The position numbers were made by a program, and so were the translations under genes. Below the pieces are notes generated by a model. That model ran no database searches and was not told where the DNA came from. It saw only the letters and a program-made list of their open reading frames with translations. Positions 1-64,000 of a stretch of 64,000 bases of DNA are shown here, one piece after another. The stretch's first letter is position 1, and every line of letters starts with the position of its first letter. The DNA comes from Planctomycetota bacterium (GTDB taxonomy: Bacteria > Planctomycetota > UBA1135 > GCA-002686595). The stretch spans positions 62,001 to 126,000 of the forward strand of contig JANQEJ010000037.1 of NCBI GenBank assembly GCA_028278425.1, written 5' to 3'.

Positions 1-1471
1 CGCCGTTGGTGAAGATGAACGTGCCGAAGAAGTGAATCTTCCCCAGCGTCTCGTTCATCATCCGCCCGAACATCTTCGGGAACCAGTGGTAGATCGCCGC
101 CAGGATCGCGAACACCGAGCCGGCGAACACCACGTAGTGGAAGTGCGCGACGACGATGTAGGTGTCGTGGATGTACACGTCGACCGGCGTCGCCGCCATC
201 CAGATGCCGGACAGGCCGCCGATGATGAACATCGACACGAAGGCCAGCGCGTAGAGCATCGGCGTCGTGAACCGGATGCGCGCGCCCCACAGCGTGCCGA
301 GCCAGTTGAACACCTTGATGGCCGACGGGAGCGCGATCATGATCGTCGAGACCATGAACACCATGCCGACCGTCGGGTTCATGCCCGACGTGAACATGTG
401 GTGTCCCCAGACGATGAAGCCGAGGCCGGCGATGCCCGCGATCGAGTAGACCATCGGCTTGTAACCGAAGATCGGCTTCCGGGCGTGCACCGCGATGATG
501 TCCGAGGCGAAGCCCATCGCCGGCACGACCATGATGTAGACCGCCGGGTGGCTGTAGAACCAGAACAGGTGCTGCCAGAGCAGCGGGTGGCCGCCGGCCG
601 CCGTCGCGGTCTCCGGGTTGGCCACCGCGTAGTCGACCCCGACGTTGTTCACGACCAGGTTGGTCGGCGTGAAGAAGCCGGTGTGCAGCACGCGGTCGAA
701 GAGCTGCATGAAGCCCGCCGCGGTCAGGACGGGCAGCGCGAAGAGCTGGAGGATGGCCGCGACGCCGAGCCCCCAGATCGAGAGCGGCATCCGGTAGAGC
801 GTCATCCCCGGCGCGCGCATCTTCGCGATCGTCGTGACGTAGTTGACCGCGCCCATCATCGAGGACACGCCCACCCACGTGAGCGCCAACAGCCAGTAGG
901 TCTGCGCGCTCGCCGAGCCCGGGGCCGCGCTCGTGATCGTCGAAAGCGGCGGATAGGCGGTCCAGCCCGCCGCCGGGCCTCCGCCCTCCGCGCCGAAGCC
1001 GAGCATGAGGAAGAAGATCGCGGGGAGCATGGCCCAGTAGCCCATCATGTTGAGCTTCGGGAAGGCCATGTCCGGCGCGCCGATCATCAGCGGGATGAGG
1101 AAGTTCCCGAACGCGCCCGTGAGCAGCGGGATGATGACGAAGAAGATCATCACCGTCCCGTGCATCGTGAAGAGCATCGTGTAGTACTCAGGCGAGACCA
1201 CCCTCCCCGTCTCGGGGAAGAGCAGGCGTCCGATCACCGGCATCTCCTGCCACGGGAAGGCGAGCTGCCAGCGGATCGCCATCGCCAGCAGTCCACCGAG
1301 CACCAGGAAGATCAGCCCGGTGAACATGAACTGCATCCCGATGACCTTGTGATCGGTCGAGAAGATGTACTTCCGGATGAAGCCGATCTCGTGGTGCTCG
1401 TGGTGGACGTGGACCGTCCCCTCGGGAGCGAGGCCGAGCGGGGCCGGTTCGGCGCTGGGGGGGGGATTCAT
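1..1471 (-). CDS. ctaD: Cytochrome c oxidase subunit I (partial, C-terminus beyond window)
   Basis: Catalytic haem-copper subunit of an aa3-type terminal oxidase in the inner membrane, reducing O2 to water and pumping protons. The reading frame from ATG at 1471 is open to base 1 (490 codons seen). After a His-rich N-terminal tail it reads through typical COX1 helices, including MHGTVMIFFVIIPLLTGAFG, the CuB-site segment WQHLFWFYSHPAVY, and later GHHMFTSGMNP and HDTYIVVAHFHYVVFAG. The YS before HP, in place of the usual glutamate (GHPEVY), marks an A2-type oxygen reductase; this subclass assignment is inference from family knowledge. The start overlaps the COX2 stop as TGATG, so translation is probably coupled. 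The end of the gene is not visible. Confidence 0.96.
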   Translation of the reverse strand, partial: MNPPPSAEPAPLGLAPEGTVHVHHEHHEIGFIRKYIFSTDHKVIGMQFMFTGLIFLVLGGLLAMAIRWQLAFPWQEMPVIGRLLFPETGRVVSPEYYTMLFTMHGTVMIFFVIIPLLTGAFGNFLIPLMIGAPDMAFPKLNMMGYWAMLPAIFFLMLGFGAEGGGPAAGWTAYPPLSTITSAAPGSASAQTYWLLALTWVGVSSMMGAVNYVTTIAKMRAPGMTLYRMPLSIWGLGVAAILQLFALPVLTAAGFMQLFDRVLHTGFFTPTNLVVNNVGVDYAVANPETATAAGGHPLLWQHLFWFYSHPAVYIMVVPAMGFASDIIAVHARKPIFGYKPMVYSIAGIAGLGFIVWGHHMFTSGMNPTVGMVFMVSTIMIALPSAIKVFNWLGTLWGARIRFTTPMLYALAFVSMFIIGGLSGIWMAATPVDVYIHDTYIVVAHFHYVVFAGSVFAILAAIYHWFPKMFGRMMNETLGKIHFFGTFIFTNG

Positions 1472-2316
1472 CAGTCCGCCTCCGCGAGGTCGTCGGTTCC
1501 GTTGCTGTAGAGGGCGTCGCGCTGGTCGGCGAGCCACCTCTCGAATTCATCCTTCGGGATCACGTGGACCCGGCCGGCCATCTTGTAGTGGCCCCAGCCG
1601 CAGAGCTCCGCGCAGATCAGGTCGTAGCTCCCCTCCTCCGCCTGGAACCAGACGGGGATGGTCAAGCCGGGCACCGCGTCCTGCTTGAGCCGGAACTGCG
1701 GCACGAAGAAGGCGTGGAGCACGTCCCGCGACTTCAGGTGGAAGACGACGGGCGTGTCCGCCGGCACGTAGATGTCGTACGCCGACTCGATCACGTCGAC
1801 GCCGTCGAAGTTGCCCGAGGGATCGGCGTAGCGCGCGCGCCAGTCGAACTGGCTCGCGTAGACCTCCATCAGCGGCTGCTCCGCCGAGTAAGGGCCCTCG
1901 GTCCCGTCGGGGAACTTGCCCATGTGGCTCGTGAACTTGATCTCGGCCCAGGCGCCCATCTGGGAGAACGCGATGATCAAGAGCAGCACCGACGGTACCG
2001 CGGTCCAGATCAGCTCCAGCTTGTGGTTGCCGTGGGAGAACCACGCCTTGGACTTGCGCGGCTTCCCGTACCAGAAGATGCACCAGACCAGGATCCCCTC
2101 GGTCAGGACGAACGTGATCCCGACCATCCAGAGGATCAGGTTGAAGAGCTGATCGATCTTCGGGCCGTAGGTGGAGACGTTCTCCGGGAACCACGCGGCG
2201 TAGACCTCCGGCCACCATTTGCCGGGGTAGGCGGAGCCGACAAAGGTCCACACGCCGAGGATCGGCACCAGGAGGAAGAGGATCGTGGTCGCGATCCGCA
2301 GGACGAGTTCCTTCAT
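1471..2316 (-). CDS. ctaC: Cytochrome c oxidase subunit II
   Basis: CuA-carrying subunit that takes electrons from cytochrome c and passes them to subunit I. The 281-residue protein has two N-terminal membrane helices (about 8-28 and 58-82), the QFDWRARY segment resembling the aromatic electron-entry region, and a cupredoxin domain with the CuA ligands H201, C235, E237, C239, H243 and M246 (CAELCGWGHYKM). No fused cytochrome c domain is present, unlike caa3 oxidases; the upstream dihaem lipoprotein may supply this function. A GGGAG Shine-Dalgarno sequence lies just before the ATG. It sits 15 nt behind the cytochrome gene and overlaps ctaD by one base. Confidence 0.96.
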   Translation of the reverse strand: MKELVLRIATTILFLLVPILGVWTFVGSAYPGKWWPEVYAAWFPENVSTYGPKIDQLFNLILWMVGITFVLTEGILVWCIFWYGKPRKSKAWFSHGNHKLELIWTAVPSVLLLIIAFSQMGAWAEIKFTSHMGKFPDGTEGPYSAEQPLMEVYASQFDWRARYADPSGNFDGVDVIESAYDIYVPADTPVVFHLKSRDVLHAFFVPQFRLKQDAVPGLTIPVWFQAEEGSYDLICAELCGWGHYKMAGRVHVIPKDEFERWLADQRDALYSNGTDDLAEAD

Positions 2317-2331
2317 GGCTTCTCCCGCGGC

Positions 2332-3699
2332 CTAGTGGCCGCCCTCCCCTGCGCCGTTTTCGTGCGACCCGAGGAAGCGCACGTAGTGGACGATCGCCCA
2401 GAAGTCCTCGTCGGACAAAAGCCGGTTCCCCGAGGGGTCGGTCAACGTGGTCTGCGCAGGCATCGGCGTGCCGTTGATCCCCGCGTGGACGCGCCGATAG
2501 ATGTCGATCGGACGCCGGCCGAAGCGATACACACCGCGCGTCAGGTCGCGCGGAGCGATCTCCTCGCCCCAGTCATCCTTGATCGGGACCATTTCCTGCG
2601 TCTCCGGATCCTGCTCCTTGGCCGACGGGCCGTTGCCGCGGCCGTCGATGCCGTGGCAGCTCGCGCAGTTGGCGGTTGCCTCGTCGTTGAAGAGCTCGCG
2701 GCCGCGAGCGATCATCTCCTGGCTCGCGGGCGGCACTTCGCCGTCGTAGGTGATCACGTAGTCGTCCGCCGAACGCCACTTGTCCCACTCCGACTCGTAG
2801 TTCTCGATCACGCCGTCGAGCGTGATCCCGCCCTCGTCGTAGTCGTAGTCGACCGCGGCGAGCTCCTCGACCCGTCCCCGGATCGAGAGCAGGCGCACGT
2901 AATCGACCAAGCCGTGGAGCTGCGCGTCCGAGAAGCGGCGGAAGGACGGCATCGAAGTCGTGTAGACGCCTTCGCTCAGAATGCGGAAGACGTCCTGGCG
3001 CCGGGGACGGGCCTTGTCGCGCAACGCGGTGAACTTGAAGATCCCCCGGCGGTAGTCGCGCGGTCGCGGGTTCAGGAAGTCGGCGGTCGGCCCGTCGCCG
3101 CCGCCCTCGACGCCGTGGCAGTGGAGGCACTGCTGGCGGTACATCTCCGCGGACTCCCGCAGGGTCGGGTAGTAGTTCTGGAGGTCGTACACCCAACGCT
3201 CCTGGATCTCCGCGATCAGCGCGTCGACGTCCGACTCTTCGTCCGCTCGCGCCTCCTCGATGGCGGCCATGTCGTCCTTCCACCAGCGCCGCAGGTCGAT
3301 CGCCTCGCGCGGCAGGTCGACGTCGTCGAATTCGCCGGCCTCGACGTGCGCGATCGCCTTCGCGAAGCGACGGCCGTTGTCGGCGAGCATCGCTTCGAGC
3401 TCCGCTTCGGTCAGGTCGTCGACGCCCGAGTTCGGGTTGAAGTCGTCGTCCAGGAGCTCCTCGGTCAGGAAGAACCCCGGGTTGGACGGCGTGCCGAAGA
3501 GCATCTCCAGCGCCCCGCGCAACTGGTCCTGCGCGGTCGGGTCACCCAGGTACTCGTCGAAAGCCGGGTCGTCGGAGAACTTCGGATTGAGGTTGAAGCG
3601 CAGCTCGGGCGGTTCGGGCTCGATCTTGCAGCCCAAGGAGACGCCGAGCGACGCGACCGCCACGGCGGCTGCGGCGCGGGAGAGTCTCATCGAGGTCAT
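2332..3699 (-). CDS. Dihaem c-type cytochrome lipoprotein
   Basis: Predicted membrane-anchored periplasmic electron carrier. From ATG at 3699 (455 aa) there is a lipoprotein signal with lipobox Cys at residue 24 (GVSLGC), an acidic region of about 160 residues without haem motifs, then two class-I cytochrome c domains. Haem sites are CLHCH at 191-195 and CASCH at 345-349, with likely axial methionines at 250 (MPSF) and 413 (MPAQ). The frame stays open 50 codons upstream, but this start places the signal peptide at the N-terminus. It is first in the run with ctaC and ctaD, so it probably donates electrons to that oxidase. It could also be related to the cytochrome subunits of alternative complex III; no other subunit of that complex is in view. 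Confidence 0.9.
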   Translation of the reverse strand: MTSMRLSRAAAAVAVASLGVSLGCKIEPEPPELRFNLNPKFSDDPAFDEYLGDPTAQDQLRGALEMLFGTPSNPGFFLTEELLDDDFNPNSGVDDLTEAELEAMLADNGRRFAKAIAHVEAGEFDDVDLPREAIDLRRWWKDDMAAIEEARADEESDVDALIAEIQERWVYDLQNYYPTLRESAEMYRQQCLHCHGVEGGGDGPTADFLNPRPRDYRRGIFKFTALRDKARPRRQDVFRILSEGVYTTSMPSFRRFSDAQLHGLVDYVRLLSIRGRVEELAAVDYDYDEGGITLDGVIENYESEWDKWRSADDYVITYDGEVPPASQEMIARGRELFNDEATANCASCHGIDGRGNGPSAKEQDPETQEMVPIKDDWGEEIAPRDLTRGVYRFGRRPIDIYRRVHAGINGTPMPAQTTLTDPSGNRLLSDEDFWAIVHYVRFLGSHENGAGEGGH

Positions 3700-3946
3700 T
3701 CGGTTGGGGTTGGTCGCGCGGGGATCCAGGACCGGCGTTGGGTGTCCCGGCGTGCGGCAGCGCCGGAAACGGATGGGGATGGGCCCTTCCAGGGCTGGGC
3801 GGACGCTGATTTTTGGCGGCAAGTCTGGCGGCCTGACCGTTCCTGTCAAGGCGAAGCGGGGGGAGGCCGCCGATCCGGGCCCCCACCGATCGGGCCGGGA
3901 TTGTCCCCGGGGCGGGAACCCGACTCAAGCGCCAAGCGGCGCCGGC

Positions 3947-4324
3947 TCAGCTCTTGGCGTCGGACTTCCGCACTCTGTGGACGCGGGCGGTCTCCAAGAG
4001 CCCGATCACGACTCCCAGGAGCATCGTGAGGAACCAGAACCCCTGCCGGTCCTCGGCGCTCGCGTCGGCGCACTGCGTCATCAGGAGGGCGAGCGGAGCG
4101 GGGCCACACACGATGCCGGCGAGAAAGTAGGCCCAGGGAGCGACCCGGAAGAGCCGGATGAGACCGAGCACGGCCGCGCCGTAGGCCAAGCCGACGAGCA
4201 GGAGCCCGATCCGGCTCGCCTCCGGCTCGGCGATCCGGATCGCCAGTGTGCCGAAGCCGCCGGCGAGCATCGCCGGCGTCATCCCGCCGAGCGCTCTCCA
4301 GAATTTAGACAGGCAGCCGGTCAC
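3947..4324 (-). CDS. Hypothetical small integral membrane protein
   Basis: A 125-residue protein that I do not recognise. It shows about four hydrophobic stretches (roughly residues 14-30, 38-58, 64-82, 93-110) and a basic C-terminal tail (ARVHRVRKSDAKS). It lies only 3 nt behind the anti-sigma factor gene and ends a minus-strand run of sigma factor, anti-sigma factor and this gene, so it may belong to that regulatory unit. The 247 bp between it and the cytochrome start show no other gene. Confidence 0.65.
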   Translation of the reverse strand: MTGCLSKFWRALGGMTPAMLAGGFGTLAIRIAEPEASRIGLLLVGLAYGAAVLGLIRLFRVAPWAYFLAGIVCGPAPLALLMTQCADASAEDRQGFWFLTMLLGVVIGLLETARVHRVRKSDAKS

Positions 4325-4327
4325 CCC

Positions 4328-4807
4328 TCAGCCCTCGTCAACGCCCAGGTCGAGGAGCCCCGTCCAGTCCGGGAAGCGGATCTCGACGTCCGGCACGAGG
4401 GCCTCGATCGGGTCCACCGCGGTCGAAGGCGCCAGCCCTCCGGCGACGAGGCCGACCAGGAGGACGAGCGCCGCCGCCGCGGTGCCGAACGAGGCCAGCG
4501 CCCCGCCGGCGACGCGCCGGAACCGCCGGCGGCGCGCGCCGGCCGCCGCCGCGTCCAGGCGGGCGTCCAAGCCCTCGAGGGCGAAGGCCAGCTCCGGGCT
4601 CCGCTCGACGGCGTCCACCGCGGCGGCGTCGCGCACGGCGGCGTGGACGTCCCGCCAGCGCTCGCGCTCCCGCCGGCATCCGGCGCAGGCTTCGAGGTGC
4701 CCGCGATCGAGCGCGGCTTCCAGCTCGGTGAGCCCTCCGTCGAGCAAGCGGTCGAGCCGCCCGCGGACGCGCTCGCAGCCGCGTCCTTCGAGTTCGTCGT
4801 GGTTCAT
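4328..4807 (-). CDS. Zinc-finger-type transmembrane anti-sigma factor
   Basis: Predicted membrane-bound inhibitor of the ECF sigma factor encoded just upstream. From ATG at 4807 the product is 159 aa. The N-terminal cytoplasmic part carries the ZAS-like H-x3-C-x2-C motif (HLEACAGC, about residues 36-43). A basic linker and a single transmembrane segment (about 104-126) follow, then a short extracytoplasmic tail of about 30 residues. The ATG overlaps the sigma factor stop as ATGA, the usual coupling for sigma/anti-sigma pairs. The short outer domain leaves little room for a sensor, so the inducing signal cannot be guessed. Confidence 0.85.
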   Translation of the reverse strand: MNHDELEGRGCERVRGRLDRLLDGGLTELEAALDRGHLEACAGCRRERERWRDVHAAVRDAAAVDAVERSPELAFALEGLDARLDAAAAGARRRRFRRVAGGALASFGTAAAALVLLVGLVAGGLAPSTAVDPIEALVPDVEIRFPDWTGLLDLGVDEG

Positions 4808-5526
4808 GGGTCCGATCGGTCCAGGACGGATTTCAGGCGCCGGATCGCCTGGTAGTAGTTGGCGCGCGAGCTCTCCTCGGTGATGCCGAGCGCGGCGGCG
4901 ATCTCCGCGTGCGTGAGGTCGTGGTTCACGCGCAGGTCCACCACCTGTCTTTGCCGGCTCGGAAGCCGCGCGATCTCCACGCGCACGCGGTTGCGGACCT
5001 CGCACTCCTCGAGCTCGGTCCCCACCGGAACGCCGTCGGCGGGCAGATCCGCCGACGCCTCCTCGGCGCCGGCGTCGAGCGAAGCGGGCGCCGGGCGACG
5101 GTGGCGCTGGCGCGCGAGGTTGAGCGCGATGGAGAGCACCCACGAGCGCAGCCGGTCCGGCTCGCGCAGATCGGCCAGCCGCTCGAAGGCCCGCGTCCAG
5201 GTCTCCTGGAAGATCTCCCGGGCGTCCTCGGCGTTCCGGACCAGGGAGCGGAGCGTTCCCCAGACCGGGGCGGCGTGTCGTCGGAGCAGAACATCGAAAC
5301 TCTCGCGGTCCCCCGACAGGACCCGGACGATGATCTCGCGGTCGTTGGGTTCCAAGCTCTCACTGTCCGGGCGCCGGGGCCCGCAGCGGACGGACGGCTC
5401 GGCGCCGCGTGAAACGGGACCCGGCGGGCGGGGCGTCCCCGGATCGGTCGGCGGCCTGAACCCTAGAGCATCCAACGACTTGCGTCGACGGGGCGACTCC
5501 TCCCGGACGCTCCACCGGGGCTCCAT
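4804..5526 (-). CDS. ECF-type RNA polymerase sigma factor
   Basis: Group IV sigma factor that redirects RNA polymerase. Region 2 (FDVLLRRHAAPVWGTLRSLV... EIFQETWTRAF) and region 4 with a helix-turn-helix (LPSRQRQVVDLRV... HAEIAAALGITEESSRANYY) are intact. Translation from ATG 5526 gives 240 aa with a Pro/Arg-rich N-terminal extension. A TTG at 5355 would give 183 aa, the usual family length, so the start is uncertain. A TAGAAG box 9 nt before the ATG is a weak argument for the longer form. It is coupled by ATGA to the anti-sigma factor and divergent from the ygfZ-like gene. Confidence 0.9.
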   Translation of the reverse strand: MEPRWSVREESPRRRKSLDALGFRPPTDPGTPRPPGPVSRGAEPSVRCGPRRPDSESLEPNDREIIVRVLSGDRESFDVLLRRHAAPVWGTLRSLVRNAEDAREIFQETWTRAFERLADLREPDRLRSWVLSIALNLARQRHRRPAPASLDAGAEEASADLPADGVPVGTELEECEVRNRVRVEIARLPSRQRQVVDLRVNHDLTHAEIAAALGITEESSRANYYQAIRRLKSVLDRSDP

Positions 5527-5581
5527 GGGGGGCTTCTTCTATCCTCGTGCGGCCCCATTTCGAACCCGACCCGTCCCGTCG

Positions 5582-6685
5582 ATGCAGAGCTCCCCCCTCC
5601 TCGCCCTCCACGAGCAAGCCGGCGCCCGGCTGGCCCCACGCCCGGAGGCTCCGGACACGACCTCCGTCCTGACCTTCGGGGACGTCCCGGCCGAATACCG
5701 GGCGGCCCAGGAGGCCTGCGCGCTCCTCGACGACACCGACGGCGGAGCCGTCCGCGTCGGCGGGAGCGACGCGGCGGCCTTCCTCCACCGGCTGCTCGCC
5801 AACGACGTCCGCGGGCTCGAGGCGGGCGGCGGAAACCGCAACCTCCTCCTGACGGGGAAGGGCAAGATCCGCTTCGACTTCGCGCTCTTCCATCGCGGCG
5901 AGGACTTCCTGCTTCACACGTCGCCCGGTAGCGCGGGCGGTTTGGTGGCGGCGCTCGACATGTACCTCTTCAACGAGGACGTCCAGCTCGAAGACAAGTC
6001 GGAAGAGACCGCCCCGATCTCGCTCTGCGGCCCGCGGGCCGCAGAGGTCCTCGGAGCCGCTCTCGGCGAGTCCCCGCCCGAAACGGACTACGCGTGGAAG
6101 GAGATCCCCTACCGAGACCGCCGGGCGTTCGTGGCGGCGGTGCCGGTGGCCGGCTCCCCCGGCTTCCGCGTGGACGCCGGTCCCGAAGCGGCGGCGAGCC
6201 TTTGGAGCGCGTTCCGCGAGGCGGGCGGCGAGCCGATCGGCATCGCGGCGCGCGACATCCTTCGCGTCGAAGCCGGCGCGGCGCTCTACGGCGTCGACGT
6301 CAGCGACGAGATCTACCCGCAGGAGGCGCGGCTCGAGGCGGGCTTCAACCTCTCCAAGGGCTGCTACATCGGCCAGGAGGTGGTCGCGAAGATCGACACC
6401 TACGGCGGGCTCAACAAGCGCCTCATGGCTCTGCGCGTTTCCCACGACGACCCGGTGCCCCCCGGAACCCGGCTCCTGTTCGAGGAGGAAGGCCGGGAAC
6501 GCAACCTCGGCGTGACGACGTCGTGGGCGTACTCGTTCGTCCTCGACACGGGGCTCGTGCTCGCCTACGTCAAGCGGAGGCACCAGGACGTCGGGGTGAC
6601 GTTCAAGCTGGGCGACACGGGCGCCGAAGCGACCATCGTCGCCATGCCCGTCCGCGCTGGCGCAGTGACGCCGGCGGAGGCATAG
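5582..6685 (+). CDS. ygfZ: YgfZ/GcvT-like folate-binding protein
   Basis: Tetrahydrofolate-dependent accessory protein that in known bacteria supports assembly or repair of iron-sulfur enzymes. The 367-residue product has the aminomethyltransferase-like fold sequence pattern throughout. It carries the YgfZ signature KGCYIGQE near residue 259, whose cysteine separates this family from true glycine-cleavage T proteins. No glycine cleavage partners (GcvH, GcvP) are nearby, which agrees. The ATG at 5582 was chosen because the homologous region begins soon after it; the frame is open far upstream, through the sigma gene on the other strand. It ends 3 nt from the convergent DUF3108-like gene. Confidence 0.9.
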   Translation: MQSSPLLALHEQAGARLAPRPEAPDTTSVLTFGDVPAEYRAAQEACALLDDTDGGAVRVGGSDAAAFLHRLLANDVRGLEAGGGNRNLLLTGKGKIRFDFALFHRGEDFLLHTSPGSAGGLVAALDMYLFNEDVQLEDKSEETAPISLCGPRAAEVLGAALGESPPETDYAWKEIPYRDRRAFVAAVPVAGSPGFRVDAGPEAAASLWSAFREAGGEPIGIAARDILRVEAGAALYGVDVSDEIYPQEARLEAGFNLSKGCYIGQEVVAKIDTYGGLNKRLMALRVSHDDPVPPGTRLLFEEEGRERNLGVTTSWAYSFVLDTGLVLAYVKRRHQDVGVTFKLGDTGAEATIVAMPVRAGAVTPAEA

Positions 6686-6688
6686 GGA

Positions 6689-7633
6689 TCAGCCGACGGG
6701 CCTGAAGCCCTTCGGCGTGCCGCTGTAGCTCTTGAGCACGACGTCGACCGCGAGGTCGATCAAGCCGATCGGGATGTCGCCGGTGACCCGCACCGGGACG
6801 CCGGTCTTGCGGTCGACCCAGAGCTCGATGGAGCCGTGGATGCCGAAGAGCCCCTCGAAGGTCTTCTCCTTCTCCGACGTGTCGTCGGTGACCTCGCCGG
6901 GATAGGGGCGCGGCTCGAGCAGGATCTTCACGGTTTCGAACCTCCCGGCCGCGGTCTCCTGCACGGACACCTCGCCGCGCCGCAGTCGGATCTCCCAGAG
7001 ATCGAGCTTGTCGGCGATCGGGAAGACCATCGAGTCCAGATCCTCGCGGATCATCGTCCGCGCGTAGTAGACCGCCGTGAGCATGTCGAGCGGCTCCACC
7101 GAGAGCTCGCGGTCCCGCGGGTCCTTCCAGATGCGCGTCCCCGGCGGCGCGCCGTGGTGCGTGTCGCGGCGATAGCGCAGGTAGGACCGCCCGTCCTTCC
7201 AGCCGATCGAGTTCTCGCGGCGGCGGTTCTTCGAACCCTCCTGCTTGTAGTTGTAGACGATCCACGGCCACTCGACGGGATGGACCCGCGACTCGATCGT
7301 GGCGTCCATCGAGTACAGCTTGTAGTCGCCCCGCGCGTGGACGCGCATCCACGCGGTCTCGCGCTTCGTCTCGCCGCCGCCGTTGGTCCCGAGCAGGAGC
7401 ACCGACTCGCGATAAGGCTCGACGCCGGCGGACATGGTGACGTTGCCCACCGGCGCCTCGACGATGCCCAGCCCGACGCGAACCCGGTACCTCAGGTGCT
7501 CGCCGCGCGGCAGCACGAGCGCGTACTCCGACTTCCCCCAGTCGATCGTCAGGGTGTCGTCCGCCGCCGGCTCGTCCTGGGCCGGGCCGAGGCAAGCCAG
7601 CATCGCGAGCGCTGCGGGGACGAGCGGGTACAT
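6689..7633 (-). CDS. DUF3108-like secreted protein
   Basis: A 314-residue exported protein resembling the DUF3108 family of periplasmic beta-rich proteins with no established biochemical role. The N-terminus is a signal sequence (about 18 residues) with a cysteine at 14 that may make it a lipoprotein. Family-like features are the early LRYRVRVGLG strand, the central GTRIWKDP/YYARTM region, and the C-terminal segment GSIELWVDRKTGVPVRVTG followed by a final KSYSGTPKGF. It stands alone between convergent ygfZ and the leucine-dehydrogenase-like gene, which is 25 nt upstream on the same strand. Confidence 0.78.
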   Translation of the reverse strand: MYPLVPAALAMLACLGPAQDEPAADDTLTIDWGKSEYALVLPRGEHLRYRVRVGLGIVEAPVGNVTMSAGVEPYRESVLLLGTNGGGETKRETAWMRVHARGDYKLYSMDATIESRVHPVEWPWIVYNYKQEGSKNRRRENSIGWKDGRSYLRYRRDTHHGAPPGTRIWKDPRDRELSVEPLDMLTAVYYARTMIREDLDSMVFPIADKLDLWEIRLRRGEVSVQETAAGRFETVKILLEPRPYPGEVTDDTSEKEKTFEGLFGIHGSIELWVDRKTGVPVRVTGDIPIGLIDLAVDVVLKSYSGTPKGFRPVG

Positions 7634-7658
7634 CGGTGTGGGTGATAAGGCTCCGGAG

Positions 7659-8726
7659 CTAGTTTTTCGAGAGGGTCGCCCTGGCGGCGCGGCGCTCGGC
7701 GATCCGGCGCTCGGCCTCCTCCGCGGCGACCCGCGCGGGCGGGCGGGCCTCCGCGGCGGCCCTACGAAGGACTTCGGCCGCCACGGACCCGATCCTGCGC
7801 CCGATTTCGTCCTTGCCCGCCGGTTCCCCCCGGAGGTGGAAGGTCGCCCCGCGGATCACGGCGCCCGAGTTGATGACGAAGTCGGGGACGTAGAGGATCC
7901 CGCGCTCGTGAAGCTGGTCGCCGTGGCGCGACTTCGCCAGGACGTTGTTCGCGGCTCCCGCGACCGCCCGGGCGGCGAGCCGGCGGATCGTCACGTCGTG
8001 CAGAACGCCCCCCATCGCGCAGGGGCAGAACACGTCGGCTTCCGCCTCGAACTCGGTGCCGGGTTCCAGGAGCTCGATCCCGAGCTCCCGCTCCGCGGCC
8101 GCGGCGCGCTCCGCGTCCAGCTCCGTCGCGCGGACGCGCGCGCCGCGCTCGGTCAGGAGGCGCGCCATGCCGCGCCCCACGTTGCCGAGCCCCTGGATCA
8201 CGACCGTGCGGCGCGGCCAGTCCTCCTCGCCGTCGAGCTGGCAGAGGGCAGCCGCGACGCCGGCGAAGGCACCGGAGCACGTGGCGCCGGTCAGGTCGCC
8301 GGGTCCTTCCTCCCCCGGCGGGGTGACGTGGCGGGTCGCCGCGGCGACCCAGCCGAGCTCCCGCTCTCCCGTTCCGACGTCCGGGCCGGCGTAGTAGCGG
8401 CCGCCGAGGCGCTCGATCGACACCCCGAGCTCGCGGTAGACGCGCTCCAGATCGAGGCCGGGCCGATCGAGCAACACGAGCTTGCCGCCGCCCCCGGGAA
8501 GGCCGGCCAGCGCCACCTTCCACGACATCGCGAGCGACAGCCTCAGGCAGTCGAGCAACGCCGCTTTCTCCGTGGCGTAGGCGAAGCGGCGGATGCCGCC
8601 GAAGGCCGGACCGCCGCTCGTGTCGTGGAGGGCGAGGAAGGCCCTCAAACCCGACTCGCGGTCCTGGAAGGCGACGACTTCCTCGAAGTCCTCGCGCGAC
8701 ATCGCATCCAGGATGTGGACCGCCAC
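7659..8726 (-). CDS. Leu/Phe/Val/Glu dehydrogenase family protein (leucine-dehydrogenase-like)
   Basis: NAD-dependent oxidative deamination of a branched-chain or aromatic amino acid is expected. From GTG at 8726 the protein is 355 aa, close to the roughly 360 of leucine dehydrogenases and shorter than glutamate dehydrogenases. Visible motifs are the substrate-domain segment GPAFGGIRR, the lysine in MSWKVALAGLPGGGGK (glycine-rich catalytic loop), AGPDVGTGERELGWV, and the Rossmann fingerprint GLGNVGRGMARLL followed by an acidic residue. The frame is open further upstream but that part overlaps the divergent gene. A TACAAT box lies 6 nt before the GTG. Exact substrate cannot be read from sequence. 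Confidence 0.88.
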   Translation of the reverse strand: MAVHILDAMSREDFEEVVAFQDRESGLRAFLALHDTSGGPAFGGIRRFAYATEKAALLDCLRLSLAMSWKVALAGLPGGGGKLVLLDRPGLDLERVYRELGVSIERLGGRYYAGPDVGTGERELGWVAAATRHVTPPGEEGPGDLTGATCSGAFAGVAAALCQLDGEEDWPRRTVVIQGLGNVGRGMARLLTERGARVRATELDAERAAAAERELGIELLEPGTEFEAEADVFCPCAMGGVLHDVTIRRLAARAVAGAANNVLAKSRHGDQLHERGILYVPDFVINSGAVIRGATFHLRGEPAGKDEIGRRIGSVAAEVLRRAAAEARPPARVAAEEAERRIAERRAARATLSKN

Positions 8727-8732
8727 GGGGGG

Positions 8733-8738
8733 ATTGTA
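8733..8738 (-). promoter_or_regulatory. -10-like TACAAT box, probable leaderless promoter
   Basis: TACAAT on the minus strand, 6 nt upstream of the GTG of the leucine-dehydrogenase-like gene, with no Shine-Dalgarno between. One of about a dozen TANNNT boxes placed 6-10 nt before starts in this window. Confidence 0.5.
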
Positions 8739-8778
8739 CCCTGGGAAGATCCCGGCCCTTTGCGCGTCGGAGCACCCC

Positions 8779-9723
8779 ATGCCTGTCGAGAGCCTCCCCC
8801 GTCGTCTCCGAAGCGCGCTCGCCCTCGCCGCGGCGCTCGCCGCTTGCGGTTCCTGCAACTCGACTCCGGACGAACCGGAGGGTGAGCCGTGGGTGCCGCC
8901 GCCGGTGGAGCCTGAGCCCTCGGTGGGCTACTACCTGACCGATCTCGACAACCAGCTCAAGGCCTGGACCAACCTCAAGCTCACGGCCAACTCGAATCGC
9001 GACCGGCGAATCCTGCGCGGGCTGGAGCGCGAGCTCACCCAGGTCACCGCGCGGCGTCAGGACGACCTGCTCGCGCAGCTCGAGTCGGGCTACCCGAAGA
9101 ACCGCGCGGTCGCCGCGGTCGCGTTGGGCTTCACGGGGGACACCGCGGTGGTCAGCCCGCTTCTGAACGCGCTCGCCGACCCCGATCCCGAGGTGGTCAA
9201 CAACGCGCTCCTGGGCATCGGCGTCCTGGCGTCGCCGGACACGCCGCTGGCGCAGCTCTGCTACGTCCTGAACACCGACCCCGACGCGTGGACCCGCAAC
9301 AACGCGGCGTACGCGATGCAGGCCATCGTCTACGCGAACGTCGTCGAACGCGGAGCACCACCGGAGGACGATTGCGTGCTCGAGGCGTGCCGCGACGCGC
9401 TGATCGACAGCGAGCCGGGCGTCCGCGCCCAGGCGGCGAGCATTCTCGGGATCCTGCTCGACGAAGAGTCGCTGCAGCCCCTGGGCGATCTGCTCTACGA
9501 CGAGGTGCCCTTGGTGTCGAAGGCGGCCGCCGCTTCGCTCGCGAACATCGGACGCAAGCGAATGGAGTCGAAGGGAGCCGTCGGCCGGCTCCTCGTGAAC
9601 GCGCTCGAGCGCGTGAAGCCGTCGCAGCGCGCCTACATCATCACCCAGCTCCAGCGCGTCTCCGCCGAGGACTACGGCGACGACACCGAGCTGTGGGTCG
9701 AGTGGGCGTACCGGCTGCCCTGA
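8779..9723 (+). CDS. HEAT-repeat lipoprotein
   Basis: A 314-residue lipoprotein. The signal peptide ends in LAAC with the lipidated Cys at 23, followed by a Pro/Glu-rich linker. From about residue 100 onward there are alpha-helical repeats of HEAT type (RAVAAVALGFTGDTAVVSPL, EVVNNALLGIGVLA, GVRAQAASILGILLDEESLQ, LVSKAAAASLANIG). Such proteins act as scaffolds; the partner is unknown. The start is divergent from the dehydrogenase with only 52 bp between, and it is followed 35 bp later by the aminotransferase. Other genes here encode similar lipoproteins with helical repeats, typical of Planctomycetota. Confidence 0.8.
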   Translation: MPVESLPRRLRSALALAAALAACGSCNSTPDEPEGEPWVPPPVEPEPSVGYYLTDLDNQLKAWTNLKLTANSNRDRRILRGLERELTQVTARRQDDLLAQLESGYPKNRAVAAVALGFTGDTAVVSPLLNALADPDPEVVNNALLGIGVLASPDTPLAQLCYVLNTDPDAWTRNNAAYAMQAIVYANVVERGAPPEDDCVLEACRDALIDSEPGVRAQAASILGILLDEESLQPLGDLLYDEVPLVSKAAAASLANIGRKRMESKGAVGRLLVNALERVKPSQRAYIITQLQRVSAEDYGDDTELWVEWAYRLP

Positions 9724-9746
9724 ACGACCGGCGGCCGGGAGCGTGG

Positions 9747-9752
9747 TAGGCT
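9747..9752 (+). promoter_or_regulatory. -10-like TAGGCT box, probable leaderless promoter
   Basis: TAGGCT ends 6 nt before the ATG of the aminotransferase gene at 9759; no Shine-Dalgarno is visible. Confidence 0.5.
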
Positions 9753-9758
9753 GCTCCC

Positions 9759-10922
9759 ATGGGGCGCCCCTTCGTCTCGCGCAAGGCCGCACGCTTCACG
9801 GAATCGGTCATCCGCGAGATGTCGCGCGTCTGCGCGCAGCACGGCGGCATCAACCTCGCCCAGGGATTCCCGGACTTCCCGGCACCCGCGGCGATGAAGG
9901 AGGCCGCCAAACGCGCGATCGACGCCGACATCAACCAGTACGCCGTCACCTGGGGGTCGCCACGCTTGCGCGCGGCGATCGCGGCGCGCACCAGCGCGTA
10001 CAACCGCATCGCGACCGACGCCGGCGCCAACGTCACCGTCTGCTGCGGCGCGACCGAATCGATGATCGCGGCCCTCTTGGCCGTCCTCGATCCGGGGGAC
10101 GAGGTCATCGTGTTCGAGCCGTTCTACGAAAACTACGGGCCGGACTGCATCCTGTCGGGCGCCGTTCCCCGCTTCGTCCGGCTCTCGCCTCCGGAGTGGA
10201 GCTTCGACCGCGAAGAGCTGGCGCGCGCGTTCGGTCCGAAGACGCGTGCGATCATCATCAACACGCCCCACAACCCCACCGGCAAGGTGTTCGCGCGGGA
10301 GGAGCTCGAGTTCATCGCGGGGCTGTGCCGCGAGCACGACGCGCTGGCGATCACCGACGAGATCTACGAGTACATCCTCTACGACGGCGCGGAGCACGTC
10401 TCCATCGGCGCCCTCGAAGGCATGTCCGAGCACACCGTCACGATCAGCGGCCTCTCGAAGACGTGGAGCGCCACGGGATGGCGCGTGGGGTGGTGCGTCG
10501 CCTCCGAGGAGATCACCGGCGCCATCCGCAAGACGCACGACTTCCTCACCGTCGGCGCGCCCGCTCCGCTCCAGGAGGCCGCCGCGGAGGCGCTGGCGTT
10601 CGACCGCGCGTACTTCGACGGCCTCGCCGAAGACTACCGAGAGCGGCGCGACCTGCTCGCGAGCGTCCTCGAGGAGACCGGATTCCGCGTGTACCTCCCC
10701 GGCGGGTCGTACTACATCATGACGGACGTCGGCGGCCTGACCGACGTGGACGACGTCACCTTTGCCGACCAGCTCGTGCGGGACGGCGGCGTCGCGACGG
10801 TGCCCGGCTCCAGCTTCTTCCACGACCCCGCCGACGGACGCACGATGATCCGCTTCTGCTTTGCCAAACGCCGCGAGACGCTCGAGCGCGCCGCCGAAGC
10901 GCTGCGCAGGAGGCTCGGGTGA
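9759..10922 (+). CDS. Class I/II PLP-dependent aminotransferase
   Basis: Fold-type I transaminase, probably for aspartate, methionine or kynurenine-type substrates. The 387-residue protein has INLAQGFPDF (31-40), typical of the kynurenine/glutamine/methionine aminotransferase group, HNPTGKV at 171-177, the PLP-contacting D200 and Y203 (ITDEIYEY), and the Schiff-base lysine K234 in SGLSKTWSATGWRVGW. Length is normal. Its stop overlaps the GTG of the next gene as GTGA, so the two are likely co-transcribed. Substrate choice cannot be settled without comparison to characterised enzymes. Confidence 0.9.
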   Translation: MGRPFVSRKAARFTESVIREMSRVCAQHGGINLAQGFPDFPAPAAMKEAAKRAIDADINQYAVTWGSPRLRAAIAARTSAYNRIATDAGANVTVCCGATESMIAALLAVLDPGDEVIVFEPFYENYGPDCILSGAVPRFVRLSPPEWSFDREELARAFGPKTRAIIINTPHNPTGKVFAREELEFIAGLCREHDALAITDEIYEYILYDGAEHVSIGALEGMSEHTVTISGLSKTWSATGWRVGWCVASEEITGAIRKTHDFLTVGAPAPLQEAAAEALAFDRAYFDGLAEDYRERRDLLASVLEETGFRVYLPGGSYYIMTDVGGLTDVDDVTFADQLVRDGGVATVPGSSFFHDPADGRTMIRFCFAKRRETLERAAEALRRRLG

Positions 10923-12046
10923 AGCTCGCCGCGCTGGGCCTCGTCGCGTTGATGGCCGGCGCGCAGGCGGCCGACGATCCGCGGCCGCCCGGACGGCGCG
11001 CCGGAATCGCGGGGATCGCGGGGTTCAAGACCTCGTCCAGCATCACGTTTGTCGGGGCACCCGACGATCCGCACCGGATCGACGCCCTCTACGTGTTCCC
11101 GGACCGCGCTCGCCTGACGCTCCGGCGCGAAGGAACGTCGGACCGCCAGATCGAATATCGCTTCGGCGAGCGGGCCTACCTCCTTCCCCCGGGCACGACG
11201 AAGTCGACCGAGCTCGTCGGGGACGACCGCGACGTGGAGCTGCGCCGGCGGGAGCTGCGGCGCGCCGCGATGTTGTGGCCGGACGGCTTCGAGTGGAGCG
11301 GCGAAGGCTCGGTGCGCACCGCTCCGATCCTTCGCCGCACGGGGGACGACCCCCAACACGCGATCGGCACGCTGCACGCCCGGCTCGGCGACCGCGGACG
11401 CCCTACGCGCGTCGAGATTCGACTTCCCGAGGGCGAGCCGCCCGAGGCGCTGGAGATCCTCGGCTGGAGGGAGATCGGTAACCGAACGTGGCCGGCGGAG
11501 CTCCGCCTGATCCAACACGGCGAAACGATCTGGGAGGAGCGGGTGGAGACCGTCCGCACCGCGAACGTCCTCTACGTCGACTCCTATTTCCTCCCGCCCG
11601 ACCGGAAGTACCTGAGCCCCGACGAGAGCATCCGCGCGAGCCGTTTGCGCGCCAACACCTACCGCCGGCACGCCCTGCCGCCGGGAACGTCCTGGGAAGC
11701 AGCCCTGAAGCGCGAGGCCGAGCTGAGACGAGCCGCGGCCGACGAGCTCGGCGGGCGGCGCAAGCTCGACGCCGTGCCGACCTTTGAGCTTCGCGCCGAC
11801 GGCAAGCCCGCCGCCGCGATCCTGCGGCTGTCCGAGCAGGCGAATCCGCCGCCGGAGGGATGGTCGACGCAGGCGGAAACCCAGGGGATATCCCGCATCC
11901 TGGGCGGAACGGCCGGCATCGGGCCCGCGGTGCTCGACGGCCTGGTCGACGCGGTGCCGCCCGACCGCCGGGCCGGGACGCCCTTCGTCCGGCTCTACCA
12001 GGAGGGAAAGCGGGTTCAGGTGTCCATCCGGGTGCTCGCGAGATAG
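10919..12046 (+). CDS. Hypothetical secreted protein
   Basis: A 375-residue protein translated from GTG overlapping the aminotransferase stop. It starts with a clear Sec signal (VKLAALGLVALMAGAQAAD). The body alternates short charged and beta-prone segments, e.g. YVFPDRARLTLRREG, IEYRFGERAYLLPPGT and TRVEIRLPEGEPPEALEILG. This recalls outer-membrane-lipoprotein-sorting or DUF-type periplasmic proteins that bind hydrophobic ligands, but I do not recognise a named family. A helical Arg/Glu/Ala-rich stretch lies near residues 255-285. Coupling to a cytoplasmic aminotransferase may be incidental. Confidence 0.7.
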   Translation: MKLAALGLVALMAGAQAADDPRPPGRRAGIAGIAGFKTSSSITFVGAPDDPHRIDALYVFPDRARLTLRREGTSDRQIEYRFGERAYLLPPGTTKSTELVGDDRDVELRRRELRRAAMLWPDGFEWSGEGSVRTAPILRRTGDDPQHAIGTLHARLGDRGRPTRVEIRLPEGEPPEALEILGWREIGNRTWPAELRLIQHGETIWEERVETVRTANVLYVDSYFLPPDRKYLSPDESIRASRLRANTYRRHALPPGTSWEAALKREAELRRAAADELGGRRKLDAVPTFELRADGKPAAAILRLSEQANPPPEGWSTQAETQGISRILGGTAGIGPAVLDGLVDAVPPDRRAGTPFVRLYQEGKRVQVSIRVLAR

Positions 12047-12189
12047 CCCTGTCCTCGCGTGTCTCCCCGCGGTGTCCCCTGCCGGAGACCCCGCCGGAGG
12101 GCCTCCCAGCCGCGCTGGAGCTTCACTCGCGATACGATCCCGGCACCCTTTTTGCCACTATCGGGCTCCCCTGCCACGAGGTGAACCCC

Positions 12190-14310
12190 ATGAGAAAGCT
12201 CGGCCTGCTGTCCGTCACCGCCTTCGCCTTCCTTGCCCTCAGCGCCGATCTCTTTGCCCAGCGAGGTCGCTCGTCGGGTGGCTCGCGAAGCTCCGGCTCC
12301 TACTCGCGGTCCGCGGGCGGGTCCTCGCGCTCGCAGGCGACCCCGTCGCGCAGCGGAGGCTCGGTCCGGAGCTCGGCGTCGCGATCCAGCGCGAGCCGGT
12401 CGTCGGGGTCGAGTCGTTCGAGCGGCGTGAGCTCGCGTTCGAGCGGCAGCAGCCGGTCGATCGGAAGCTCCTCTTCGCGCTCGACCGGGTCCAGCTCGAG
12501 CGTGCGCTCCTCGGGGTCGAGCTCCCGTTCCTCGGGCTATAGCTCCCGCTCCACGGGTTCGAGCTCGTCGGGCTACAGCTCCCGGTCGTCGAGCTCGAGC
12601 TCGCGGTCTTCGGGGTACAGCTCGTCGAGCCGCAGCTCGTCCTCGGGCGTTCGCACTTACGACCGGCCTTCGTCCTCTTCCACTAGCTCGAGCCGTTCCT
12701 CCTCACCTGACTCCGCGCGGTCCTCGGCAGGTTCTGCGATTCAGACGAGGTACGGCTCCACCGGGAGCAGCCGCTCCTCGAGCGGCGACTCGGGTTCCGG
12801 CATCCTCGACGTGCGGAGCTCGAGCGGCTCGCGGAGCCGGTTCCCGGCTCCCTACCGGACGTACTCTTCGACGAGCTCTCCGACGCCGGCGGTCACGAGG
12901 ACGTACACGCCGACCCCGTACCGCCCGTCGTCGAGCGCCGGCCTTGTGCGCATGGTGGATCGCTATCGCCAGGCACCGAGCTCGTCATCGCCGACGGCGA
13001 CCAACCGAACGAACACCGTCGCCCCGATTCTCGACCGTTACGGCAGGAGCGGTCCGAGCGCCATCGATCGGGCGACGGCGTCGGGCCGCGGGGCTTCCGG
13101 CTCCGGCGTGGACGCGAACCGCTACTCGCGAGGTCCCCTGACCCGGCATCGAGTCGATACCTCGACGGACTCGCCGGGACGCACCGGGGACGTGACGCCT
13201 TCGCGAACGGCACGCGCCAGCGCCAACGGAGGGGAAGTCTCGCGGCCCTCTTCTCGCAACGTCGTGGCACGGACGGCGAACGAGTCGGAGCGCACGACGA
13301 ACCGGCTCCGCAACCTGGCCGCCGACGACCCCGAGTCCGCGCGCCGGATCGCGGCCGCGGGTGACGCGGCGGCGCGCTTGCGCAACCTGGGAGTCGCCGC
13401 GGGGGCGGGTGTCCTTGGCGGCCCGGCGGTCGCGTCGGCACTGCGCACGGCGACCGTCGCTCCGCGCTACGGGTACGGCGACTCCTCCAAGTACTACGGC
13501 TACGGGTACTACTCCTGGTTCAACTTCGGCTACTCGTCCTGCTACGGCTTCTTCTTCGGCTTCGGCTATCCCTGCTACTACCCGTTCTTCTCCTACTGCT
13601 ACTGGTACCCGTACTGGTGGTACAGCTACTACTACTGCTACCCGTACTACTACTACCCGAGGTACTACTCCGGCGCCGTCTACAACTACTACTACGACGA
13701 CGATGACGACGACGTGGTCGTCATCTACGCGGACGACGACGACGACGTCGAGTACGTGGACGAGCCGGTGGGCGAAGCCGCTGCGCCGGACTCGCGCCTG
13801 AAGCAAAGCCTCACCACGGCCGCGGAGCGCTACCTGACGCTGGGCGACCAGGCCTTCCGCGAAGGGCGCTACCGCGATGCGGTGCAGTTCTACGCCAAGG
13901 CGGTCGAGTTCGCGCCCGGCGAAGGCGTGCTTCACCTCGTCCTGTCCGACGCGCTCTTCGCCACGGGCGACTATCGCTATGCCGCCTACTCGATCCGGAG
14001 GGCGGTTGAGCTCGATCCGACGCTCGTCGACGCCGCGGTCGACAAGCACACCTTCTACCCCGATCCGACCGAGTTCGACCGGCAGCTCGCGCGCCTGGAG
14101 CTCTACGTGGACGAGAATCCGGACGACACCGACGCGGGCCTGGTGCTGGCGACGAACTACCTGTTCGGTCGGCGCCCGTCGGCCGCGGTGAGCCTCCTGG
14201 AGGGCAGTCTGGCCCTCTCGCTGCGGTCCGACACGGCGGCGAAGCGGGTGCTCGACGCCGCGCGCGTCGCGCAGTACGGCACGCCGGTCCGCTCCCAGAG
14301 CGACGACTGA
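12190..14310 (+). CDS. Secreted Ser/Arg-rich and Tyr-rich low-complexity protein with TPR domain
   Basis: A 706-residue exported protein with an unusual build. Residues 1-23 form a signal peptide (MRKLGLLSVTAFAFLALSADLFAQ). About 25-190 is almost only Ser, Arg and Gly with frequent Tyr (SSSRSSGYSS-like units). About 190-400 is a disordered Ser/Thr/Arg/Pro region. About 425-500 is dominated by Tyr, Phe and Trp with scattered Cys and Gly. Two runs of Asp follow (near 502 and 515), and a C-terminal tetratricopeptide region from about 540 (RYLTLGDQAFREGRYRDAVQ, LHLVLSDALFATGDYRYAAY). GAGGTG precedes the ATG by 3 nt. Function unknown; secretion, disorder and aromatic content suggest a matrix, adhesive or condensate-forming role. 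The repetitive DNA is coding and not a satellite. Confidence 0.8.
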   Translation: MRKLGLLSVTAFAFLALSADLFAQRGRSSGGSRSSGSYSRSAGGSSRSQATPSRSGGSVRSSASRSSASRSSGSSRSSGVSSRSSGSSRSIGSSSSRSTGSSSSVRSSGSSSRSSGYSSRSTGSSSSGYSSRSSSSSSRSSGYSSSSRSSSSGVRTYDRPSSSSTSSSRSSSPDSARSSAGSAIQTRYGSTGSSRSSSGDSGSGILDVRSSSGSRSRFPAPYRTYSSTSSPTPAVTRTYTPTPYRPSSSAGLVRMVDRYRQAPSSSSPTATNRTNTVAPILDRYGRSGPSAIDRATASGRGASGSGVDANRYSRGPLTRHRVDTSTDSPGRTGDVTPSRTARASANGGEVSRPSSRNVVARTANESERTTNRLRNLAADDPESARRIAAAGDAAARLRNLGVAAGAGVLGGPAVASALRTATVAPRYGYGDSSKYYGYGYYSWFNFGYSSCYGFFFGFGYPCYYPFFSYCYWYPYWWYSYYYCYPYYYYPRYYSGAVYNYYYDDDDDDVVVIYADDDDDVEYVDEPVGEAAAPDSRLKQSLTTAAERYLTLGDQAFREGRYRDAVQFYAKAVEFAPGEGVLHLVLSDALFATGDYRYAAYSIRRAVELDPTLVDAAVDKHTFYPDPTEFDRQLARLELYVDENPDDTDAGLVLATNYLFGRRPSAAVSLLEGSLALSLRSDTAAKRVLDAARVAQYGTPVRSQSDD

Positions 14311-14313
14311 TCG

Positions 14314-15516
14314 CTAAAGGTCGATCGGCCGCGGGCCGGGGTCGCCCTGAAAGAAGGAGATCCGCGGCCTGCGGCCGAAGCGTTGCTCGAAGCGAGCTCC
14401 GACGTGATCGGCGAAGCCTGAGCGCGCCTCGCGTCGAAGCAAGACCACGGTGCAGCCGCCGAAGCCGGCGCCGGTGAGACGCGATCCGAGCACGCCGTCC
14501 CAGCCCAGCGCGGCCTCGAACAGGGCGTCGAGCTCGGGAACCGAAACCTCGAAGTCTTCGCGCAGCGACGTATGGGATGCGCTCATGCGCGCCCCGAAGG
14601 CCGCGAGATCGCCGCGAAGGAGCGCGTCGCGCGCCTCGAACGTCCGCCGCACCTCCGCGGCCACGTGACGCGCGCGCCGCAGGGCGGTGTCGTCCAACTC
14701 CCCTGCGTGCGCCTCGACGACGCTCGCCTCGACGTCGCGCAGACAGGTCGCTTCGGGCGCGAAGGGTCGCAGTTGCTCGAAGGCCCGCGCGCACTCGGCC
14801 ACGCGCTCGTTGAAGGCACCCTGGGCCAAGTCGCGCCGAATCCCCGTATCGGCAACGGCCACGGTCAGCGCGTCCACGTCGAACGGAATCAGACTGGTCG
14901 ACGAGTCCTTGCAGTCGAGCCACAGGAGGTGCCCGGGACGCGCAAACCCGACCGCGTAAGGGTCCATGATTCCGCAGCGGACGCCGACGAACTCGCGCTC
15001 GCCCCAGAGGGCCGCCTCCACGCACGCGAGCGTCGAGACCTCGAGCCCCCAGACGTGATGCAAGGCGAGAGCGGTCCCGACGCAGATCGAAGCGGAAGAC
15101 GAGAGCCCCGCCCCGATGGGCAGATTGCCGCCGTAGAGAACATCGACACCCTCGCCGGGGCCCCGCTCCCGCAGGAGATGGTGGATCACGCCGACGGGGT
15201 AGTCGTGCCAGGCCCCCGTCGCGCGCGCCGGCAGCTCGTCGAGCGAAGCCGCGAGCGAGCCCGCCTCGAGCGTCGACGCCAGGTGGACCTCGCGATCCGA
15301 CCGCGAGCGCACCGCCAGGAAGGTCCCGCGGTCGATCGCCATGGGCATCACCGGTCCGCCGTTGTAATCCAGGTGGGCGCCCATCAGGTTGACGCGACCC
15401 GGCGAGAAGAAAAGGCGCGCGCCGGGCGCATCTCCGAAACGCTCGTGGAAGCGGAGCAGATGCTCCGCGAGGGAGCTGGAGAGGCTGGCGGCCTCCGTAG
15501 CGCGCTGCCCCGTCAT
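14314..15516 (-). CDS. galK: Galactokinase-like GHMP sugar kinase
   Basis: ATP-dependent sugar-1-kinase of the GHMP superfamily, 400 aa, the usual galactokinase length. All three family motifs are present: PGRVNLMGAHLDYN (39-52), the ATP-binding PIGAGLSSSAS (133-143) and LTGAGFGGCTVVLL near the C-terminus. The catalytic aspartate is D185 in CGIMD. An oddity is that the galactokinase signature G-E-H-T-D reads G-A-H-L-D here, so the substrate-contacting Glu is Ala47. Galactose as substrate is therefore less certain; another hexose or an arabinose-type sugar is possible. It converges on the Tyr-rich protein gene with 3 nt between stops, and no other Leloir gene is near. Confidence 0.82.
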   Translation of the reverse strand: MTGQRATEAASLSSSLAEHLLRFHERFGDAPGARLFFSPGRVNLMGAHLDYNGGPVMPMAIDRGTFLAVRSRSDREVHLASTLEAGSLAASLDELPARATGAWHDYPVGVIHHLLRERGPGEGVDVLYGGNLPIGAGLSSSASICVGTALALHHVWGLEVSTLACVEAALWGEREFVGVRCGIMDPYAVGFARPGHLLWLDCKDSSTSLIPFDVDALTVAVADTGIRRDLAQGAFNERVAECARAFEQLRPFAPEATCLRDVEASVVEAHAGELDDTALRRARHVAAEVRRTFEARDALLRGDLAAFGARMSASHTSLREDFEVSVPELDALFEAALGWDGVLGSRLTGAGFGGCTVVLLRREARSGFADHVGARFEQRFGRRPRISFFQGDPGPRPIDL

Positions 15517-15677
15517 TGCGAGACCGCTCGCTCACGCGCGACGAGCCGCCCCGTGCACCGGCGAAAGCGAATCCGGCGGCGGCGGAGGGCCGGTGACGGT
15601 TGGCGGTCCATTCGTGGCAGAGCTTATCGGAATGTAACGCGTCCGGTCGAGCGCTGGCGCGCGGATCGGCGCGGGGA

Positions 15678-15683
15678 TATCGT
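15678..15683 (+). promoter_or_regulatory. -10-like TATCGT box
   Basis: TATCGT ends 7 nt before the ATG of the small lipoprotein at 15691, matching the leaderless spacing seen at other genes here. Confidence 0.4.
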
Positions 15684-15690
15684 CGGACGC

Positions 15691-16002
15691 ATGAAGCTCG
15701 TCGCGATCGCCGCGCTCTCTCTTCCGCTCGTCTCGTGCGCCAGCGTCCACTTCGAGCGCGACTCCGAGACGTCGGGCACGTTCACGTCGACCGGCCTCTC
15801 GGTGACGATCCTCTCGTACGACATCCCGAAGGGGGCGCTGAACATCGCCCGCGAGAACGCGTCCGACGCACGCCAACCCAACATGGTTGTCGAGGAAACG
15901 AGCGTCGTCCCCGACTGGGGCCGGCTCGACTGGCTCCTCGACATCGTCAGCATCCGGTACGCGAAGATCAGCGGGACGTGGGGTTTCCAGCCGGACGCGT
16001 GA
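15691..16002 (+). CDS. Small hypothetical lipoprotein
   Basis: A 103-residue protein with a lipoprotein signal (MKLVAIAALSLPLVSC, Cys16). The mature part is short and mixed, with SGTFTSTGLSVTILSYDIPKG suggesting beta strands. Not recognised. Its last 35 bp overlap the end of the GT2 gene on the opposite strand, a tail-to-tail overlap. The reading frame is open far upstream, but the signal peptide and the TATCGT box fix this start. Confidence 0.65.
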   Translation: MKLVAIAALSLPLVSCASVHFERDSETSGTFTSTGLSVTILSYDIPKGALNIARENASDARQPNMVVEETSVVPDWGRLDWLLDIVSIRYAKISGTWGFQPDA

Positions 16003-16714
16003 GGAGCCTGATCCGCCAGTAGAGGATCCAACCCAGGATCTTCCACCCCGCCCGCAGGGTGCCGGTCAGCGTCCCGGTGATCTTGCTCCTTCCGATGCGC
16101 TTGCGATAGCGCACGGGAACCTCCTCGACGGTCAGGCGGTGCGTGCGCGCCTTGAGCTGCATCTCGACCGTCCAGCCGAAGTTCGTGTCCGCCATCTCGA
16201 GCGCGCGCAAGGCGTCCACGCGAAGCGCGCGAAACGGCCCGAGGTCCGTGTAGCGCGCGCCGAAGAGGACGCGCATGAGAAAGCAGGCCAGCCGGTTGCC
16301 GAACCACGCCTGCGGGAGCAGGGCCCGCATGTCCGCCCCCCCGAGCACCCGCGATCCGATCACCATCTCGGCCCGGCCCCGCAGGATCGGCTCGACGACG
16401 AGCGGGAAGTCCTCGGGATAGTCGGAATGGTCCGCGTCCAGGAAGGCGATCACGTCGTCGTCGCCGAGCGGCGCCTTGCCCGTGGCCGACTCGCGGCCGA
16501 GCGCCGCGATCCCCGCGAGGCACGCTTGACCGTAGCCCCGCCGCGGCTCGTGAACGACCTCCACCCCCGCGGCGCGGGCGGCGGCGGCGGTGCCGTCCGT
16601 CGAGCCGTTGTCGACGACGACGATGCGGTCGAGGCCCTCCCGGGGAAGCTCGGCCAGAACCAGGGGCAGGGCTTCCTCTTCGTTGAAGGCGGGAATGACG
16701 AGCCCGACGCGCAC
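15968..16714 (-). CDS. Family 2 glycosyltransferase (polyprenyl-phosphate sugar synthase type)
   Basis: A 248-residue GT-A-fold transferase, probably moving a hexose from a nucleotide sugar to a lipid carrier on the inner membrane face. It has VVIPAFNE-like GLVIPAFNEEEALP at the N-terminus, VVVDNGSTDGT, the metal-binding DADHSDYPEDF (the DxD region) and a C-terminal RYRKRIGRSKITGT segment. These are typical of the UDP-glucose:DolP/undecaprenyl-P subgroup, which lacks long C-terminal membrane domains. Translation starts at GTG 16714, with a TAGAGT box 8 nt upstream. It ends inside the convergent small lipoprotein gene. Confidence 0.88.
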   Translation of the reverse strand: MRVGLVIPAFNEEEALPLVLAELPREGLDRIVVVDNGSTDGTAAAARAAGVEVVHEPRRGYGQACLAGIAALGRESATGKAPLGDDDVIAFLDADHSDYPEDFPLVVEPILRGRAEMVIGSRVLGGADMRALLPQAWFGNRLACFLMRVLFGARYTDLGPFRALRVDALRALEMADTNFGWTVEMQLKARTHRLTVEEVPVRYRKRIGRSKITGTLTGTLRAGWKILGWILYWRIRLLTRPAGNPTSR

Positions 16715-16722
16715 CGCGCCGG

Positions 16723-16728
16723 ACTCTA
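16723..16728 (-). promoter_or_regulatory. -10-like TAGAGT box
   Basis: TAGAGT on the minus strand, 8 nt upstream of the GTG start of the GT2 gene at 16714. It overlaps the stop region of the upstream parvulin gene (16726), so it would allow separate expression of GT2. Confidence 0.45.
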
Positions 16729-17841
16729 ACGCTCCCGGCGCAGAATCACCCAGCCCACGTTGACCGCAATCGGCTCGAGCAACTCGCCGGGCTCGGCGGT
16801 GAACGCGCGGTCGAGGAACTTCACCATGCGCGGGTTGCCCCTATGCAGCCAGCCGAGATCGCCCGAGCGCTCCTTGCCGCCGGCGTCGTCGTTGAATTCG
16901 CGGGCGAGCTCCGCCATGTCCTCGCCGGCCTGGATGCGACCGTGGAGCGAAACCGCGAGCGCCGCGGCCTCGGCAGTGGTCCGCTCGTGAAAGAGAGCTC
17001 CGCTGGGCACGTCCTTGTGACTCAGGAGGATCGCGCGGGCGCGCACCCAGGTCGTCTCGCGCAGCGAGGGATCGTGGCCCTCGAGGGGCACGCGCTGGAT
17101 CAGGTGAAACCCGCTGGGGGACTCGATCGGGCCCACGGTCTCGCCCATCGCGGCGCGAAAGGCGGCCGCCTTCAACAGGCGGTCCCGCGAACCCCGCTCG
17201 AAGATGGTGAAGAGTCCGCCGCGCTCGGCGCTCGTCAGATCCTCCGAGCTCTCCTTCGCGACCTCACCGAAATCCTCTCCCGCGCGGATGCGCTCGAGCA
17301 GGGCCTCGCAGCGCCGCCGGGACTCCTCCGAGGTCCCGCGCACCAGGATGTGGCGCGACGCGGCCAGCGCGTCGACGCGCTGCAGGAGATGGATCCCGTT
17401 CCCGGTCTCGATCGGCTCGGACACCTCCCCGAGCTCGGCGCCGAAGAGGAACGCGTCCATCTTCTTGGCCAGGAGTCCTTGCGGAAAGGAGCCGAGAACC
17501 GCGTCGTCGCGGGCGTTCCGCGCTGCGGAGTACTCGCGTGCGAGCTTGACGAAGTCCTCGCCGGCCGCCGCGAGAGTGGCGATGTGCCGAGCGAGCTCCA
17601 GGGTTTCCTCGCGGGTCCGCGTGACCTCTCGCGACGCGTTCGGCACGTCGGTGTGGACAAGGTGGATGTTGCGCGCCGCCCGGACCGGCGGTACTTCCTC
17701 GTCGAGAAAGAGCGGCGCCGCCAGGAACGAGGTCGCCGCCGGCCCCGGTGTCGGTTTGGGCTCCGAAGCGGAATCCTCGCTCTGCGCCGACGCCGGCGCG
17801 GACAGGAGCAGGGGGACCGACAGAAGGATCGGGGCGCGCAT
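16726..17841 (-). CDS. Secreted triple-parvulin peptidyl-prolyl isomerase
   Basis: Predicted periplasmic cis-trans prolyl isomerase or chaperone, 371 aa, with signal peptide MRAPILLSVPLLLSAPASAQ. The rest is three consecutive parvulin (PpiC-type) modules at about 58-160, 162-255 and 265-371. Each has the helix pattern A-x2-I-x-AGEDF-x3-A-x-E, a GxLG/GGLF-like turn, an AF-x3-LGE-x-SxPIE-like strand and a closing GxHLLQRV/GFHLIQRV/GWVILRRE strand. There is no SurA-type N-terminal chaperone domain, and module 2 and 3 active-site residues look variable. Family membership is clear; isomerase activity of each module is not. Confidence 0.85.
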   Translation of the reverse strand: MRAPILLSVPLLLSAPASAQSEDSASEPKPTPGPAATSFLAAPLFLDEEVPPVRAARNIHLVHTDVPNASREVTRTREETLELARHIATLAAAGEDFVKLAREYSAARNARDDAVLGSFPQGLLAKKMDAFLFGAELGEVSEPIETGNGIHLLQRVDALAASRHILVRGTSEESRRRCEALLERIRAGEDFGEVAKESSEDLTSAERGGLFTIFERGSRDRLLKAAAFRAAMGETVGPIESPSGFHLIQRVPLEGHDPSLRETTWVRARAILLSHKDVPSGALFHERTTAEAAALAVSLHGRIQAGEDMAELAREFNDDAGGKERSGDLGWLHRGNPRMVKFLDRAFTAEPGELLEPIAVNVGWVILRRER

Positions 17842-17889
17842 GGAGCTTGGTTCGGCGTACGGGCGGACGAAGTTGGACGATTCGCGCGG

Positions 17890-20800
17890 CTATTTCAATC
17901 CGACGTTCAGCTCGACCGGCGGTCCGTCCTCGAGACGAACCGGCTCCTTCGAGGCGCTGAGGGTCCCGCGGCCGACCTCCAGGCGGTAGTTACCGGGCGC
18001 GTAGCGCCCCAGCTTCAGGACGCCGTCCGGCCCGGACACGCCTTCGCCGGTGAAGAGCCCCTCGATGGCGCGGTCGAGGACGTTGGCCTTGGTCGCCACC
18101 GAACCCTCGCGCGCGACGAGACGTCCCGTCGCGCCCTGGAGCGGCCTGCCGTCGGGACCCGTCACGCGGACGACGACTTCGACGCCCCGGTGCAGGAGGA
18201 TGTCGAGCGGAGGATCGGAGCCTCCCGTGACCTCGACCTCCTGCGCGAGCGAATCCGCGTAGTCCGCGGCCGACGCGGTGACGTCGTAGGTCCCCGGAGC
18301 GAGCGAACGCAGCGTGAACGAACCCGCCTCGTCGGTCCGCGCCGACGAAGGCCGCACGTCGCGGTCCTCGCGCGCGAAGGCGTAGACCCGGGCGCGATGG
18401 ATCGGACCGCCGTCGGCGCCCCGCACGACGCCGGAGAGCTCGAGCGAGGGCACCAGGGCGATCTCGACACCCTCGAGCACGACGCCCTCGGTCACCTCGA
18501 CGTCCATCGGGTCGGGCGGCGCGTAGCGGCCCCGCAGCTCACCCCAACGCGGCGGTCCGACCTTGAGCTGATACTCCCCCGCCTGCAGCCTCCGGAACTC
18601 GAAGGCGCCGTCGCGATCCGTCCAGTCGCGAGCGTTACGACCCTCGCGTTGGATCATCGCGCCGATCAATCCGCTGGCGGTCGGCGCGTCCTTGCGTTCC
18701 AGCACGAGCTCGCAGTTGCGCAGCGGCTCGCCGGTCGTGGAGTCCACGACGCGTCCCGCGATGCCCCCGGCGGGGAGCTCCAGGTCGAGGCGGTGCTCGG
18801 GCACGTCGGGAATCTCGACGTCCATCCGCACCTCGGGACCGTCGCGCTGGTAGGTGAACTGATACTCGCCGGGGGCCAGTCCCTCGAACGCGTAGGTCCC
18901 GTCGCGCTTGACCTGCGCGATCTTCACGTCGAGCCCGAGCACGTTCTCGCTTTCGAACCCGAGGGCGAAGATGCCGCCCCCGGTGACGGGCTCGCCGTCG
19001 GCGGTGATCCGACCGTAGACCCGCACCGCCGATGCGGAGGAGTCGGTGATGTCGTAGCTCACCATCTCGTTCGGCGGCACGGTGACGAGGTCGAAGTTCA
19101 GGGTGCCGAGGAAGCTGACCAGGTTCAGGCCCTCGTCCCCGCGCGTGCACGCGAGGAAGTAGCCCCCGGGCTCCATGTGCTCGATGCGGTACTCGCCCGC
19201 CGCGTCCGTGCCCGCCTGATGGACCCACCGCGCCGACGGGTACGTGTCCGCCATCGCCGCCGTCGAGACCGCCAGGAGGAGCGCGCCGGCGATCGGCTGA
19301 CCGAAGCGATCGGTCACCTTGCCGTAGATGCCGCCGCCGGTCGTCAGCACGACCTCGACGTCCTCGATCGGCGCGCCCGCGCCCACCGCCATCAACCCGG
19401 TCTTGCCGTCGGCGAAGTCGCGGTGCGTCGCGTGAACGGCGATCTCCTGTTCCGGCAGGCCGGTCAGCTCGAAGGAGCCATCCGGCTCGGAGACGACGAA
19501 GCCCGAGCCGAGCACGCCGAGGGCGGAGAAGACCTCCATGCTGCCCATGGCGATCTCCTGGCCGATCATGCTCTTGAAGGAGCTCGAGCTCTGGCGCGGG
19601 TTGCGCATTCGTCCGGCGACGGCCCGTCCGCGTTCGTCGAGCGCGGCCACCTGCGCCCCGCCGATCGGTTCCCCTTCGGAGTCGACGACCCGGCCCCGGA
19701 TCGTCCCGCCGCGACGCAGCTTGACGATCACCCCGCGCGTGGTCTCGCCGGGCGTGACCGCGATCGACAGCGCCTCGGGGAGATACCCGGGGGCGACGAA
19801 CGTCACGTCCGAGTTCCAGTCGGCGAGCGCGTCGATGCGGAACCGGCCGTTCTCGTCCTCGACCCAACGGCCGCCCGAGAACGGGTTGATCGTGCTCGGC
19901 GCCTCCTCGTCGTAGTCCAAGCGGCGGGACGTCCGGATCTGGAAGCGCTTCACCGGCTCGGCCGCCTCCACGTCCATCACGATCCCCTCGACCGCTCCGC
20001 CGCGGCTCAGCACCACGCGCACCTCGTCGCCGTCGCGCGGGGGGTCCCACTCGACGATGTCGAACTCGTGGCCGGCCTTCCAGCAGAAGATGCTGTAAGG
20101 CGCGCTGCCCGGGAACGGACCGGCGACGACGCGTCCGTCCGCGTCGCTCTTCGGGAACTCGAAGCCCTCGACGGCCTGGATCATGAGCGGCGTGAACGTC
20201 GGCTCGAACTGCAGCTCGTCGAAGTCGGTGACGAACCAGCTCGTGCTCGCTCCCGGGATCGGCGCGCCCTCGTCGTTGACGAGGACGAGCGTTACGGTCG
20301 GCCCGGAGTCGAGCACGACCGGCTCGGCCTGTGCGAGGACGCCCTCCGCGGTACGCACGCTCGGGCTCTTCGCGGGCACGAGTCCCTGCTTCGCCGCCGC
20401 GACGTCGATCTCGCCCGGCGGGACGCGCCGCATCACGTACCGGCCGTCCGCGTCGCTGATCGCGTGCGTCGCGGCGAGCACCTCCCGCGCGAAGCCCAGA
20501 TCCCTCAGGCCGCGGGGCAGCGCGCCCACGTGAGCGCCCGCCACCGGCACGAGCTTTTCATCGCCCGACGGCGTCGGGACGCGAGCCAGGACCTGCCCGG
20601 TCACCGTGGCGCCCGTCCGCGCGACGACTTCGACCTCGGTGTCGCGCCCCGCTTCCACGACGAAGTCCGTGAGGTGCGTGATCGCCATGCCGTCCCCGGA
20701 AACCGCGAGGTCGTAGCCGGCGCCCGGCGGCACGCCCGCGACGACGAAGCCGCCGTCGCGCGCGGTTCGCGCGGTGATCATGCGGAAGTCACCCAGTCGC

Positions 20801-21495
20801 GCGGCGGCGAGAAAGCGCGTGTGCCCCGCGTACACCGTTACCTCCGCCCCCGACACGGGCCGGCCGCCGCCGGTGCGGACGACACCGACCACGCGACCGC
20901 CGGTGCGCACGTAGCAGTCCACGGGCCCGCCGGCTCCGTCGGAGTCCACGCGGACGAGCGCGGTGTGATCCGGCACGTGCCAGGCGCCGCGCGCCTCTAG
21001 GAAGTAACTTCCGTTGCGAACACCCTCGAAGGAGAAGCGTCCCTCGAGCCCCGTGGCGACCGTCGCGATCGGTTCAAGCCGCCGGTTCCAGGTCGCGTCG
21101 AACTTGGCCGCGCGGTAGACGCGCCCGAGGAAGTCCCGTCCCGCCGGCGGTACCGAGAAGAGCTCGACGCGCGCACCTTCGACGCCGCGGCCGGACTCGC
21201 GCTCGAGCACGCGGCCCTCGAGGCGGCCCGGACCCGCGAGCCGCACTCCCGGCCGCACCACGAGTCCGTCCGCGGCCAGCGGTGCCAGCTCCGACAGCGC
21301 GTTGGCGCGGGTCGCGTCGTCCCCTTCGGCGACCAGGTTCGTCGCACTCACGGCGGTGGGAGCCACCGCCCGGTCGGCGTCGACCGCCTCGCCCCCGCCC
21401 GTCTCCAGCAGGAAGAGCCCGCCGGCGACCAACGCGCCGAGCGCGAGAACGAAGGCGAGGACCCAACCGCCCCGCCGTCTCGAAGATGTGCTCAT
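17890..21495 (-). CDS. Large membrane-anchored protein with carboxypeptidase-regulatory-like repeats
   Basis: A 1201-residue protein from ATG 21495. A basic start (SSRRRGGW) and one transmembrane helix (about residues 10-30) anchor it. The remaining 1150 residues are a string of immunoglobulin-like carboxypeptidase-regulatory-like (CarboxypepD_reg/Cna-B-type) domains with the repeated pattern G-x-V-x-D-x2-G-x-P-(I/V)-x-G-A-x-V followed by T-D-x2-G-x-F-x2-x-L-x3-G-x-Y. A GTG at 21567 would add 24 residues. The outer part resembles the extracytoplasmic half of the two sigma fusions at 40.5 and 43.7 kb, but no sigma domain is attached. Likely a surface or periplasmic structural or carbohydrate-contacting protein; role unknown. 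Confidence 0.85.
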   Translation of the reverse strand: MSTSSRRRGGWVLAFVLALGALVAGGLFLLETGGGEAVDADRAVAPTAVSATNLVAEGDDATRANALSELAPLAADGLVVRPGVRLAGPGRLEGRVLERESGRGVEGARVELFSVPPAGRDFLGRVYRAAKFDATWNRRLEPIATVATGLEGRFSFEGVRNGSYFLEARGAWHVPDHTALVRVDSDGAGGPVDCYVRTGGRVVGVVRTGGGRPVSGAEVTVYAGHTRFLAAARLGDFRMITARTARDGGFVVAGVPPGAGYDLAVSGDGMAITHLTDFVVEAGRDTEVEVVARTGATVTGQVLARVPTPSGDEKLVPVAGAHVGALPRGLRDLGFAREVLAATHAISDADGRYVMRRVPPGEIDVAAAKQGLVPAKSPSVRTAEGVLAQAEPVVLDSGPTVTLVLVNDEGAPIPGASTSWFVTDFDELQFEPTFTPLMIQAVEGFEFPKSDADGRVVAGPFPGSAPYSIFCWKAGHEFDIVEWDPPRDGDEVRVVLSRGGAVEGIVMDVEAAEPVKRFQIRTSRRLDYDEEAPSTINPFSGGRWVEDENGRFRIDALADWNSDVTFVAPGYLPEALSIAVTPGETTRGVIVKLRRGGTIRGRVVDSEGEPIGGAQVAALDERGRAVAGRMRNPRQSSSSFKSMIGQEIAMGSMEVFSALGVLGSGFVVSEPDGSFELTGLPEQEIAVHATHRDFADGKTGLMAVGAGAPIEDVEVVLTTGGGIYGKVTDRFGQPIAGALLLAVSTAAMADTYPSARWVHQAGTDAAGEYRIEHMEPGGYFLACTRGDEGLNLVSFLGTLNFDLVTVPPNEMVSYDITDSSASAVRVYGRITADGEPVTGGGIFALGFESENVLGLDVKIAQVKRDGTYAFEGLAPGEYQFTYQRDGPEVRMDVEIPDVPEHRLDLELPAGGIAGRVVDSTTGEPLRNCELVLERKDAPTASGLIGAMIQREGRNARDWTDRDGAFEFRRLQAGEYQLKVGPPRWGELRGRYAPPDPMDVEVTEGVVLEGVEIALVPSLELSGVVRGADGGPIHRARVYAFAREDRDVRPSSARTDEAGSFTLRSLAPGTYDVTASAADYADSLAQEVEVTGGSDPPLDILLHRGVEVVVRVTGPDGRPLQGATGRLVAREGSVATKANVLDRAIEGLFTGEGVSGPDGVLKLGRYAPGNYRLEVGRGTLSASKEPVRLEDGPPVELNVGLK

Positions 21496-21580
21496 GGATG
21501 GGGATGCCTGCCGTGAAGACGCGCGCCGGAAGCGTACGGACGACCGCTCTCCTGCGTTTCGCTTCACCCGCCATTCGAAC

Positions 21581-22603
21581 CTATTCGCCCCGGTCGCGCA
21601 GCCACTCGACTGTATCAGCGAGGACCTCCCGGAAGGGCCGCGGGCTCCACCCGAGCTCGCTCCGCGCGCGGTCGGAGGCGCAGCGCCAGTGCACGCCGAG
21701 CAGCCGCAGCGCCTGCGGCGTCGCCTCCTCCAGCTTCCGCGCGCGATCCCAGACTCCGGCGCCTCCGGCGACCAGGCGCCACAGCGCGCCGGGAAGCGCT
21801 AAGCGCGGCGGCCGGACGCCGAGCTCCTCCGACGCGGCCTGGATGAGCTCGGCGTTCGTCAGGTTCGACTCGGTCAGGATGTACCGGCGCCCGCGCTCGC
21901 CGCGCTCGAGCGCGAGCCGGATCCCCTCGGCGACGTCGTCGACCCCCACGGCCGCGAGCGAGCCCGGAGGCGACACCGGACCGATCCTCCGTTCGGCGAC
22001 GCGACGGAGGAAGATCGAAGTGTTGGAGAGCTCCGGCGCCCGGCCGAAGATCGCGCCCGGGTTGACGACGACGACGTCGAGCTGCTTGGCGACCGCCAGC
22101 GCGAAGTCCTCCGCCGCCCTCTTCGTCGTGACGTAGTCGCAGTAGAGCGACGCGCCGTTGAATCGAGCGTCCTCGTCGAGCGCCTCCGCGGCGCTGCGCG
22201 CGAAACCGACCGCGACGACCGAGCTGACGTGGACGACGCGGGCGACGCCGTGGGTCTGGCACGCGTCGAGGACGCGGCGGGTGCCCTCCACGTTGACGCG
22301 CCGCGCCGCGTCCCCGTCGCCGGTTCGATAGCTGATGAGCGCCGCTCCGTGGACGACGAGCGGCGTGGCGCCGGTCTCCGCCGCCTCGGCGCAGAACGTC
22401 GCCACCGCCCGGTCGACCGAATCGTCGTCGAGAAGGTCGCCCTCGTGCCAGCGCACCATCGTCCGCGCCAGCGGCGCGCGGTTCGCGGTCGGGCGCGCCA
22501 GCGCGTGGACCGCGTACCCCGCGGCGGCGAGGTGGGGAACCAGCGCGCATCCGACGAAGCCGGTGGCGCCGGTCACGAGGACCGCGCGCGGAGCGGCGGT
22601 CAC
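21581..22603 (-). CDS. NAD-dependent epimerase/dehydratase (extended SDR)
   Basis: A 340-residue extended short-chain dehydrogenase. It has the nucleotide-binding VTGATGFVG at residues 9-17, an acidic turn (WHEGDLLDD), VVHGAALISYRTGD, the serine strand VVHVSSVVAVG and the catalytic YxxxK (YVTTK). It resembles dihydroflavonol-4-reductase and 3-beta-HSD-like enzymes acting on lipids or isoprenoid sugars. The GTG start overlaps the histidine kinase stop as GTGA, so they are co-transcribed. The substrate is unknown. Confidence 0.85.
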   Translation of the reverse strand: MTAAPRAVLVTGATGFVGCALVPHLAAAGYAVHALARPTANRAPLARTMVRWHEGDLLDDDSVDRAVATFCAEAAETGATPLVVHGAALISYRTGDGDAARRVNVEGTRRVLDACQTHGVARVVHVSSVVAVGFARSAAEALDEDARFNGASLYCDYVTTKRAAEDFALAVAKQLDVVVVNPGAIFGRAPELSNTSIFLRRVAERRIGPVSPPGSLAAVGVDDVAEGIRLALERGERGRRYILTESNLTNAELIQAASEELGVRPPRLALPGALWRLVAGGAGVWDRARKLEEATPQALRLLGVHWRCASDRARSELGWSPRPFREVLADTVEWLRDRGE

Positions 22604-24621
22604 GCCGTCTCCCGGTGCGTCGGAAGCTGCACCTCGACCACCGTGCCGCCGTCGCCGTCCTCCGCCGAGCGCAGGTCGATCGCGCCGCCCAGCTCTTCGA
22701 TCACGCGCCGGGCGATCGCGAGCCCGAGACCCGTTCCCTCCCCGCGGGTCGTGAAGTAGGGCTCGAAGAGGTGCTCGCGCGCCTCCTCCGGGATGCCGAC
22801 CCCGGTGTCGCGGATGCGCACGCGGATGCGCTCGCTCCCCGCCGCCGGCGCGACCTCGACGCGCAGCTCGCCGCCCTCCGGCATCGCCTGCAGGGCGTTC
22901 GACACCAGGTTGCCGAACACGCGGCGCAGCTTGCCGGGGTCGGCGTACACCATGCCGCCGGGGCCCTCCCGGCGCACGTCGACGCCGAGGTCGACCGCCC
23001 ACGCGTCGTGCAGACGCAGGACCTCGTCCAGCAACCCGCCGAGCTCGATCGCCTGCGGCTCGGGACGCCGCCCGCCGGTGAACTCGTAGAAGTCGCTCGC
23101 GATCTCGCGCAGGTTCGTCACCTGCCGGCCGATCAGGTCGAGCGTGCGCTCGAGGATCTCGTCGTAGCCGGGGTTCTTCTCGCGGCGCGCGCGCTCGACC
23201 AGGTCCAGCGAGAGCTGGATCGGCGTCAGCGGGTTCTTGATGTCGTGCGCGATCTGCTTGGCCATCTCGCGCCAGGCGGCGTCCTTCTCGGCCTTGATCA
23301 ACTGCCCGCGCTGCTCCTTGAGCTCCGCGGTCATCTGGTTGAAGTCCCGCGCCAGCTCGCCCAGCTCGTCGCGCGAGCGGATGTCGATCTGCGCGTCGAG
23401 CTCGCCGCCCGCGACCCGCCGCGTGGAGCGCTGGAGCTCGCGGATCGGCTCCGTCGTCCGCCGGGCGATGACCATCGTCCAGAGGATCGCCATCAGGAGC
23501 ACGATCGCCGTGCCGCCGAGCAACAGGTTGCGCAGCTCGGTCGACGTGGCGTAGATGTCGTCGTTGTCGATGCCGAGACCGACGACCCAGTAGAACCCGC
23601 CGTCCTCCGGCTCCGCCGTGCGTTTGAAGGCGGCGTTCTTCCACTCGCCGGCGAAGAGATACTCCGGATACGACCCGGCGCCGTCGTCGTCCTCGAGGAC
23701 CGCTCGCGTCAGCTCGGGCAGGCCGACGTGGTTGGACACGCTCTCGTAGTACAAGTCCTCGCGCGGGTGCCCGATGATCGTGTCGGCGTCGGAGCGCCAG
23801 ATCCACGCGTAGGGCGAGGGGTCGCGGTCCTCGGTCACGAGCCCGCGGAAGTACTCCTTGACGACGCGCGATTCGATCAGCCCCTGGACGTGGTGCCAGT
23901 TCACGAGCGCGAAGAGGACGCCGATCACCTCCCCCCGCTGGTTTCGGACCGGGGTCGAGAACCCGATGTGGTAGTTGTGCGCGAGCTCTCCGGGGCCGTA
24001 CTCGCGCGCGCGGAAGCGCGACGCGTGATGGTCGAGCTGCGAGGCCTCCCCCTCGATCGCGCGCCCGAACCAGGGTTCCGCGGTGAAGTCGTAGCCGAAC
24101 AGGAACTCGAGGTACTCCCGCCCGATCGGCTGCCCGTCCGGCAACCGGCTGTTGCACGTCACCGGCCGCCCGTCCGGCGCCACGAGCAGGATCAGGTCGT
24201 AGACCCCGGTCACCTCGACGATGCGGTCGAAGTCGCGCGTCTGGTGGATGACGAAGTCCCAGTCCCGCTTGAGGTCGACGGAGAGCTCGCGCGTCGTCGC
24301 CCAGCGGTCGAGCGCGTCGGCGTCCCACGAAGCGCGTTCCGGGTCGGCGCGCACGATGCCCTTGTGCGATTCGTAGTTGTCGAGCGCGAAGACGATCATC
24401 GCGCTCTCCGACCACTGCGCGACGTTCTGGCGCCGCTCGTCGACGAAGCGGTCGATCTGCCCGGCGAGATCCTGCACCAGCCCCTGGAGCGACTGACGAA
24501 CCACGTCCTCGGTCAGGCGCACCTCCATCTGGTAGTTGATGAAGAACATGAACGCGACGAACGGCAGAACCACCGCCGCGAGCACGGCCAGGACGAGCTT
24601 GGTGGAAATGCGCCGCAACAT
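22600..24621 (-). CDS. NtrY-type membrane sensor histidine kinase
   Basis: A 673-residue sensor kinase. From ATG 24621 it has a first membrane helix (about 10-32), a roughly 340-residue periplasmic region with Cache-like character (SRLPDGQPIGREY, EPWFGRAI, GFSTPVRNQRGEVIGVLFAL), a second helix (about 370-390) and a HAMP-like linker. The H-box is AHDIKNPLTPIQLS, and the catalytic ATPase domain has NLVSNALQAMPEGG, RDTGVGIP and LFEPYFTTRGEGTGLGLAI. The LTPIQLS context is typical of NtrY-like kinases. No response regulator is next to it; the sigma-54 activator at 35 kb has no receiver domain. It is divergent from the GT9 gene. Confidence 0.93.
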   Translation of the reverse strand: MLRRISTKLVLAVLAAVVLPFVAFMFFINYQMEVRLTEDVVRQSLQGLVQDLAGQIDRFVDERRQNVAQWSESAMIVFALDNYESHKGIVRADPERASWDADALDRWATTRELSVDLKRDWDFVIHQTRDFDRIVEVTGVYDLILLVAPDGRPVTCNSRLPDGQPIGREYLEFLFGYDFTAEPWFGRAIEGEASQLDHHASRFRAREYGPGELAHNYHIGFSTPVRNQRGEVIGVLFALVNWHHVQGLIESRVVKEYFRGLVTEDRDPSPYAWIWRSDADTIIGHPREDLYYESVSNHVGLPELTRAVLEDDDGAGSYPEYLFAGEWKNAAFKRTAEPEDGGFYWVVGLGIDNDDIYATSTELRNLLLGGTAIVLLMAILWTMVIARRTTEPIRELQRSTRRVAGGELDAQIDIRSRDELGELARDFNQMTAELKEQRGQLIKAEKDAAWREMAKQIAHDIKNPLTPIQLSLDLVERARREKNPGYDEILERTLDLIGRQVTNLREIASDFYEFTGGRRPEPQAIELGGLLDEVLRLHDAWAVDLGVDVRREGPGGMVYADPGKLRRVFGNLVSNALQAMPEGGELRVEVAPAAGSERIRVRIRDTGVGIPEEAREHLFEPYFTTRGEGTGLGLAIARRVIEELGGAIDLRSAEDGDGGTVVEVQLPTHRETA

Positions 24622-24679
24622 GCTCCCGCGCCTCGGGGGCGCGAAGATAACCTTCCCGCCCGAAGGGCTCCGCTCCGCC

Positions 24680-25747
24680 GTGTCGAAAGATCCCGAGCGC
24701 ATTCTGATCGTCCGGATGTCCCACCTCGGAGACGTGGTGTGCTCACTCCCGGTCTTCCACGCGCTGCGCGAGGCCTTCCCCTCCGCCGAAATCGCCTGGG
24801 TCGTTCAGCCGGAGTTCGCCGGGCTCCTGGAGGGCCTGCCGGGGCTGCAACGCGTATTCCGCTTCGGGCGCCGCGACGGGTGGCGAGCGTGGCCGCGACT
24901 GCGCCGCGAGCTCGCGGGCTTCCGCGCCGACCTCGTGGTGGACGCCCAGGCGAACCTGAAGAGCGCGGCGGCGGTGTGGTGCGCCGGCCCGGCGAACCGG
25001 GTGCGCCGCGCGGGCCCTCACCGCGACGACTGGCGCGAGCGTTTCGGCGCGCGCATCCTGAGCGATCCCGCGCCGCGTCTGCCGCCGACGCGCGCGCACG
25101 CGGTCGATCGGATGGTCGCGCTCGCGAGCCACGTGGCGCCGGGAGTCGCGCCGCGCTTCGACGCCGCCCTCACGCAGGCGGAGCTCGCGGGCGGGGAGTC
25201 CCTCCTGGACGAGCTCCTGCCCGGCGCCGCGCGGGGCGACCGCCTGCTCCACGTCGCCGCCCCCGGCGACGTGCGCTCCTGGCCGCCGGAACGCTTCGGC
25301 GAGCTGGCCGAGCGGCTGGCGGCGAGCGGCCGGCGCGTCCTGCTCCTCTCCGGACCGCGCGAAGCCGACGCCGGGCGCGCGCTGGAAGCCCGCCTCTCCG
25401 GCCGCGATCGCATCCGCCACTGCGTCGGCCAGCGCGACCTGCGCGCGCTCGCCTCCCTCTTCGCGGCCGCCGGCCGGCGCGGGATGCGGCTCGTGGGCTG
25501 CGACTCGGGGCCGCTGCACCTCGCGTGCGCCTCCGGCCTCGCGGCGTACGCCCTCGCCGGACCGCAGGACGCCGCGCGCACCGGCCCGTGGTCGCCGCGC
25601 GGCCCGGAGCTCGCACGGGCCATCCACGCCGCCGAGCCGCCGGCGTGCGCTCCCTGCCTCGCGCGGCGCTGCACGCATGCCGACGGGCCGGTGTGCATGA
25701 CCGGGATCGGCGTCGAGGCCGTGCTCGAGGTGGCGCTCGCGGATTGA
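24680..25747 (+). CDS. Family 9 glycosyltransferase (heptosyltransferase-like)
   Basis: ADP-heptose:LPS-type transferase of GT9, 355 aa, acting on the lipopolysaccharide core at the inner membrane. Diagnostic segments are ILIVRMSHLGDVVCSLPVF at the N-terminus, the central ADLVVDAQANLKSA, GCDSGPLHLACASGLAA, and the C-terminal cysteine cluster CAPCLARRC...CM common in this family. The start is GTG 24680; the frame is open upstream but overlaps the divergent kinase start. The nearby permeases and sugar kinases support an LPS-assembly context, though the acceptor sugar cannot be deduced. Confidence 0.9.
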   Translation: MSKDPERILIVRMSHLGDVVCSLPVFHALREAFPSAEIAWVVQPEFAGLLEGLPGLQRVFRFGRRDGWRAWPRLRRELAGFRADLVVDAQANLKSAAAVWCAGPANRVRRAGPHRDDWRERFGARILSDPAPRLPPTRAHAVDRMVALASHVAPGVAPRFDAALTQAELAGGESLLDELLPGAARGDRLLHVAAPGDVRSWPPERFGELAERLAASGRRVLLLSGPREADAGRALEARLSGRDRIRHCVGQRDLRALASLFAAAGRRGMRLVGCDSGPLHLACASGLAAYALAGPQDAARTGPWSPRGPELARAIHAAEPPACAPCLARRCTHADGPVCMTGIGVEAVLEVALAD

Positions 25748-25752
25748 GCCGT

Positions 25753-25758
25753 TAGTTT
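25753..25758 (+). promoter_or_regulatory. -10-like TAGTTT box
   Basis: TAGTTT ends 8 nt before the ATG of the membrane protein gene at 25767; no Shine-Dalgarno lies between. Confidence 0.4.
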
Positions 25759-25766
25759 CTCGGGCG

Positions 25767-26495
25767 ATGCGGATGGCGCACTACTTTCTCGCGCTCGTCT
25801 TCGTGGCGGCGCCGACGCTCCTCGCGACCGCGGGCCTGGGAATCTTCCACGACGGCTCCAACCGCCATCTCACGCTCGGACTCCTGAGCGCGATCGCGAC
25901 CGTGGCGGTACACACGCTCCTGATCGTCTTCATGATCATCACCGGCAAGGTGATGAAGGCGGCCATGGAGACGCGGCCGCTGGCCCCCGATTTTCTCGAC
26001 GAGCTCAACCGCTTCTTCACCCAGAAGAGGGCCTATCCGCTGGCCGGGCTCGGCGCGGTTTCGATCACGGCGGTGGCGGTGATGGGCTATGCCCAGCGCG
26101 CCTTCGGCCTCCACCCGAGCGTGCACATGCTGCTCGGCCTCCTCGCCGTCTTCTTCAACCTGTGGGTGTTCCAGGCCGAGTACCGGGTGCTGCGCGACAA
26201 CCAGGATCTGCTCGACCGCACGGCCGCGGCGCTCGACGCGATCGACCGCGAGAAGGCCGCGCGGGGCGAACCGCCGGTCGAGGACGTCGACGAGATGCCC
26301 AGGCACCCGGTGCGGAACTGGCTCCTCGTGGCCGTGAGCTGCTGGCTCCCGTACCTCTACTGGGGTTTCATCGAGTGGAGCGGCGACTTCGGCCGGGTCG
26401 GGACGACCTTCCTGGTCCTGACGGTCGCGTGCTCGGCGAGCGCATTGCTCGCCGCCTGGTTCGCGCGATCCCGCGACGGCGTCCCCGCGAGCTAG
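25767..26495 (+). CDS. Hypothetical integral membrane protein
   Basis: A 242-residue protein with about five hydrophobic segments (roughly 6-22, 33-58, 85-103, 110-130, 185-205 and 213-232). A charged cytoplasmic stretch between 135 and 180 contains DRTAAALDAIDREKAARGE. No family was recognised. Histidines within the first helices (MAHYF, FHDGSNRH, VHTLL) could bind haem or metal, but this is speculation. Its TAG stop shares the palindrome CTAG with the stop of the convergent TPR lipoprotein gene. Confidence 0.65.
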   Translation: MRMAHYFLALVFVAAPTLLATAGLGIFHDGSNRHLTLGLLSAIATVAVHTLLIVFMIITGKVMKAAMETRPLAPDFLDELNRFFTQKRAYPLAGLGAVSITAVAVMGYAQRAFGLHPSVHMLLGLLAVFFNLWVFQAEYRVLRDNQDLLDRTAAALDAIDREKAARGEPPVEDVDEMPRHPVRNWLLVAVSCWLPYLYWGFIEWSGDFGRVGTTFLVLTVACSASALLAAWFARSRDGVPAS

Positions 26496-27730
26496 TTTCC
26501 GCCGAGCTCCGCCAGACGCTCCTGCACGTCCTTGTACTCGGGCCAGAAGAGCTCGATCTGGCGCAGGAGGTTCCGCCGCTCGGCGTCGTCGCTCGAGGCG
26601 AGCATCTTCGCGTAGAGGGCGTCCGCCTGTTCGATGAAGTCCTCGAGCGTGCGCTTTCTGTCGGCCGCGTCCTCGTAGAACTCCGCCTCGTCGAGCAGGC
26701 GCCCGTACGCCTCGACGGCCTCCTCGAAGCGGAAGTCGGTCTCGAGGTTCAAACCGCTCTGGTAGAGGGCCTCCCAGTGGTAGACCTCGACCAGGTTCCG
26801 CATGCGGTGGAACTCGACCTTCTGCTCCACGGTGATCTCGGCGCCCTCGGCGAGCTTCACGAGGGCCTCGTCCATCCGGTCCTGGCGCAGGAGCATGTCC
26901 GCCTCTCCGAGCAGCCGGGCCGCCTTGGTCTCGACCGCCATGCGCGCCCGGCCGTCGAGCGCGTCCGCGTTCTCCGGTTCCAAGAGGAGGACGAGGCGGT
27001 ACTCGTTGAAGGCGGCGGCCCAGAGCGCCTGGTCCTCGAAGCCGCGCGCGACGAACAGCCGCTGCTCCGCCAGCGACTTCTTCACCTGCGACTTGCGCAG
27101 CTCCGCACGCTCGTGGTCCGGGATGTACTTGTGGGTCGACTCGAAGCGGTGGCGCGCGGTCCGGTTGAAGTGCTCGTGCACCGCGCGGACCCCTTCGTTG
27201 TAGTAGCTCTCGCCCATCCCCTGGCGGTAGTTGATCAGGAGCAGTACGCGGCCCGCGCCCGAGAGCGCCGAGGTATTGCCGGGCGAGTAGTAGAGCGCCA
27301 GCTCGTAGGCCTCGAGCGCCTCCTCCATCTTCTCGCTCGACAGGAGCTCCAGCCCGGCCGTCAGCCACTGGTCCGTGAGCTGGTCGCGCGTCTTCAGCAG
27401 CCACTGGCCGACGACGGGGTTTCCGGGGTCACGGGCCAGGATCTCGTTGAAGTGCGCGAGCGCGTCCTCGAGGTTGCCGTCGAGGAGGTCTCGCCGGCCC
27501 TCGTTCAGGATGTACGCCATGCGCGCGTCGTGGGCGAGGCTCCGAATGCTCTCGTCGTCGGGGTTCTCGGCTTCCAGTCGGTCGGCCAGCTCGACCGCTG
27601 CCGTGTAGCGCTCCGCGCGCACCAGCTCGACCACCTCGGAGCCGCTCTGCGTCGCCACACAGCCGGTGAACAGGAGCGCGGGAAGAACCGCCAGGGGGCC
27701 GACGAGACGGCCGCGGGAAAGGAGGTGCAT
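26492..27730 (-). CDS. TPR-containing lipoprotein
   Basis: A 412-residue lipoprotein with signal MHLLSRGRLVGPLAVLPALLFTGC (Cys24). The mature part is nearly all helical with tetratricopeptide-type repeats, e.g. AERYTAAVELADRLEAENPDD, GNLEDALAHFNEILARDPGN and MEEALEAYELALYYSPGN. It probably scaffolds an envelope complex. It lies about 100 nt downstream of the two LptF/G-type permease genes on the same strand and may be transcribed with them. No catalytic residues are evident. Confidence 0.82.
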   Translation of the reverse strand: MHLLSRGRLVGPLAVLPALLFTGCVATQSGSEVVELVRAERYTAAVELADRLEAENPDDESIRSLAHDARMAYILNEGRRDLLDGNLEDALAHFNEILARDPGNPVVGQWLLKTRDQLTDQWLTAGLELLSSEKMEEALEAYELALYYSPGNTSALSGAGRVLLLINYRQGMGESYYNEGVRAVHEHFNRTARHRFESTHKYIPDHERAELRKSQVKKSLAEQRLFVARGFEDQALWAAAFNEYRLVLLLEPENADALDGRARMAVETKAARLLGEADMLLRQDRMDEALVKLAEGAEITVEQKVEFHRMRNLVEVYHWEALYQSGLNLETDFRFEEAVEAYGRLLDEAEFYEDAADRKRTLEDFIEQADALYAKMLASSDDAERRNLLRQIELFWPEYKDVQERLAELGGN

Positions 27731-27832
27731 GCTGGAATCGGGGCGTCGGGGTCGTGTGGAACGAGCTCGGGCCTCGGGGACGAACCGGGCGGCGGGATCT
27801 TCCTGGAACCCGACCGCCGCCTGCAAGGGGTT

Positions 27833-28954
27833 TCAGGAGCGCATCGAGCCGGTCAGGACGAGCCCGAGGCTGCCGAAGAGCACGACGGGGAACCACGCGG
27901 CGTACACCGGCCCGAGGAGCCCCTGGAGTCCCAGGGTGCGGGTCACGAAGTCCGTCCCGAAATAGACCAGGCAGAGCAGGACGCCGACCCCCACGCGCTC
28001 GACGCCGCGGCCGCGCCGCTGGCCGACGAGGAAGGGCATCCCGACCAGGAGCAGGAGCAGCCCGGCGAGCGGAAACGTCAGGTGGTACTGGCGCACGGTG
28101 CGGTACTGGAGGTTGTCGGGATCGCGCTCCAGAAGCACCCGGACCTGCGCGAACGAGAGGTCGAGGGGGTGCGTGCGGCCGCGCCAGGCGACCTCGACGT
28201 CGTCCGGCCCCACGTTCACGTGGTCGAAGACCTCGATGCGTTCGCCGCGGCGCTTGCTCTCGTCGACGTAGGTGAGGTGACCGTCGACGAGCTGCCACCG
28301 CCACCGCCCGTCGACGAGCTCCGGCGAATGGGCGAGCGCGGCGTCGATCGCCACCGCCGCGTCCCCCACCGCGATCATCGATGTGATGCCGGTCATCTCG
28401 GGGCCGCCGGTGAGCGGCCCGTTGGCGCGGTACTCCTCGAGTCTCACGCGCTGGCGGTCGGAGTCCTTCACCCAGAAGTTTTCGAGCACGGGCTCTTCGC
28501 GCTGCTCGATCAAATACTCGCGCAGCACGTCGCGCTCGCGGCTCAACGCCTCGGTCGCCCACTCCCGCAGGGCGAACATCCCCCCCGCGAGGAGCACCGC
28601 GCCCAGGTAGACCGGCGCGAAGAGCCGCCGCGAGCTGACGCCCGCGTTGAGGGCGGCGACGACCTCGTTGTGGCGCACCATCTTGGCCGCCGTGAAGAGG
28701 CCCGCCACGAGCGTGACGAAGGGCGACATCTCGAGGTAGAGAAACGGAAGGTGCAGGGCGTAGTAGCGCCCGATCGTCCCCATCCCCGGCATCGTGCCGT
28801 CAGCGTGCTCCGTCAGGTACTCGTCGAGGTTGACCGAGGAGTCGATGATGACGTAGAGCCCCACCACGAGGAGGAACGCGGCCAGGTACGACAACCCGAA
28901 GAGCCGCATCACGTAGCGGTCGAGCCGGCCGCCCTTGATCAGGGCGCGCGTCAT
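27833..28954 (-). CDS. LptF/LptG (YjgP/YjgQ) family permease, second copy
   Basis: Membrane subunit of a lipopolysaccharide-export-type ABC transporter, 373 aa. It has an N-terminal amphipathic start (LDRYVMRLFGLSYLAAFL), three early membrane helices, SPFVTLVAGLFTAAKMVRHNE (the conserved coupling segment), a periplasmic beta-jellyroll-like region (about 150-265) and three C-terminal helices with FPLAGLLLLLVGMPF. Its ATG overlaps the stop of the other permease gene as ATGA. The pair would form the LptF-LptG heterodimer; which is F and which G cannot be decided here. The LptB ATPase is not in the window. Confidence 0.88.
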   Translation of the reverse strand: MTRALIKGGRLDRYVMRLFGLSYLAAFLLVVGLYVIIDSSVNLDEYLTEHADGTMPGMGTIGRYYALHLPFLYLEMSPFVTLVAGLFTAAKMVRHNEVVAALNAGVSSRRLFAPVYLGAVLLAGGMFALREWATEALSRERDVLREYLIEQREEPVLENFWVKDSDRQRVRLEEYRANGPLTGGPEMTGITSMIAVGDAAVAIDAALAHSPELVDGRWRWQLVDGHLTYVDESKRRGERIEVFDHVNVGPDDVEVAWRGRTHPLDLSFAQVRVLLERDPDNLQYRTVRQYHLTFPLAGLLLLLVGMPFLVGQRRGRGVERVGVGVLLCLVYFGTDFVTRTLGLQGLLGPVYAAWFPVVLFGSLGLVLTGSMRS

Positions 28955-30060
28955 CGCCTGACCATTCGCCGGAGGAGGAAGAGCCCGATCGCCAGGTAGA
29001 TCCCGTTGGTCGTCCACGCGGCGAGCCCCGGCCCGATCAAGCCCACGCCGGCGAGCTCCTTCCCCAGCCGCATGGAGAGCAGGTAATAGAGGAACGCGTA
29101 GGCCGTCGCGCCGGTCAACGCGCCGAGCTGCGTTCCGCTCCGCAGCCAGAGCCCCGTCGGCGCGCCCAGGATCAGAAACACGAGGTACGTCACCGAGAGC
29201 GCGATGCGCTTCTGGATCTCGTAGCGATACGCCTCGCGATTCTCGACGTCCAAGGGCTCCTCGCCGGAGCCGAGCCCGCTGCCGTCGAGGCGCGCGAGCA
29301 TCTCGGACGTCGTCAGGTACTTGGGGACGTTGCGGTCCTTCTGGGGCTGTTGCCCGAGGTCGGCGAGCGGGATCCGGAGCGACGGGGACTCGATCTTGAA
29401 CTCGTCGTCCTCGCGCAGCGTGCGCGCGTTGAGGAAGCGCACCTCCATCGCGCCCGAGCCCTCGGGGAAGTCGATCGAGATGGCGTCGGCCACCAGCACG
29501 ACGTTCTCGGTCTCGCCGGTCTCCTCGTCCTCCAGCGGGTAGCTGATGATCACCTCGTGGAAGATCCCCGTCTCCGCGTCGCGGCGGGACGAGCTGAGAT
29601 AGAAGTCGCCGATCTCGAACTCCGTGCGGCCCTGTCCGAGCGAGCGGAACTCGCTCTCCTCCGCCTCGCGGAGGAAGACGCGCTGGTTGTACTTCTGCTC
29701 CGGCGACACCGTCGAGAGCAGCCAGTGGGTGCCGATCGCGCAGACGACGGCGACGACCAGGCCGGGGAGGAGCACCTTCAGCGGGTGGATGCCCGCCATG
29801 CGGATCGCGGTCCACTCGTTCTCCGCGGCGAGCCGCCCGAACGTCGACACCACGCCGAGCAGGAAGGCGATCGGCGCCAGGTAGGGAACCAGCTCGGTGA
29901 CGACCATCGGGATGTAGTCGAACACCTTGTCGAGGCCGACGCCCTGGAGCCGGTGCACCGCCTGGATCGTGATCGCCGGCATCACCATGAAGGCGATGCC
30001 GGTCAGCGCGAAGGCGAACGACAGGACGAGCTGCCGCAGGACGTAGAGCTGAAGCGTCAA
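28951..30060 (-). CDS. LptF/LptG (YjgP/YjgQ) family permease, first copy
   Basis: Partner permease of the LPS exporter, 369 aa from TTG 30060. Features are the first helix LTLQLYVLRQLVLSFAFAL, YLAPIAFLLGVVSTFGRLAAENE followed by TAIRMAGIHPLKVL (the cytoplasmic coupling helix), a long periplasmic domain (about 125-270), and the last helices with LSVTYLVFLILGAPTGLWLRSG. The start is uncertain: an ATG 114 nt further upstream would invade the divergent kinase gene, so TTG at the homologous N-terminus was preferred. It is co-transcribed with the second permease (ATGA overlap). Confidence 0.87.
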   Translation of the reverse strand: MTLQLYVLRQLVLSFAFALTGIAFMVMPAITIQAVHRLQGVGLDKVFDYIPMVVTELVPYLAPIAFLLGVVSTFGRLAAENEWTAIRMAGIHPLKVLLPGLVVAVVCAIGTHWLLSTVSPEQKYNQRVFLREAEESEFRSLGQGRTEFEIGDFYLSSSRRDAETGIFHEVIISYPLEDEETGETENVVLVADAISIDFPEGSGAMEVRFLNARTLREDDEFKIESPSLRIPLADLGQQPQKDRNVPKYLTTSEMLARLDGSGLGSGEEPLDVENREAYRYEIQKRIALSVTYLVFLILGAPTGLWLRSGTQLGALTGATAYAFLYYLLSMRLGKELAGVGLIGPGLAAWTTNGIYLAIGLFLLRRMVRR

Positions 30061-30068
30061 GGCGCGGG

Positions 30069-30074
30069 TAGGAT
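30069..30074 (+). promoter_or_regulatory. -10-like TAGGAT box deciding the start of the tandem kinase gene
   Basis: TAGGAT overlaps an in-frame ATG at 30073, which would be unusual for a translated start. The next in-frame start, GTG at 30082, is 7 nt downstream of the box, the same spacing as other genes in the window. Confidence 0.45.
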
Positions 30075-30081
30075 GCCCTTT

Positions 30082-31350
30082 GTGGCGGAGACGATCCAAG
30101 GCCGGGTCCTGAAGGCCAACGCCGCGCGCACGGTGTACGTCGACTCGCGCGGCGTCGTCGTGAAGCGCTTCCACAACCCGAGCGCGGTCCAGGCCCTACG
30201 CGACCGGCGGCGGGCCGTTTCCGAGCACCGCCTGCTCGCGGCCCTCGCGGCGCGCGAGCTTCCGGTGCCCCGGCCCCTGGAGGTCCGCCGCGCGCGCGGC
30301 GCGTGGGAGGTGGTGATGGAGTGGATTCCGGAGGCGGCCACGCTCGGCGCCGTTCTCGCCGGCGAGCGCCGCTCCCCGGTGCCGCTCGAGGTCCTCGCGA
30401 CGCGCCTGGGCCGGCTCCTCGCCCGCGCCCACGCCGCCGGGCTCGACCATCCCGACCTGCACCCGGGAAACGTGCTGATCGACGCCGACGGAAACCCCTG
30501 GCTGGTCGACTTCCACAAGGCGCGCCTTCGGTCGCGGACCGATCCGAAGCTCCTCGAGCGCGACCTCGTGGCCCTCGGCGCGGCGGTGCGCGAGCTCTTC
30601 CCCCCCCGCCTGCGCGCACGCTTCGCGCTCGCCTGGCGGCGCGCCCTGCCCGACGAGCTCGCGTCGGGGCTCGCCGAGCCGGCGCGGCTTGCGCGCGACG
30701 TCGAGGACCGCGCGCGGGTCCGCCGCCGCGCCGTGCTGGCGCACGCGCAGGGGCGCTGGACGCGCACGTCGTCCTCGTGCGTCGAGACGGCGCGCGCCTT
30801 CCAGCGACGCGACCTGCCCGAGGACTTCGCCGAGCGCCTGGAGAGCGCGAGCCGCCACCGCTCCCGGTACGTCGAGGTTGCGCTCTACGATCAGCAGGTG
30901 CGCGCGCTCGTCCTCCGGGGCCGCGCCAACGAGCTGCGCGCGCGCTGGTATTCGGCGGTGCGGCTGTGCGACCACCGCGTTCCCGCGCTCGCGCCGCTGT
31001 GCCTCTCGGCGCACTGGGCGGCCTTCGAGATCCCCGCCGGAGCGCAGCCGGTCGCGGCCGCGCCGTCGCCGCAGCAGCTCGGCGCGCTCCTCGGCACGCT
31101 GCACGACCGCGGCCTCGACGTGGACGCGCTCGACGGGCTCTACGAGCACGGCGACGCGCTTCTCCTCGCTCCGCCGCCGCGGCTCCTGCACCTCGACCCG
31201 CGCCCCGGCGCGTGTGCGGCGAAGCGGCGGTTCGAGGCGCTCCGCGGCGCGGCGGTCGACGCGGCGGACCCCGGGCTCCGCGCGGCCTACGTCGCGGCCT
31301 TCCGCCACGGCGCGCGGGAGGGCCGCCGGCTCGCGGCGGACGTTCTCTAG
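30082..31350 (+). CDS. Tandem lipopolysaccharide-kinase-like protein (one active, one degenerate lobe)
   Basis: A 422-residue protein of the InaA/WaaP/RIO-like kinase group that phosphorylates sugars of the LPS core. The first half has a VVVKRFHNP lysine strand, VVMEWIPEA hinge, the catalytic loop HPDLHPGNVLID and the metal-binding DFHKARL. The second half (about 225-422) repeats the kinase outline (HRSRYVEVALYDQ, LSAHWAAFEIPAG hinge-like, LGALLGTLHDRGLDV, LLHLDPRPG) but lacks a clear catalytic Asp-x-x-x-x-Asn. It therefore seems to be a fused, degenerate second copy. It is divergent from the LptF/G pair, in line with LPS work. Its TAG stop shares CTAG with the convergent FHA gene. Confidence 0.75.
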   Translation: MAETIQGRVLKANAARTVYVDSRGVVVKRFHNPSAVQALRDRRRAVSEHRLLAALAARELPVPRPLEVRRARGAWEVVMEWIPEAATLGAVLAGERRSPVPLEVLATRLGRLLARAHAAGLDHPDLHPGNVLIDADGNPWLVDFHKARLRSRTDPKLLERDLVALGAAVRELFPPRLRARFALAWRRALPDELASGLAEPARLARDVEDRARVRRRAVLAHAQGRWTRTSSSCVETARAFQRRDLPEDFAERLESASRHRSRYVEVALYDQQVRALVLRGRANELRARWYSAVRLCDHRVPALAPLCLSAHWAAFEIPAGAQPVAAAPSPQQLGALLGTLHDRGLDVDALDGLYEHGDALLLAPPPRLLHLDPRPGACAAKRRFEALRGAAVDAADPGLRAAYVAAFRHGAREGRRLAADVL

Positions 31351-32717
31351 AGGATGTCCTTCTCCCGCGCGAACTCGCGCACGATCGAGTTCTTGACCAG
31401 GACCGCGTAGGCGTCCGGTTTGGCGCTCTTCCAGCCCTTGAGGTGGAGCTCCACCTCCGGGATCTGGACCAGGTAGCTCGCCGCCTCGTCCTCCATCTCC
31501 TCGTCGCCGATCATCGTGATCGAGTAGACGAGCCAGGTCACCGCCTTGGCGACGTCGTCGCGATCGTACTCATAGCGCGCCTGCTGCATGCGGTCGAGGT
31601 GGTACTCGGCCCGCTCGGCGACCTGCTCCTCGCGCAGGGCGAGGGCGGATTCCCGCTCGCCGCCGGCCGCGCTCTCGAGGAACGCGTCGATCACCAGGAA
31701 GGCCTGCTTGTAGTCGCGCGGCGACGTCTTGACGAGGCTCTTCACCTCCCACTCGATGTCCTCGTACGTCGGCGGGTCGCCGAGGCTCACGTAGCCGCGG
31801 AAGCGCCGCTCCTGGCGGTCGACCCAGTCCATCTCGGGGTGGTTCGGCCAGCGCTCGCGGAAGTACTTGCAGCGCATGAGGAACACGCGCACCTTCGGCT
31901 TCTCCGGCGAGCCCTGGAGGTAGAGCTTCTCGTACTTGGCGAGCTTGGCGTCCTTGTAGCTCGTGCCGATCATGTTGTGCCGGTCGAGCTCCGCCTGGCT
32001 GGCGCGCTCGTCGAGCGTCGCGAAAAGCTCCGCGATCTTCTTGCGCTCCGCGTCGGTCTGTTCGCGCGAGATGCTCTCGAGCTTCTGGCGCGCCAGATCC
32101 CAGCTCCCTTCCTCGATGTGGCGCTCGACGGCGGCGATCGTCGCCTGGACCGGCGCGACGCCCTTCGACGCCTCGGACATGAAGATCTTGAAGACGAGCA
32201 ACGCGACCGCCGCGGCGCCGCCGACGACGAGGAGCGCGATGACGTAGCCGGGGAGCCCGCGCTGCACGCGCGGCTTGGTGCGCTGGACGACCGAGCGGTC
32301 GCCGCGCCGCTTCGCCTCCGCCATCGCCCGCTGGCGGCGGATCGCATGGTCCTGAGCCGCGTTGCCGACCGCGCGCTTGCCCGCTTCCGCCGCCACGGCG
32401 CCGCCGGCCGCGCCGGACCCGGGCGGGGACGCCTCGTCCTCGAGCCAGATCCGCACGGAGCCGATGCTCGCGTGCGCCCCGAGGACGAGCGGCGCTTCGT
32501 CCTCGATCGCGGTGCCCTCGATCTCGGGCGGAACGACGCCCGGACGCGTGCGAAGGACGGCCTGACCGCCGCTGATCGAGAGCTCCGCGTGGATCTCCGC
32601 GACGTCGGTGGAGCTCACCTTGAGCTTGGCCTCCTGGCCCGTGCCGATGGTCAGGACGCCGTCGCCCACGCGAAACGCGCGGCGCTTCCCGCCTTCCTCA
32701 ACGATCAGTCTGGCCAT
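31347..32717 (-). CDS. FHA-domain transmembrane protein
   Basis: A 456-residue membrane protein. Residues 5-92 look like a forkhead-associated domain, which usually reads phosphothreonine (RAFRVGDGVLTIGTG, VAEIHAELSISGG, with His43). A basic linker, a single membrane helix (157-180) and a C-terminal region of about 270 helical residues follow (RHIEEGSWDLARQKLESISREQ, AKYEKLYLQGSPEKPKVRVF), possibly degenerate TPR. The cytoplasmic FHA would link an envelope scaffold to a Ser/Thr kinase. It is 13 nt downstream of the CAP-domain lipoprotein and probably in the same operon. Confidence 0.82.
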   Translation of the reverse strand: MARLIVEEGGKRRAFRVGDGVLTIGTGQEAKLKVSSTDVAEIHAELSISGGQAVLRTRPGVVPPEIEGTAIEDEAPLVLGAHASIGSVRIWLEDEASPPGSGAAGGAVAAEAGKRAVGNAAQDHAIRRQRAMAEAKRRGDRSVVQRTKPRVQRGLPGYVIALLVVGGAAAVALLVFKIFMSEASKGVAPVQATIAAVERHIEEGSWDLARQKLESISREQTDAERKKIAELFATLDERASQAELDRHNMIGTSYKDAKLAKYEKLYLQGSPEKPKVRVFLMRCKYFRERWPNHPEMDWVDRQERRFRGYVSLGDPPTYEDIEWEVKSLVKTSPRDYKQAFLVIDAFLESAAGGERESALALREEQVAERAEYHLDRMQQARYEYDRDDVAKAVTWLVYSITMIGDEEMEDEAASYLVQIPEVELHLKGWKSAKPDAYAVLVKNSIVREFAREKDIL

Positions 32718-32730
32718 GCTCTGGGGGTGC

Positions 32731-34968
32731 TCAGAGTTCCGCTTCGAAATCCCGGCCCGCCCCGAAGTTCTGGGTCCAGTACGGGCCGGAGAGGCCGCTC
32801 GCCATTTCGCGGTGCCCCTCCATCAGGATGTTGCGGTGGTGACCGCTCGAGTGCAACCAGCCGACGTGGGCGCCCATCGGATCGCCGCCGCCCATGTGGC
32901 AGTTCTCGCTGGCGCCCCAGACGTAGCCCCGCCGCCGCATGCGGTCGCCGGGGGTCTTGCGCTCGGGATCGGGCTCGAAGTGCCCGAAATCGCCGGTATC
33001 GGACATGTAGATCGAGTGGTCCTCCGCCGCCGCCTGGATCAGCGGGTTCCACGCCAGCGCGCGGCGGCCGAACATCAGACGGTACTCGTTCGTGATCTCC
33101 ACCTGGCGGCGCTCGGCCGAGTCCGCGGGGGCACCGTTCTCGGGAACGTCCCCGCCGTTCCAAAGCGCTTCGGTATAGGCCAGGACCTTGCGCGAGCGCG
33201 CCAGCTCGTCGCGCTCCTCCTCGTTCCACGCGAAATCGCGCAGCGCGATGCGGTCCAGGTCCGGATCCAACCCGTCGATCCACTCGGGCAGGTCCTCGCC
33301 GCGCTCGAAGACGACGCGCAGCTCCGTCTGCCGCTCGCGGTTCCAGGAGAGCTCCGCGAGGTGTCCGCGGAAGCGTTTCGCCAGCTCGACCTCGTTCTGC
33401 TCGGCCCATACGTCGCGCACGGCCTGCACCAGCACGTCGACGCGGCGCTGCACCGCCGGGTAGAGCTTCGCGCGTTCCGGCGGACACTCCGGCGGGCGGT
33501 AGGGGTAGAAGTACTCCTCTTCGTCGAAGATCAGCTCGAGGGCCGCGGCGCGGGCTTCGTCGAGCTCGGTGCGGGCCTCGGCGAGCTTCGCGAGCTTCTT
33601 CATCGTGCGGTCGCGGGCGAGCTCCGCGATGCTGCGACGCCAGCGCGCGCCGAGCGCCTCGATCAGCTCGACCTTGGCGCCCTCCTCGAAGAAGGCGTCG
33701 TAGAGCTCGTCGCGGCGTTTGCCCTTGGCGCCGGCGAACTCCTCGGTCATCTCCTTCAGGCGCGCGGTGCGCTCGATCGAAGCGAGCTCCTCGCGCGCGA
33801 TCCAGTCGCCCTGGAAGAACGTGTAGCCGCCCTTCGGCGGGAACTCGCCGCGGTAGCGGCCGACGATGCCGGCCACCTCGTGCGACGCGAGCCGGCCGTC
33901 GGACTCGAGCTGCGCGAGCACCTTCCACGAGGCGTTGACCTCGTCGCGCAGCAGGCGCTCCTGGATCAGGCCGAGCTCCGCCCGCAGCGAGAGCTGCGCG
34001 TCTTCCGCCAAGCCGACGAGGACCTTGGACGGCACCTCGGACCAGCCGAGCTCCTCGCCGCGGACGACGACGTGCTCCGCCCGGACGGCCTCGACGCCCA
34101 GGGCGCTGAAGTCGCCCCGTCCCGACGCGAAGGCCGCGACGAGCTCCTCGCGCAGCAGAACCCGGTCGCCGACGTCGCGCGCCAGGCCCGTGTACTCGTC
34201 GCGTTCGACGCTGTAGGTCGAGTTGGCCGCCGCCTCGAGGTACGCGTCGTGCGCGCCGGCGAGGTCGCCGTCGCGCAGGCGCTGGCGGGCGCGGTTCACC
34301 CAGGCCCGTACCGACGTGGGTTCGGGTTCCGCTCCCGGGTCAAGCGCCTCGACGCGCACCCAGACGTCGCCGTCGACCTCGGCGGTGCCCGGTTCGACGA
34401 CCGGCTCTCCGGCGGGCTCGTCCGCCTCGGCGTAGCCTCCATCGATCGGCTCCGGCGCGGCCCGCTCGTACGGGTCCCAGGTCGGCTCCTCGCGCAGGGT
34501 GGGCCGCTGGTCGGCGACGGCGACCACGGACTCGGCTTCCGACTCGGGTTCCGGCTCGGGCTGCGGCTCCGAAGGCTCGGCCTTCGGCCGGCTCTTCTTC
34601 AAGCCGAGGTAGAGCTCGGCCAGGCCGCTGAGCTCCCTGTCGATCTCCGCGCGCACGACCGGATCGCGCTCGGCGGCGCGGAGCTCCTGCAGCTTCCGTT
34701 GCGTCACGGCGCGCGAGGTGGTGACGGCCGCTTCCCGGATCGCGGCGACCCGGCCGCGGGTCTCCTCGCGCCGGTCGCGCACGGCGTCGATCCGATCGCG
34801 CAGGGACGCCGTGGACGACGCCGGCACGTCCTTCAGGTAGGTCTCGGCGCGCTCGAGGTCCCCGCTGGCCAGGGCCGCGTCGACCCGGGCCACCGGGTCG
34901 GGCCCCGGGGAGCAGGCGGTCGCAACGGCGATCGCGCAGAGCCCGGTTAATAGGGAAGTCAGGCGCAT
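32731..34968 (-). CDS. Large lipoprotein with C-terminal CAP/SCP domain
   Basis: A 745-residue lipoprotein (signal MRLTSLLTGLCAIAVATAC, Cys19). The N-terminal third has helical and Glu/Pro-rich disordered segments (PSEPQPEPEPESEAES). The middle is charged and helical. The last 135 residues form a CAP/SCP-like (PR-1-type) domain: EITNEYRLMFGRRALAWNPL, DHSIYMSDTGDFGHFEP, ASENCHMGGG, GWLHSSGHHRNILME and a final GPYWTQNFG. The motif with His near DFGHF and GHHRNIL matches the usual CAP cavity. Bacterial CAP proteins act at surfaces, role mostly unknown. It lies 16 nt after the sigma-54 activator gene. Confidence 0.82.
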   Translation of the reverse strand: MRLTSLLTGLCAIAVATACSPGPDPVARVDAALASGDLERAETYLKDVPASSTASLRDRIDAVRDRREETRGRVAAIREAAVTTSRAVTQRKLQELRAAERDPVVRAEIDRELSGLAELYLGLKKSRPKAEPSEPQPEPEPESEAESVVAVADQRPTLREEPTWDPYERAAPEPIDGGYAEADEPAGEPVVEPGTAEVDGDVWVRVEALDPGAEPEPTSVRAWVNRARQRLRDGDLAGAHDAYLEAAANSTYSVERDEYTGLARDVGDRVLLREELVAAFASGRGDFSALGVEAVRAEHVVVRGEELGWSEVPSKVLVGLAEDAQLSLRAELGLIQERLLRDEVNASWKVLAQLESDGRLASHEVAGIVGRYRGEFPPKGGYTFFQGDWIAREELASIERTARLKEMTEEFAGAKGKRRDELYDAFFEEGAKVELIEALGARWRRSIAELARDRTMKKLAKLAEARTELDEARAAALELIFDEEEYFYPYRPPECPPERAKLYPAVQRRVDVLVQAVRDVWAEQNEVELAKRFRGHLAELSWNRERQTELRVVFERGEDLPEWIDGLDPDLDRIALRDFAWNEEERDELARSRKVLAYTEALWNGGDVPENGAPADSAERRQVEITNEYRLMFGRRALAWNPLIQAAAEDHSIYMSDTGDFGHFEPDPERKTPGDRMRRRGYVWGASENCHMGGGDPMGAHVGWLHSSGHHRNILMEGHREMASGLSGPYWTQNFGAGRDFEAEL

Positions 34969-34984
34969 GGGGGGATTTCGGTGC

Positions 34985-35907
<923 letters not shown>

Positions 35908-35911
<4 letters not shown>

Positions 35912-38130
35912 GGATCGAGAACCTGCAGCCGCGCGTATTGGAGGAGCAGCACCTTGGAGCCGAGCCCGTCGAAGGCGACGGTGGCGCGCGCGTTGAGCCC
36001 CGAGCCCTGCAGCTTCTCGACGCGGCCGCGGCCGAAGTGCTCGTGGTACACCCGGTCGCCCTCGCGGACCTCGTCGACGCCCTCGGGGTTTTCAAAGGCG
36101 CCGAAGACGTCTTCCGCGTCTTCGGGCGTCGATTCCATCCCGTCGAGGAGCTCGGCCGGGATCTCGTCGAGGAACCGCGACGGCGTGCGGTAGCTCGTCT
36201 CGCCGAAGTGGAGCCGCGTGCGCGCGTGCGTGAGGAAGAGCCGCTCCTGCGCGCGGGTCATGCCGACGTACATCAGTCTCCGCTCCTCCTCGAGCCCGGC
36301 GTCGGGATCGTCGGAGTCCAGAGCCAGCGGGTGCGGCAGGAGCTGCTCCTCGAGCCCGGCGACGAACACGACGGGGAATTCCAGGCCCTTCGCCGCGTGC
36401 AGCGTCATCAGGGCGACCCGCTCGGTGCCCTCGTCGTAGGCGTCGACGTCGCTGACCAGAGCCACGTCCTGGAGGAAACCCCGCAGGCGGCCGTCGGGAC
36501 TGGCACGGTCGTACGTGCTCGCGTGGGTGCGGAGCTCTTCCACGTTCTCCTCGCGCATCTCGAGTTCGGGCTCGCCGAGGTTCTTGAGCCAGCCCCCATA
36601 GTCGGTCGCCAGGATCACGCGGTCGAGCGCCTCCGCCGCCGGAGCGTCGCGCAGGTCGCCGAGCTCCTCCATCAACTGCGCGAAGGCTTCCAGCGACGCC
36701 CGCGCGCGGCCGCGGATCGTGGCGCGCGCCTCCGCCGACGCGGCGGCGTCGCGCAGGGGGACGCCGTGCGCGGCGGCCCAGTCGTTCAGCCTCTCGAGGC
36801 TCCGCTCGCCGATGCCGCGCGCGGGGACGTTGATGACGCGCCGGCAGGCGACGTCGTCGCGCGGGTTGGCGATGAGCTGCAGGTAGGCGATCAGGTCGCG
36901 GATCTCGCGCCGCTGGTAGAACTCGATCCCGCCGACGATCTGGTAGGGAATCTGCGAGAGCCGGAAGGCGCGCTCCAGCGCGCGCTGCATGAAGTTGACG
37001 CGGTAGAACACCGCGATGCCGTCGAGGTTGACGCCCTGCTCGCGCAGCGCCTGCACCTGAAGGCTGATCTCCGCCGCCTCGTCGTTCTCGTCGCCGCACT
37101 CGAGCACGGTCAGGAGCGGACCGTCCTCCCGCTCGCTCCACAGGTCCTTCTCCTTGCGCCCCACGTTGTGGCGGATGACCGCCTGGGCGCCCTTCAGGAT
37201 GTTGCCGACCGAACGGTAGTTCTGCTCGAGCTTGATGACCGTCGCTTTGCCGAAGTCCTCCTCGAAGTCGAGGATGTTGCGCACGTCGGCGCCGCGCCAG
37301 GCGTAGATCGACTGGTCGGGATCGCCGCAGACCGCCAGGTTGCCGTGCCAGCCGGCGAGATGGCGCGTCAGCAGGTACTGCACGCGGTTGGTGTCCTGGT
37401 ACTCGTCAACGAGGACGTAGCGGAAGCGCTGGGCGTAGTTGTCGCGCACGCCGGGGTGCTCGTCGAAGATCCGCAGCGCGAGAAGCAGGAGGTCGTCGAA
37501 GTCCAGCGCGTTGGCCTCCCGCATCGCCGCGAGGTACTTGTCGCGGACGACGCGGAACACCTCGTCGTCCAAACCCTGCGCCTCGGCCGGTCCCGATCCC
37601 TCGTGCGTGCGCGCGCGGTTCTTCCCGTCGCTGATCCAGGCCCCCACCGAGGCGGCGCGGAAGCGCTGCGGGTCGTAGCCGGCGTCCTTGATCAGCCTCT
37701 TCAGGAGCTGGTTCCGGTCGTAGGTGTCGTAGATCGAAAAGTCGCGCGTCCAACCGCCCAGCACCTCGATCTCGCGCCGCAGGATGCGCGCGCACATCGC
37801 GTGGAAGGTGCTGATCCAGATGCCCTTGACGTCGGTGAGCGCGAGCACGCGCTCGCGCATCTCGCCCGCCGCCTTGTTCGTGAAGGTGATCGCGAGCACC
37901 TCCCACGGCTTGGCGCGCCCGGTGGCGAGCAGCCAGGCGATCCGCCGCGTGATGACCCGCGTCTTGCCCGAGCCGGCGCCCGCCAGGATGAGCAGCGGCC
38001 CCTCGCCGTGGGTGACCGCTTGGCGCTGGGGCTCGTTCAGGCCCTCGCAGAGCTCGGGCGGCGCCTCGCGCAGCTCGGTCTCGGCGCCTTCCTGCACCGC
38101 CTTGGCGTCCATCCAGTCGAGGGGGGCCAT
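35908..38130 (-). CDS. pcrA: UvrD/PcrA-type superfamily 1 DNA helicase
   Basis: 3'-5' DNA helicase for repair and replication restart, 740 aa from ATG 38130, the usual length. Motifs in order: Q-motif LNEPQRQAV, Walker A AGAGSGKT, Ia ITFTNKAAGEM, II LVDEYQDTN, III GDPDQSIYAWRGAD, IV QNYRS, V LMTLHAAKGLEFPVVF, VI RRLMYVGMTRAQERL. The C-terminus (EGDRVYHEHFGRGRVEKLQG...) is the Tudor-like RNA-polymerase-binding domain typical of PcrA and UvrD. A TAGAAT box lies 10 nt before the ATG. It heads a minus-strand run that continues into the sigma-54 activator gene. Confidence 0.95.
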
Positions 38131-38140
38131 GAGACCAGGG

Positions 38141-38146
38141 ATTCTA
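38141..38146 (-). promoter_or_regulatory. -10-like TAGAAT box for the helicase gene
   Basis: TAGAAT on the minus strand, 10 nt upstream of the helicase ATG at 38130, just downstream of the methyltransferase stop. It would start the helicase/sigma-54 activator transcript with essentially no leader. Confidence 0.5.
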
Positions 38147-38173
38147 GTCCGCGGCGCGGACCGGGCGTACGCC

Positions 38174-38728
38174 CTAGCTGGCCTTGCGGGCGAGGACGCC
38201 CGCGCGCCCGCCTTCCTCTTCATAGAGGACGGTCTCCAGCCCGACGAGACCGGCGGCGAGGCTCCCGGGCTGAAGCCGAAAGCGCGCCGGCGGCTTCGCG
38301 CCCGGCCAGTCGAGCGTGAAGGTGCGCGCGATCGCGTGGCCGCCGGGCGCGACCAGCGTGTGGAGCTCCTCCCAGAGCCCCGCGTCGTGGAAGTCGACGA
38401 CGCAGACGAGGTCGAACGGCTCCGCCGGCGGGAAGCCGTCCACGAGGACGTCGACCGGCGTCGCCGTCACCGCGACGTCCGCTTCGCGCGCGCGGATCTC
38501 CAGCTCGGTCAACCCGACCGGGCTGACGTCCCAGGCGTGGGTCCGCCAGCCCGCCTGCGCGAGAACAACGGCGTGCCGCCCCGTCCCGGCGGCCAGGTCC
38601 AGGGCCCGCCCGCCGAGGGGCGCGCCGATGCGGCGGAGCGCCGCGAGCACGAAGGGATCCGGCGCCTTTCGTTCGCGGCCCAGGCGGCCGGCGTACTTCT
38701 CGTCCCAACGATCGCGGTCCGTGGCCAC
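38174..38728 (-). CDS. Class I SAM-dependent methyltransferase (TehB-like)
   Basis: A 184-residue Rossmann methyltransferase. It has RWDEKYAGRLG at the N-terminus, motif I ALDLAAGTGRHAVVLA, the acidic strand end AWDVSPVGL, FDLVCVVDF (motif IV) and PGGHAIARTF. The arrangement resembles the small TehB/thiopurine methyltransferase-like group acting on small molecules. The GTG start at 38728 is preceded by a TACGCT box at 6 nt. It lies 44 nt upstream of the helicase on the same strand, but the helicase has its own box. Confidence 0.85.
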   Translation of the reverse strand: MATDRDRWDEKYAGRLGRERKAPDPFVLAALRRIGAPLGGRALDLAAGTGRHAVVLAQAGWRTHAWDVSPVGLTELEIRAREADVAVTATPVDVLVDGFPPAEPFDLVCVVDFHDAGLWEELHTLVAPGGHAIARTFTLDWPGAKPPARFRLQPGSLAAGLVGLETVLYEEEGGRAGVLARKAS

Positions 38729-38734
38729 CGCGCC

Positions 38735-38740
38735 AGCGTA
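38735..38740 (-). promoter_or_regulatory. -10-like TACGCT box
   Basis: TACGCT on the minus strand, 6 nt upstream of the GTG start of the TehB-like methyltransferase at 38728. Confidence 0.4.
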
Positions 38741-39065
38741 ACGCCGCGCGAGGCGACCACGGACCGCAGGGAGAGAACCGCAAGGGCGCGCGGGGGCCGG
38801 TTCAACTCTTCAAGGCTCTCTGGCCCGTACCCACCGGGCCGATCAGGAGTTCGGCGAACGAGCCATCCCGCGCCACCCTTGCGGCCTTGAACATGGCGGT
38901 CCGCCCACCCTTTTCCGAGCACAACCCCTCTTCTCGGCAACGATCTCGCCCCGCCCCGGGAACCGGGGAATCGAGGGGCGTGCCACCCCGCGCGCAACGC
39001 TCGGCCGGGTCAGGACTTGCCGCGCCCTTGACGCCCCGAGCCCGAGCCGGTTCCCCTGTCCGCGG
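38741..39065. other. Intergenic region without a supported gene
   Basis: A 325-bp divergent gap between two methyltransferase genes. It contains a 6-bp stem hairpin (GGCCCG/CGGGCC at 38822-38827 and 38835-38840) and a 30-codon minus-strand frame (38894 to 38802) with no Shine-Dalgarno. I see no tRNA or recognisable riboswitch. Confidence 0.4.
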
Positions 39066-39710
39066 ATGCCGACTCCCACGGAAGCCGAGCTCCTCGCGAA
39101 GCCGCCCGCGGAGCGCTGGGGCGACGACGACGCCGGCCGGCGCTACGTCGAGGAGCGCTGGAGCGATCCCCGCCGCGCCGCGCGCGACCCGCGGCTCGTC
39201 GCCAAGCTGCTCGAACGCTGCGACGCGCGCGGCGACCGCATCCTGGACGTCCCGTGCGGCACCGGCCGGCTGCGCGCGACGCTCGAGCGCTTCGGCACGA
39301 CCTACGTCGGCATGGACGTGTCGCCGCCGATGCTCGCGGAGGCGAGGCGCGGCGGCGCCAAGCGGCTGGCGGCGGCCGACCTCACCCGCCTGCCGCTACG
39401 CGACGCGAGCTTCGGCGTCGTCGTCGCGTGCCGCATCCTGCACCACCTCGCCGCCGACGAGCTCTTCGACGCCGCGGTGCGCGAGCTCGTGCGGGTCAGC
39501 TCGAAGGCGGTCGTCGCCTCCTTCTGGGACCGGGCCTCGCTGCCGGCGCTCGGCCGCCGCGCGCGCGGGCACCGCGCGGGGGGCCGCGTGGCGCACTCGA
39601 AGCGCCGCGTGCGCGCAGCCTTCGCCGCCGCCGGCGCGGAGGTCCGAACCTACGAGCACTCGTTCCGGTTCTTCTCGCAGCAGACCTTCGTCCTCGCGAC
39701 GCGCGCATGA
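39066..39710 (+). CDS. Class I SAM-dependent methyltransferase
   Basis: A 214-residue methyltransferase of the ubiE/Methyltransf_11 kind. It shows RILDVPCGTGRLRATL (motif I), YVGMDVSPPMLAEA (motif II acidic end), ADLTRLPLRDASFGVVVACRILHHL (motifs III-IV) and a C-terminal KRRVRAAFAAAGAEV helix. The stop overlaps the ATG of the downstream kinase gene as ATGA. Together with the kinase it probably modifies a cell-envelope sugar or lipid; the substrate is not evident. Confidence 0.85.
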   Translation: MPTPTEAELLAKPPAERWGDDDAGRRYVEERWSDPRRAARDPRLVAKLLERCDARGDRILDVPCGTGRLRATLERFGTTYVGMDVSPPMLAEARRGGAKRLAAADLTRLPLRDASFGVVVACRILHHLAADELFDAAVRELVRVSSKAVVASFWDRASLPALGRRARGHRAGGRVAHSKRRVRAAFAAAGAEVRTYEHSFRFFSQQTFVLATRA

Positions 39711-40468
39711 GCCGCTTCGCGCTGCGCGGCGACGAGGCGGTCTTTGCGCGGCTGCGCCCCGCGCTCGAGCGCGCGCAACTCTCGGGGCGAAGCGAGAACC
39801 TCGTGCTCGAGCTCGACGAGCTCCGTCTCTTCGCGAAGTGGAGCTCCTTCCGCGGCAAGGCGCGGTGGCGCCACGCGGCGCGGGCGCTCTTCGGCCGGCC
39901 GCTTCCGCGCCTGAACGAGTTCGCCAACCTGACCTGGCTGCGCGAGCACGGTTTCGGCGCGCCGCGGCCGGTGCTCGCCGGCGCGGCCTGGCGCGGCGGT
40001 GCGCCGGCGTTTCAGTTCCTCTTCACCGAGGCGATCGAGAACGCGCGCACGCTCGACGAGCTCCTCGAGGACGGACCGGACGAGCTGCGGCTCCCCGCGC
40101 TGGAGACGCTCGGCCGCGAGGTCGGCAAGCTCCACGCGCGGGGCTTCGTGCACCGCGACCTCTTCCCGCGGAACCTCCTGGTCACCGTCGCGGGCGAGGC
40201 GCCGCGTATCCACTTCCTCGACGCCTGGCGCGGCGGACCGGGGTTCGGGCTGCGCGGACCGGCGTACGACCTCGGGTGCCTGATGCTCTCCGGGGCCGGT
40301 CTCGTCGAGCCGGAGGAGCAGAAAGCGCTCTTCGACGCCTACTTCGGCGCGCGGGACGGCGCCGGAAAGCCCGCCCGTAGAATGGAGCTCCTCCGCGCGG
40401 CCGCGCGCGAGCGCCGCCGCCTCCAGCGCCGCTTCCCCCACCCACCCCGCGAGTGGAATCCATCCTGA
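39707..40468 (+). CDS. Lipopolysaccharide core kinase family protein (InaA/WaaP-like)
   Basis: A 253-residue small kinase of the WaaP/KdkA/InaA group. Visible are LRLFAKWSSFRGK (lysine strand), a hinge near FLFTEAIENA, the catalytic loop HARGFVHRDLFPRNLLVT and the metal-binding HFLDAWRGGPG, as in LPS-core heptose kinases. The C-terminus is Arg-rich. It is translationally coupled to the preceding methyltransferase, and the sigma fusion gene begins 40 nt downstream. The window has another such kinase at 30 kb, again beside envelope genes. Confidence 0.82.
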   Translation: MSRFALRGDEAVFARLRPALERAQLSGRSENLVLELDELRLFAKWSSFRGKARWRHAARALFGRPLPRLNEFANLTWLREHGFGAPRPVLAGAAWRGGAPAFQFLFTEAIENARTLDELLEDGPDELRLPALETLGREVGKLHARGFVHRDLFPRNLLVTVAGEAPRIHFLDAWRGGPGFGLRGPAYDLGCLMLSGAGLVEPEEQKALFDAYFGARDGAGKPARRMELLRAAARERRRLQRRFPHPPREWNPS

Positions 40469-40508
40469 GCGAGTCCGATCCGCGCTCCGCGGCGTGTCTT
40501 TGAGAGCC

Positions 40509-43145
40509 ATGCCGAACCCCGCTTCGACGCCGCACCCCGAGCTCCTGCTGGCGCAGGCGAGCTGGGTGCGCCGCCTCGCGCGAACGCTCGTGGCCGACGC
40601 CCACCTCGCCGAAGACCTCACCCAGGACACCTTCGTGCGCGCCCTCGAGCACCCGCCGCGGGCGGACCAGCCGCTGCGCGGCTGGCTCGCCACGGTGATG
40701 CGCAACCTCGCGGCGCAGGGACGCCGCGGCGAGGGACGCCGCAGCGCGCGCGAGGCCCGGGCGGCGCGTCCGGAGCCCGGCGACGCTTCCGACGACGTGG
40801 TCGCCCGCGTCGCGACACAGCGCGGAGTGGTCGAGGCCGTGCTCGCGCTCGACGAGCCGTACCGCACGACGCTGCTCCTGCGCTACTTCGAGGAGCTGCC
40901 GCCGCGGCGCATCGCGGCGCGCCAGGGCGTGCCGGTGTCGACGGTCAAGACGCGCCTCGCGCGGGGCATCGCGGCGCTGCGCCAGCGGCTCGACGAGAGC
41001 CACGGCGGCGACGGAAAGGCATGGCTTGGCGCTCTCCTGCCGCTCACGCGGTGGCCGGAGGGCGCGTGGGCACCCTCCCTTTCCACCGTCTCGTTCGGAG
41101 TCCTCGCCGTGAACGCCAAGGTCCTCGCCGTGTGTCTGCTCCTCGCCCTCGCGGGCACGATCGCCGTCGTCGCCACGCGCGGCGACGACCCCGCCGCCGC
41201 CACCGGCGTCACCGCGGCGGGCGTGGAAGCCGCCGCGCCTATCGAGCCGGAGCTCGCGACGCCCGAGCGGCGGACGGCCGGCGAGGCGCGCGTGCTCGAC
41301 GCGACGCGGCGAGCGCCGGTCGAGCCCGCGACGACGCCGGCGTACGCCGCGAGCCCCGCGCCGGCCGAGGCCTCCGCGCTTCGGGGTCGCGTGATCGACG
41401 TCGACTCGGTGCCCGTGGCCGGCGTCGCGGTCGGGTTCGGTCCCGGCGCCGCCTCGGGCGCGACCGCGCGCTCCGGCGCGGGCGGAGCCTTCTCGCTCCC
41501 CGCCGGTGACGCGACGGGCCACCTCTACGTCGACGACGAGCACTGGACCACCGTGCTCGCCGGCGCGCGCGTGCCGCGCAGCTCCGGCAAGGAAGCGGTC
41601 GTCGTCGTGGCGCCGCCGCTGCTCCTGGGCGGCGCGGTCGTCGACGCGGCGAGCGGGCTCGCGATCGACGGCGCCCACGTGCGCGTCGAGCTCCCGCGCG
41701 ACTTCCGCGCGGACTTCGCGCTCGATCTCGACCACTCGATCGACGTCCCGCGGAGCACGCGCACCGACGCGTCCGGGCGCTTCGCCTTCGTGCAGGCCCC
41801 GCGCGTCCCGTCGGCGCGGCTCACGTGCGCGGCCGAGGGCTTCCTCGCCTACGACGAGCCGCTGCCGCTCGTCGCGGACGACCGGCTCGTGATCGCGCTC
41901 GAGCGGCCGGCCCTGCAGGGGACGCTCCTCACCGGACGCGTCGTCGCTCCGGGCGGTGCGCCGGTGCCGGACGCGAAGGTCTCGCTCGGCATCGACGTGC
42001 GGACCACCGACGAGCGCGGCGAGTTCTCCTTCGACCTGGCCGCCCCGCGGAGCTTCAACCGCGCCTTCGGCGAGATGCTGGAGCTCCACGCCGGAACGCG
42101 CCCGGCGACGCCGGGGAGCCTGCTCGCGGTCGCGTCCGGGAGGCTGCCCGCGACGTACGAGGCGCCGCGCAACCCCGACGGCGAACCGGTGTGGCCCGAG
42201 TTCGTCACGCTCGTCCTCGGCGACGAGCCGCGCTCGATCGCGGGCACCGTCGTCGACGTCGACGGCGGGCCCGTCGCCGGCGCAAGGGTGTGGCTCAACG
42301 ACCCGACCTTCTTCGGCGGCATCGGCGACGCCGCGTCGGGCGAGCGGCCGGACATGATTCACGTGGAGACGCTGCTGCGCGGCGAAGGCGATCGCTTCTG
42401 GAACTTCGTCGAGACCGACGAGCGCGGCGAATTCCGGCTCGAGGGCCTGCTCGACCGCGACTACACGGTCGAGGCGATGGTCCCCGACACGCTGCTCCGC
42501 GCGGTGATCCCGGCCGTGCCCGCGGGTCGCTCCAACCTCGTCGTCGCGCTGCCCGAGGAGGAGGTCTACCCCGAGTTGCGCGGCACCGTCGTCGGCGCGG
42601 ACGGCGAGCCGATCCCCGACGTGCGCGTGTTCCCGATGTGCGACGCGTTCCGCATGCGCGTGGCCGGCACCATCGTGGGCACGCGGCACGCGCGCGCCGG
42701 CGGGACGACCACCGACGCCGAGGGCCGCTTCAAGCTCGAGCGCGTCCCGCGCAACCTGGTCTACCTGCGCCTCGACGGCGCGGAGACGCTGCCGCTCGAG
42801 TGGGGCCGACACGTCGAGGGCGGGCTCGGGGAGCTCGTCGGCGACGACTTCGAGGACCTCGTCATCACGGTGGCGCGGCGCTGTCACTTCCAGGTCGAGC
42901 TCGACGACCCGGCCGAGGCCGACCGCTTCGCGATGCTCGACGCGCGCGGCGACGAGCTGGAGATCAGCGAGTTCGTCGGCAACGGGCGCGGCGAGGGCTT
43001 CCGCCAGTCGCTCCTCGAAGGCCGCTCGAACCCGATGGCGGCGCCGGACACCGCGGCGACGATCGTGCTCTACCTCGGCAACGAGGAGGTGCGGCGCGCG
43101 CCGATCCGGCTTGCGCCGGGAGAGCGCGTCACGATTCGGCCGTGA
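40509..43145 (+). CDS. ECF sigma factor fused to a transmembrane helix and carboxypeptidase-regulatory-like extracytoplasmic region (copy 1)
   Basis: An 878-residue fusion. Residues about 12-75 form sigma region 2 (SWVRRLARTLVADAHLAEDLTQDTFVRALEHP, written here as its landmarks WVRRLART and DLTQDTF). About 105-165 is region 4 with helix-turn-helix (LPPRRIAARQGVPVSTVKTRL). A linker leads to one membrane helix (about 196-221, VLAVCLLLALAGTIAVVA), an Ala/Thr/Pro-rich spacer and about 600 residues of carboxypeptidase-regulatory-like beta domains (GRVIDVDSVPVAGVAV, GAVVDAASGLAIDGAHV, GTVVDVDGGPVAGARV, GTVVGADGEPIPDVRV). No anti-sigma gene is adjacent. The outer region may sense the envelope and release the sigma part by proteolysis; this is inference. 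The ATG at 40509 is preferred over a GTG 15 nt upstream. Confidence 0.9.
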   Translation: MPNPASTPHPELLLAQASWVRRLARTLVADAHLAEDLTQDTFVRALEHPPRADQPLRGWLATVMRNLAAQGRRGEGRRSAREARAARPEPGDASDDVVARVATQRGVVEAVLALDEPYRTTLLLRYFEELPPRRIAARQGVPVSTVKTRLARGIAALRQRLDESHGGDGKAWLGALLPLTRWPEGAWAPSLSTVSFGVLAVNAKVLAVCLLLALAGTIAVVATRGDDPAAATGVTAAGVEAAAPIEPELATPERRTAGEARVLDATRRAPVEPATTPAYAASPAPAEASALRGRVIDVDSVPVAGVAVGFGPGAASGATARSGAGGAFSLPAGDATGHLYVDDEHWTTVLAGARVPRSSGKEAVVVVAPPLLLGGAVVDAASGLAIDGAHVRVELPRDFRADFALDLDHSIDVPRSTRTDASGRFAFVQAPRVPSARLTCAAEGFLAYDEPLPLVADDRLVIALERPALQGTLLTGRVVAPGGAPVPDAKVSLGIDVRTTDERGEFSFDLAAPRSFNRAFGEMLELHAGTRPATPGSLLAVASGRLPATYEAPRNPDGEPVWPEFVTLVLGDEPRSIAGTVVDVDGGPVAGARVWLNDPTFFGGIGDAASGERPDMIHVETLLRGEGDRFWNFVETDERGEFRLEGLLDRDYTVEAMVPDTLLRAVIPAVPAGRSNLVVALPEEEVYPELRGTVVGADGEPIPDVRVFPMCDAFRMRVAGTIVGTRHARAGGTTTDAEGRFKLERVPRNLVYLRLDGAETLPLEWGRHVEGGLGELVGDDFEDLVITVARRCHFQVELDDPAEADRFAMLDARGDELEISEFVGNGRGEGFRQSLLEGRSNPMAAPDTAATIVLYLGNEEVRRAPIRLAPGERVTIRP

Positions 43146-43653
43146 TCTCCGGGATCGAGGGGCCGCCCCCGTCGAGGATACGCGCGCCCGGGTAGCGCTC
43201 CGCCACGATCTCCCGGTGGCGCACCAGCTCGATGGTGACGCGCTCGCTGCACCAGGCGACGAGGTCGGGATGGTCGCGCCGGTGGAACTTGAGCTCGACC
43301 GCGCCCTGGCGGACCGTCTGGCTCTCGCCGCGCTCCTCGATCTCGTAGAAGACCTCCATCTTGAACACGGTCCGGCCGAGCGGGATCAACGGCTCGATCA
43401 ACTGCACGTCGTGGCGCACGGTGACGGTCTGCTTCGGCCGCTGGAGGTGGCGCACGACGTGATACACCGTGACGGCGGCGACGCAGACCGCGACGGCGAG
43501 GAGCACTTCCGCCAGGTCGATCTGGACGTCGGCGCGGAACGCCATCGCGATGAGGAGGAACGCCCCGAGCAGGAGAAACGGCCCGAGCACGATCACCGCG
43601 ACGGTGATCCAGAGGGCCTTCCGGACCGGCAGCAGAGCGAGGATGCGCTTCAC
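43129..43653 (-). CDS. Hypothetical membrane protein
   Basis: A 174-residue protein from a GTG at 43653. Two membrane helices lie near the N-terminus (about 15-40 and 47-66), followed by a soluble beta-rich domain (TVTVRHDVQLIEPLIPLG, VFKMEVFYEIEERGESQTVRQG). It is not recognised. It lies between, and antisense to, the two sigma fusion genes, and its last 17 bp overlap the end of copy 1. It could modulate them, but only position suggests so. Confidence 0.65.
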   Translation of the reverse strand: MKRILALLPVRKALWITVAVIVLGPFLLLGAFLLIAMAFRADVQIDLAEVLLAVAVCVAAVTVYHVVRHLQRPKQTVTVRHDVQLIEPLIPLGRTVFKMEVFYEIEERGESQTVRQGAVELKFHRRDHPDLVAWCSERVTIELVRHREIVAERYPGARILDGGGPSIPEITAES

Positions 43654-43714
43654 GAAAAAGTCCCGATCGCTCGGGAAATGCTAGCGGATACTGGCATTCA
43701 GGAAAGCGCACGCC

Positions 43715-46336
43715 ATGGGCCCGCCGCACGCCACCTCCATCGACGACCTCCTCGTCCACGCCGGATGGGTGCGCCGCCTCGCGCGGCGCATGGTCGCCGA
43801 TCCGCAGGCGGCGGACGACCTGGAGCAGGAGGCGTGGGTCGCCGCCCTCGAGCACCCGCCGGCCGACGCGCGCAACCCGCGCGGCTGGCTCGCGCGCGTG
43901 CTGCGGAACGCCGCGCGACAGCGCGGCCGCGGCGAGAAGCGCCGCCGCGTTCGCGAGCTGCGCGTCCCCGCGCGCGAGGCGGCGGCGCCGGCGGGCGAGC
44001 TCGTCGAGCGGCTCGCGGCGCACCAGCGGCTCGTGCAGGCCGTGTGGGACCTGGAAGAGCCCTACCGCGGAACCGTCCTCCTACGCTTCTTCGAGGAGCT
44101 GTCGCTGAAGGACGTGGCGAAGCGGCAGGGCGTTCCGGTCTCGACGGTGGGCACGCGCCTCGCGCGAGGCGTCGAGAAGCTGCGCGAGCGCATGGACCGC
44201 GAGTCCGGCGGCGACCGCCGGGCGTGGTCGCTCGCGTTGGCGCCGCTGGCGGCGAGCACCGCGACGACCGCCCCGCTTTCCACCTCGACGATCGGAACGC
44301 TCCTCATGCAAGCCAAGCTGAAGCTCGCGGTCGCGGCGGCCGCCGTCGTGGCCACGGGCACCGCGTTCGCGGTGTGGACGCACGAAGCCGAGCCCGACCC
44401 GCGCGGCGACGTCGCGCGCGCCGCGCCGGGCGGCGGTGCGGCGACCACGCCGCAGGCCGAAGTAGCGGCGCCGGAAGAAGCGCGCCGCGACCGGCGCGGG
44501 ACGCCGGCGGCAGCGCCGGCGGCGAACGAGCCGGGCAACGCGAACATCGACGCGGTCGCGCCGCTCGCGCCCGACCTCGGCTTAGTCGCCGGTCGCGCGC
44601 TGGACACCGACGGCGCGGGCGTGGCGGGACTCGCCGTCCACGAGATGGGCTTCGCGCCCGACGACGAGCCCCTGGCGATGACGGCCGGCGACGGCTCGTT
44701 CGCGTTCGACGCGCCGGGGCGCGGGCTGCGGCTCGTCGCGACGAGCGCGCACTACGCGACCGTGCTCGCGAGCCATCACGCGCCCGGCACCGCGCGCGAG
44801 AAGCTCGTCGTCGTCGCGCGTCGCCTGCCGCTCGGCGGCGTGGTCGTCGGCGAGGACGGCGTCGCCGCGCCGGACGCCACGCTACGCTTCGCGCTGCCCG
44901 AGCGCTGGCGCAGCCGCTTCACCGAGATCCTCGACGACGCGGCGCCGCTGGAGCGCAACGCCGCCGCGGACGCCGACGGCCGCTTTCGGTTGGACGCGCT
45001 GGCGGTGGACGGCGCGTTCCTCGTCGCCTACGCGACCGGCTTCGAGCCGGAGCTCGTACCCCTGCCAGTGCAACCGACCGACGACCTGCAGATCGTCCTG
45101 CGCCGGCCGGACCTCGCCGGCGCGGAGCTGACCGGCATGGTGCTCGACCCGCTCGGCGCGCCGGTGCCGGGCGCGCGCGTGGGGCTCGGCTGGGTCGACA
45201 GCGTGCTGACCGACGACACCGGCTTCTTCCGCCTGGACCTGCGCGAGGACGACGGCGCGTTCGACCTGATCGCGGTGAAGCCGGGCTTCCTGCCCGCGGT
45301 GATGGCCCCGCCGGAGAGCTGGCCGCCGTTCGTCGTGCTCGAGCTCGGCGGCGCGCCGCTGACGCTCTCCGGGCGCGTCGTCGACGAGGACGGCGCGCCG
45401 CGCCCCGGCGTGCTCGTCTGGGCCAAGGACCCGACCTTCTTCGGACACATGGAGGAGATGTCGGTGCACGCGGAAGGGCTGCTCGCGGAGCTCCCGACCC
45501 GCGCCGTCTTCGAAAGGATGCGCGCGGAGGACGGTGACCCGGCGAGCTTCGACGCGCGCATGCAGGTCCAGCCGAGCGCGTTCCTCCCGCGCGTCCGCAC
45601 GGACGCGGACGGCCGCTTCGAGCTCGTCGGCATGCTGCCGCGCGAGTACACGCTGCGCGCGCTCGACGACGCGACGCTGCGCATGACGGAGTCCGGCCCG
45701 TTCGCCGCCGGACGGAGCGACGCGCTCCTCCGCCTCCCGCGCCGGGGCTCCGTCGGCGTCGCCGGCATCGTCGTCGACGGCGCGGGCGAGCCCGTCCCCG
45801 GCGTCGCGGTGATCCCGCGCCGCCAGCCGTTCTCCGCGCCGTGGGGCAGGCACGGCTTCTACAGTTGGCGGGTCGACGGCGAGTCGGCGCGCACGGACGC
45901 GAGCGGTCGCTTCGCCCTGGCGGAGCTCCCGGTTGACGCCGAGGGCGTCGTCCTCGCGCTCGAGTCGGGCGACGTCATGCCGCGGGCCGTCGACCTGGAG
46001 GAGGCGGTGCGCGACGCGCGCGCGAACGGGCGCACGAAGGACGAGCTGCGTTTCGTCGTCGAGGTCCGCTACCACCTCCAGGTCGTGCTCGGCGAAGAAC
46101 ACGGCTGGGTCGACGACGTACGGGTGCTCGACGAAGAGGGCGAACGCATGACGATCCGCGCGTTCGGGGCCGGCGGCTACTGGACCGGCGGGAGCGCTTC
46201 CGTGACCGCGGGGCGAACGGAGGTGCTCGCGGTCGCCGCGGGTGCCGCGCAGGTCGTGCTGCACGGCGGCAAGGGTGAACCCGAGGCGCACGCGGTGAAG
46301 CTCGAGCGCGGGCGATTGAACGTCATCCGTCCGTAA
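43715..46336 (+). CDS. ECF sigma factor fused to a transmembrane helix and carboxypeptidase-regulatory-like extracytoplasmic region (copy 2)
   Basis: An 873-residue paralogue of the 40.5-kb gene with the same plan. Sigma region 2 is at about 14-75 (GWVRRLARRMVADPQAADDL), region 4 at about 105-162 (LSLKDVAKRQGVPVSTVGTRL), the membrane helix at about 201-221, and a 640-residue outer part of carboxypeptidase-regulatory-like domains (GRALDTDGAGVAGLAVHE, GRVVDEDGAPRPGVLV, GIVVDGAGEPVPGVAV) follows. The shared stretch QGVPVSTV in region 4 and the matched DPTFFG segment in the outer part show common descent. A weak AGGAAAG precedes the ATG. The pair suggests duplication followed by specialisation, with the outer halves diverging more than the sigma halves. 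Confidence 0.9.
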   Translation: MGPPHATSIDDLLVHAGWVRRLARRMVADPQAADDLEQEAWVAALEHPPADARNPRGWLARVLRNAARQRGRGEKRRRVRELRVPAREAAAPAGELVERLAAHQRLVQAVWDLEEPYRGTVLLRFFEELSLKDVAKRQGVPVSTVGTRLARGVEKLRERMDRESGGDRRAWSLALAPLAASTATTAPLSTSTIGTLLMQAKLKLAVAAAAVVATGTAFAVWTHEAEPDPRGDVARAAPGGGAATTPQAEVAAPEEARRDRRGTPAAAPAANEPGNANIDAVAPLAPDLGLVAGRALDTDGAGVAGLAVHEMGFAPDDEPLAMTAGDGSFAFDAPGRGLRLVATSAHYATVLASHHAPGTAREKLVVVARRLPLGGVVVGEDGVAAPDATLRFALPERWRSRFTEILDDAAPLERNAAADADGRFRLDALAVDGAFLVAYATGFEPELVPLPVQPTDDLQIVLRRPDLAGAELTGMVLDPLGAPVPGARVGLGWVDSVLTDDTGFFRLDLREDDGAFDLIAVKPGFLPAVMAPPESWPPFVVLELGGAPLTLSGRVVDEDGAPRPGVLVWAKDPTFFGHMEEMSVHAEGLLAELPTRAVFERMRAEDGDPASFDARMQVQPSAFLPRVRTDADGRFELVGMLPREYTLRALDDATLRMTESGPFAAGRSDALLRLPRRGSVGVAGIVVDGAGEPVPGVAVIPRRQPFSAPWGRHGFYSWRVDGESARTDASGRFALAELPVDAEGVVLALESGDVMPRAVDLEEAVRDARANGRTKDELRFVVEVRYHLQVVLGEEHGWVDDVRVLDEEGERMTIRAFGAGGYWTGGSASVTAGRTEVLAVAAGAAQVVLHGGKGEPEAHAVKLERGRLNVIRP

Positions 46337-46451
46337 GGCGAATCGAAGCTCCTTGCCGTTTGCATCGCTCGCGCCGAGGATGGGCGCACTCCCTCGCCGC
46401 GCGGAGCAGGTCGAGTGGCTCGCGCGGCACACGACCGAAGCTCTTTCCCTC

Positions 46452-46460
46452 AGGAGGAGG
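46452..46460 (+). promoter_or_regulatory. Strong Shine-Dalgarno site (AGGAGGAGG)
   Basis: AGGAGGAGG ends 3 nt before the ATG at 46464, with AGGAGG best spaced from its first copy. Most genes in this window lack such a site, so the FG-GAP gene is probably translated strongly. It also decides the start against several upstream in-frame ATGs. Confidence 0.7.
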
Positions 46461-46463
46461 CCC

Positions 46464-48557
46464 ATGGTCCCCCGTTTTCTCGCTCTTGCAGCGGCGGCGC
46501 TCGCGGCCGCCTTCCTCCCCGCTTCCGCGCAGTCGTTCGTCAACAACACGGACGACATCCCCGCGACCGTTCGCGACACCGAGAACATCGACTTCGGCGA
46601 CGTGGACCTGGACGGCGACTGGGACGCCGCCCTGGCGAACGGCGGCGATTCCGGCAGCCAGCAGAACGACCTCTGGATCAACCAGGGCGGTCTGCAGGGC
46701 GGAACGACCGGGGTGTTCGCCGACGAGACCGTGCCGCGCTTCCCGAGCGTCGTCGACAACAGCCGCGACCTCGAGTTCGTCGACTTCGACGGCGACTCCG
46801 ACGTCGACGTGTACGTCGCAGACATCTCGCAGATCTTCAACCAGCCGAGCCGCTGGTGGACCAACCTGGGCGGCGACCAGGGCGGCGCGCTCGGGTTCTT
46901 CGCCGACCAGACCGAGACGCGCTGGGTGGGGCTGGGCGGAGCCGGCTCGTCGATCGCGCCCTCGCTCCTGCTTCCGGCCGGCGGCTGGGTGGACTTCCCC
47001 GGCGACGGGGACTTCGCCGACCTGGACGGCGACGGCGATCTCGACCTCGTGCACTCGAGCTACGGCGGCGCGTACAGCGGCACCGTGCCGACGCGCATCT
47101 TCCTCAACGACGGCGCAGGTTTCTTCTCCGAGTTCAACCCGTCGGGTTTCCAGCTCCCAGGGCTCAACATCTCGAACGGCGACCCGGCGCTCTGGTGCGA
47201 CGGCGTGCAGCAGCACGAGACCGTCGACGCGACCGGCGCCTTCGCGGACATTGCCAACGCCGTCGTCGACTTCGAGCTCGGCGACATGGACGGCGACTTC
47301 GACGTCGACGTCGTCTGGACGGGACGCAACGAAATCAAGCCGCGCTACTTCGTCAACAAGCTCAACGGCGGGTCGCTCGGCTTCCGCGACGTCTCGACGG
47401 AGTTCTACCCGGCGGGCTTCTCCGCCACGAGCTCGACCTTCGACCAGGAGCTCGGCGACCTGGACGACGACGACGACCTCGACCTCTACGGGCTCAACTG
47501 GACGTCGGGCTTCTTCGACGTCACGCTGGAGAACGTCGGCGGGAAGCTGGCCAACCCGACGACGCTTCCCGGCTCTTCTCAGGACGAGGAGGAGGGCGAC
47601 TTCCTCGACTACGACGCCGACGGCGACCTCGACCTTTACGTCGCGAACTTCTCCGGCGGCGACAAGCTCTACCGCAACAACGGCGGCAACCCGATCAGCT
47701 TCACCGACGTGTCGGCATCGGAGCTTCCCACCGGCCTCGCCGGCATCGGGCGCGACGTGGAGACCAACGACGTCGACGGCGATGGCGACTACGACGTGTT
47801 CGTCGCGAACAGCGACGTCGAGACCTTCTACGTCGAGAACATCACGCAAACGCCCGACGCCAACGCGCCGCGGGTCCCGCTCGTCGAGACCGTGAGCGTC
47901 GCGGCCGCCACCAGCGGCTCGGTGCGCGTGCGCGCGCACGTCTACGACAACGCCGCCTACTACACGATCTGGTACCACGACACCGACCTCCTGGTCAGCG
48001 TCGACGGCTGCGCCCTGCCGGACCTCCCGATGTCCTCGTCGCGCGGTCAGGTGTTCCGCGGCGAGATCCCGTCGAACCTGGTGGGCAGCGTCCAGTATCG
48101 GGTGCGCTCGACGGACGAGCACGGCAACGCCGGGCTCTCCTCCGTCCAGGGCTACAGCGCGACCGGCAACACCGGCACGCTCTTCGGCGCGGAATCCGCG
48201 GGCACCGCCCTCGCGCCGCCGCAGGTGGCCGCGCTGTCGGAAGCGCGCGAGAACCAGCCGCTGTACGTCGCCGGGACCGGCACATTGGCCGGCGGCCTTG
48301 GCTTCCTCGGCGTGTCGCTCGGCGACCAGGTGCCGCCGCTGCCGGTGCCGTCACTGCCGAACCTGATCCTGAACATCGACGCGGGGCCGCTGTTTCTGGC
48401 GAGTGAGAGCTGCGTGCTCGATGCCTCGGCGAAGTGCGTCGCGGTCTTCGACGTCCCGGGCGGGACGGCGGGCGCCGACGTCTTCTTCCAGTTCGTCGAC
48501 GTGGCGGGTGACGGCACGCTCGGGAGCTCGAAGGGGCTCAAGCTGACGATTCAGTAG
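46464..48557 (+). CDS. Secreted FG-GAP/VCBS-repeat protein
   Basis: A 697-residue exported protein, signal MVPRFLALAAAALAAAFLPASAQ. The body has at least eight FG-GAP/VCBS-type repeats with calcium-binding-like D-x-D-G-D-x-D patterns (FGDVDLDGDWDAAL, FVDFDGDSDVDVYV, FADLDGDGDLDLVH, LGDMDGDFDVDVVW, LGDLDDDDDLDLYG, FLDYDADGDLDLYV, TNDVDGDGDYDVFV), likely a seven- or eight-bladed propeller. After about residue 480 comes a beta-sandwich-like region and a C-terminal domain ending SSKGLKLTIQ, which recurs in planctomycete secreted proteins. A surface, adhesion or ligand-binding role is likely. Confidence 0.88.
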   Translation: MVPRFLALAAAALAAAFLPASAQSFVNNTDDIPATVRDTENIDFGDVDLDGDWDAALANGGDSGSQQNDLWINQGGLQGGTTGVFADETVPRFPSVVDNSRDLEFVDFDGDSDVDVYVADISQIFNQPSRWWTNLGGDQGGALGFFADQTETRWVGLGGAGSSIAPSLLLPAGGWVDFPGDGDFADLDGDGDLDLVHSSYGGAYSGTVPTRIFLNDGAGFFSEFNPSGFQLPGLNISNGDPALWCDGVQQHETVDATGAFADIANAVVDFELGDMDGDFDVDVVWTGRNEIKPRYFVNKLNGGSLGFRDVSTEFYPAGFSATSSTFDQELGDLDDDDDLDLYGLNWTSGFFDVTLENVGGKLANPTTLPGSSQDEEEGDFLDYDADGDLDLYVANFSGGDKLYRNNGGNPISFTDVSASELPTGLAGIGRDVETNDVDGDGDYDVFVANSDVETFYVENITQTPDANAPRVPLVETVSVAAATSGSVRVRAHVYDNAAYYTIWYHDTDLLVSVDGCALPDLPMSSSRGQVFRGEIPSNLVGSVQYRVRSTDEHGNAGLSSVQGYSATGNTGTLFGAESAGTALAPPQVAALSEARENQPLYVAGTGTLAGGLGFLGVSLGDQVPPLPVPSLPNLILNIDAGPLFLASESCVLDASAKCVAVFDVPGGTAGADVFFQFVDVAGDGTLGSSKGLKLTIQ

Positions 48558-48600
48558 GGGCTGGCGCTCGCGGCGTCGAAGAAGAAGAAGAAGAGAAGAA

Positions 48601-48802
48601 AACCGCAGAGGAGCGGAGGTCGGCAGAGACTCGCAGAGGCGTGGGCGGCTTCGCCGCCCACGCGAGTTCGATCCACGTGTTCCAGCGTTCCGGCGCTCTG
48701 TGGCTTTGAGGCGCAGAGGCGGGTCGGCTTCGCCTCCCCGCATCTCTTGAGGCAAGGGAGGGAGCGGAGGAACATGAGCAGAGAAAGGTCCGGGCACCTC
48801 CA
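48601..48802 (+). repeat. Left arm of a large imperfect inverted repeat
   Basis: A 202-bp element that aligns without gaps to the reverse complement of 49168-48967, matching about 180 positions by hand; a 14-bp patch near 48665-48678 holds most differences. It is rich in GCAGAGG words and contains the perfect hairpin at 48639-48663. The 164-bp spacer to the other arm has no gene. It lies exactly between two convergent genes. The word composition recalls GCAGAG-type dispersed intergenic repeats found in several phyla, but I cannot name a family. Confidence 0.9.
48639..48663 (+). other. Perfect 11-bp stem-loop in the left repeat arm
   Basis: GCGTGGGCGGC, loop TTC, GCCGCCCACGC. In the right arm the same hairpin (as reverse complement) has the fourth pair changed from T-A to A-T, so pairing is kept despite sequence change. 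Confidence 0.75.
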
Positions 48803-48966
48803 ACCGTTCTCCGGGATTCTCCAGTGCCTCCAAGACAACTGCCGCGGTCCCGGCCACTTCCAACGATCTCGACCAACCACCTCGACGCCGGATCGCCGCT
48901 CGCGCAACCCAAACGTGCGACCGAAGACTGGGTGTTTGCTTAGATCGGTTCGAGAGGCAGGACGGG

Positions 48967-49168
48967 TGGAAGTGCCCGGACCCTTCTCTGCTCATGTCCC
49001 TCCGCTCCCTCCCTTGCCTCAGGAGATGCGGGGAGGCGAAGCCGACCCGCCTCTGCGCCTCAAAGCCACAAAGCGCCGGAACGCTGGAACCAGGCGACTT
49101 AGTTCGCGAGGGCGGCGAAGCCGCCCTCGCCTCTGCGACCCTCTGCTCACCTCCGCTCCTCTGCGTTT
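48967..49168 (-). repeat. Right arm of a large imperfect inverted repeat
   Basis: Inverted counterpart of 48601-48802, about 90% identical. Its hairpin core reads GAGGGCGGC-GAA-GCCGCCCTC on the plus strand. It ends 16 bp before the stop codon of the SGNH hydrolase gene on the minus strand, so a transcript of either flanking gene that reads through would fold into a long duplex of about 200 bp. Confidence 0.9.
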
Positions 49169-49184
49169 CTCTTCTCCCAGCCGT

Positions 49185-50462
49185 CTAAGGCAAGACCGCA
49201 ATCGGCGCACTGACCCCGCGCTTCCCCCCGGACTCGTCGAGCACGACGATCACCGCGAACAGCGAGGCAACCTCGCTCCAGCCCGGCCTCGCGCTAAGGT
49301 GAGCGAGCGAGACGCTCGCATCGCCCCGTTCGTCGAGCTCGCCGTGCAGGCGCGGGTCCTTCGACGAAGCGCGGAAGACCGCGTCCTCGACGAGCGGAAA
49401 GTCGCCGGCTCGCGCCGACGTGCGCACCTCCGTGGACGCCAGAACGACGAAGGCCCGATTCGGATCCGCGCCGCGGATCTCGATCACCGGCGAGCCGCTC
49501 GAGCGGTCGACCGTGATCTCCGCTTGGCCGATCGTGCGCGACCGGAGGTCGTCGGTGAGAGAGAGCTCCCCGCCCATCTCCACCACCCCGAGCTGCGCCA
49601 GGCCGGCGAGCACCGCGCGCGCGTAGGCCTCGTAGCCGGCGGCGGTCGGGTGCCCGTCGGGGAGCAGGAAGAGCTCCTCCCCCAGCCGCTCGATCTCGGG
49701 AGCGAGAGCTTCCCGGCAATCGACCAGGTCCGCGCCGAGCTCCGTTGCCGCCGCGCGGATGGTCGCGTTCGCGCGGCCGTACTGCCCTTCGTCGCACGCG
49801 TAGGTGAGTAGCACCGGCCGCGCGCCGCTCGCGCGGATCGCGGCAACGATGCGCGCCAGGCCTTCGCGGATGCCGCGCTCCATCGGCTCGTGTCCGACGT
49901 AGGTCTTCTCCGAATCGTCGTCGGAGACGGACAAGCCGTGCCGGTCGGTTCGCTCCTTCTTCTCTCCGCCCAGCCGCGCCGCCGCAAGCCGAACGAGCCG
50001 GACGACGCGCAGCTCCTTCCACCAGGCCGGCTCGCCGCCGAGGCGCCATTGGTCGTTGTACCCGACCAGGACGAGCACGGCGTCGTGCTCGCCGCCGTCG
50101 AGGTACGCCTCCATCTGGCGGAGGACGAGCGCGGTTCCCAGCCCCGGAAAGCCACCGTTGACGACGCGGTGCGGGCCTCCGGCGACGCGGTCGTCGAGCA
50201 GCTCCTCGAGCCGCGCCGGGTAGCTCTCGACCGCGTCCATCCAGATCCCGTAGGTATTGGAGTCGCCGACGCAGAGAAGGCGCGTCGCCGCGGGACCGAC
50301 CGCGCGGGTCTCGCTGCGCGCCCCGCCGACGAAGAGCCCGCCGGCGCGCAGGGCGAGCTCGAGCAGGACGAGCCCGAAGAGCACGGCGGCGAGCTTCGCC
50401 GCGGCGCGGCGTGCGAACCGCGCGCCTCCGCCTCGCGCTACACCCTCGTCAGCCGACGCCAC
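49185..50462 (-). CDS. Membrane-anchored SGNH/GDSL hydrolase
   Basis: A 425-residue esterase-like protein. The N-terminal helix (about 20-45) anchors it. The SGNH blocks are GDSNTYG (Ser nucleophile), NGGFPGLGT, VGYND and the C-terminal catalytic DGHPTAAGY (Asp-x-x-His). After about residue 300 a beta-rich domain of 120 residues is appended. Such enzymes deacetylate surface polysaccharides or hydrolyse lipids, outside the cytoplasm here. The start is GTG 50462, with a TAGAAT box 9 nt upstream that overlaps the stop codon of the decarboxylase gene. Confidence 0.85.
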   Translation of the reverse strand: MASADEGVARGGGARFARRAAAKLAAVLFGLVLLELALRAGGLFVGGARSETRAVGPAATRLLCVGDSNTYGIWMDAVESYPARLEELLDDRVAGGPHRVVNGGFPGLGTALVLRQMEAYLDGGEHDAVLVLVGYNDQWRLGGEPAWWKELRVVRLVRLAAARLGGEKKERTDRHGLSVSDDDSEKTYVGHEPMERGIREGLARIVAAIRASGARPVLLTYACDEGQYGRANATIRAAATELGADLVDCREALAPEIERLGEELFLLPDGHPTAAGYEAYARAVLAGLAQLGVVEMGGELSLTDDLRSRTIGQAEITVDRSSGSPVIEIRGADPNRAFVVLASTEVRTSARAGDFPLVEDAVFRASSKDPRLHGELDERGDASVSLAHLSARPGWSEVASLFAVIVVLDESGGKRGVSAPIAVLP

Positions 50463-50471
50463 GACGTCGCC

Positions 50472-50477
50472 ATTCTA
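50472..50477 (-). promoter_or_regulatory. -10-like TAGAAT box
   Basis: TAGAAT on the minus strand, 9 nt upstream of the GTG of the SGNH hydrolase gene. Its first three bases are also the TAG stop of the upstream decarboxylase gene. Confidence 0.45.
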
Positions 50478-51866
50478 CTCGCCCACGAGACGCTCCAGCG
50501 CGTCGAGGATCTCCTCCACGTGCTCGACGCCCGTGCCGGCGTGCATGAACGTCATCCGCAGCACGCGCCTGCCGTCGAGCACCGTGCCCGTGAGAAAGCC
50601 CGTACCCGAGGCGTTGAGGCGCTCGCGCAGCACCGCGTTGTGCTCGTCGAGCGCGCGCGCGTCTCCGGCGAAACGCGCCGGCACGTGCCGGAAGCAGAGG
50701 ATGTTCGTCTGCGGCTCGTGCGGCACCTCGAACTCCGGCCGCGCGGCGATCGCCTGCGCCGCGGCGCGCGCGGTGGCGACCGTCCGCTCCTGGAGCGCGG
50801 CGATGCCGTCGGCGCCGCGAAGCTGCAGCGAGAGCCAGACGCGCAGCGCGTCGGCGCGCCGCGAGCACTGGAGCGCCAGCGGCCCCTGGTCCCAGCTCGG
50901 CCCCTCGGCGCGCTCGTGGAAGATGTACGGCGCCGACTGGTCGAAGGCCGCCGCGAGCCGCGCGCGCTCGCGCACGAGCACCAGCGCGGTCGAGATCGGC
51001 TGGAACATCATCTTGTGCAGGTCGAGCGCGAAGCTGTCGGCGCGTTCCAGGCCGGCGAGCATCGGCCGCAGGCGCTCGGAGAGGAGGAACGCCCCCGCGT
51101 GCGCCGCGTCGACGTGGAACCAGACTCCGCGCTCGGCGCAGACGTCCGCCAGCGCTTCGAGGTCGTCGACGGCGGCGGTCGGCGTCGAGCCCGCGGTGGC
51201 GACCAGCGCGACGACGGTGCGGCCTTCGTCGCGCGCGCGGTCGAGCGCCGCGGCGGCGCGCTCCGGGTCCAGCCGACCTTCGGCGTCGCCGGCATCGACG
51301 GAGACGACGCCGCGGCGTCCGAGGCCGAGCAGCCCCGCCGCGCGCTCGACGCAGTAGTGCGCGCTCGCCGCGGCGACGACGCAGCCGCGCCGGCCGTCCA
51401 TTCCCTCTTCCCAGGCGTCGGGGAAGGCGCGGGCGCGGGCGGCGGCGAGGCCGGTCAGGTTGCCGACCGCTCCGCCGCTCACGAAGGTGCCGCCGTATCC
51501 GGCGTCCCAGCCGACGAGCCCGGCGAACCACGCGAGGACGCGGTGCTCGATCACCGTCGCACCAGGCGACATCTCCCACACCGCCATGCCGTTGTTCATC
51601 ACGGAGGCGACGAGGTCGGCGGCGCCGGCCTCCGGCAGCGGCGGCGCGACCTGGTGCCCGACGTAACGACGGTGGATGAGCCTCGTCGCAACGCTGACGT
51701 AGTCCTCTTCGAAGCGCCGGAGCACGTCGTCGGCGGGCTTGCCCTCGCGCGGCAACGCCTCGTCGAAGCGCGCAGCGACGTCCTCGGGCGTGAGCGCGGT
51801 GCGCACGCGCTCCCCCTCGCCGGTCGCGAGCCAGCGCGCCGCGATCGCGACGGCGCGCTCGGCCAC
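50475..51866 (-). CDS. Group II PLP-dependent decarboxylase
   Basis: Amino-acid decarboxylase of the aromatic-L-amino-acid/glutamate decarboxylase superfamily, 463 aa from GTG 51866. It has RRYVGHQVAPPLPEAGAADL, a GTFVSGGAVGNLTGLAAAR cofactor loop, WFHVDAAHAGAFLLS (Asp to the pyridine N) and the Schiff-base lysine in LDLHKMMFQP. Homology-like sequence (DPYEPEEFRR) continues about 11 codons upstream to near 51899, where no standard start exists, only ATA. The gene before it stops at 51896 within this stretch, so the true start is unclear. The substrate cannot be assigned. Confidence 0.85.
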   Translation of the reverse strand: MAERAVAIAARWLATGEGERVRTALTPEDVAARFDEALPREGKPADDVLRRFEEDYVSVATRLIHRRYVGHQVAPPLPEAGAADLVASVMNNGMAVWEMSPGATVIEHRVLAWFAGLVGWDAGYGGTFVSGGAVGNLTGLAAARARAFPDAWEEGMDGRRGCVVAAASAHYCVERAAGLLGLGRRGVVSVDAGDAEGRLDPERAAAALDRARDEGRTVVALVATAGSTPTAAVDDLEALADVCAERGVWFHVDAAHAGAFLLSERLRPMLAGLERADSFALDLHKMMFQPISTALVLVRERARLAAAFDQSAPYIFHERAEGPSWDQGPLALQCSRRADALRVWLSLQLRGADGIAALQERTVATARAAAQAIAARPEFEVPHEPQTNILCFRHVPARFAGDARALDEHNAVLRERLNASGTGFLTGTVLDGRRVLRMTFMHAGTGVEHVEEILDALERLVGE

Positions 51867-51895
51867 GCGCCGGAACTCTTCAGGCTCGTACGGAT

Positions 51896-52375
51896 CTATT
51901 GGAACGGGCTCTCGCGGTCGGGCGCGGCGGCGCGCAGCTTGGTCTCGAACTCGGCGTGGTGCGCGTTGGCGAGCCCGACGGCCGTCCACTCGCCGCGCAG
52001 GCGGAAGCGCAGGTGGTCGCCGGTCAGCCGCCATTCCTCGAGGTCCGCGAGGCGCCGCACGTACCAGCCGCGCCGGACGCCGTCGCGGCCGCAGACGCGG
52101 TCGCCGTCCGCGGGACGCAGCAGCACGAACGCGAGCGTCAGCGCCAGCGTCGAGAGGCTCCACGGCAGCGGAACCTGATCGCTCCCGAGCACGGCGGCGA
52201 TGAGCGCCGCGGCGACGAGGCCCACGCCGAAGAGGCGGCCGCGGAGTCCGGGCAGCTCGCGCTGAACGACGTCCCCCACCGCGCGGGCGCGGACGCGCAC
52301 GGCGAGCGCGAGCGCGACGCCGACGGCGAGCGCGACGTCGGCGCAAAGGAAGACGGCCTGGAAGTGGGCGGGCAT
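51896..52375 (-). CDS. Hypothetical membrane protein flanking the peptide island
   Basis: A 159-residue protein from ATG 52375. Two or three hydrophobic segments (about 6-25, 43-62, 68-83) are followed by a soluble tail with GWYVRRLADLEEWRLTGDHLRFRLRGEW. Not recognised. Its start codon lies inside the left 63-bp direct repeat; before the island arrived it would have been divergent from the acyl-CoA synthetase now at 56621. A TATTCT box lies 10 nt upstream. Confidence 0.65.
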   Translation of the reverse strand: MPAHFQAVFLCADVALAVGVALALAVRVRARAVGDVVQRELPGLRGRLFGVGLVAAALIAAVLGSDQVPLPWSLSTLALTLAFVLLRPADGDRVCGRDGVRRGWYVRRLADLEEWRLTGDHLRFRLRGEWTAVGLANAHHAEFETKLRAAAPDRESPFQ

Positions 52376-52426
52376 GGGGGCGCGTAGAATAGCGTGCCCG
52401 ACGCCCTTTCCACTCCACGGCGTGAC
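52364..52426 (+). repeat. Left 63-bp direct repeat bounding the peptide island
   Basis: Matches 56584-56646 at 56 of 63 positions without gaps; the first 27 bases are identical. It carries the ATG of the membrane protein gene (minus strand, 52375-52373), the TAGAAT box and a decayed copy of the acyl-CoA synthetase start region, in which ATG has become ACG (52401-52403). The repeat unit equals the divergent promoter region of the two genes that flank the island. Confidence 0.92.
52386..52391 (-). promoter_or_regulatory. -10-like TATTCT box inside the left repeat
   Basis: TATTCT on the minus strand, 10 nt upstream of the ATG at 52375. In the right repeat copy this reads CATTCT, so only the left copy keeps the box that serves the leftward gene. 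Confidence 0.45.
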
Positions 52427-52463
52427 GGGAGCGGAGGGGACGGTTCCCCACCCGAAGGGAGAT

Positions 52464-53825
52464 TCACCGCGGAGCCGAGAGCGGCTCCCCGCGCCGCCTC
52501 TCGGCGCCGTTCCCCGACGCCGGCCTCGTGACCCAGGTCGCGGTGTCCGGGTCGTACATGCAGTTCCAGTGCCGCGCGCCCGCGTGGCCCTTCCGTTCCA
52601 CCGTCCGCACGAGACACGCGCGGCAGCCAAGCCGGAACTCGCAGCCGCCGCATGCAGGGGTATGCCTTCGCGCCAGGTCGTCCACCTCCTGGAGCATCTC
52701 CTCCCGGAGGACGTCCTCCATGCCGGTCTCGTTCAGGTCGACCAACTCCTTCCGCCAGCCGATGCAGGGCATCATCCGACCGTCGGCTGCGATGAAGTAC
52801 GCGTTGTCGAAGCAGTAGTGCGTCTCCCCGTTCGCCTGAAACGCGTCAACGCCGACCTTGAACGACTGGGGGGAGCTGGCTCCCGTGAAGGCGCCCAGCT
52901 CTTCGACCGATTCGCCGCTTCCGGAGGCATACGGGAACACCATGACCACGGCGGCGCCGAGCTCCCGACCCCAGGCCGCCACGCGGTCCAGCCCTTCGCG
53001 ATCCGCCACACGGAAAGGAACCTTGAGCGAAAAGGCGACGCGCGCCGCCTTGAGGGCCGCCGCGGCGTTCACGAGGGCATCGAAACTCCCCGGCACGCCG
53101 ACGGCCTGCTCAAAGTCGTGTTCCCGGTTCGAGGGTGCCAGGAGGACCAGATGAACGGGCTTTCCGCGGAGACGGTTCGCCACGCTCTCGTCGATGAGGT
53201 GCCCGGTGGAGTGAACCTCCAGGCGCATGCCGAGCCCCGTGCCGGCGTCCAGCAGGGCCCACAGGCGGTCCGCTTCGAGGAACGGCTCCCCGCCGCGGAT
53301 GATCAGCTTGTCTACTCCGACCTCGTTCAAGATCTCGACGGCCGATACCAGCTCGTCGATCGGAAGAAACTCGCCGTGGTCGCTCCACACGCCGCAGGAA
53401 CAAGCGTCGGAGGTCAGCCCGGCACCCGACGTACACCATTCGCAGTCGTAAACGCAGCGATCGCTGATCTCGACCGTCAACCTCCCACCCTCCCGGAACT
53501 GCCCGAGTCTCTGCACTTGACTCCTCAGCGGGGTGGGCCGGAAGTTCTCCACGCCGGTCCTGCGCTCCGTGAAGAAGCCCAGATTCAGCTTGGACAGGCC
53601 GGATGCGTATCCAACCAGGTCGATCTCGCGAACCCCGGCCTCGGTTGCAGCTTCGGCCAGTGACTTCCCCGAGTGGAGAAGGCACAAGGCCCGCGCGAAT
53701 CGGGCGTCACGAATCCAGTAGATTTCGCGCTCGAACAGCCCGTGGATGGCGAGACCTTGCCGCCCCCTGACGAGCCGCGCGTCGGGTTGAAACGCGAAAT
53801 GGCGTCCCCGCTCGGTTGGTTTCAT
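52464..53825 (-). CDS. Radical SAM/SPASM peptide-modifying enzyme (second of two)
   Basis: A 453-residue radical SAM protein. The N-terminal 90 residues (FAFQPDARLVRGRQGLAIHG, LCLLHSGKSLAEAATEAGV) resemble a PqqD/RRE-type peptide-binding domain. The [4Fe-4S]-SAM motif is C124-x3-C128-x2-C131 (SDRCVYDCEWC), with GGEPFLE after it. The C-terminal SPASM-like region has CFDNAYFIAADGRMMPC and a cluster CGGCEFRLGCRAC...C for auxiliary clusters. It overlaps the preceding rSAM gene by ATGA, so both enzymes are made together. It probably forms thioether or carbon-carbon links in the precursor encoded at 56169, but the reaction cannot be read from sequence. Confidence 0.88.
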   Translation of the reverse strand: MKPTERGRHFAFQPDARLVRGRQGLAIHGLFEREIYWIRDARFARALCLLHSGKSLAEAATEAGVREIDLVGYASGLSKLNLGFFTERRTGVENFRPTPLRSQVQRLGQFREGGRLTVEISDRCVYDCEWCTSGAGLTSDACSCGVWSDHGEFLPIDELVSAVEILNEVGVDKLIIRGGEPFLEADRLWALLDAGTGLGMRLEVHSTGHLIDESVANRLRGKPVHLVLLAPSNREHDFEQAVGVPGSFDALVNAAAALKAARVAFSLKVPFRVADREGLDRVAAWGRELGAAVVMVFPYASGSGESVEELGAFTGASSPQSFKVGVDAFQANGETHYCFDNAYFIAADGRMMPCIGWRKELVDLNETGMEDVLREEMLQEVDDLARRHTPACGGCEFRLGCRACLVRTVERKGHAGARHWNCMYDPDTATWVTRPASGNGAERRRGEPLSAPR

Positions 53826-55456
53826 GACGGGAGCTCCAGCAGTCCGTTGCGGTCCATCAAGGGATCTCCGGACGAGAGCGCGTTCGGAGCTTCCTCAAGT
53901 ATCGTGTAGAGGGCGATCAACTGCTGGGCGATTCCGCCGCAGGTGACGTCGCACATCTCCTCCGAGACGCGAAAGTCACCGCCATCGCAGGCCTGGGCGT
54001 AGCAGGTGCCGCACAGCGCGCGAGCCCAGCAGCGGTCACAGTCCGGGAGCGCATCGCGGTATCGACCCAGGACCGAGGCGGCTCGGTCCAGATCGAAGCC
54101 GCGCTCGACGTCGCCGATCGGGAAGTCCTCGTTGATCCTCTCGCAGAGGTGAAAGCGACCGTCGGTGGAGACCGCAATGCGCCGGCCGGGTTCGCAGGTG
54201 CCCGTAGTCCAATGGCGGCCCGGGATTCCGACGAACATCGTGCGTTCGTACAGGGTCCTGAGTCCGGACTCGAAGAGCCTATGGAAGAAGCTCCCCTCCG
54301 GCTCCGGAACGCCCCGCCGCTTCCTGTCACGGAATTCGTCGAACAGCTCGTGGTACTGCTTCTCCGCTCGCCGCGTGTCAGCGGGGTATTTCTCGTGGAA
54401 CTCGCCGTGGGCCTGATCGCGGATGTTCCCCACGAAATCGATGGGAGGTACGAGGGGGTCATCCGAGTCGAAGAAGTCCCGGATGGCGAGCAGATCCGAG
54501 TTGCCGGTCAGCGTGACCACGGCACGCACGTGCTTGTGGAAGTAGTCCTTGTCGATGCGGTAGAGCTTCTCCAGGTTGCGACGGATCGCGTCGAACGTGC
54601 CGCCATCGGCCCGATTCCTCCGGTAGCGGTCGTGCACCTCCTGGGGGCCGTCCATGCTGACCAACAGACCCACCTCGTTGTCGACCAGGAACTCCGCGAG
54701 GTCGATCGGCAGATGCGTGAGGTTGGTCGTCGCCGAAAAACAGAGGTTGTAATGAGCTTTCCGCTTGGACCGCGCATAGGCGACGACGCGCCGCAGCAGA
54801 GGCCCCTCTAGCAGGGGTTCGCCGCCGAAGAACGCAATGTCCAGCTTGCGCCTGGGAATGGAGCGAAAGGGCCGCTGGTCGTTGAGCTCCAGGAAACGAT
54901 CCACCGCTCGCCGCGCGGTCTCCCAGGACATCTTGTCACGGCGAATCGATTTGTAGCCTTCGTATTGGCCGGAGAAGATGCAGTACTTGCACCGGAGATT
55001 GCAGTCGTCGGTCAGGACCAGGATCAGGTTGCTCATCACCGACGGCGTCGGCCTCCAGGCCGTGCCGAGAGGAGATTCGCACGCATTCACTCCCCGGTTG
55101 GTGTGGTCCGCGCACTCGTCGCAGGACGCGGCAGGGCCCGGAGCCTTGAAGCATCCGGCTCGCCTGCGCCATTTCAGGATGAGGGCGGTCAGGTGGGGCG
55201 GTGCCCCCAGAGCCTCGACGAAACCCGGAACGGCTTCGTCTGGCGTTGAGTAGAGCAGCTCCGTGTCCGCTACCGAGACTCCGTCCGGCCACGCGTGAAC
55301 CGTGCCGGTTGCCGCATCGAAGAGGTACTTCGCGCGGTTCATGGAGTAGAAGACTATGAAGTCCTTCGTTGAGCGAACGTGTGGCGTCGCGTCTGCTGGT
55401 GACTTCCGTTCAGACCGCCGACCGCCGTTCTGTCCCACATTCGTTGTTCCTAGCAT
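53822..55456 (-). CDS. Radical SAM/SPASM Cys-rich-peptide maturase (first of two)
   Basis: A 544-residue enzyme from ATG 55456 (AGGGAG Shine-Dalgarno 7 nt upstream). An N-terminal region (TKDFIVFYSMNRAKYLFDAA) looks like a leader-binding domain. An unusual Cys-containing stretch (CFKAPGPAASCDEC) follows, then the SAM motif C152-x3-C156-x2-C159 (TDDCNLRCKYC), FFGGEPLLEG and SMDGPQEVHDRYR. The C-terminal SPASM domain has CEPGRRIAVSTDGRFHLCER, IGDVERGFD and CDRCWARALCGTCYA. This layout resembles the SCIFF/CcpM (CLI_3235-class) maturases that build thioethers in cysteine-rich peptides; this is a family-level judgement. It lies 101 nt downstream of the precursor gene, after a stem-loop. Confidence 0.9.
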   Translation of the reverse strand: MLGTTNVGQNGGRRSERKSPADATPHVRSTKDFIVFYSMNRAKYLFDAATGTVHAWPDGVSVADTELLYSTPDEAVPGFVEALGAPPHLTALILKWRRRAGCFKAPGPAASCDECADHTNRGVNACESPLGTAWRPTPSVMSNLILVLTDDCNLRCKYCIFSGQYEGYKSIRRDKMSWETARRAVDRFLELNDQRPFRSIPRRKLDIAFFGGEPLLEGPLLRRVVAYARSKRKAHYNLCFSATTNLTHLPIDLAEFLVDNEVGLLVSMDGPQEVHDRYRRNRADGGTFDAIRRNLEKLYRIDKDYFHKHVRAVVTLTGNSDLLAIRDFFDSDDPLVPPIDFVGNIRDQAHGEFHEKYPADTRRAEKQYHELFDEFRDRKRRGVPEPEGSFFHRLFESGLRTLYERTMFVGIPGRHWTTGTCEPGRRIAVSTDGRFHLCERINEDFPIGDVERGFDLDRAASVLGRYRDALPDCDRCWARALCGTCYAQACDGGDFRVSEEMCDVTCGGIAQQLIALYTILEEAPNALSSGDPLMDRNGLLELPS

Positions 55457-55496
55457 GCCATGGCTCCCTGGCGTCGACCGATAACCGTGGAGGCGC

Positions 55497-55524
55497 GGGT
55501 GAAGCCGCGCACTGGGCTTCACCC
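55497..55524 (-). terminator. Stem-loop between precursor and maturase genes (attenuator candidate)
   Basis: Perfect 10-bp inverted repeat (GGGTGAAGCC at 55497-55506, GGCTTCACCC at 55515-55524) with an 8-nt loop, placed in the 101-nt gap after the precursor stop. No run of T follows on the minus strand, so a classical terminator is unlikely. Stem-loops here commonly lower or protect transcripts so that precursor exceeds enzyme. Confidence 0.6.
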
Positions 55525-55557
55525 CGGGCAGGACTCATTCACGCTGGTCGGCTGAGA

Positions 55558-56169
55558 TCAGCTCCGGTATCCGATCGGCATCGGTTGATCCGGCGTGGCG
55601 CTGGAGAACAGCGAGCCGGCGATCCCTCCGACCGTAACGACTGAGGCCGTTATCGCGGCCGCGCCGACGCCGACGACGACGGACAGAACACACGAACCGC
55701 AGGCCGAGCAGACGCTGCAAGTACTGCAGGTGGCGCACGCCGCGCACCATGCGCAGTTGTCCGCCGCGAGGTCGGTCGCGCCGAGGCTGGTGTGTAGCGT
55801 ACGGGCCAGGTCCGGCGAGACGGGCATCGTGCTGCTCGTCATGGCCCCGGAGTCCTCCAGCACCTTGTAGAGAAGCTCGTAGTAATCCGTGGGAGCCGTC
55901 TTCCCCGCGGCCACGCCCTTCCTGATGGCGTCTCGGATCTTGTCGTCGTTCGCCTGAACGACTCTATGGATTTGCTTGTCGAGGAGGCTGGTGGGCGACC
56001 CATCCTTGTCGACGGGCCCTTGAGTCGCCCGAAGGAGCCTCCCCGCGGCTTTCTTCGTGGCGTCGGTCGTGGCGGCATCGGGTTCGACACCCCCCGCCAT
56101 GCTCTTCACGGTTTTCTCGCAGAGCGCTACGTCCTTCTCAAGCTCGGGAGTAAGCTGAAACTGCTCCAC
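55558..56169 (-). CDS. Cys-ladder RiPP precursor peptide with hydrophobic C-terminal tail
   Basis: A 203-residue protein from GTG with the strongest Shine-Dalgarno of the island. Residues 1-135 are a hydrophilic helical leader-like part (EKDVALCEKTVKSMAGG, LLDKQIHRVVQANDDKIRDA, YYELLYKVLEDSG). Then cysteines sit at 139, 142, 145, 148, 151, 154, 157 and 160, exactly every third residue, separated by small residues plus one Trp (N138-C-A-W-C first). Residues 161-188 are Val/Ala/Gly/Ile-rich (VLSVVVGVGAAAITASVV) and could span a membrane. The tail ends SATPDQPMPIGYRS. Next to two radical SAM/SPASM genes this is most likely the modified substrate. I know of no characterised peptide with this exact ladder. 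A metal-binding protein is an alternative. Confidence 0.85.
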   Translation of the reverse strand: MEQFQLTPELEKDVALCEKTVKSMAGGVEPDAATTDATKKAAGRLLRATQGPVDKDGSPTSLLDKQIHRVVQANDDKIRDAIRKGVAAGKTAPTDYYELLYKVLEDSGAMTSSTMPVSPDLARTLHTSLGATDLAADNCAWCAACATCSTCSVCSACGSCVLSVVVGVGAAAITASVVTVGGIAGSLFSSATPDQPMPIGYRS

Positions 56170-56425
56170 AATGAGATCCTCCTTTTAGTCACTACTTCGT
56201 TTGACGCGAGCAATCGAAGCGACCACTCTCCACTCGAGATTCTCCCTCGGGGACCACGCCGAGGGCATTCGAACAAGTGCGTACTACGGCGGTGGAATCG
56301 ACGTACGGGGTTCCCGCACGGATGCGATTCCTTGGAGGAAATGCACCGAACTACAGGTGCGATACGCACCAAGATCGGATGGCACGCTAGCGTAGATCGC
56401 CGATGAGGATCGACAGGGGAAAAGC
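56170..56425. other. Divergent control region of the peptide island
   Basis: A 256-bp gap between the precursor (leftward) and the miniprotein (rightward), visibly less GC-rich than its surroundings (29 of 60 bases at 56161-56220 are G or C). It holds a 7-bp stem-loop (CCCTCGG 56244-56250, CCGAGGG 56259-56265). Promoters must lie here, but I cannot fix -35/-10 boxes with confidence. Confidence 0.5.
56178..56183 (-). promoter_or_regulatory. Strong Shine-Dalgarno (AGGAGG) of the precursor gene
   Basis: AGGAGG within AAAAGGAGGATC on the minus strand, 8 nt before the GTG at 56169. This fixes the start and predicts high translation, as expected for a substrate peptide. Confidence 0.8.
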
Positions 56426-56569
56426 ATGAGACGTCTGGGATACTTGGGCTTTCTTGGTCTGCTGGGTCTGCTGGGCTTCAAGGACCCGTCGCTCTTCTAC
56501 CTGTTCTTCTTGTTCGCTTGCTTCTGGTTCCTGAAGTTGCCGGACAGGAGCAAGAAGACAGACGGTTGA
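56426..56569 (+). CDS. 47-residue DUF3796-like membrane miniprotein
   Basis: A short frame with AGGGGA 5 nt before the ATG. The peptide starts MRRLGYLGFLGLLGLLGFKD, continues with an aromatic hydrophobic segment (LFYLFFLFACFWFLKL) and ends in a charged tail (PDRSKKTDG). The LGFLGLLGLLGF-type repeat is characteristic of DUF3796 and related mini-membrane proteins of unknown function. It is divergent from the precursor and inside the direct-repeat-bounded island, so it may help membrane handling, immunity or export of the modified product. Too short for many gene finders. Confidence 0.75.
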   Translation: MRRLGYLGFLGLLGLLGFKDPSLFYLFFLFACFWFLKLPDRSKKTDG

Positions 56570-56583
56570 GGCCATGGCGTCCG

Positions 56584-56646
56584 GTGGGCGGGCATGGGGG
56601 CGCGTAGAATGGAGCCGCCGATGCCCTTTCCCCTCCACGGCGTGAC
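56584..56646 (+). repeat. Right 63-bp direct repeat bounding the peptide island
   Basis: Second copy of the repeat at 52364-52426, 4220 bp downstream. It contains the intact TAGAAT box and ATG (56621) of the acyl-CoA synthetase gene, plus a relic of the membrane protein start (GGGCGGGCAT). The island is therefore inserted with duplication of its target promoter region. Confidence 0.92.
56605..56610 (+). promoter_or_regulatory. -10-like TAGAAT box of the acyl-CoA synthetase gene
   Basis: TAGAAT ends 10 nt before the ATG at 56621, no Shine-Dalgarno. The same hexamer is kept in the left repeat at 52385-52390. Confidence 0.55.
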
Positions 56647-58225
56647 CCAGGGTGAGCTCCTCGACCGGCTCGCCGCGGAGCTTCCCGAGCAGGACGCGAT
56701 CGTCTACCCGCAGTTCGGGACCCGCCTCTCCTACGAAGGGCTGCGGGACCGCGCCGACGCGCTGGCGCGCGGCTTCCTGGCGCTCGGGATCGAGCCGGGC
56801 GAGCGCGTGGCGGTCTGGGCGGACAACCGGCCGGATTGGATTCCGGTGCAATTCGCCCTGGCCAAGATCGGGGCGATCCTGGTCACGGCCAACGTGGCGC
56901 TTCAGCGCGACGAGGTGGGTTACCTGCTCGAGCAGAGCCGCGCGTGCGCGCTCGTCTGCGCGCCGGGGCTGAAGGAAGACGAGTACTTCGAGGCGGTGGA
57001 GTCCCTGCGGGCCGAGGCGGGCGCGCTGCCGGAGCTGCGGCACGCGATCTTCTTCGACGGCGGCCCGCGCGACGGCTTCGTCGGCCTCGCGGAGCTGGTC
57101 GAGCGCGGCGTCGAAGTCCCGCTCGAGCGCGTGCACGAGCGGACGGCTGCGACTCGAGTCGGCGATCCGACGAACATCCAGTACACGTCCGGCACCACGG
57201 GCTTCCCGAAGGGCGTCGTGCTCACGCACGCGAACATCGTCGAGAACGCGCACGCCGTGATGCGCCGGCTGAAGTCGACCGGCGACGACCGCGTGCTCGT
57301 GCACGTGCCGCTCTTCCACTGCTTCGGCTGCGTGATCGCGGTGCTCGGAGCGATGACCAACGGCCTTGTGATGGTCGTCACGCAGCGGTTCGACCCGCTG
57401 CTCTCGCTCCGGGCGGTCCACGAGGAGCGCTGCACGCTGATCCACGGCGTGCCGACGATGTTCCTGGCGATGCTCGAGCACGAGGATTTCGCGCGCTTCG
57501 ACCTCTCGTCCCTGCGCGCCGGGGTGATGGGCGGCGCGATGTGCCCCGAAGCGCTGATGCGGCGCGTGATCGAAGAGATGGGCTGCCGCGGGATCATCTC
57601 CGGCTACGGGTTGACCGAGTGCTCGCCCGCCGTGTCCGGCCCGTCGCCGGACGACCCAATAGAGGTGCGCGTCCAGACCGTCGGCCGCCCGTACGACGGC
57701 ATCGAGGTGCGCGTCGTCGACCCCGAGAGTCTGGCCGACGCTCCGGCCGGCAAGGCCGGCGAGCTCTGGGTCCACGGCCCCAACGTGATGCAGGGCTACT
57801 TCGAGGACCCGAAGGCCACCGCGGAGGCGATCACGCCGGACGGGTGGCTGCGCACCGGCGACCTCGCGACGCGCGACGCCGACGGGCTCGTGCGCATCGT
57901 GGGGCGCATCAAGGACATGATCATCCGCGGCGGCGAGAACGTGTACCCCGCCGAGGTCGAGGACGCCCTGCGCGCGCACGCCGCCGTGCGCGACGCGGCC
58001 GTGTTCGGCGTGCCGTCGGAGCGTTACGGCGAAGAGGTGGCGGCGGCGGTGGTGCTGCGCCCGAACGAGACGGCGACGGCGGAGGAGCTCGACGGCTTCC
58101 TCGAGGGCCGGCTCGCGCGCTTCAAGCGGCCGGCGGCGATCTACTTCGTCGAGGCCTTTCCCCTCACGCCGTCGGGCAAAGTGCAGAAGTTCGTGCTGCG
58201 CGCGCGCTACGGCGCCTCGACGTAG
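56621..58225 (+). CDS. AMP-dependent acyl-CoA synthetase/ligase
   Basis: ANL-superfamily enzyme activating a fatty or other carboxylic acid as acyl-AMP, then acyl-CoA; 534 aa. Motifs are the P-loop YTSGTTGFPKGVVLTH, GYGLTECSPAV (A5), GWLRTGDLATRDADGLVRIV (A7), GRIKDMIIRGGENVYPAEVE (A8) and the catalytic lysine in TPSGKVQKF (A10). The profile is that of medium/long-chain acyl-CoA synthetases. Two further in-frame ATGs lie upstream within the direct repeat (56594, 56609); 56621 is preferred for spacing to the TAGAAT box. Its end overlaps the convergent ATP-grasp gene by 19 bp. Confidence 0.92.
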   Translation: MPFPLHGVTQGELLDRLAAELPEQDAIVYPQFGTRLSYEGLRDRADALARGFLALGIEPGERVAVWADNRPDWIPVQFALAKIGAILVTANVALQRDEVGYLLEQSRACALVCAPGLKEDEYFEAVESLRAEAGALPELRHAIFFDGGPRDGFVGLAELVERGVEVPLERVHERTAATRVGDPTNIQYTSGTTGFPKGVVLTHANIVENAHAVMRRLKSTGDDRVLVHVPLFHCFGCVIAVLGAMTNGLVMVVTQRFDPLLSLRAVHEERCTLIHGVPTMFLAMLEHEDFARFDLSSLRAGVMGGAMCPEALMRRVIEEMGCRGIISGYGLTECSPAVSGPSPDDPIEVRVQTVGRPYDGIEVRVVDPESLADAPAGKAGELWVHGPNVMQGYFEDPKATAEAITPDGWLRTGDLATRDADGLVRIVGRIKDMIIRGGENVYPAEVEDALRAHAAVRDAAVFGVPSERYGEEVAAAVVLRPNETATAEELDGFLEGRLARFKRPAAIYFVEAFPLTPSGKVQKFVLRARYGAST

Positions 58226-59481
58226 CCCGAGCCCGCGCGGGTGAAGCCGATGGCGTCGAGCTCTTCGCCGAGGGCGCGGTACCAGTCGCGCTCCGCTTCG
58301 TCGGCCTCGATGCGGTAGTCGGCGGCGGCGAACCAACCGGCGAGCGCTTCCTCCGCTTCGTCGCGATCTTGCCCGCACGCGCACGCGTAACCCGGGATCC
58401 GTGTCGTGTCGTCGTAGCGCGGGATGCGCTCGGCGACGCGCGGGTTGTGCCAGACGAGCGTGACGTCGGGATGGTCCTCCGCGGAGCGCGGATCGGGCCA
58501 GCGCTCCACCCGTCCCGGAGGAAGGCAGATCACCCGCCACGCGGCGAAGCCGTTCCCCGTCCCGCTCGCGCCGGCGCTCCCCTCGAACAGAGCACGCATC
58601 GGATCGATCCCCGAGCCGAAGGGCAGCGTGTTCACCGTCGTCACGTCGCCGTGGAAGCGCGGCGCCACCTCGAGCAGCACGTAGCCCTCCGCCGTGCGCA
58701 GGAGGTCCGCCTTGACCGGACCGACCGCGAGCCCGAGCGCGCGCGCGCCGCGCTCGACGATGGCGTACACCTCCTCCGCCTCGCCGTCCGGCAGCGCCGC
58801 GGGGTCATAGCCGCCCAGCGGCAGCCGCGAAGGCGGCGGCGTCGCGTACTTCTCGAGCACGCCGAGCGGGACGTACTCGCCGTCGCGCAGGAGCCCGTTG
58901 GCGTCGATCGAGCGGCCTTCCAGGAACGGCTCCGCGAGCACCGCGCCCGGCGCGGCGGCGCGGCAGACGTCGAGCGCCGCCGCAAGATCGTCCTTCGGAC
59001 GGACGATCCGCACCCCGCGCGAGCCCGAACCGCCGGAAGGCTTGAGGATCCAGCGGCCCTCCCCCATCGCCGCGCGAAGCTCGCCGGCGTCCGCGACCAC
59101 GATGCCCTCCGGCGTCGGGACGCCCGCCGCGCGGAAGGCCTCCTTGGAGGCGACCTTGTCGAGCGCGCGGGCGATCGCGGCTTCCGAGCTCGCGGGCAGT
59201 CCGAGCTCGACGGCGACCCGCCGCGCGGCTTCGAGCCCGTGCTCGCCGCCGCAGTAGACCGCGCGCACCGCGAAGCGGCCGCGCAGCGAGCGCGCGAAGG
59301 CGACGTGCTCCTCCGCGGCGGTTCCGTCGGCGACCAGCCGCTCGGCCGCGTGGGCGAAGCCCGGCGCGCTCGGGTCGCGGTCGGCGACGATGGGCGCGAG
59401 GCCGAGCTCGCGCGCCAGGCGCGGAACCCGCGCCGCGAGCGGTCCGCCGCCGATCAGGTAGACCGCCGGCTCCGCGCTCAA
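58207..59481 (-). CDS. ATP-grasp ligase (fourth gene of surface-modification operon)
   Basis: A 424-residue ATP-grasp enzyme joining a carboxylate to an amine or similar nucleophile. It starts with a pre-ATP Rossmann-like domain (VYLIGGGPLAARVPRLARE, VADRDPSAPGFAHA). The ATP-grasp core has SKEAFRAAGVPTPEG, GRWILKPSGGSGSRGVRIV, AEPFLEGRSIDANGL and LEVAPRFHGDVTT (metal-binding Glu/Asn region variant). The last 80 residues are a separate acidic domain with YACACGQDRDEAEE. The TTG start overlaps the previous stop as TTGA. Its partner substrates are unknown; carbamoyl-phosphate-synthase-like and sugar-amide ligases are both possible. Confidence 0.83.
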   Translation of the reverse strand: MSAEPAVYLIGGGPLAARVPRLARELGLAPIVADRDPSAPGFAHAAERLVADGTAAEEHVAFARSLRGRFAVRAVYCGGEHGLEAARRVAVELGLPASSEAAIARALDKVASKEAFRAAGVPTPEGIVVADAGELRAAMGEGRWILKPSGGSGSRGVRIVRPKDDLAAALDVCRAAAPGAVLAEPFLEGRSIDANGLLRDGEYVPLGVLEKYATPPPSRLPLGGYDPAALPDGEAEEVYAIVERGARALGLAVGPVKADLLRTAEGYVLLEVAPRFHGDVTTVNTLPFGSGIDPMRALFEGSAGASGTGNGFAAWRVICLPPGRVERWPDPRSAEDHPDVTLVWHNPRVAERIPRYDDTTRIPGYACACGQDRDEAEEALAGWFAAADYRIEADEAERDWYRALGEELDAIGFTRAGSGYVEAP

Positions 59482-60614
59482 CGCGGCTCCGCCACGACGA
59501 GCGCGGCGCTCCGGGCTCGGTCGAGCGCGAGATAGGCGCCGCGGTTGACGCCGAAGGTCTCGCGCACGGCGAAGCGCTCGCCGACGAGCTCGACGAGCTC
59601 GTCCGCGTCGTACTCGCGCGCGTGCGCGGGCGAGAGCGGCTCGCGGATCCCGGCGAAGGGGCGCTTCGCGAGCAGCGGCACCTCGAGCACGAGGACCCCG
59701 CCGGGCTTCAGCCAGCGCTGGAGGTGCTCGAGAAACGCGCGGTCGTCCGCGACGTGCTCCATCGTGTGGACCGACGCGATCAGGTCGAACTCGCCGGCGG
59801 GGAAGTCGAGCGCGAGGGCGTCCGCCGCCAGGAACTCCGCGCGCGCGCCGTAGCGCTCGCGCGCCGCCGCCACCGCCTCGGGGCTGACGTCGACGCCGAT
59901 CGCGCGCCCCTTTTCCGCCAGGAGCGCCGTTCCCGCGCCGAGCCCGCAGGCGATGTCGAGCGCGCGCCCGCCCCCCTCGCGATCGGCGAGCCGCTCCGCG
60001 GCGATGCGGTAGGGGTGCAGCGGCGTCGCCGCGCCGTCCCAGCGCTCCGGCCAGAGCTCCGCCACGCCGCGGGCGACCGCCTCGAAGGCCGCGCGGTCGT
60101 AGGTCGGCACGCTCTCGAACGTCCGGATCGCGAAGCGCTCGGGCCGGGCCTCGGCGAAACCCCACGGGTTCTGGCGGTTCGCCTCGGGAAGGTCGACGAG
60201 CGCGCGCTCCAGGAAGCGGCGCCGGAACACGTCCGCGCCGAAGCGCACGTCGAAGTCGCGCGGCAGGTTGACGTAGTCGGCGTCGCCCCGCTCGAGCTCC
60301 CCGAGCATCGCCGCGACGAGGTCGACGTCGAGGAAGAACCACCAGACGAGCGCGCGCGCCAGGACGTCGGCGCTGAACGCGTCGGCGCAGTCCAGCAGGC
60401 GGCGGCCGACGTCGCGCTCGGCGCCGAGGAAGAGCTCGACGTCCCAGCGCTCGGCCCACTCCGCGAGCGCGCGGTTCTCCGGCACGTCGGCGGCGGCGAG
60501 CGCGACGCGGTCGAAGAGTCCGCTCGCGCACACCTTCGCGACGGCGTTCCAGCGCTCGAGACCGGGCATCACGTCGGTGTGGTGCATCTGGAACACGCAG
60601 AGCCTCCCGCTCAT
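59478..60614 (-). CDS. Cytidylyltransferase-like/SAM methyltransferase fusion
   Basis: A 378-residue two-part protein. The first 190 residues resemble SpsF/NeuA-type nucleotidyltransferases in their later part (ERDVGRRLLDCADAFSADVLARA, DADYVNLPRDFDVRFGADVF), but the N-terminal nucleotide-binding loop is absent, so activity is doubtful. The second part is a class I methyltransferase: ALDIACGLGAGTALLAEKG, GVDVSPEAVAAARERYG, FDLIASVHTMEHVADD and PGGVLVLEVPLLAKRPF. It is third in an operon in which every junction overlaps (ATGA before, TTGA after). A role in making a methylated surface sugar is likely. Confidence 0.78.
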   Translation of the reverse strand: MSGRLCVFQMHHTDVMPGLERWNAVAKVCASGLFDRVALAAADVPENRALAEWAERWDVELFLGAERDVGRRLLDCADAFSADVLARALVWWFFLDVDLVAAMLGELERGDADYVNLPRDFDVRFGADVFRRRFLERALVDLPEANRQNPWGFAEARPERFAIRTFESVPTYDRAAFEAVARGVAELWPERWDGAATPLHPYRIAAERLADREGGGRALDIACGLGAGTALLAEKGRAIGVDVSPEAVAAARERYGARAEFLAADALALDFPAGEFDLIASVHTMEHVADDRAFLEHLQRWLKPGGVLVLEVPLLAKRPFAGIREPLSPAHAREYDADELVELVGERFAVRETFGVNRGAYLALDRARSAALVVAEPR

Positions 60615-61630
60615 CGCAAGTGCTCCAGGTGATACCCGGTGCGCACCGCGCCGTCGTATTCGAAGTAGAGCGACGCCGGACGGAGCTCGGGCCGCGCGGG
60701 CAGCTCGCCCTCGAGGTGCAGGCTGAGCGTCGCGTCGACGAGGTCGAAGCCCGCGCCCTGCCGCAACAGACCGTCGGCGACGTAGTCGCCCGCGAGGTCG
60801 AGGTGCGTCTCGATCGCGAAGAGCTCGCCGTCGGCGCGCGCGCGCAGCGCGAGAAAGCCGACGCCGGTGCCGAGCTCGCGCACGAAGCGCCGGGCGAGCT
60901 CCCACGCGCGCTCCTCGACCGCGGTGCCGGCGAAGCGCGAGGGAACCGCGAAGCCGAGGCCCTGCGCCTCGGCGCCCGGTTCGAGCCGCACGTGCTCGTC
61001 CATGAGCGCCACGGGCGCGAGCTCCCCCTCGCGGAACAGCAGCGCGAGCGCCACGTCGTCGCCGGGGACGAATTCCTGCGCCTGCACCACGCCGTCCTCG
61101 GACGCGTCGCGCGCCCGGGCGTAGGCGCCGGGCAGCGCGTCGGCGTCGGGCACCAGGATCACGCCCCGCTTGCCGACGGGCGAGCTCGACGGCTTGAGCA
61201 CGGCGGGGAACGACGTCACCCACACGAGGTCGCCCTCGCCGCGGAGCGGCCGCTGGTCCGGCGTGGGCAGACCCGCGGCCGCGCAGAGACTCGCGAAGCC
61301 GGGCTTCGAGATCGACCGCCGCGCGCGCTCCGGATCGAGGCCCGGCAGCCCGAGGCCGCGGGCCACGCGCGCGGCGGCCGCGACCGGCGGACCGGAGGAC
61401 TGCGACACGACCGCGCGGACCGCGAAGCGCTCGAGGAACGGCGCGAGCGCGGTGTGAACCGCCAGCGCGTCGTGCGTGCTCGCCGGGACGTGCGCGTCGC
61501 ACTCCACGAGCGCCGCGGCGCTCGGATCGCGGTCGACGCCGAGCACGGCGAGGCCGCGGGCCTTCGCGCCGCGGATGAGCGGCAACTGGCTTTCGCCCGC
61601 GGCGAAGCTGACGACGGCGTCGCGCTTCAC
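60611..61630 (-). CDS. ATP-grasp ligase (second gene of surface-modification operon)
   Basis: A 339-residue ATP-grasp protein from GTG 61630. The pre-ATP domain has VVSFAAGESQLPLIRGAKARG and GVDRDPSAAALVECDAHV. The core has SKPGFASLCAAAGLPTP, FPAVLKPSSSPVGKRGVILV, QEFVPGDDVALALLF and LFAIETHLDLAGDYVADGLL (the Glu ligand followed by a divergent Asn position). It is a paralogue-like partner of the enzyme at 58.2 kb with 20-30% similarity by eye. Coupled by GTGA to the methyltransferase before and ATGA to the fusion gene after. Substrates unknown. Confidence 0.8.
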   Translation of the reverse strand: MKRDAVVSFAAGESQLPLIRGAKARGLAVLGVDRDPSAAALVECDAHVPASTHDALAVHTALAPFLERFAVRAVVSQSSGPPVAAAARVARGLGLPGLDPERARRSISKPGFASLCAAAGLPTPDQRPLRGEGDLVWVTSFPAVLKPSSSPVGKRGVILVPDADALPGAYARARDASEDGVVQAQEFVPGDDVALALLFREGELAPVALMDEHVRLEPGAEAQGLGFAVPSRFAGTAVEERAWELARRFVRELGTGVGFLALRARADGELFAIETHLDLAGDYVADGLLRQGAGFDLVDATLSLHLEGELPARPELRPASLYFEYDGAVRTGYHLEHLR

Positions 61631-62832
61631 GACTCGTCCTCCCCGTAACAGCGCACGATCTCGACGCCTTCTTCCGCGAGCGGCGCCACCGCGCGGAACA
61701 TCTCCTCCTGGTAGGCGCGCGACGACAGCACGACCGCGTCGAGCGCGAGCTCCGCCGCCGCCGAGGGCGCGTGGACCGGCCAGCCCAGGAACTCGCCGCC
61801 CTGTTTGCGCGCGTCGCCGTCGAGCACGCACGCGACCGCTTCGCCCAAGTCGACGAGCTCGAGCAGGAAGCGTGTGTGCACGCCGGCGCCGTAGATCGCG
61901 ACGCGCTTCCCCGCGCTCCGCCAGGCGGCGGCCCGCGGGCCCAGGCGCTCGCGCAGGCCGCGCTCGAGCTCCGAGCGCTCCGCCCGATACGACGCGAGCG
62001 CGGCGATCAGCTCGTCGCGGTCGTCGAACCGGTCGCCGGGCCGCACCGCGTCGACGCCGACGTGGCGGAAGCAGGCGCGCAGGGCGGGGAACGCGTCGTC
62101 GCGCTCGACGAACAACGGTTCGAACCCGCAGCCGAGCATCAGCCGCACCAGCGTCCCGCGCGTGAAGTGGGAGAGGTGCTCGAAGGAGTAGAACTCCGAC
62201 ACCTGGGCCTGGGGCCGCGCGGAGTCGGGAACCTCGACGAAGCAGAGCCCGCCGCGCTTCAGGAGCCGCGCGAGGTCTTCGGCGCTCGCCCGCGGATCGC
62301 CGGCGTGCTCGAGCACGCTGATGCACGCGACCGCGTCAAAGGACGCCGGCGCGAGCGACGTCCGCTCGAGCGCCTCCGCGACCACCTCGAGCCCGCGCGC
62401 GCGCGCCGCCTCCGACGCGTCCGGCGACGGCTCCAGGCCCAGGCACCGCCACCTGTCCAGCTCGAGCGCCGCCAGAAGATCGCCGCGCCCGCAACCCACG
62501 TCGAGGAGGACGCCGCCGGCGCGGCCCTCCGCCTCGATCCAGCGGCCGAGGAACCGCGCGCGCCGCTCGGTGAGGGCGCCGTGGCGGCTGCCCTCGCCCG
62601 ATTCGCGGAACACGGCCCCCGACGCGTGCCGGGACTCGCGGTAGTACCGCGCCATCGCCTCCGGCGTCGGCCGCGGGTTGGCGTAGAGGAACCCGCAGCC
62701 CGGGCAGAGCACGAGGCGCACCTCGAGGCGCCCGAGGCAGGAGCCGGTCTCGTGCTCTCGGCGGTAGGCGGGCTCGGCGCGGTCGCCGCCACAAACCGCG
62801 CAGCTCACGTGGATCGAAGGGGCGGTAGTCAA
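61627..62832 (-). CDS. Zinc-ribbon SAM methyltransferase (sugar C-methyltransferase-like)
   Basis: A 401-residue methyltransferase from TTG 62832. An N-terminal zinc ribbon (CAVCGG at about 11-16, CPGCGFLYANPRP further on) precedes motif I LLDVGCGRGDLLAALE, the acidic strand CLGLEPSPDA and the region SFDAVACISVLEHAGDP. The C-terminal 130 residues (KRVAIYGAGVHTRFLLELVD, VLDGDARKQGGEFLGWPVHA) look like the Methyltransf_14 domain of NDP-sugar C-methyltransferases. First gene of the four-gene operon. A TACGCT box lies 10 nt before the TTG; the start codon choice rests on this. Confidence 0.84.
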   Translation of the reverse strand: MTTAPSIHVSCAVCGGDRAEPAYRREHETGSCLGRLEVRLVLCPGCGFLYANPRPTPEAMARYYRESRHASGAVFRESGEGSRHGALTERRARFLGRWIEAEGRAGGVLLDVGCGRGDLLAALELDRWRCLGLEPSPDASEAARARGLEVVAEALERTSLAPASFDAVACISVLEHAGDPRASAEDLARLLKRGGLCFVEVPDSARPQAQVSEFYSFEHLSHFTRGTLVRLMLGCGFEPLFVERDDAFPALRACFRHVGVDAVRPGDRFDDRDELIAALASYRAERSELERGLRERLGPRAAAWRSAGKRVAIYGAGVHTRFLLELVDLGEAVACVLDGDARKQGGEFLGWPVHAPSAAAELALDAVVLSSRAYQEEMFRAVAPLAEEGVEIVRCYGEDES

Positions 62833-62842
62833 ACGGAGCCGT

Positions 62843-62848
62843 AGCGTA
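62843..62848 (-). promoter_or_regulatory. -10-like TACGCT box of the four-gene operon
   Basis: TACGCT on the minus strand, 10 nt upstream of the TTG at 62832. The same hexamer serves the methyltransferase at 38.7 kb. Confidence 0.4.
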
Positions 62849-62929
62849 CGGAAAAAGCTTTCGGTCCCCAGCCTCGGCGGCGGGAAGGCGGGCATTCTTG
62901 CCGGAGGCCCAGAGGGAGCCGGGTAGGTT

Positions 62930-63046
62930 TCGGTGTTCACTCCGAGCAGACGGCGCACCGGGCCCCTCTTGGGCCAGCGCTCAGGCCGGTGCGCCCGTCC
63001 GCACGCAGGCCCCGGGCTCCTTCAGGGTCCGGGGCCGTTTGCGTTT
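62930..63046 (+). ncRNA. Probable structured small RNA or leader with intrinsic terminator
   Basis: After a possible promoter (TTGCCG near 62897, TAGGTT at about 62923) the plus strand carries a strong compound hairpin: GACG-GCGCACCGG (62949-62961) pairs with CCGGTGCGC-C-CGTC (62986-62999) as 9 + 4 bp with one bulge, enclosing an inner GGCCC/GGGCC stem. Then comes a terminator-like hairpin, GGCCCCGG (63008-63015) with CCGGGGCC (63029-63036), followed by GTTTGCGTTT. No long coding frame explains it. It ends before the promoter box of the next gene. I recognise no known riboswitch or housekeeping RNA. Confidence 0.4.
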
Positions 63047-63060
63047 CCTGAGGGCGCGGC

Positions 63061-63066
63061 TAGCGT
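63061..63066 (+). promoter_or_regulatory. -10-like TAGCGT box
   Basis: TAGCGT ends 6 nt before the ATG of the ChaN-like gene at 63073, downstream of the terminator-like hairpin, implying expression independent of the putative RNA. Confidence 0.45.
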
Positions 63067-63072
63067 AGGCGG

Positions 63073-64000
63073 ATGCTCGCCCTTCGCGCCGTTCCGCTCC
63101 TCGCCGCGACCCTGGCCGCCTGCCGCACCGTCGACGCCCCCGTAGGCGACGGGACCGGCGGACCGGCGCCGCCCGCGGCCTCGCGTCCCGCCACCGGGAC
63201 CGACCACCTGATCTTCGACAGCGAGACGGGCGCCCCGGTGACCCTGGAGGAGGTGGCGGACGCCCTCTCCGACTACGACGTCGTCTTTCTGGGCGAGCTG
63301 CACGACAACGACGTCGGACACCGGCTGCAGGCGGAGCTCGCCACGGCCCTCCACCGCCGGCGCGGTAACGTCGTGCTCTCCTTCGAGATGTTCGAGCGCG
63401 ACGTGCAGGCGGAGCTCGACCGTTACCTCGCGGGCGCGATCGACGAGGAGGAGTTCCTCGCCGGCTCGCGGCCCTGGTCCAACTACGCCGAGCACTACCG
63501 TCCGGGCATCGAGCTCGCCCGCCGCGAGGGCCTGCCCGTGATCGCGGCGAACGTCCCGCGGCCGCTGGCGGCGCGCGTCGTGCGGGAGGGCGTCAAGCCG
63601 GTGCTCCGCGCGCCGTTCGCGCCCCGCTTCGTGCACGCCCGGCCGGAGGGCGAGTACTACCGGCGCTTCGTCGGGGTGATGTCCGGGCACGGGGGCGTGG
63701 AGGGCGTGGAGGTGGGCAACGTCTACGCCGCGCAGTGCATCAAGGACGACGCCATGGCGGAGTCGATCGCCGACGCGCTCGGCAATGCCCGGGGCGAGAC
63801 GCCGCTCGTGATCCACTGGTGCGGGCGCTTCCATTCCGACTACGGGCTCGGGACCGTCGAGCGGCTCAAGCTGCGCCGGGCCGGGCTGCGCTGCGCGGTG
63901 ATCACCATGCAGCCGAGGGTCGACCTCGACGCGCCGCTGGGCGACGACGAGCGTGCCGCCGGACGGTTCGTGATGCGCGTCCCCGTCCAGGAACAAGCCT
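63073..64000 (+). CDS. ChaN-family haem-binding-type lipoprotein (partial, C-terminus beyond window)
   Basis: 309 codons are visible. A lipoprotein signal (MLALRAVPLLAATLAAC, Cys17) is followed by a Pro/Gly-rich linker and a ChaN-like domain: DYDVVFLGELHDNDVGHRLQ, VVLSFEMFERDVQAELDRYL, FLAGSRPWSNYAEHYRPGIEL, LPVIAANVPRPLAAR and VIHWCGRFHSDYGLGTV. Known ChaN proteins are periplasmic haem-binding lipoproteins linked to iron uptake; whether haem is bound here is not shown. The frame is open to the end of the window. Confidence 0.85.
   Translation, partial: MLALRAVPLLAATLAACRTVDAPVGDGTGGPAPPAASRPATGTDHLIFDSETGAPVTLEEVADALSDYDVVFLGELHDNDVGHRLQAELATALHRRRGNVVLSFEMFERDVQAELDRYLAGAIDEEEFLAGSRPWSNYAEHYRPGIELARREGLPVIAANVPRPLAARVVREGVKPVLRAPFAPRFVHARPEGEYYRRFVGVMSGHGGVEGVEVGNVYAAQCIKDDAMAESIADALGNARGETPLVIHWCGRFHSDYGLGTVERLKLRRAGLRCAVITMQPRVDLDAPLGDDERAAGRFVMRVPVQEQA

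Follow-up and report, generated by a model that had tools for sequence, protein, structure and literature searches.

We describe a three-gene system in which two unlike radical SAM (rSAM) enzymes with predicted RRE domains are predicted to crosslink an eight-Cys ladder to the uncharged tail of a long-leader precursor, likely as a nested hairpin with thioether rungs, a reading to which we assign a probability slightly above one half (about 0.55). The genes lie in a 64,000-nucleotide stretch of Planctomycetota DNA, hereafter the window. Comparison of the three loci that could be read points to a long-leader system that resembles the hairpin antibiotics known as sactipeptides and would form an unusually long zipped hairpin of six to eight rungs. 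The crosslink type, left by the original prediction at sacti- or ranthipeptide, may be narrowed to a nested hairpin similar to that of thurincin H.

A gene trio on an acquired island

The precursor, rSAM B and rSAM A genes follow each other in this order on the minus strand of the window (Table 1). As originally described, a 203-residue protein with eight regularly spaced Cys is present, the spacing being exactly i+3, along with two non-identical radical SAM genes on the same strand that are coupled by an ATGA overlap. Two copies of a 63-bp start region flank the cassette, which is an acquired island; they form a direct repeat (copies 89% identical) that was absent from the earlier description.

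Table 1 Features of the island and its boundaries (positions in the window)
Feature	Position	Strand	Basis
63-bp direct repeat at the left island edge (duplicated start region)	52364..52426	.	
rSAM A, second radical SAM/SPASM enzyme, predicted N-terminal RRE-like domain	52464..53825	-	Pfam, SkfB profile, SuiB/SkfB model and fold
rSAM B, radical SAM enzyme, predicted N-terminal RRE	53822..55522	-	Pfam/NCBIfam, CteB model and fold match, family alignment
Precursor of 203 aa, with a leader (138 aa), the eight-Cys ladder, the uncharged tail and a follower (15 aa)	55558..56169	-	ORF and homologues in L002 and L148
Uncharged tail, residues 161-188, ends at Phe188, candidate acceptors	55606..55689	-	
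Ladder of eight Cys at i+3 (candidate donors), residues 139-160	55690..55755	-	
Leader motif PTDYYELLYKVLEDSG, kept in three precursors	55846..55893	-	Three-sequence alignment
47-aa hydrophobic ORF on the island	56426..56569	+	ORF call
63-bp direct repeat at the right island edge (duplicated start region)	56584..56646	.	

Between positions 52300 and 56700 neither an Rfam match nor, by consensus scan, a sigma-70-type promoter was found, and the hairpin in the gap separating the precursor and rSAM B genes was not significantly more stable than its shuffles (z -0.97). ORFs 46323, 11860, 16843 and 7434 were left unused in the GC3 comparison because their codon pattern suggests a wrong frame. The 47-aa ORF, which weakly matches DUF3796 below the cut-off, had been regarded as a membrane miniprotein belonging to the system; this is not borne out, as the trio recurs in loci L002 and L148 with no evident counterpart in ORF lists inspected by eye. 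The reported lack of recognisable protease, transporter or immunity genes holds for the island ORFs and six flanking ORFs of the window, and the scanned neighbours at L002 (one ORF) and L148 (eight) likewise included none that could be recognised as such; several of the scanned neighbour ORFs have no Pfam match. From this lack the original description had suggested that the product may stay in the cell envelope.

Conservation across genomes

The gene order is the same in 3/3 true-family loci readable in context (the window, L002 and L148), and the overlap of rSAM B and rSAM A is seen in all three. The other two genomes are a Deltaproteobacteria MAG and a member of the phylum of Nitrospira; together the three span at least two phyla. 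That two other genomes carry these three genes in identical order argues for a real system, and the three precursors are homologous, chiefly in the leader (BLASTP E 2e-7, 1e-12 and 4e-15). The proposal of a peptide-modification system acting on a new precursor class is therefore well supported: precursor and both enzymes occur together in every readable locus, and enzymes lacking the precursor, which had been named as counter-evidence, were not met there.

Searched with just the rSAM B sequence, genome contigs gave no match, and the family alignment gave at least 61 loci; among the matches listed, the sole family member is L002 (51%), the next by E-value standing at 31%. Three distant rSAM B matches (L149, L150 and L151, E 7e-77 to 5e-59) have no i+3 Cys ladder in non-overlapping ORFs of at least 40 aa and were excluded from the family count. 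On viral contigs, rSAM B matched 79 loci, all at or below 38%, and the precursor alignment matched none; five plasmid records matched at 26–30%. A protein search with the window precursor returned itself alone, and since it missed the two real homologues in L002 and L148 as well, it is a weak guide to the number of family members.

Precursor layout and the proposed hairpin

The precursor starts with GTG, eight nt downstream of GGAGG (56178-56182), and carries Cys at position 17 and then at 139, 142, 145, 148, 151, 154, 157 and 160. The leader motif has the consensus PxPxDYYxIYYKVLKDSG in the alignment of three precursors. Shuffling the segment that begins at the first ladder Cys and continues to the C-terminus never gave eight successive Cys at spacing 3 in 200,000 trials, and six in a row was the maximum. 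The window precursor matched no family in NCBIfam, Pfam or PADLOC, and a Vps5 match of one of the other precursors (E 0.29) was dismissed as chance.

The ladder comprises eight Cys in the window, seven in L002 and six in L148, and 138, 132 and 125 residues precede the first ladder Cys in the three precursors. In 3/3 precursors a Phe stands exactly 3n+4 residues past the last Cys, n being the number of ladder Cys (in the window, Phe188 at last Cys + 28), so that ladder and tail lengths shift together by three residues per Cys; if the Phe common to the three is inherited, as it may be, the rule would amount to two three-residue differences. Shuffled tails gave a common constant at slope 3 in 376 of 200,000 cases; of the slopes 0 to 6, the real tails shared one at 3 and at none of the others. 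Up to the Phe, the three tails contain no Asp, Glu or Asn, and two to three Thr compared with six to eight ladder Cys; the L148 tail carries charge at His158 and Lys161.

This layout and the matched lengths would fit the Cys-donor and acceptor halves of a sactipeptide core. In the working that we propose, the conserved leader region DYYxxYxxLxDSG would bind the RRE domains, and Cys donors at every third residue would be bonded, perhaps from the inside out, to tail acceptors at every third residue. The first acceptor would lie six or seven residues past the last Cys and the last at or beside the Phe at 3n+4, and n ladder Cys would yield n rungs, i.e., eight in the window, seven in L002 and six in L148. 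A Gly/Ala/Val-rich tail free of Asp, Glu and Asn favours alpha-carbon (sactionine) links; given that the rSAM B fold is nearest to a gamma-carbon enzyme, CteB, and that rSAM B resembles QhpD and PapB, the attack may also fall on another carbon.

Two unlike radical SAM enzymes

From the listed GTG, rSAM B has 566 aa, and its true start is likely the ATG at 55456, which is favoured by aligned relatives and by GGGAG seven nt ahead of it. Both enzymes reach the Radical_SAM Pfam cut-off. rSAM B does not reach that of Pfam SPASM and is considered SPASM-type because it aligns over long stretches with SPASM maturase models and with CteB. The nearest NCBIfam models are the CcpM and ruminococcin C (RumMC) maturases at 215.4 and 192.9 bits, but rSAM B lies far under their curated cut-offs (500 and 720) and the precursor is different; rSAM B scores 146 bits with the QhpD profile and 145 with that of PapB, and none of the best 25 of 59 NCBIfam models reaches its own cut-off. 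In the AlphaFold model, four strands and three helices at residues 49-122 (about 90 pLDDT) have the RRE layout, and the nearest solved fold (Foldseek) is CteB, the SCIFF maturase of the ranthipeptide thermocellin; the RRE is a prediction from element order and whole-fold match. Unlike CteB, rSAM B scores 114.5 bits with the SCIFF model, whose equivalog cut-off is 425. The CteB product is described as containing Cys-Thr gamma links (PMC11002830).

rSAM A barely reaches Pfam SPASM (21.9 bits, cut-off 21.5). Among PDB profiles it matches that of the sactisynthase SkfB best (E 2.2e-8), and SuiB, followed by SkfB, provides the best folds for a low-confidence model (mean pLDDT 61, four N-terminal strands about 55, C-terminal part below 50). 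The predicted RRE of rSAM A derives from an RRE-like element order at residues 9-79 of this weak model. Membership in the Nif11, SCIFF, CcpM, RumMC, GeoRSP, HxsB, CefB and CXXX-repeat families was rejected, the models listed falling under curated cut-offs and the window precursor having no family match; PADLOC viperin matches (20–33 bits) were put down to the common radical SAM core.

Relation to known systems and alternative readings

Thurincin H (ThnA/ThnB) has Cys donors in the N-terminal half of the core and acceptors in the C-terminal half, each at every third residue, in a nested hairpin, which is the arrangement predicted for the present system, and it likewise has an rSAM maturase; its bonds are given as Cys4-Ser28, Cys7-Thr25, Cys10-Thr22 and Cys13-Asn19 (PMC8172795). 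It has four rungs, a 40-aa precursor, a protease and an ABC transporter according to the same source, whereas here we find six to eight candidate rungs, a leader of 125–138 aa, a second, unlike enzyme and no recognised export genes. Thuricin CD (TrnC/TrnD) also employs two RRE-bearing rSAM enzymes, which are described as acting jointly on one peptide (PMC12093266). Both TrnC and TrnD are classed as sactisynthases, while the present enzymes come from different subfamilies. The two precursors of thuricin CD are reportedly short, with a Cys spacing other than an i+3 ladder.

The sactipeptide trait of an rSAM/SPASM maturase with N-terminal RRE is found here, both RREs being predicted and that of rSAM A weakly. 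Sactipeptide leaders are reported to span 8–29 residues (PMC8326336), far shorter than those of all three precursors, and the protease, transport or immunity genes described as general in such clusters (PMC8172795) were not seen among the scanned neighbours of the three loci. New features are the leader length, the combination of one CteB/RumMC-like and one SkfB/SuiB-like enzyme, and a neighbourhood with no recognisable protease or transporter.

In a ranthipeptide-type explanation, a CteB/QhpD-like enzyme would form the rungs as beta- or gamma-carbon thioethers or would close short rings inside the ladder, and the tail would be a mere membrane anchor. CteB as nearest fold and the QhpD and PapB scores of rSAM B speak for it, as does the view in a review that QhpD-grouping rSAM enzymes might not form sactionines (PMC11002830). 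We nevertheless consider it unlikely, because the tails do not offer an Asp, Glu, Asn or Thr acceptor per Cys as in the PapB/CteB type, the C-alpha enzyme RumMC outscores QhpD and PapB, and the covariation of tail length would go without explanation. Crosslinks might instead be embedded in a protein of about 200 aa that is kept whole (cf. quinohemoprotein amine dehydrogenase), the ladder having a structural or redox function within a membrane protein. The long, conserved leader, the QhpD-like profile match and the absence of a recognised protease or exporter from the scanned stretches agree with such a function, which is decidedly unlikely given that no shared partner subunit was seen next to the three genes over the DNA read at each locus (just 5.8 kb for L002) and that the C-terminal core has a sactipeptide-core layout. 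Very improbable is an unmodified metal- or cluster-binding ladder with both enzymes serving another substrate: CxxC repeats can bind metals, the two PDB matches of the window precursor, both at chance level, are to Cys-rich domains, MBD1 (E 0.83) and a LIM protein (E 0.88), and rSAM A weakly resembles heme-pathway enzymes (AhbD 60.7 bits, cut-off 500), but 3/3 loci keep the order with peptide-maturase-type enzymes that have predicted RREs, and a tail length tracking the ladder is unexpected for a metal site.

Implications

Sactipeptides generally carry one to four bridges (PMC8326336) and the ranthipeptide freyrasin six (PMC11002830). If the nested hairpin is true, it would extend this architecture from one to four bridges to eight, with a rung number that varies in whole three-residue steps, and would represent a natural route to long, covalently stapled hairpins. 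An SkfB-like and a CteB/QhpD-like enzyme would act on one substrate, on which the chemistries of the two groups, which may differ, could be compared with each enzyme singly and with both jointly. Since the precursors match no library used and miss each other in protein search, precursor-based mining would overlook such clusters. More tentatively, the trio may stand for a new RiPP class, in which an unlike rSAM pair zips a ladder of six, seven or eight Cys onto a matched tail to give a stapled two-arm hairpin, whose near-chargeless arms of 18–24 residues would be bilayer-long, on a large leader that is maybe retained, and which would evolve by gain or loss of single three-residue rungs.

A conserved precursor and enzyme trio

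On the minus strand of the 4.2-kb island, at 52464–56169, a precursor gene is followed in transcription order by two radical SAM genes, rSAM B and rSAM A. As originally predicted, the precursor is a 203-residue protein with eight regularly spaced cysteines and the two same-strand enzyme genes behind it are ATGA-coupled. Apart from Cys17, its cysteines form a ladder at residues 139–160, each three residues apart, a run that did not recur when the ladder-containing segment was shuffled 200,000 times. The divergent 47-residue hydrophobic peptide matches DUF3796 weakly, under the cut-off. The gap between precursor and rSAM B holds a 10-bp hairpin that may set the precursor/enzyme ratio; the folding energy of this gap was not significantly lower than that of shuffled sequences.

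Coordinates of features in the window and at two further loci, L002 (JAGUZM010000452.1, Deltaproteobacteria MAG) and L148 (genome G982)
Locus	Feature	Position	Strand	Remark
Window	Precursor, 203 aa	55558–56169	-	ORF, GTG start, GGAGG upstream
Window	rSAM B	53822–55522	-	ORF; ATG at 55456 favoured as start by relatives and GGGAG
Window	rSAM A	52464–53825	-	ORF; ATGA overlap with rSAM B
Window	47-aa hydrophobic ORF	56426–56569	+	Divergent to trio
Window	Gap with 10-bp hairpin	55457–55557	-	
Window	63-bp repeat copies	52364–52426, 56584–56646		Flank 52427–56583
L002	Precursor	461–991		
L002	rSAM B	to 2628		
L002	rSAM A	2625–3929		
L148	Precursor	7957–8448	-	
L148	rSAM B	6354–7928	-	
L148	rSAM A	5047–6354	-	
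L148	VapB-like/PIN-domain pair	9606–10200		

Co-occurrence of the precursor with both enzymes in other genomes, proposed as a check, was borne out: the trio is identical in make-up at all three family loci read in context (window, L002, L148), a count that excludes a 13-row rSAM B subclade containing the Gammaproteobacteria protein P0030. G982 turned up in the phylum of a Nitrospira MAG (source of locus L030). At L148, a VapB-like/PIN-domain pair ~1.2 kb from the precursor gene is probably an unrelated neighbour.

Scoring the 7,996 candidates with most shared words, we found at least 29 other rSAM B family proteins at 41–59% identity, the next matches reaching at most 34%. In a midpoint-rooted tree of 39 rows, with three partial proteins left out, the 28 family rows form a single clade on a long stem (support 100/100). 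For rSAM A, at least five relatives at 41–53% were found among 7,997 scored candidates, and the window enzyme shares 42% identity with that of L002 and 37% with that of L148. The nearest relatives of rSAM B (P0003) and rSAM A (P0123) are both on an 18,446-base contig from one source, presumably the same contig.

The three precursors are homologous by sequence comparison: L002 matches the window at 25% over 115 columns (E 2e-7), L148 matches L002 at 42% over 77 (E 1e-12), and L148 matches the window at 25% over 167 (E 4e-15, inflated by extension into the Cys-rich part). All share the segment PxPxDYYxIYYKVLKDSG ~20–30 residues N-terminal of the ladder.

Rarity and probable acquisition of the island

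When 5.8 billion proteins were searched by shared words, the window precursor matched only itself (1 of 1,023 scored candidates); since this search also missed the homologues at L002 and L148, it demonstrates divergence, not absence. The precursor was found in its own genome only among 101 searched. Profile searches with rSAM B, in overlapping samples with the top few candidates per genome scored, gave a single true member in the window's phylum (its own genome, 1/392), in that of the L002 genome (that genome itself, 1/395) and in that of the Nitrospira MAG (G982, 1/395), one further distant match per phylum being excluded from these counts. The zero among 274 Gammaproteobacteria genomes is uninformative, as this sample held no known positive. 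G982 was also the sole member in its order (1/120) and family (1/31). Among the matches listed at title and abstract level in the open-access PMC literature, no such precursor or enzyme pair appeared, which does not establish unpublished status.

Other Cys-repeat ORFs were seen upstream of radical SAM matches. IMG/VR contigs L136 (~8000–9500) and L138 (~5400–7300) carry, among the matches listed, ORFs in which dense CxxC repeats extend over hundreds of residues, on the same strand as the radical SAM match; judging by sequence, these viral ORFs appear to encode a further Cys-ladder substrate of much larger size. Three Margulisiibacteria/Ca. Termititenax loci (L020, L022, L023) carry several-hundred-residue ORFs with mostly CxxxC repeats.

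The island lies between a small membrane protein gene (left) and an AMP-ligase gene (right), flanked by copies of a 63-bp repeat (89% identical) that by our reading holds the start region of both genes; no further full-length copy is present in the 7.8-Mb assembly, which is 89% complete. The membrane gene is present in 30 other genomes of the 101, and neighbourhoods were examined for 16. In one (G021, L167) the two genes are divergent and adjacent without the island, the DNA-level match of this empty site being weak; the other 15 stretches, some stopping at contig ends, showed no AMP-ligase match near the membrane gene. GC at third positions is 0.77–0.84 in the island ORFs vs. 0.89–0.95 in four flanking genes. 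Together, the repeat, the island-free pair and the lower GC make it most likely that the trio was acquired with target duplication. No recombinase was seen on the island, and 63 bp is an unusual target duplication length for a transposon.

Two enzymes of different subfamilies

The best NCBIfam models for rSAM B are CcpM (215 bits), RumMC (193), CFB radical SAM maturase (153), QhpD (146) and PapB (145), all far below model cut-offs; those for CcpM, RumMC, QhpD and PapB match 30/30 family members at E 1e-10. In its predicted structure (mean pLDDT 80; nearest solved structure CteB), residues 49–122 form four strands and three helices, a modelled layout of an RRE, the predicted leader-binding domain. 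The low-confidence linker between RRE and radical SAM core (window residues ~125–160 in the family alignment) varies in length and is Cys-rich in several members. For rSAM A the nearest PDB profile match is SkfB, and the top fold matches of its model are SuiB, then SkfB. This model is weak (mean pLDDT 61; C-terminal part <50, N-terminal strands ~55), and residues 9–79 again show four strands then three helices. A CxC (residues 142, 144) right behind the CxxxCxxC motif is invariant in all eight aligned proteins, a possible extra ligand.

PMC12093266 describes TrnC and TrnD of thuricin CD acting jointly in one complex, with contact via their RRE domains in a predicted model. By analogy, we propose that rSAM B and rSAM A act jointly; the two belong to different subfamilies, however, so rSAM A could catalyse a different reaction.

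A proposed nested thioether geometry

The ladders contain 8 (window), 7 (L002) and 6 (L148) cysteines at a constant spacing of three, followed by tails of 43, 25 and 22 residues. A tail Phe lies +28, +25 and +22 from the last Cys, i.e., at 3n+4 for n ladder cysteines in all three precursors. This is a small set, and if the end Phe is inherited, just two length differences are left as a test. This Phe is the final residue in L002, which has an additional Phe at +24, and in L148; the window precursor continues for 15 residues. When the tails were shuffled, 376 of 200,000 trials produced a common constant at slope 3; the real tails gave none at slopes 0, 1, 2, 4, 5 or 6.

In thurincin H, Cys4, 7, 10 and 13 are joined to residues 28, 25, 22 and 19, donors and acceptors both proceeding in nested three-residue steps, as PMC8172795 reports. 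With n donors, this geometry puts the final acceptor at 3n+3 past the last Cys. The sequences of the new precursors would fit such a geometry with the last acceptor one before the Phe at 3n+4, or the Phe itself if offset by +1. In these two registers Gly, Ala and Val predominate among the candidate acceptors; Ile, Leu, Ser, Thr and Phe also occur. The first 55 residues of the window precursor from the first ladder Cys lack charged residues and His, and all three tails lack Asp, Glu and Asn up to the 3n+4 Phe. Known ranthipeptides have Cys-Asp/Glu/Asn links, and glycine can be attacked at the alpha carbon only; tail composition therefore favours sactionines as the predicted links. Across the family, the ladder cysteines would serve as donors to tail acceptors, both every three residues, closing a nested hairpin.
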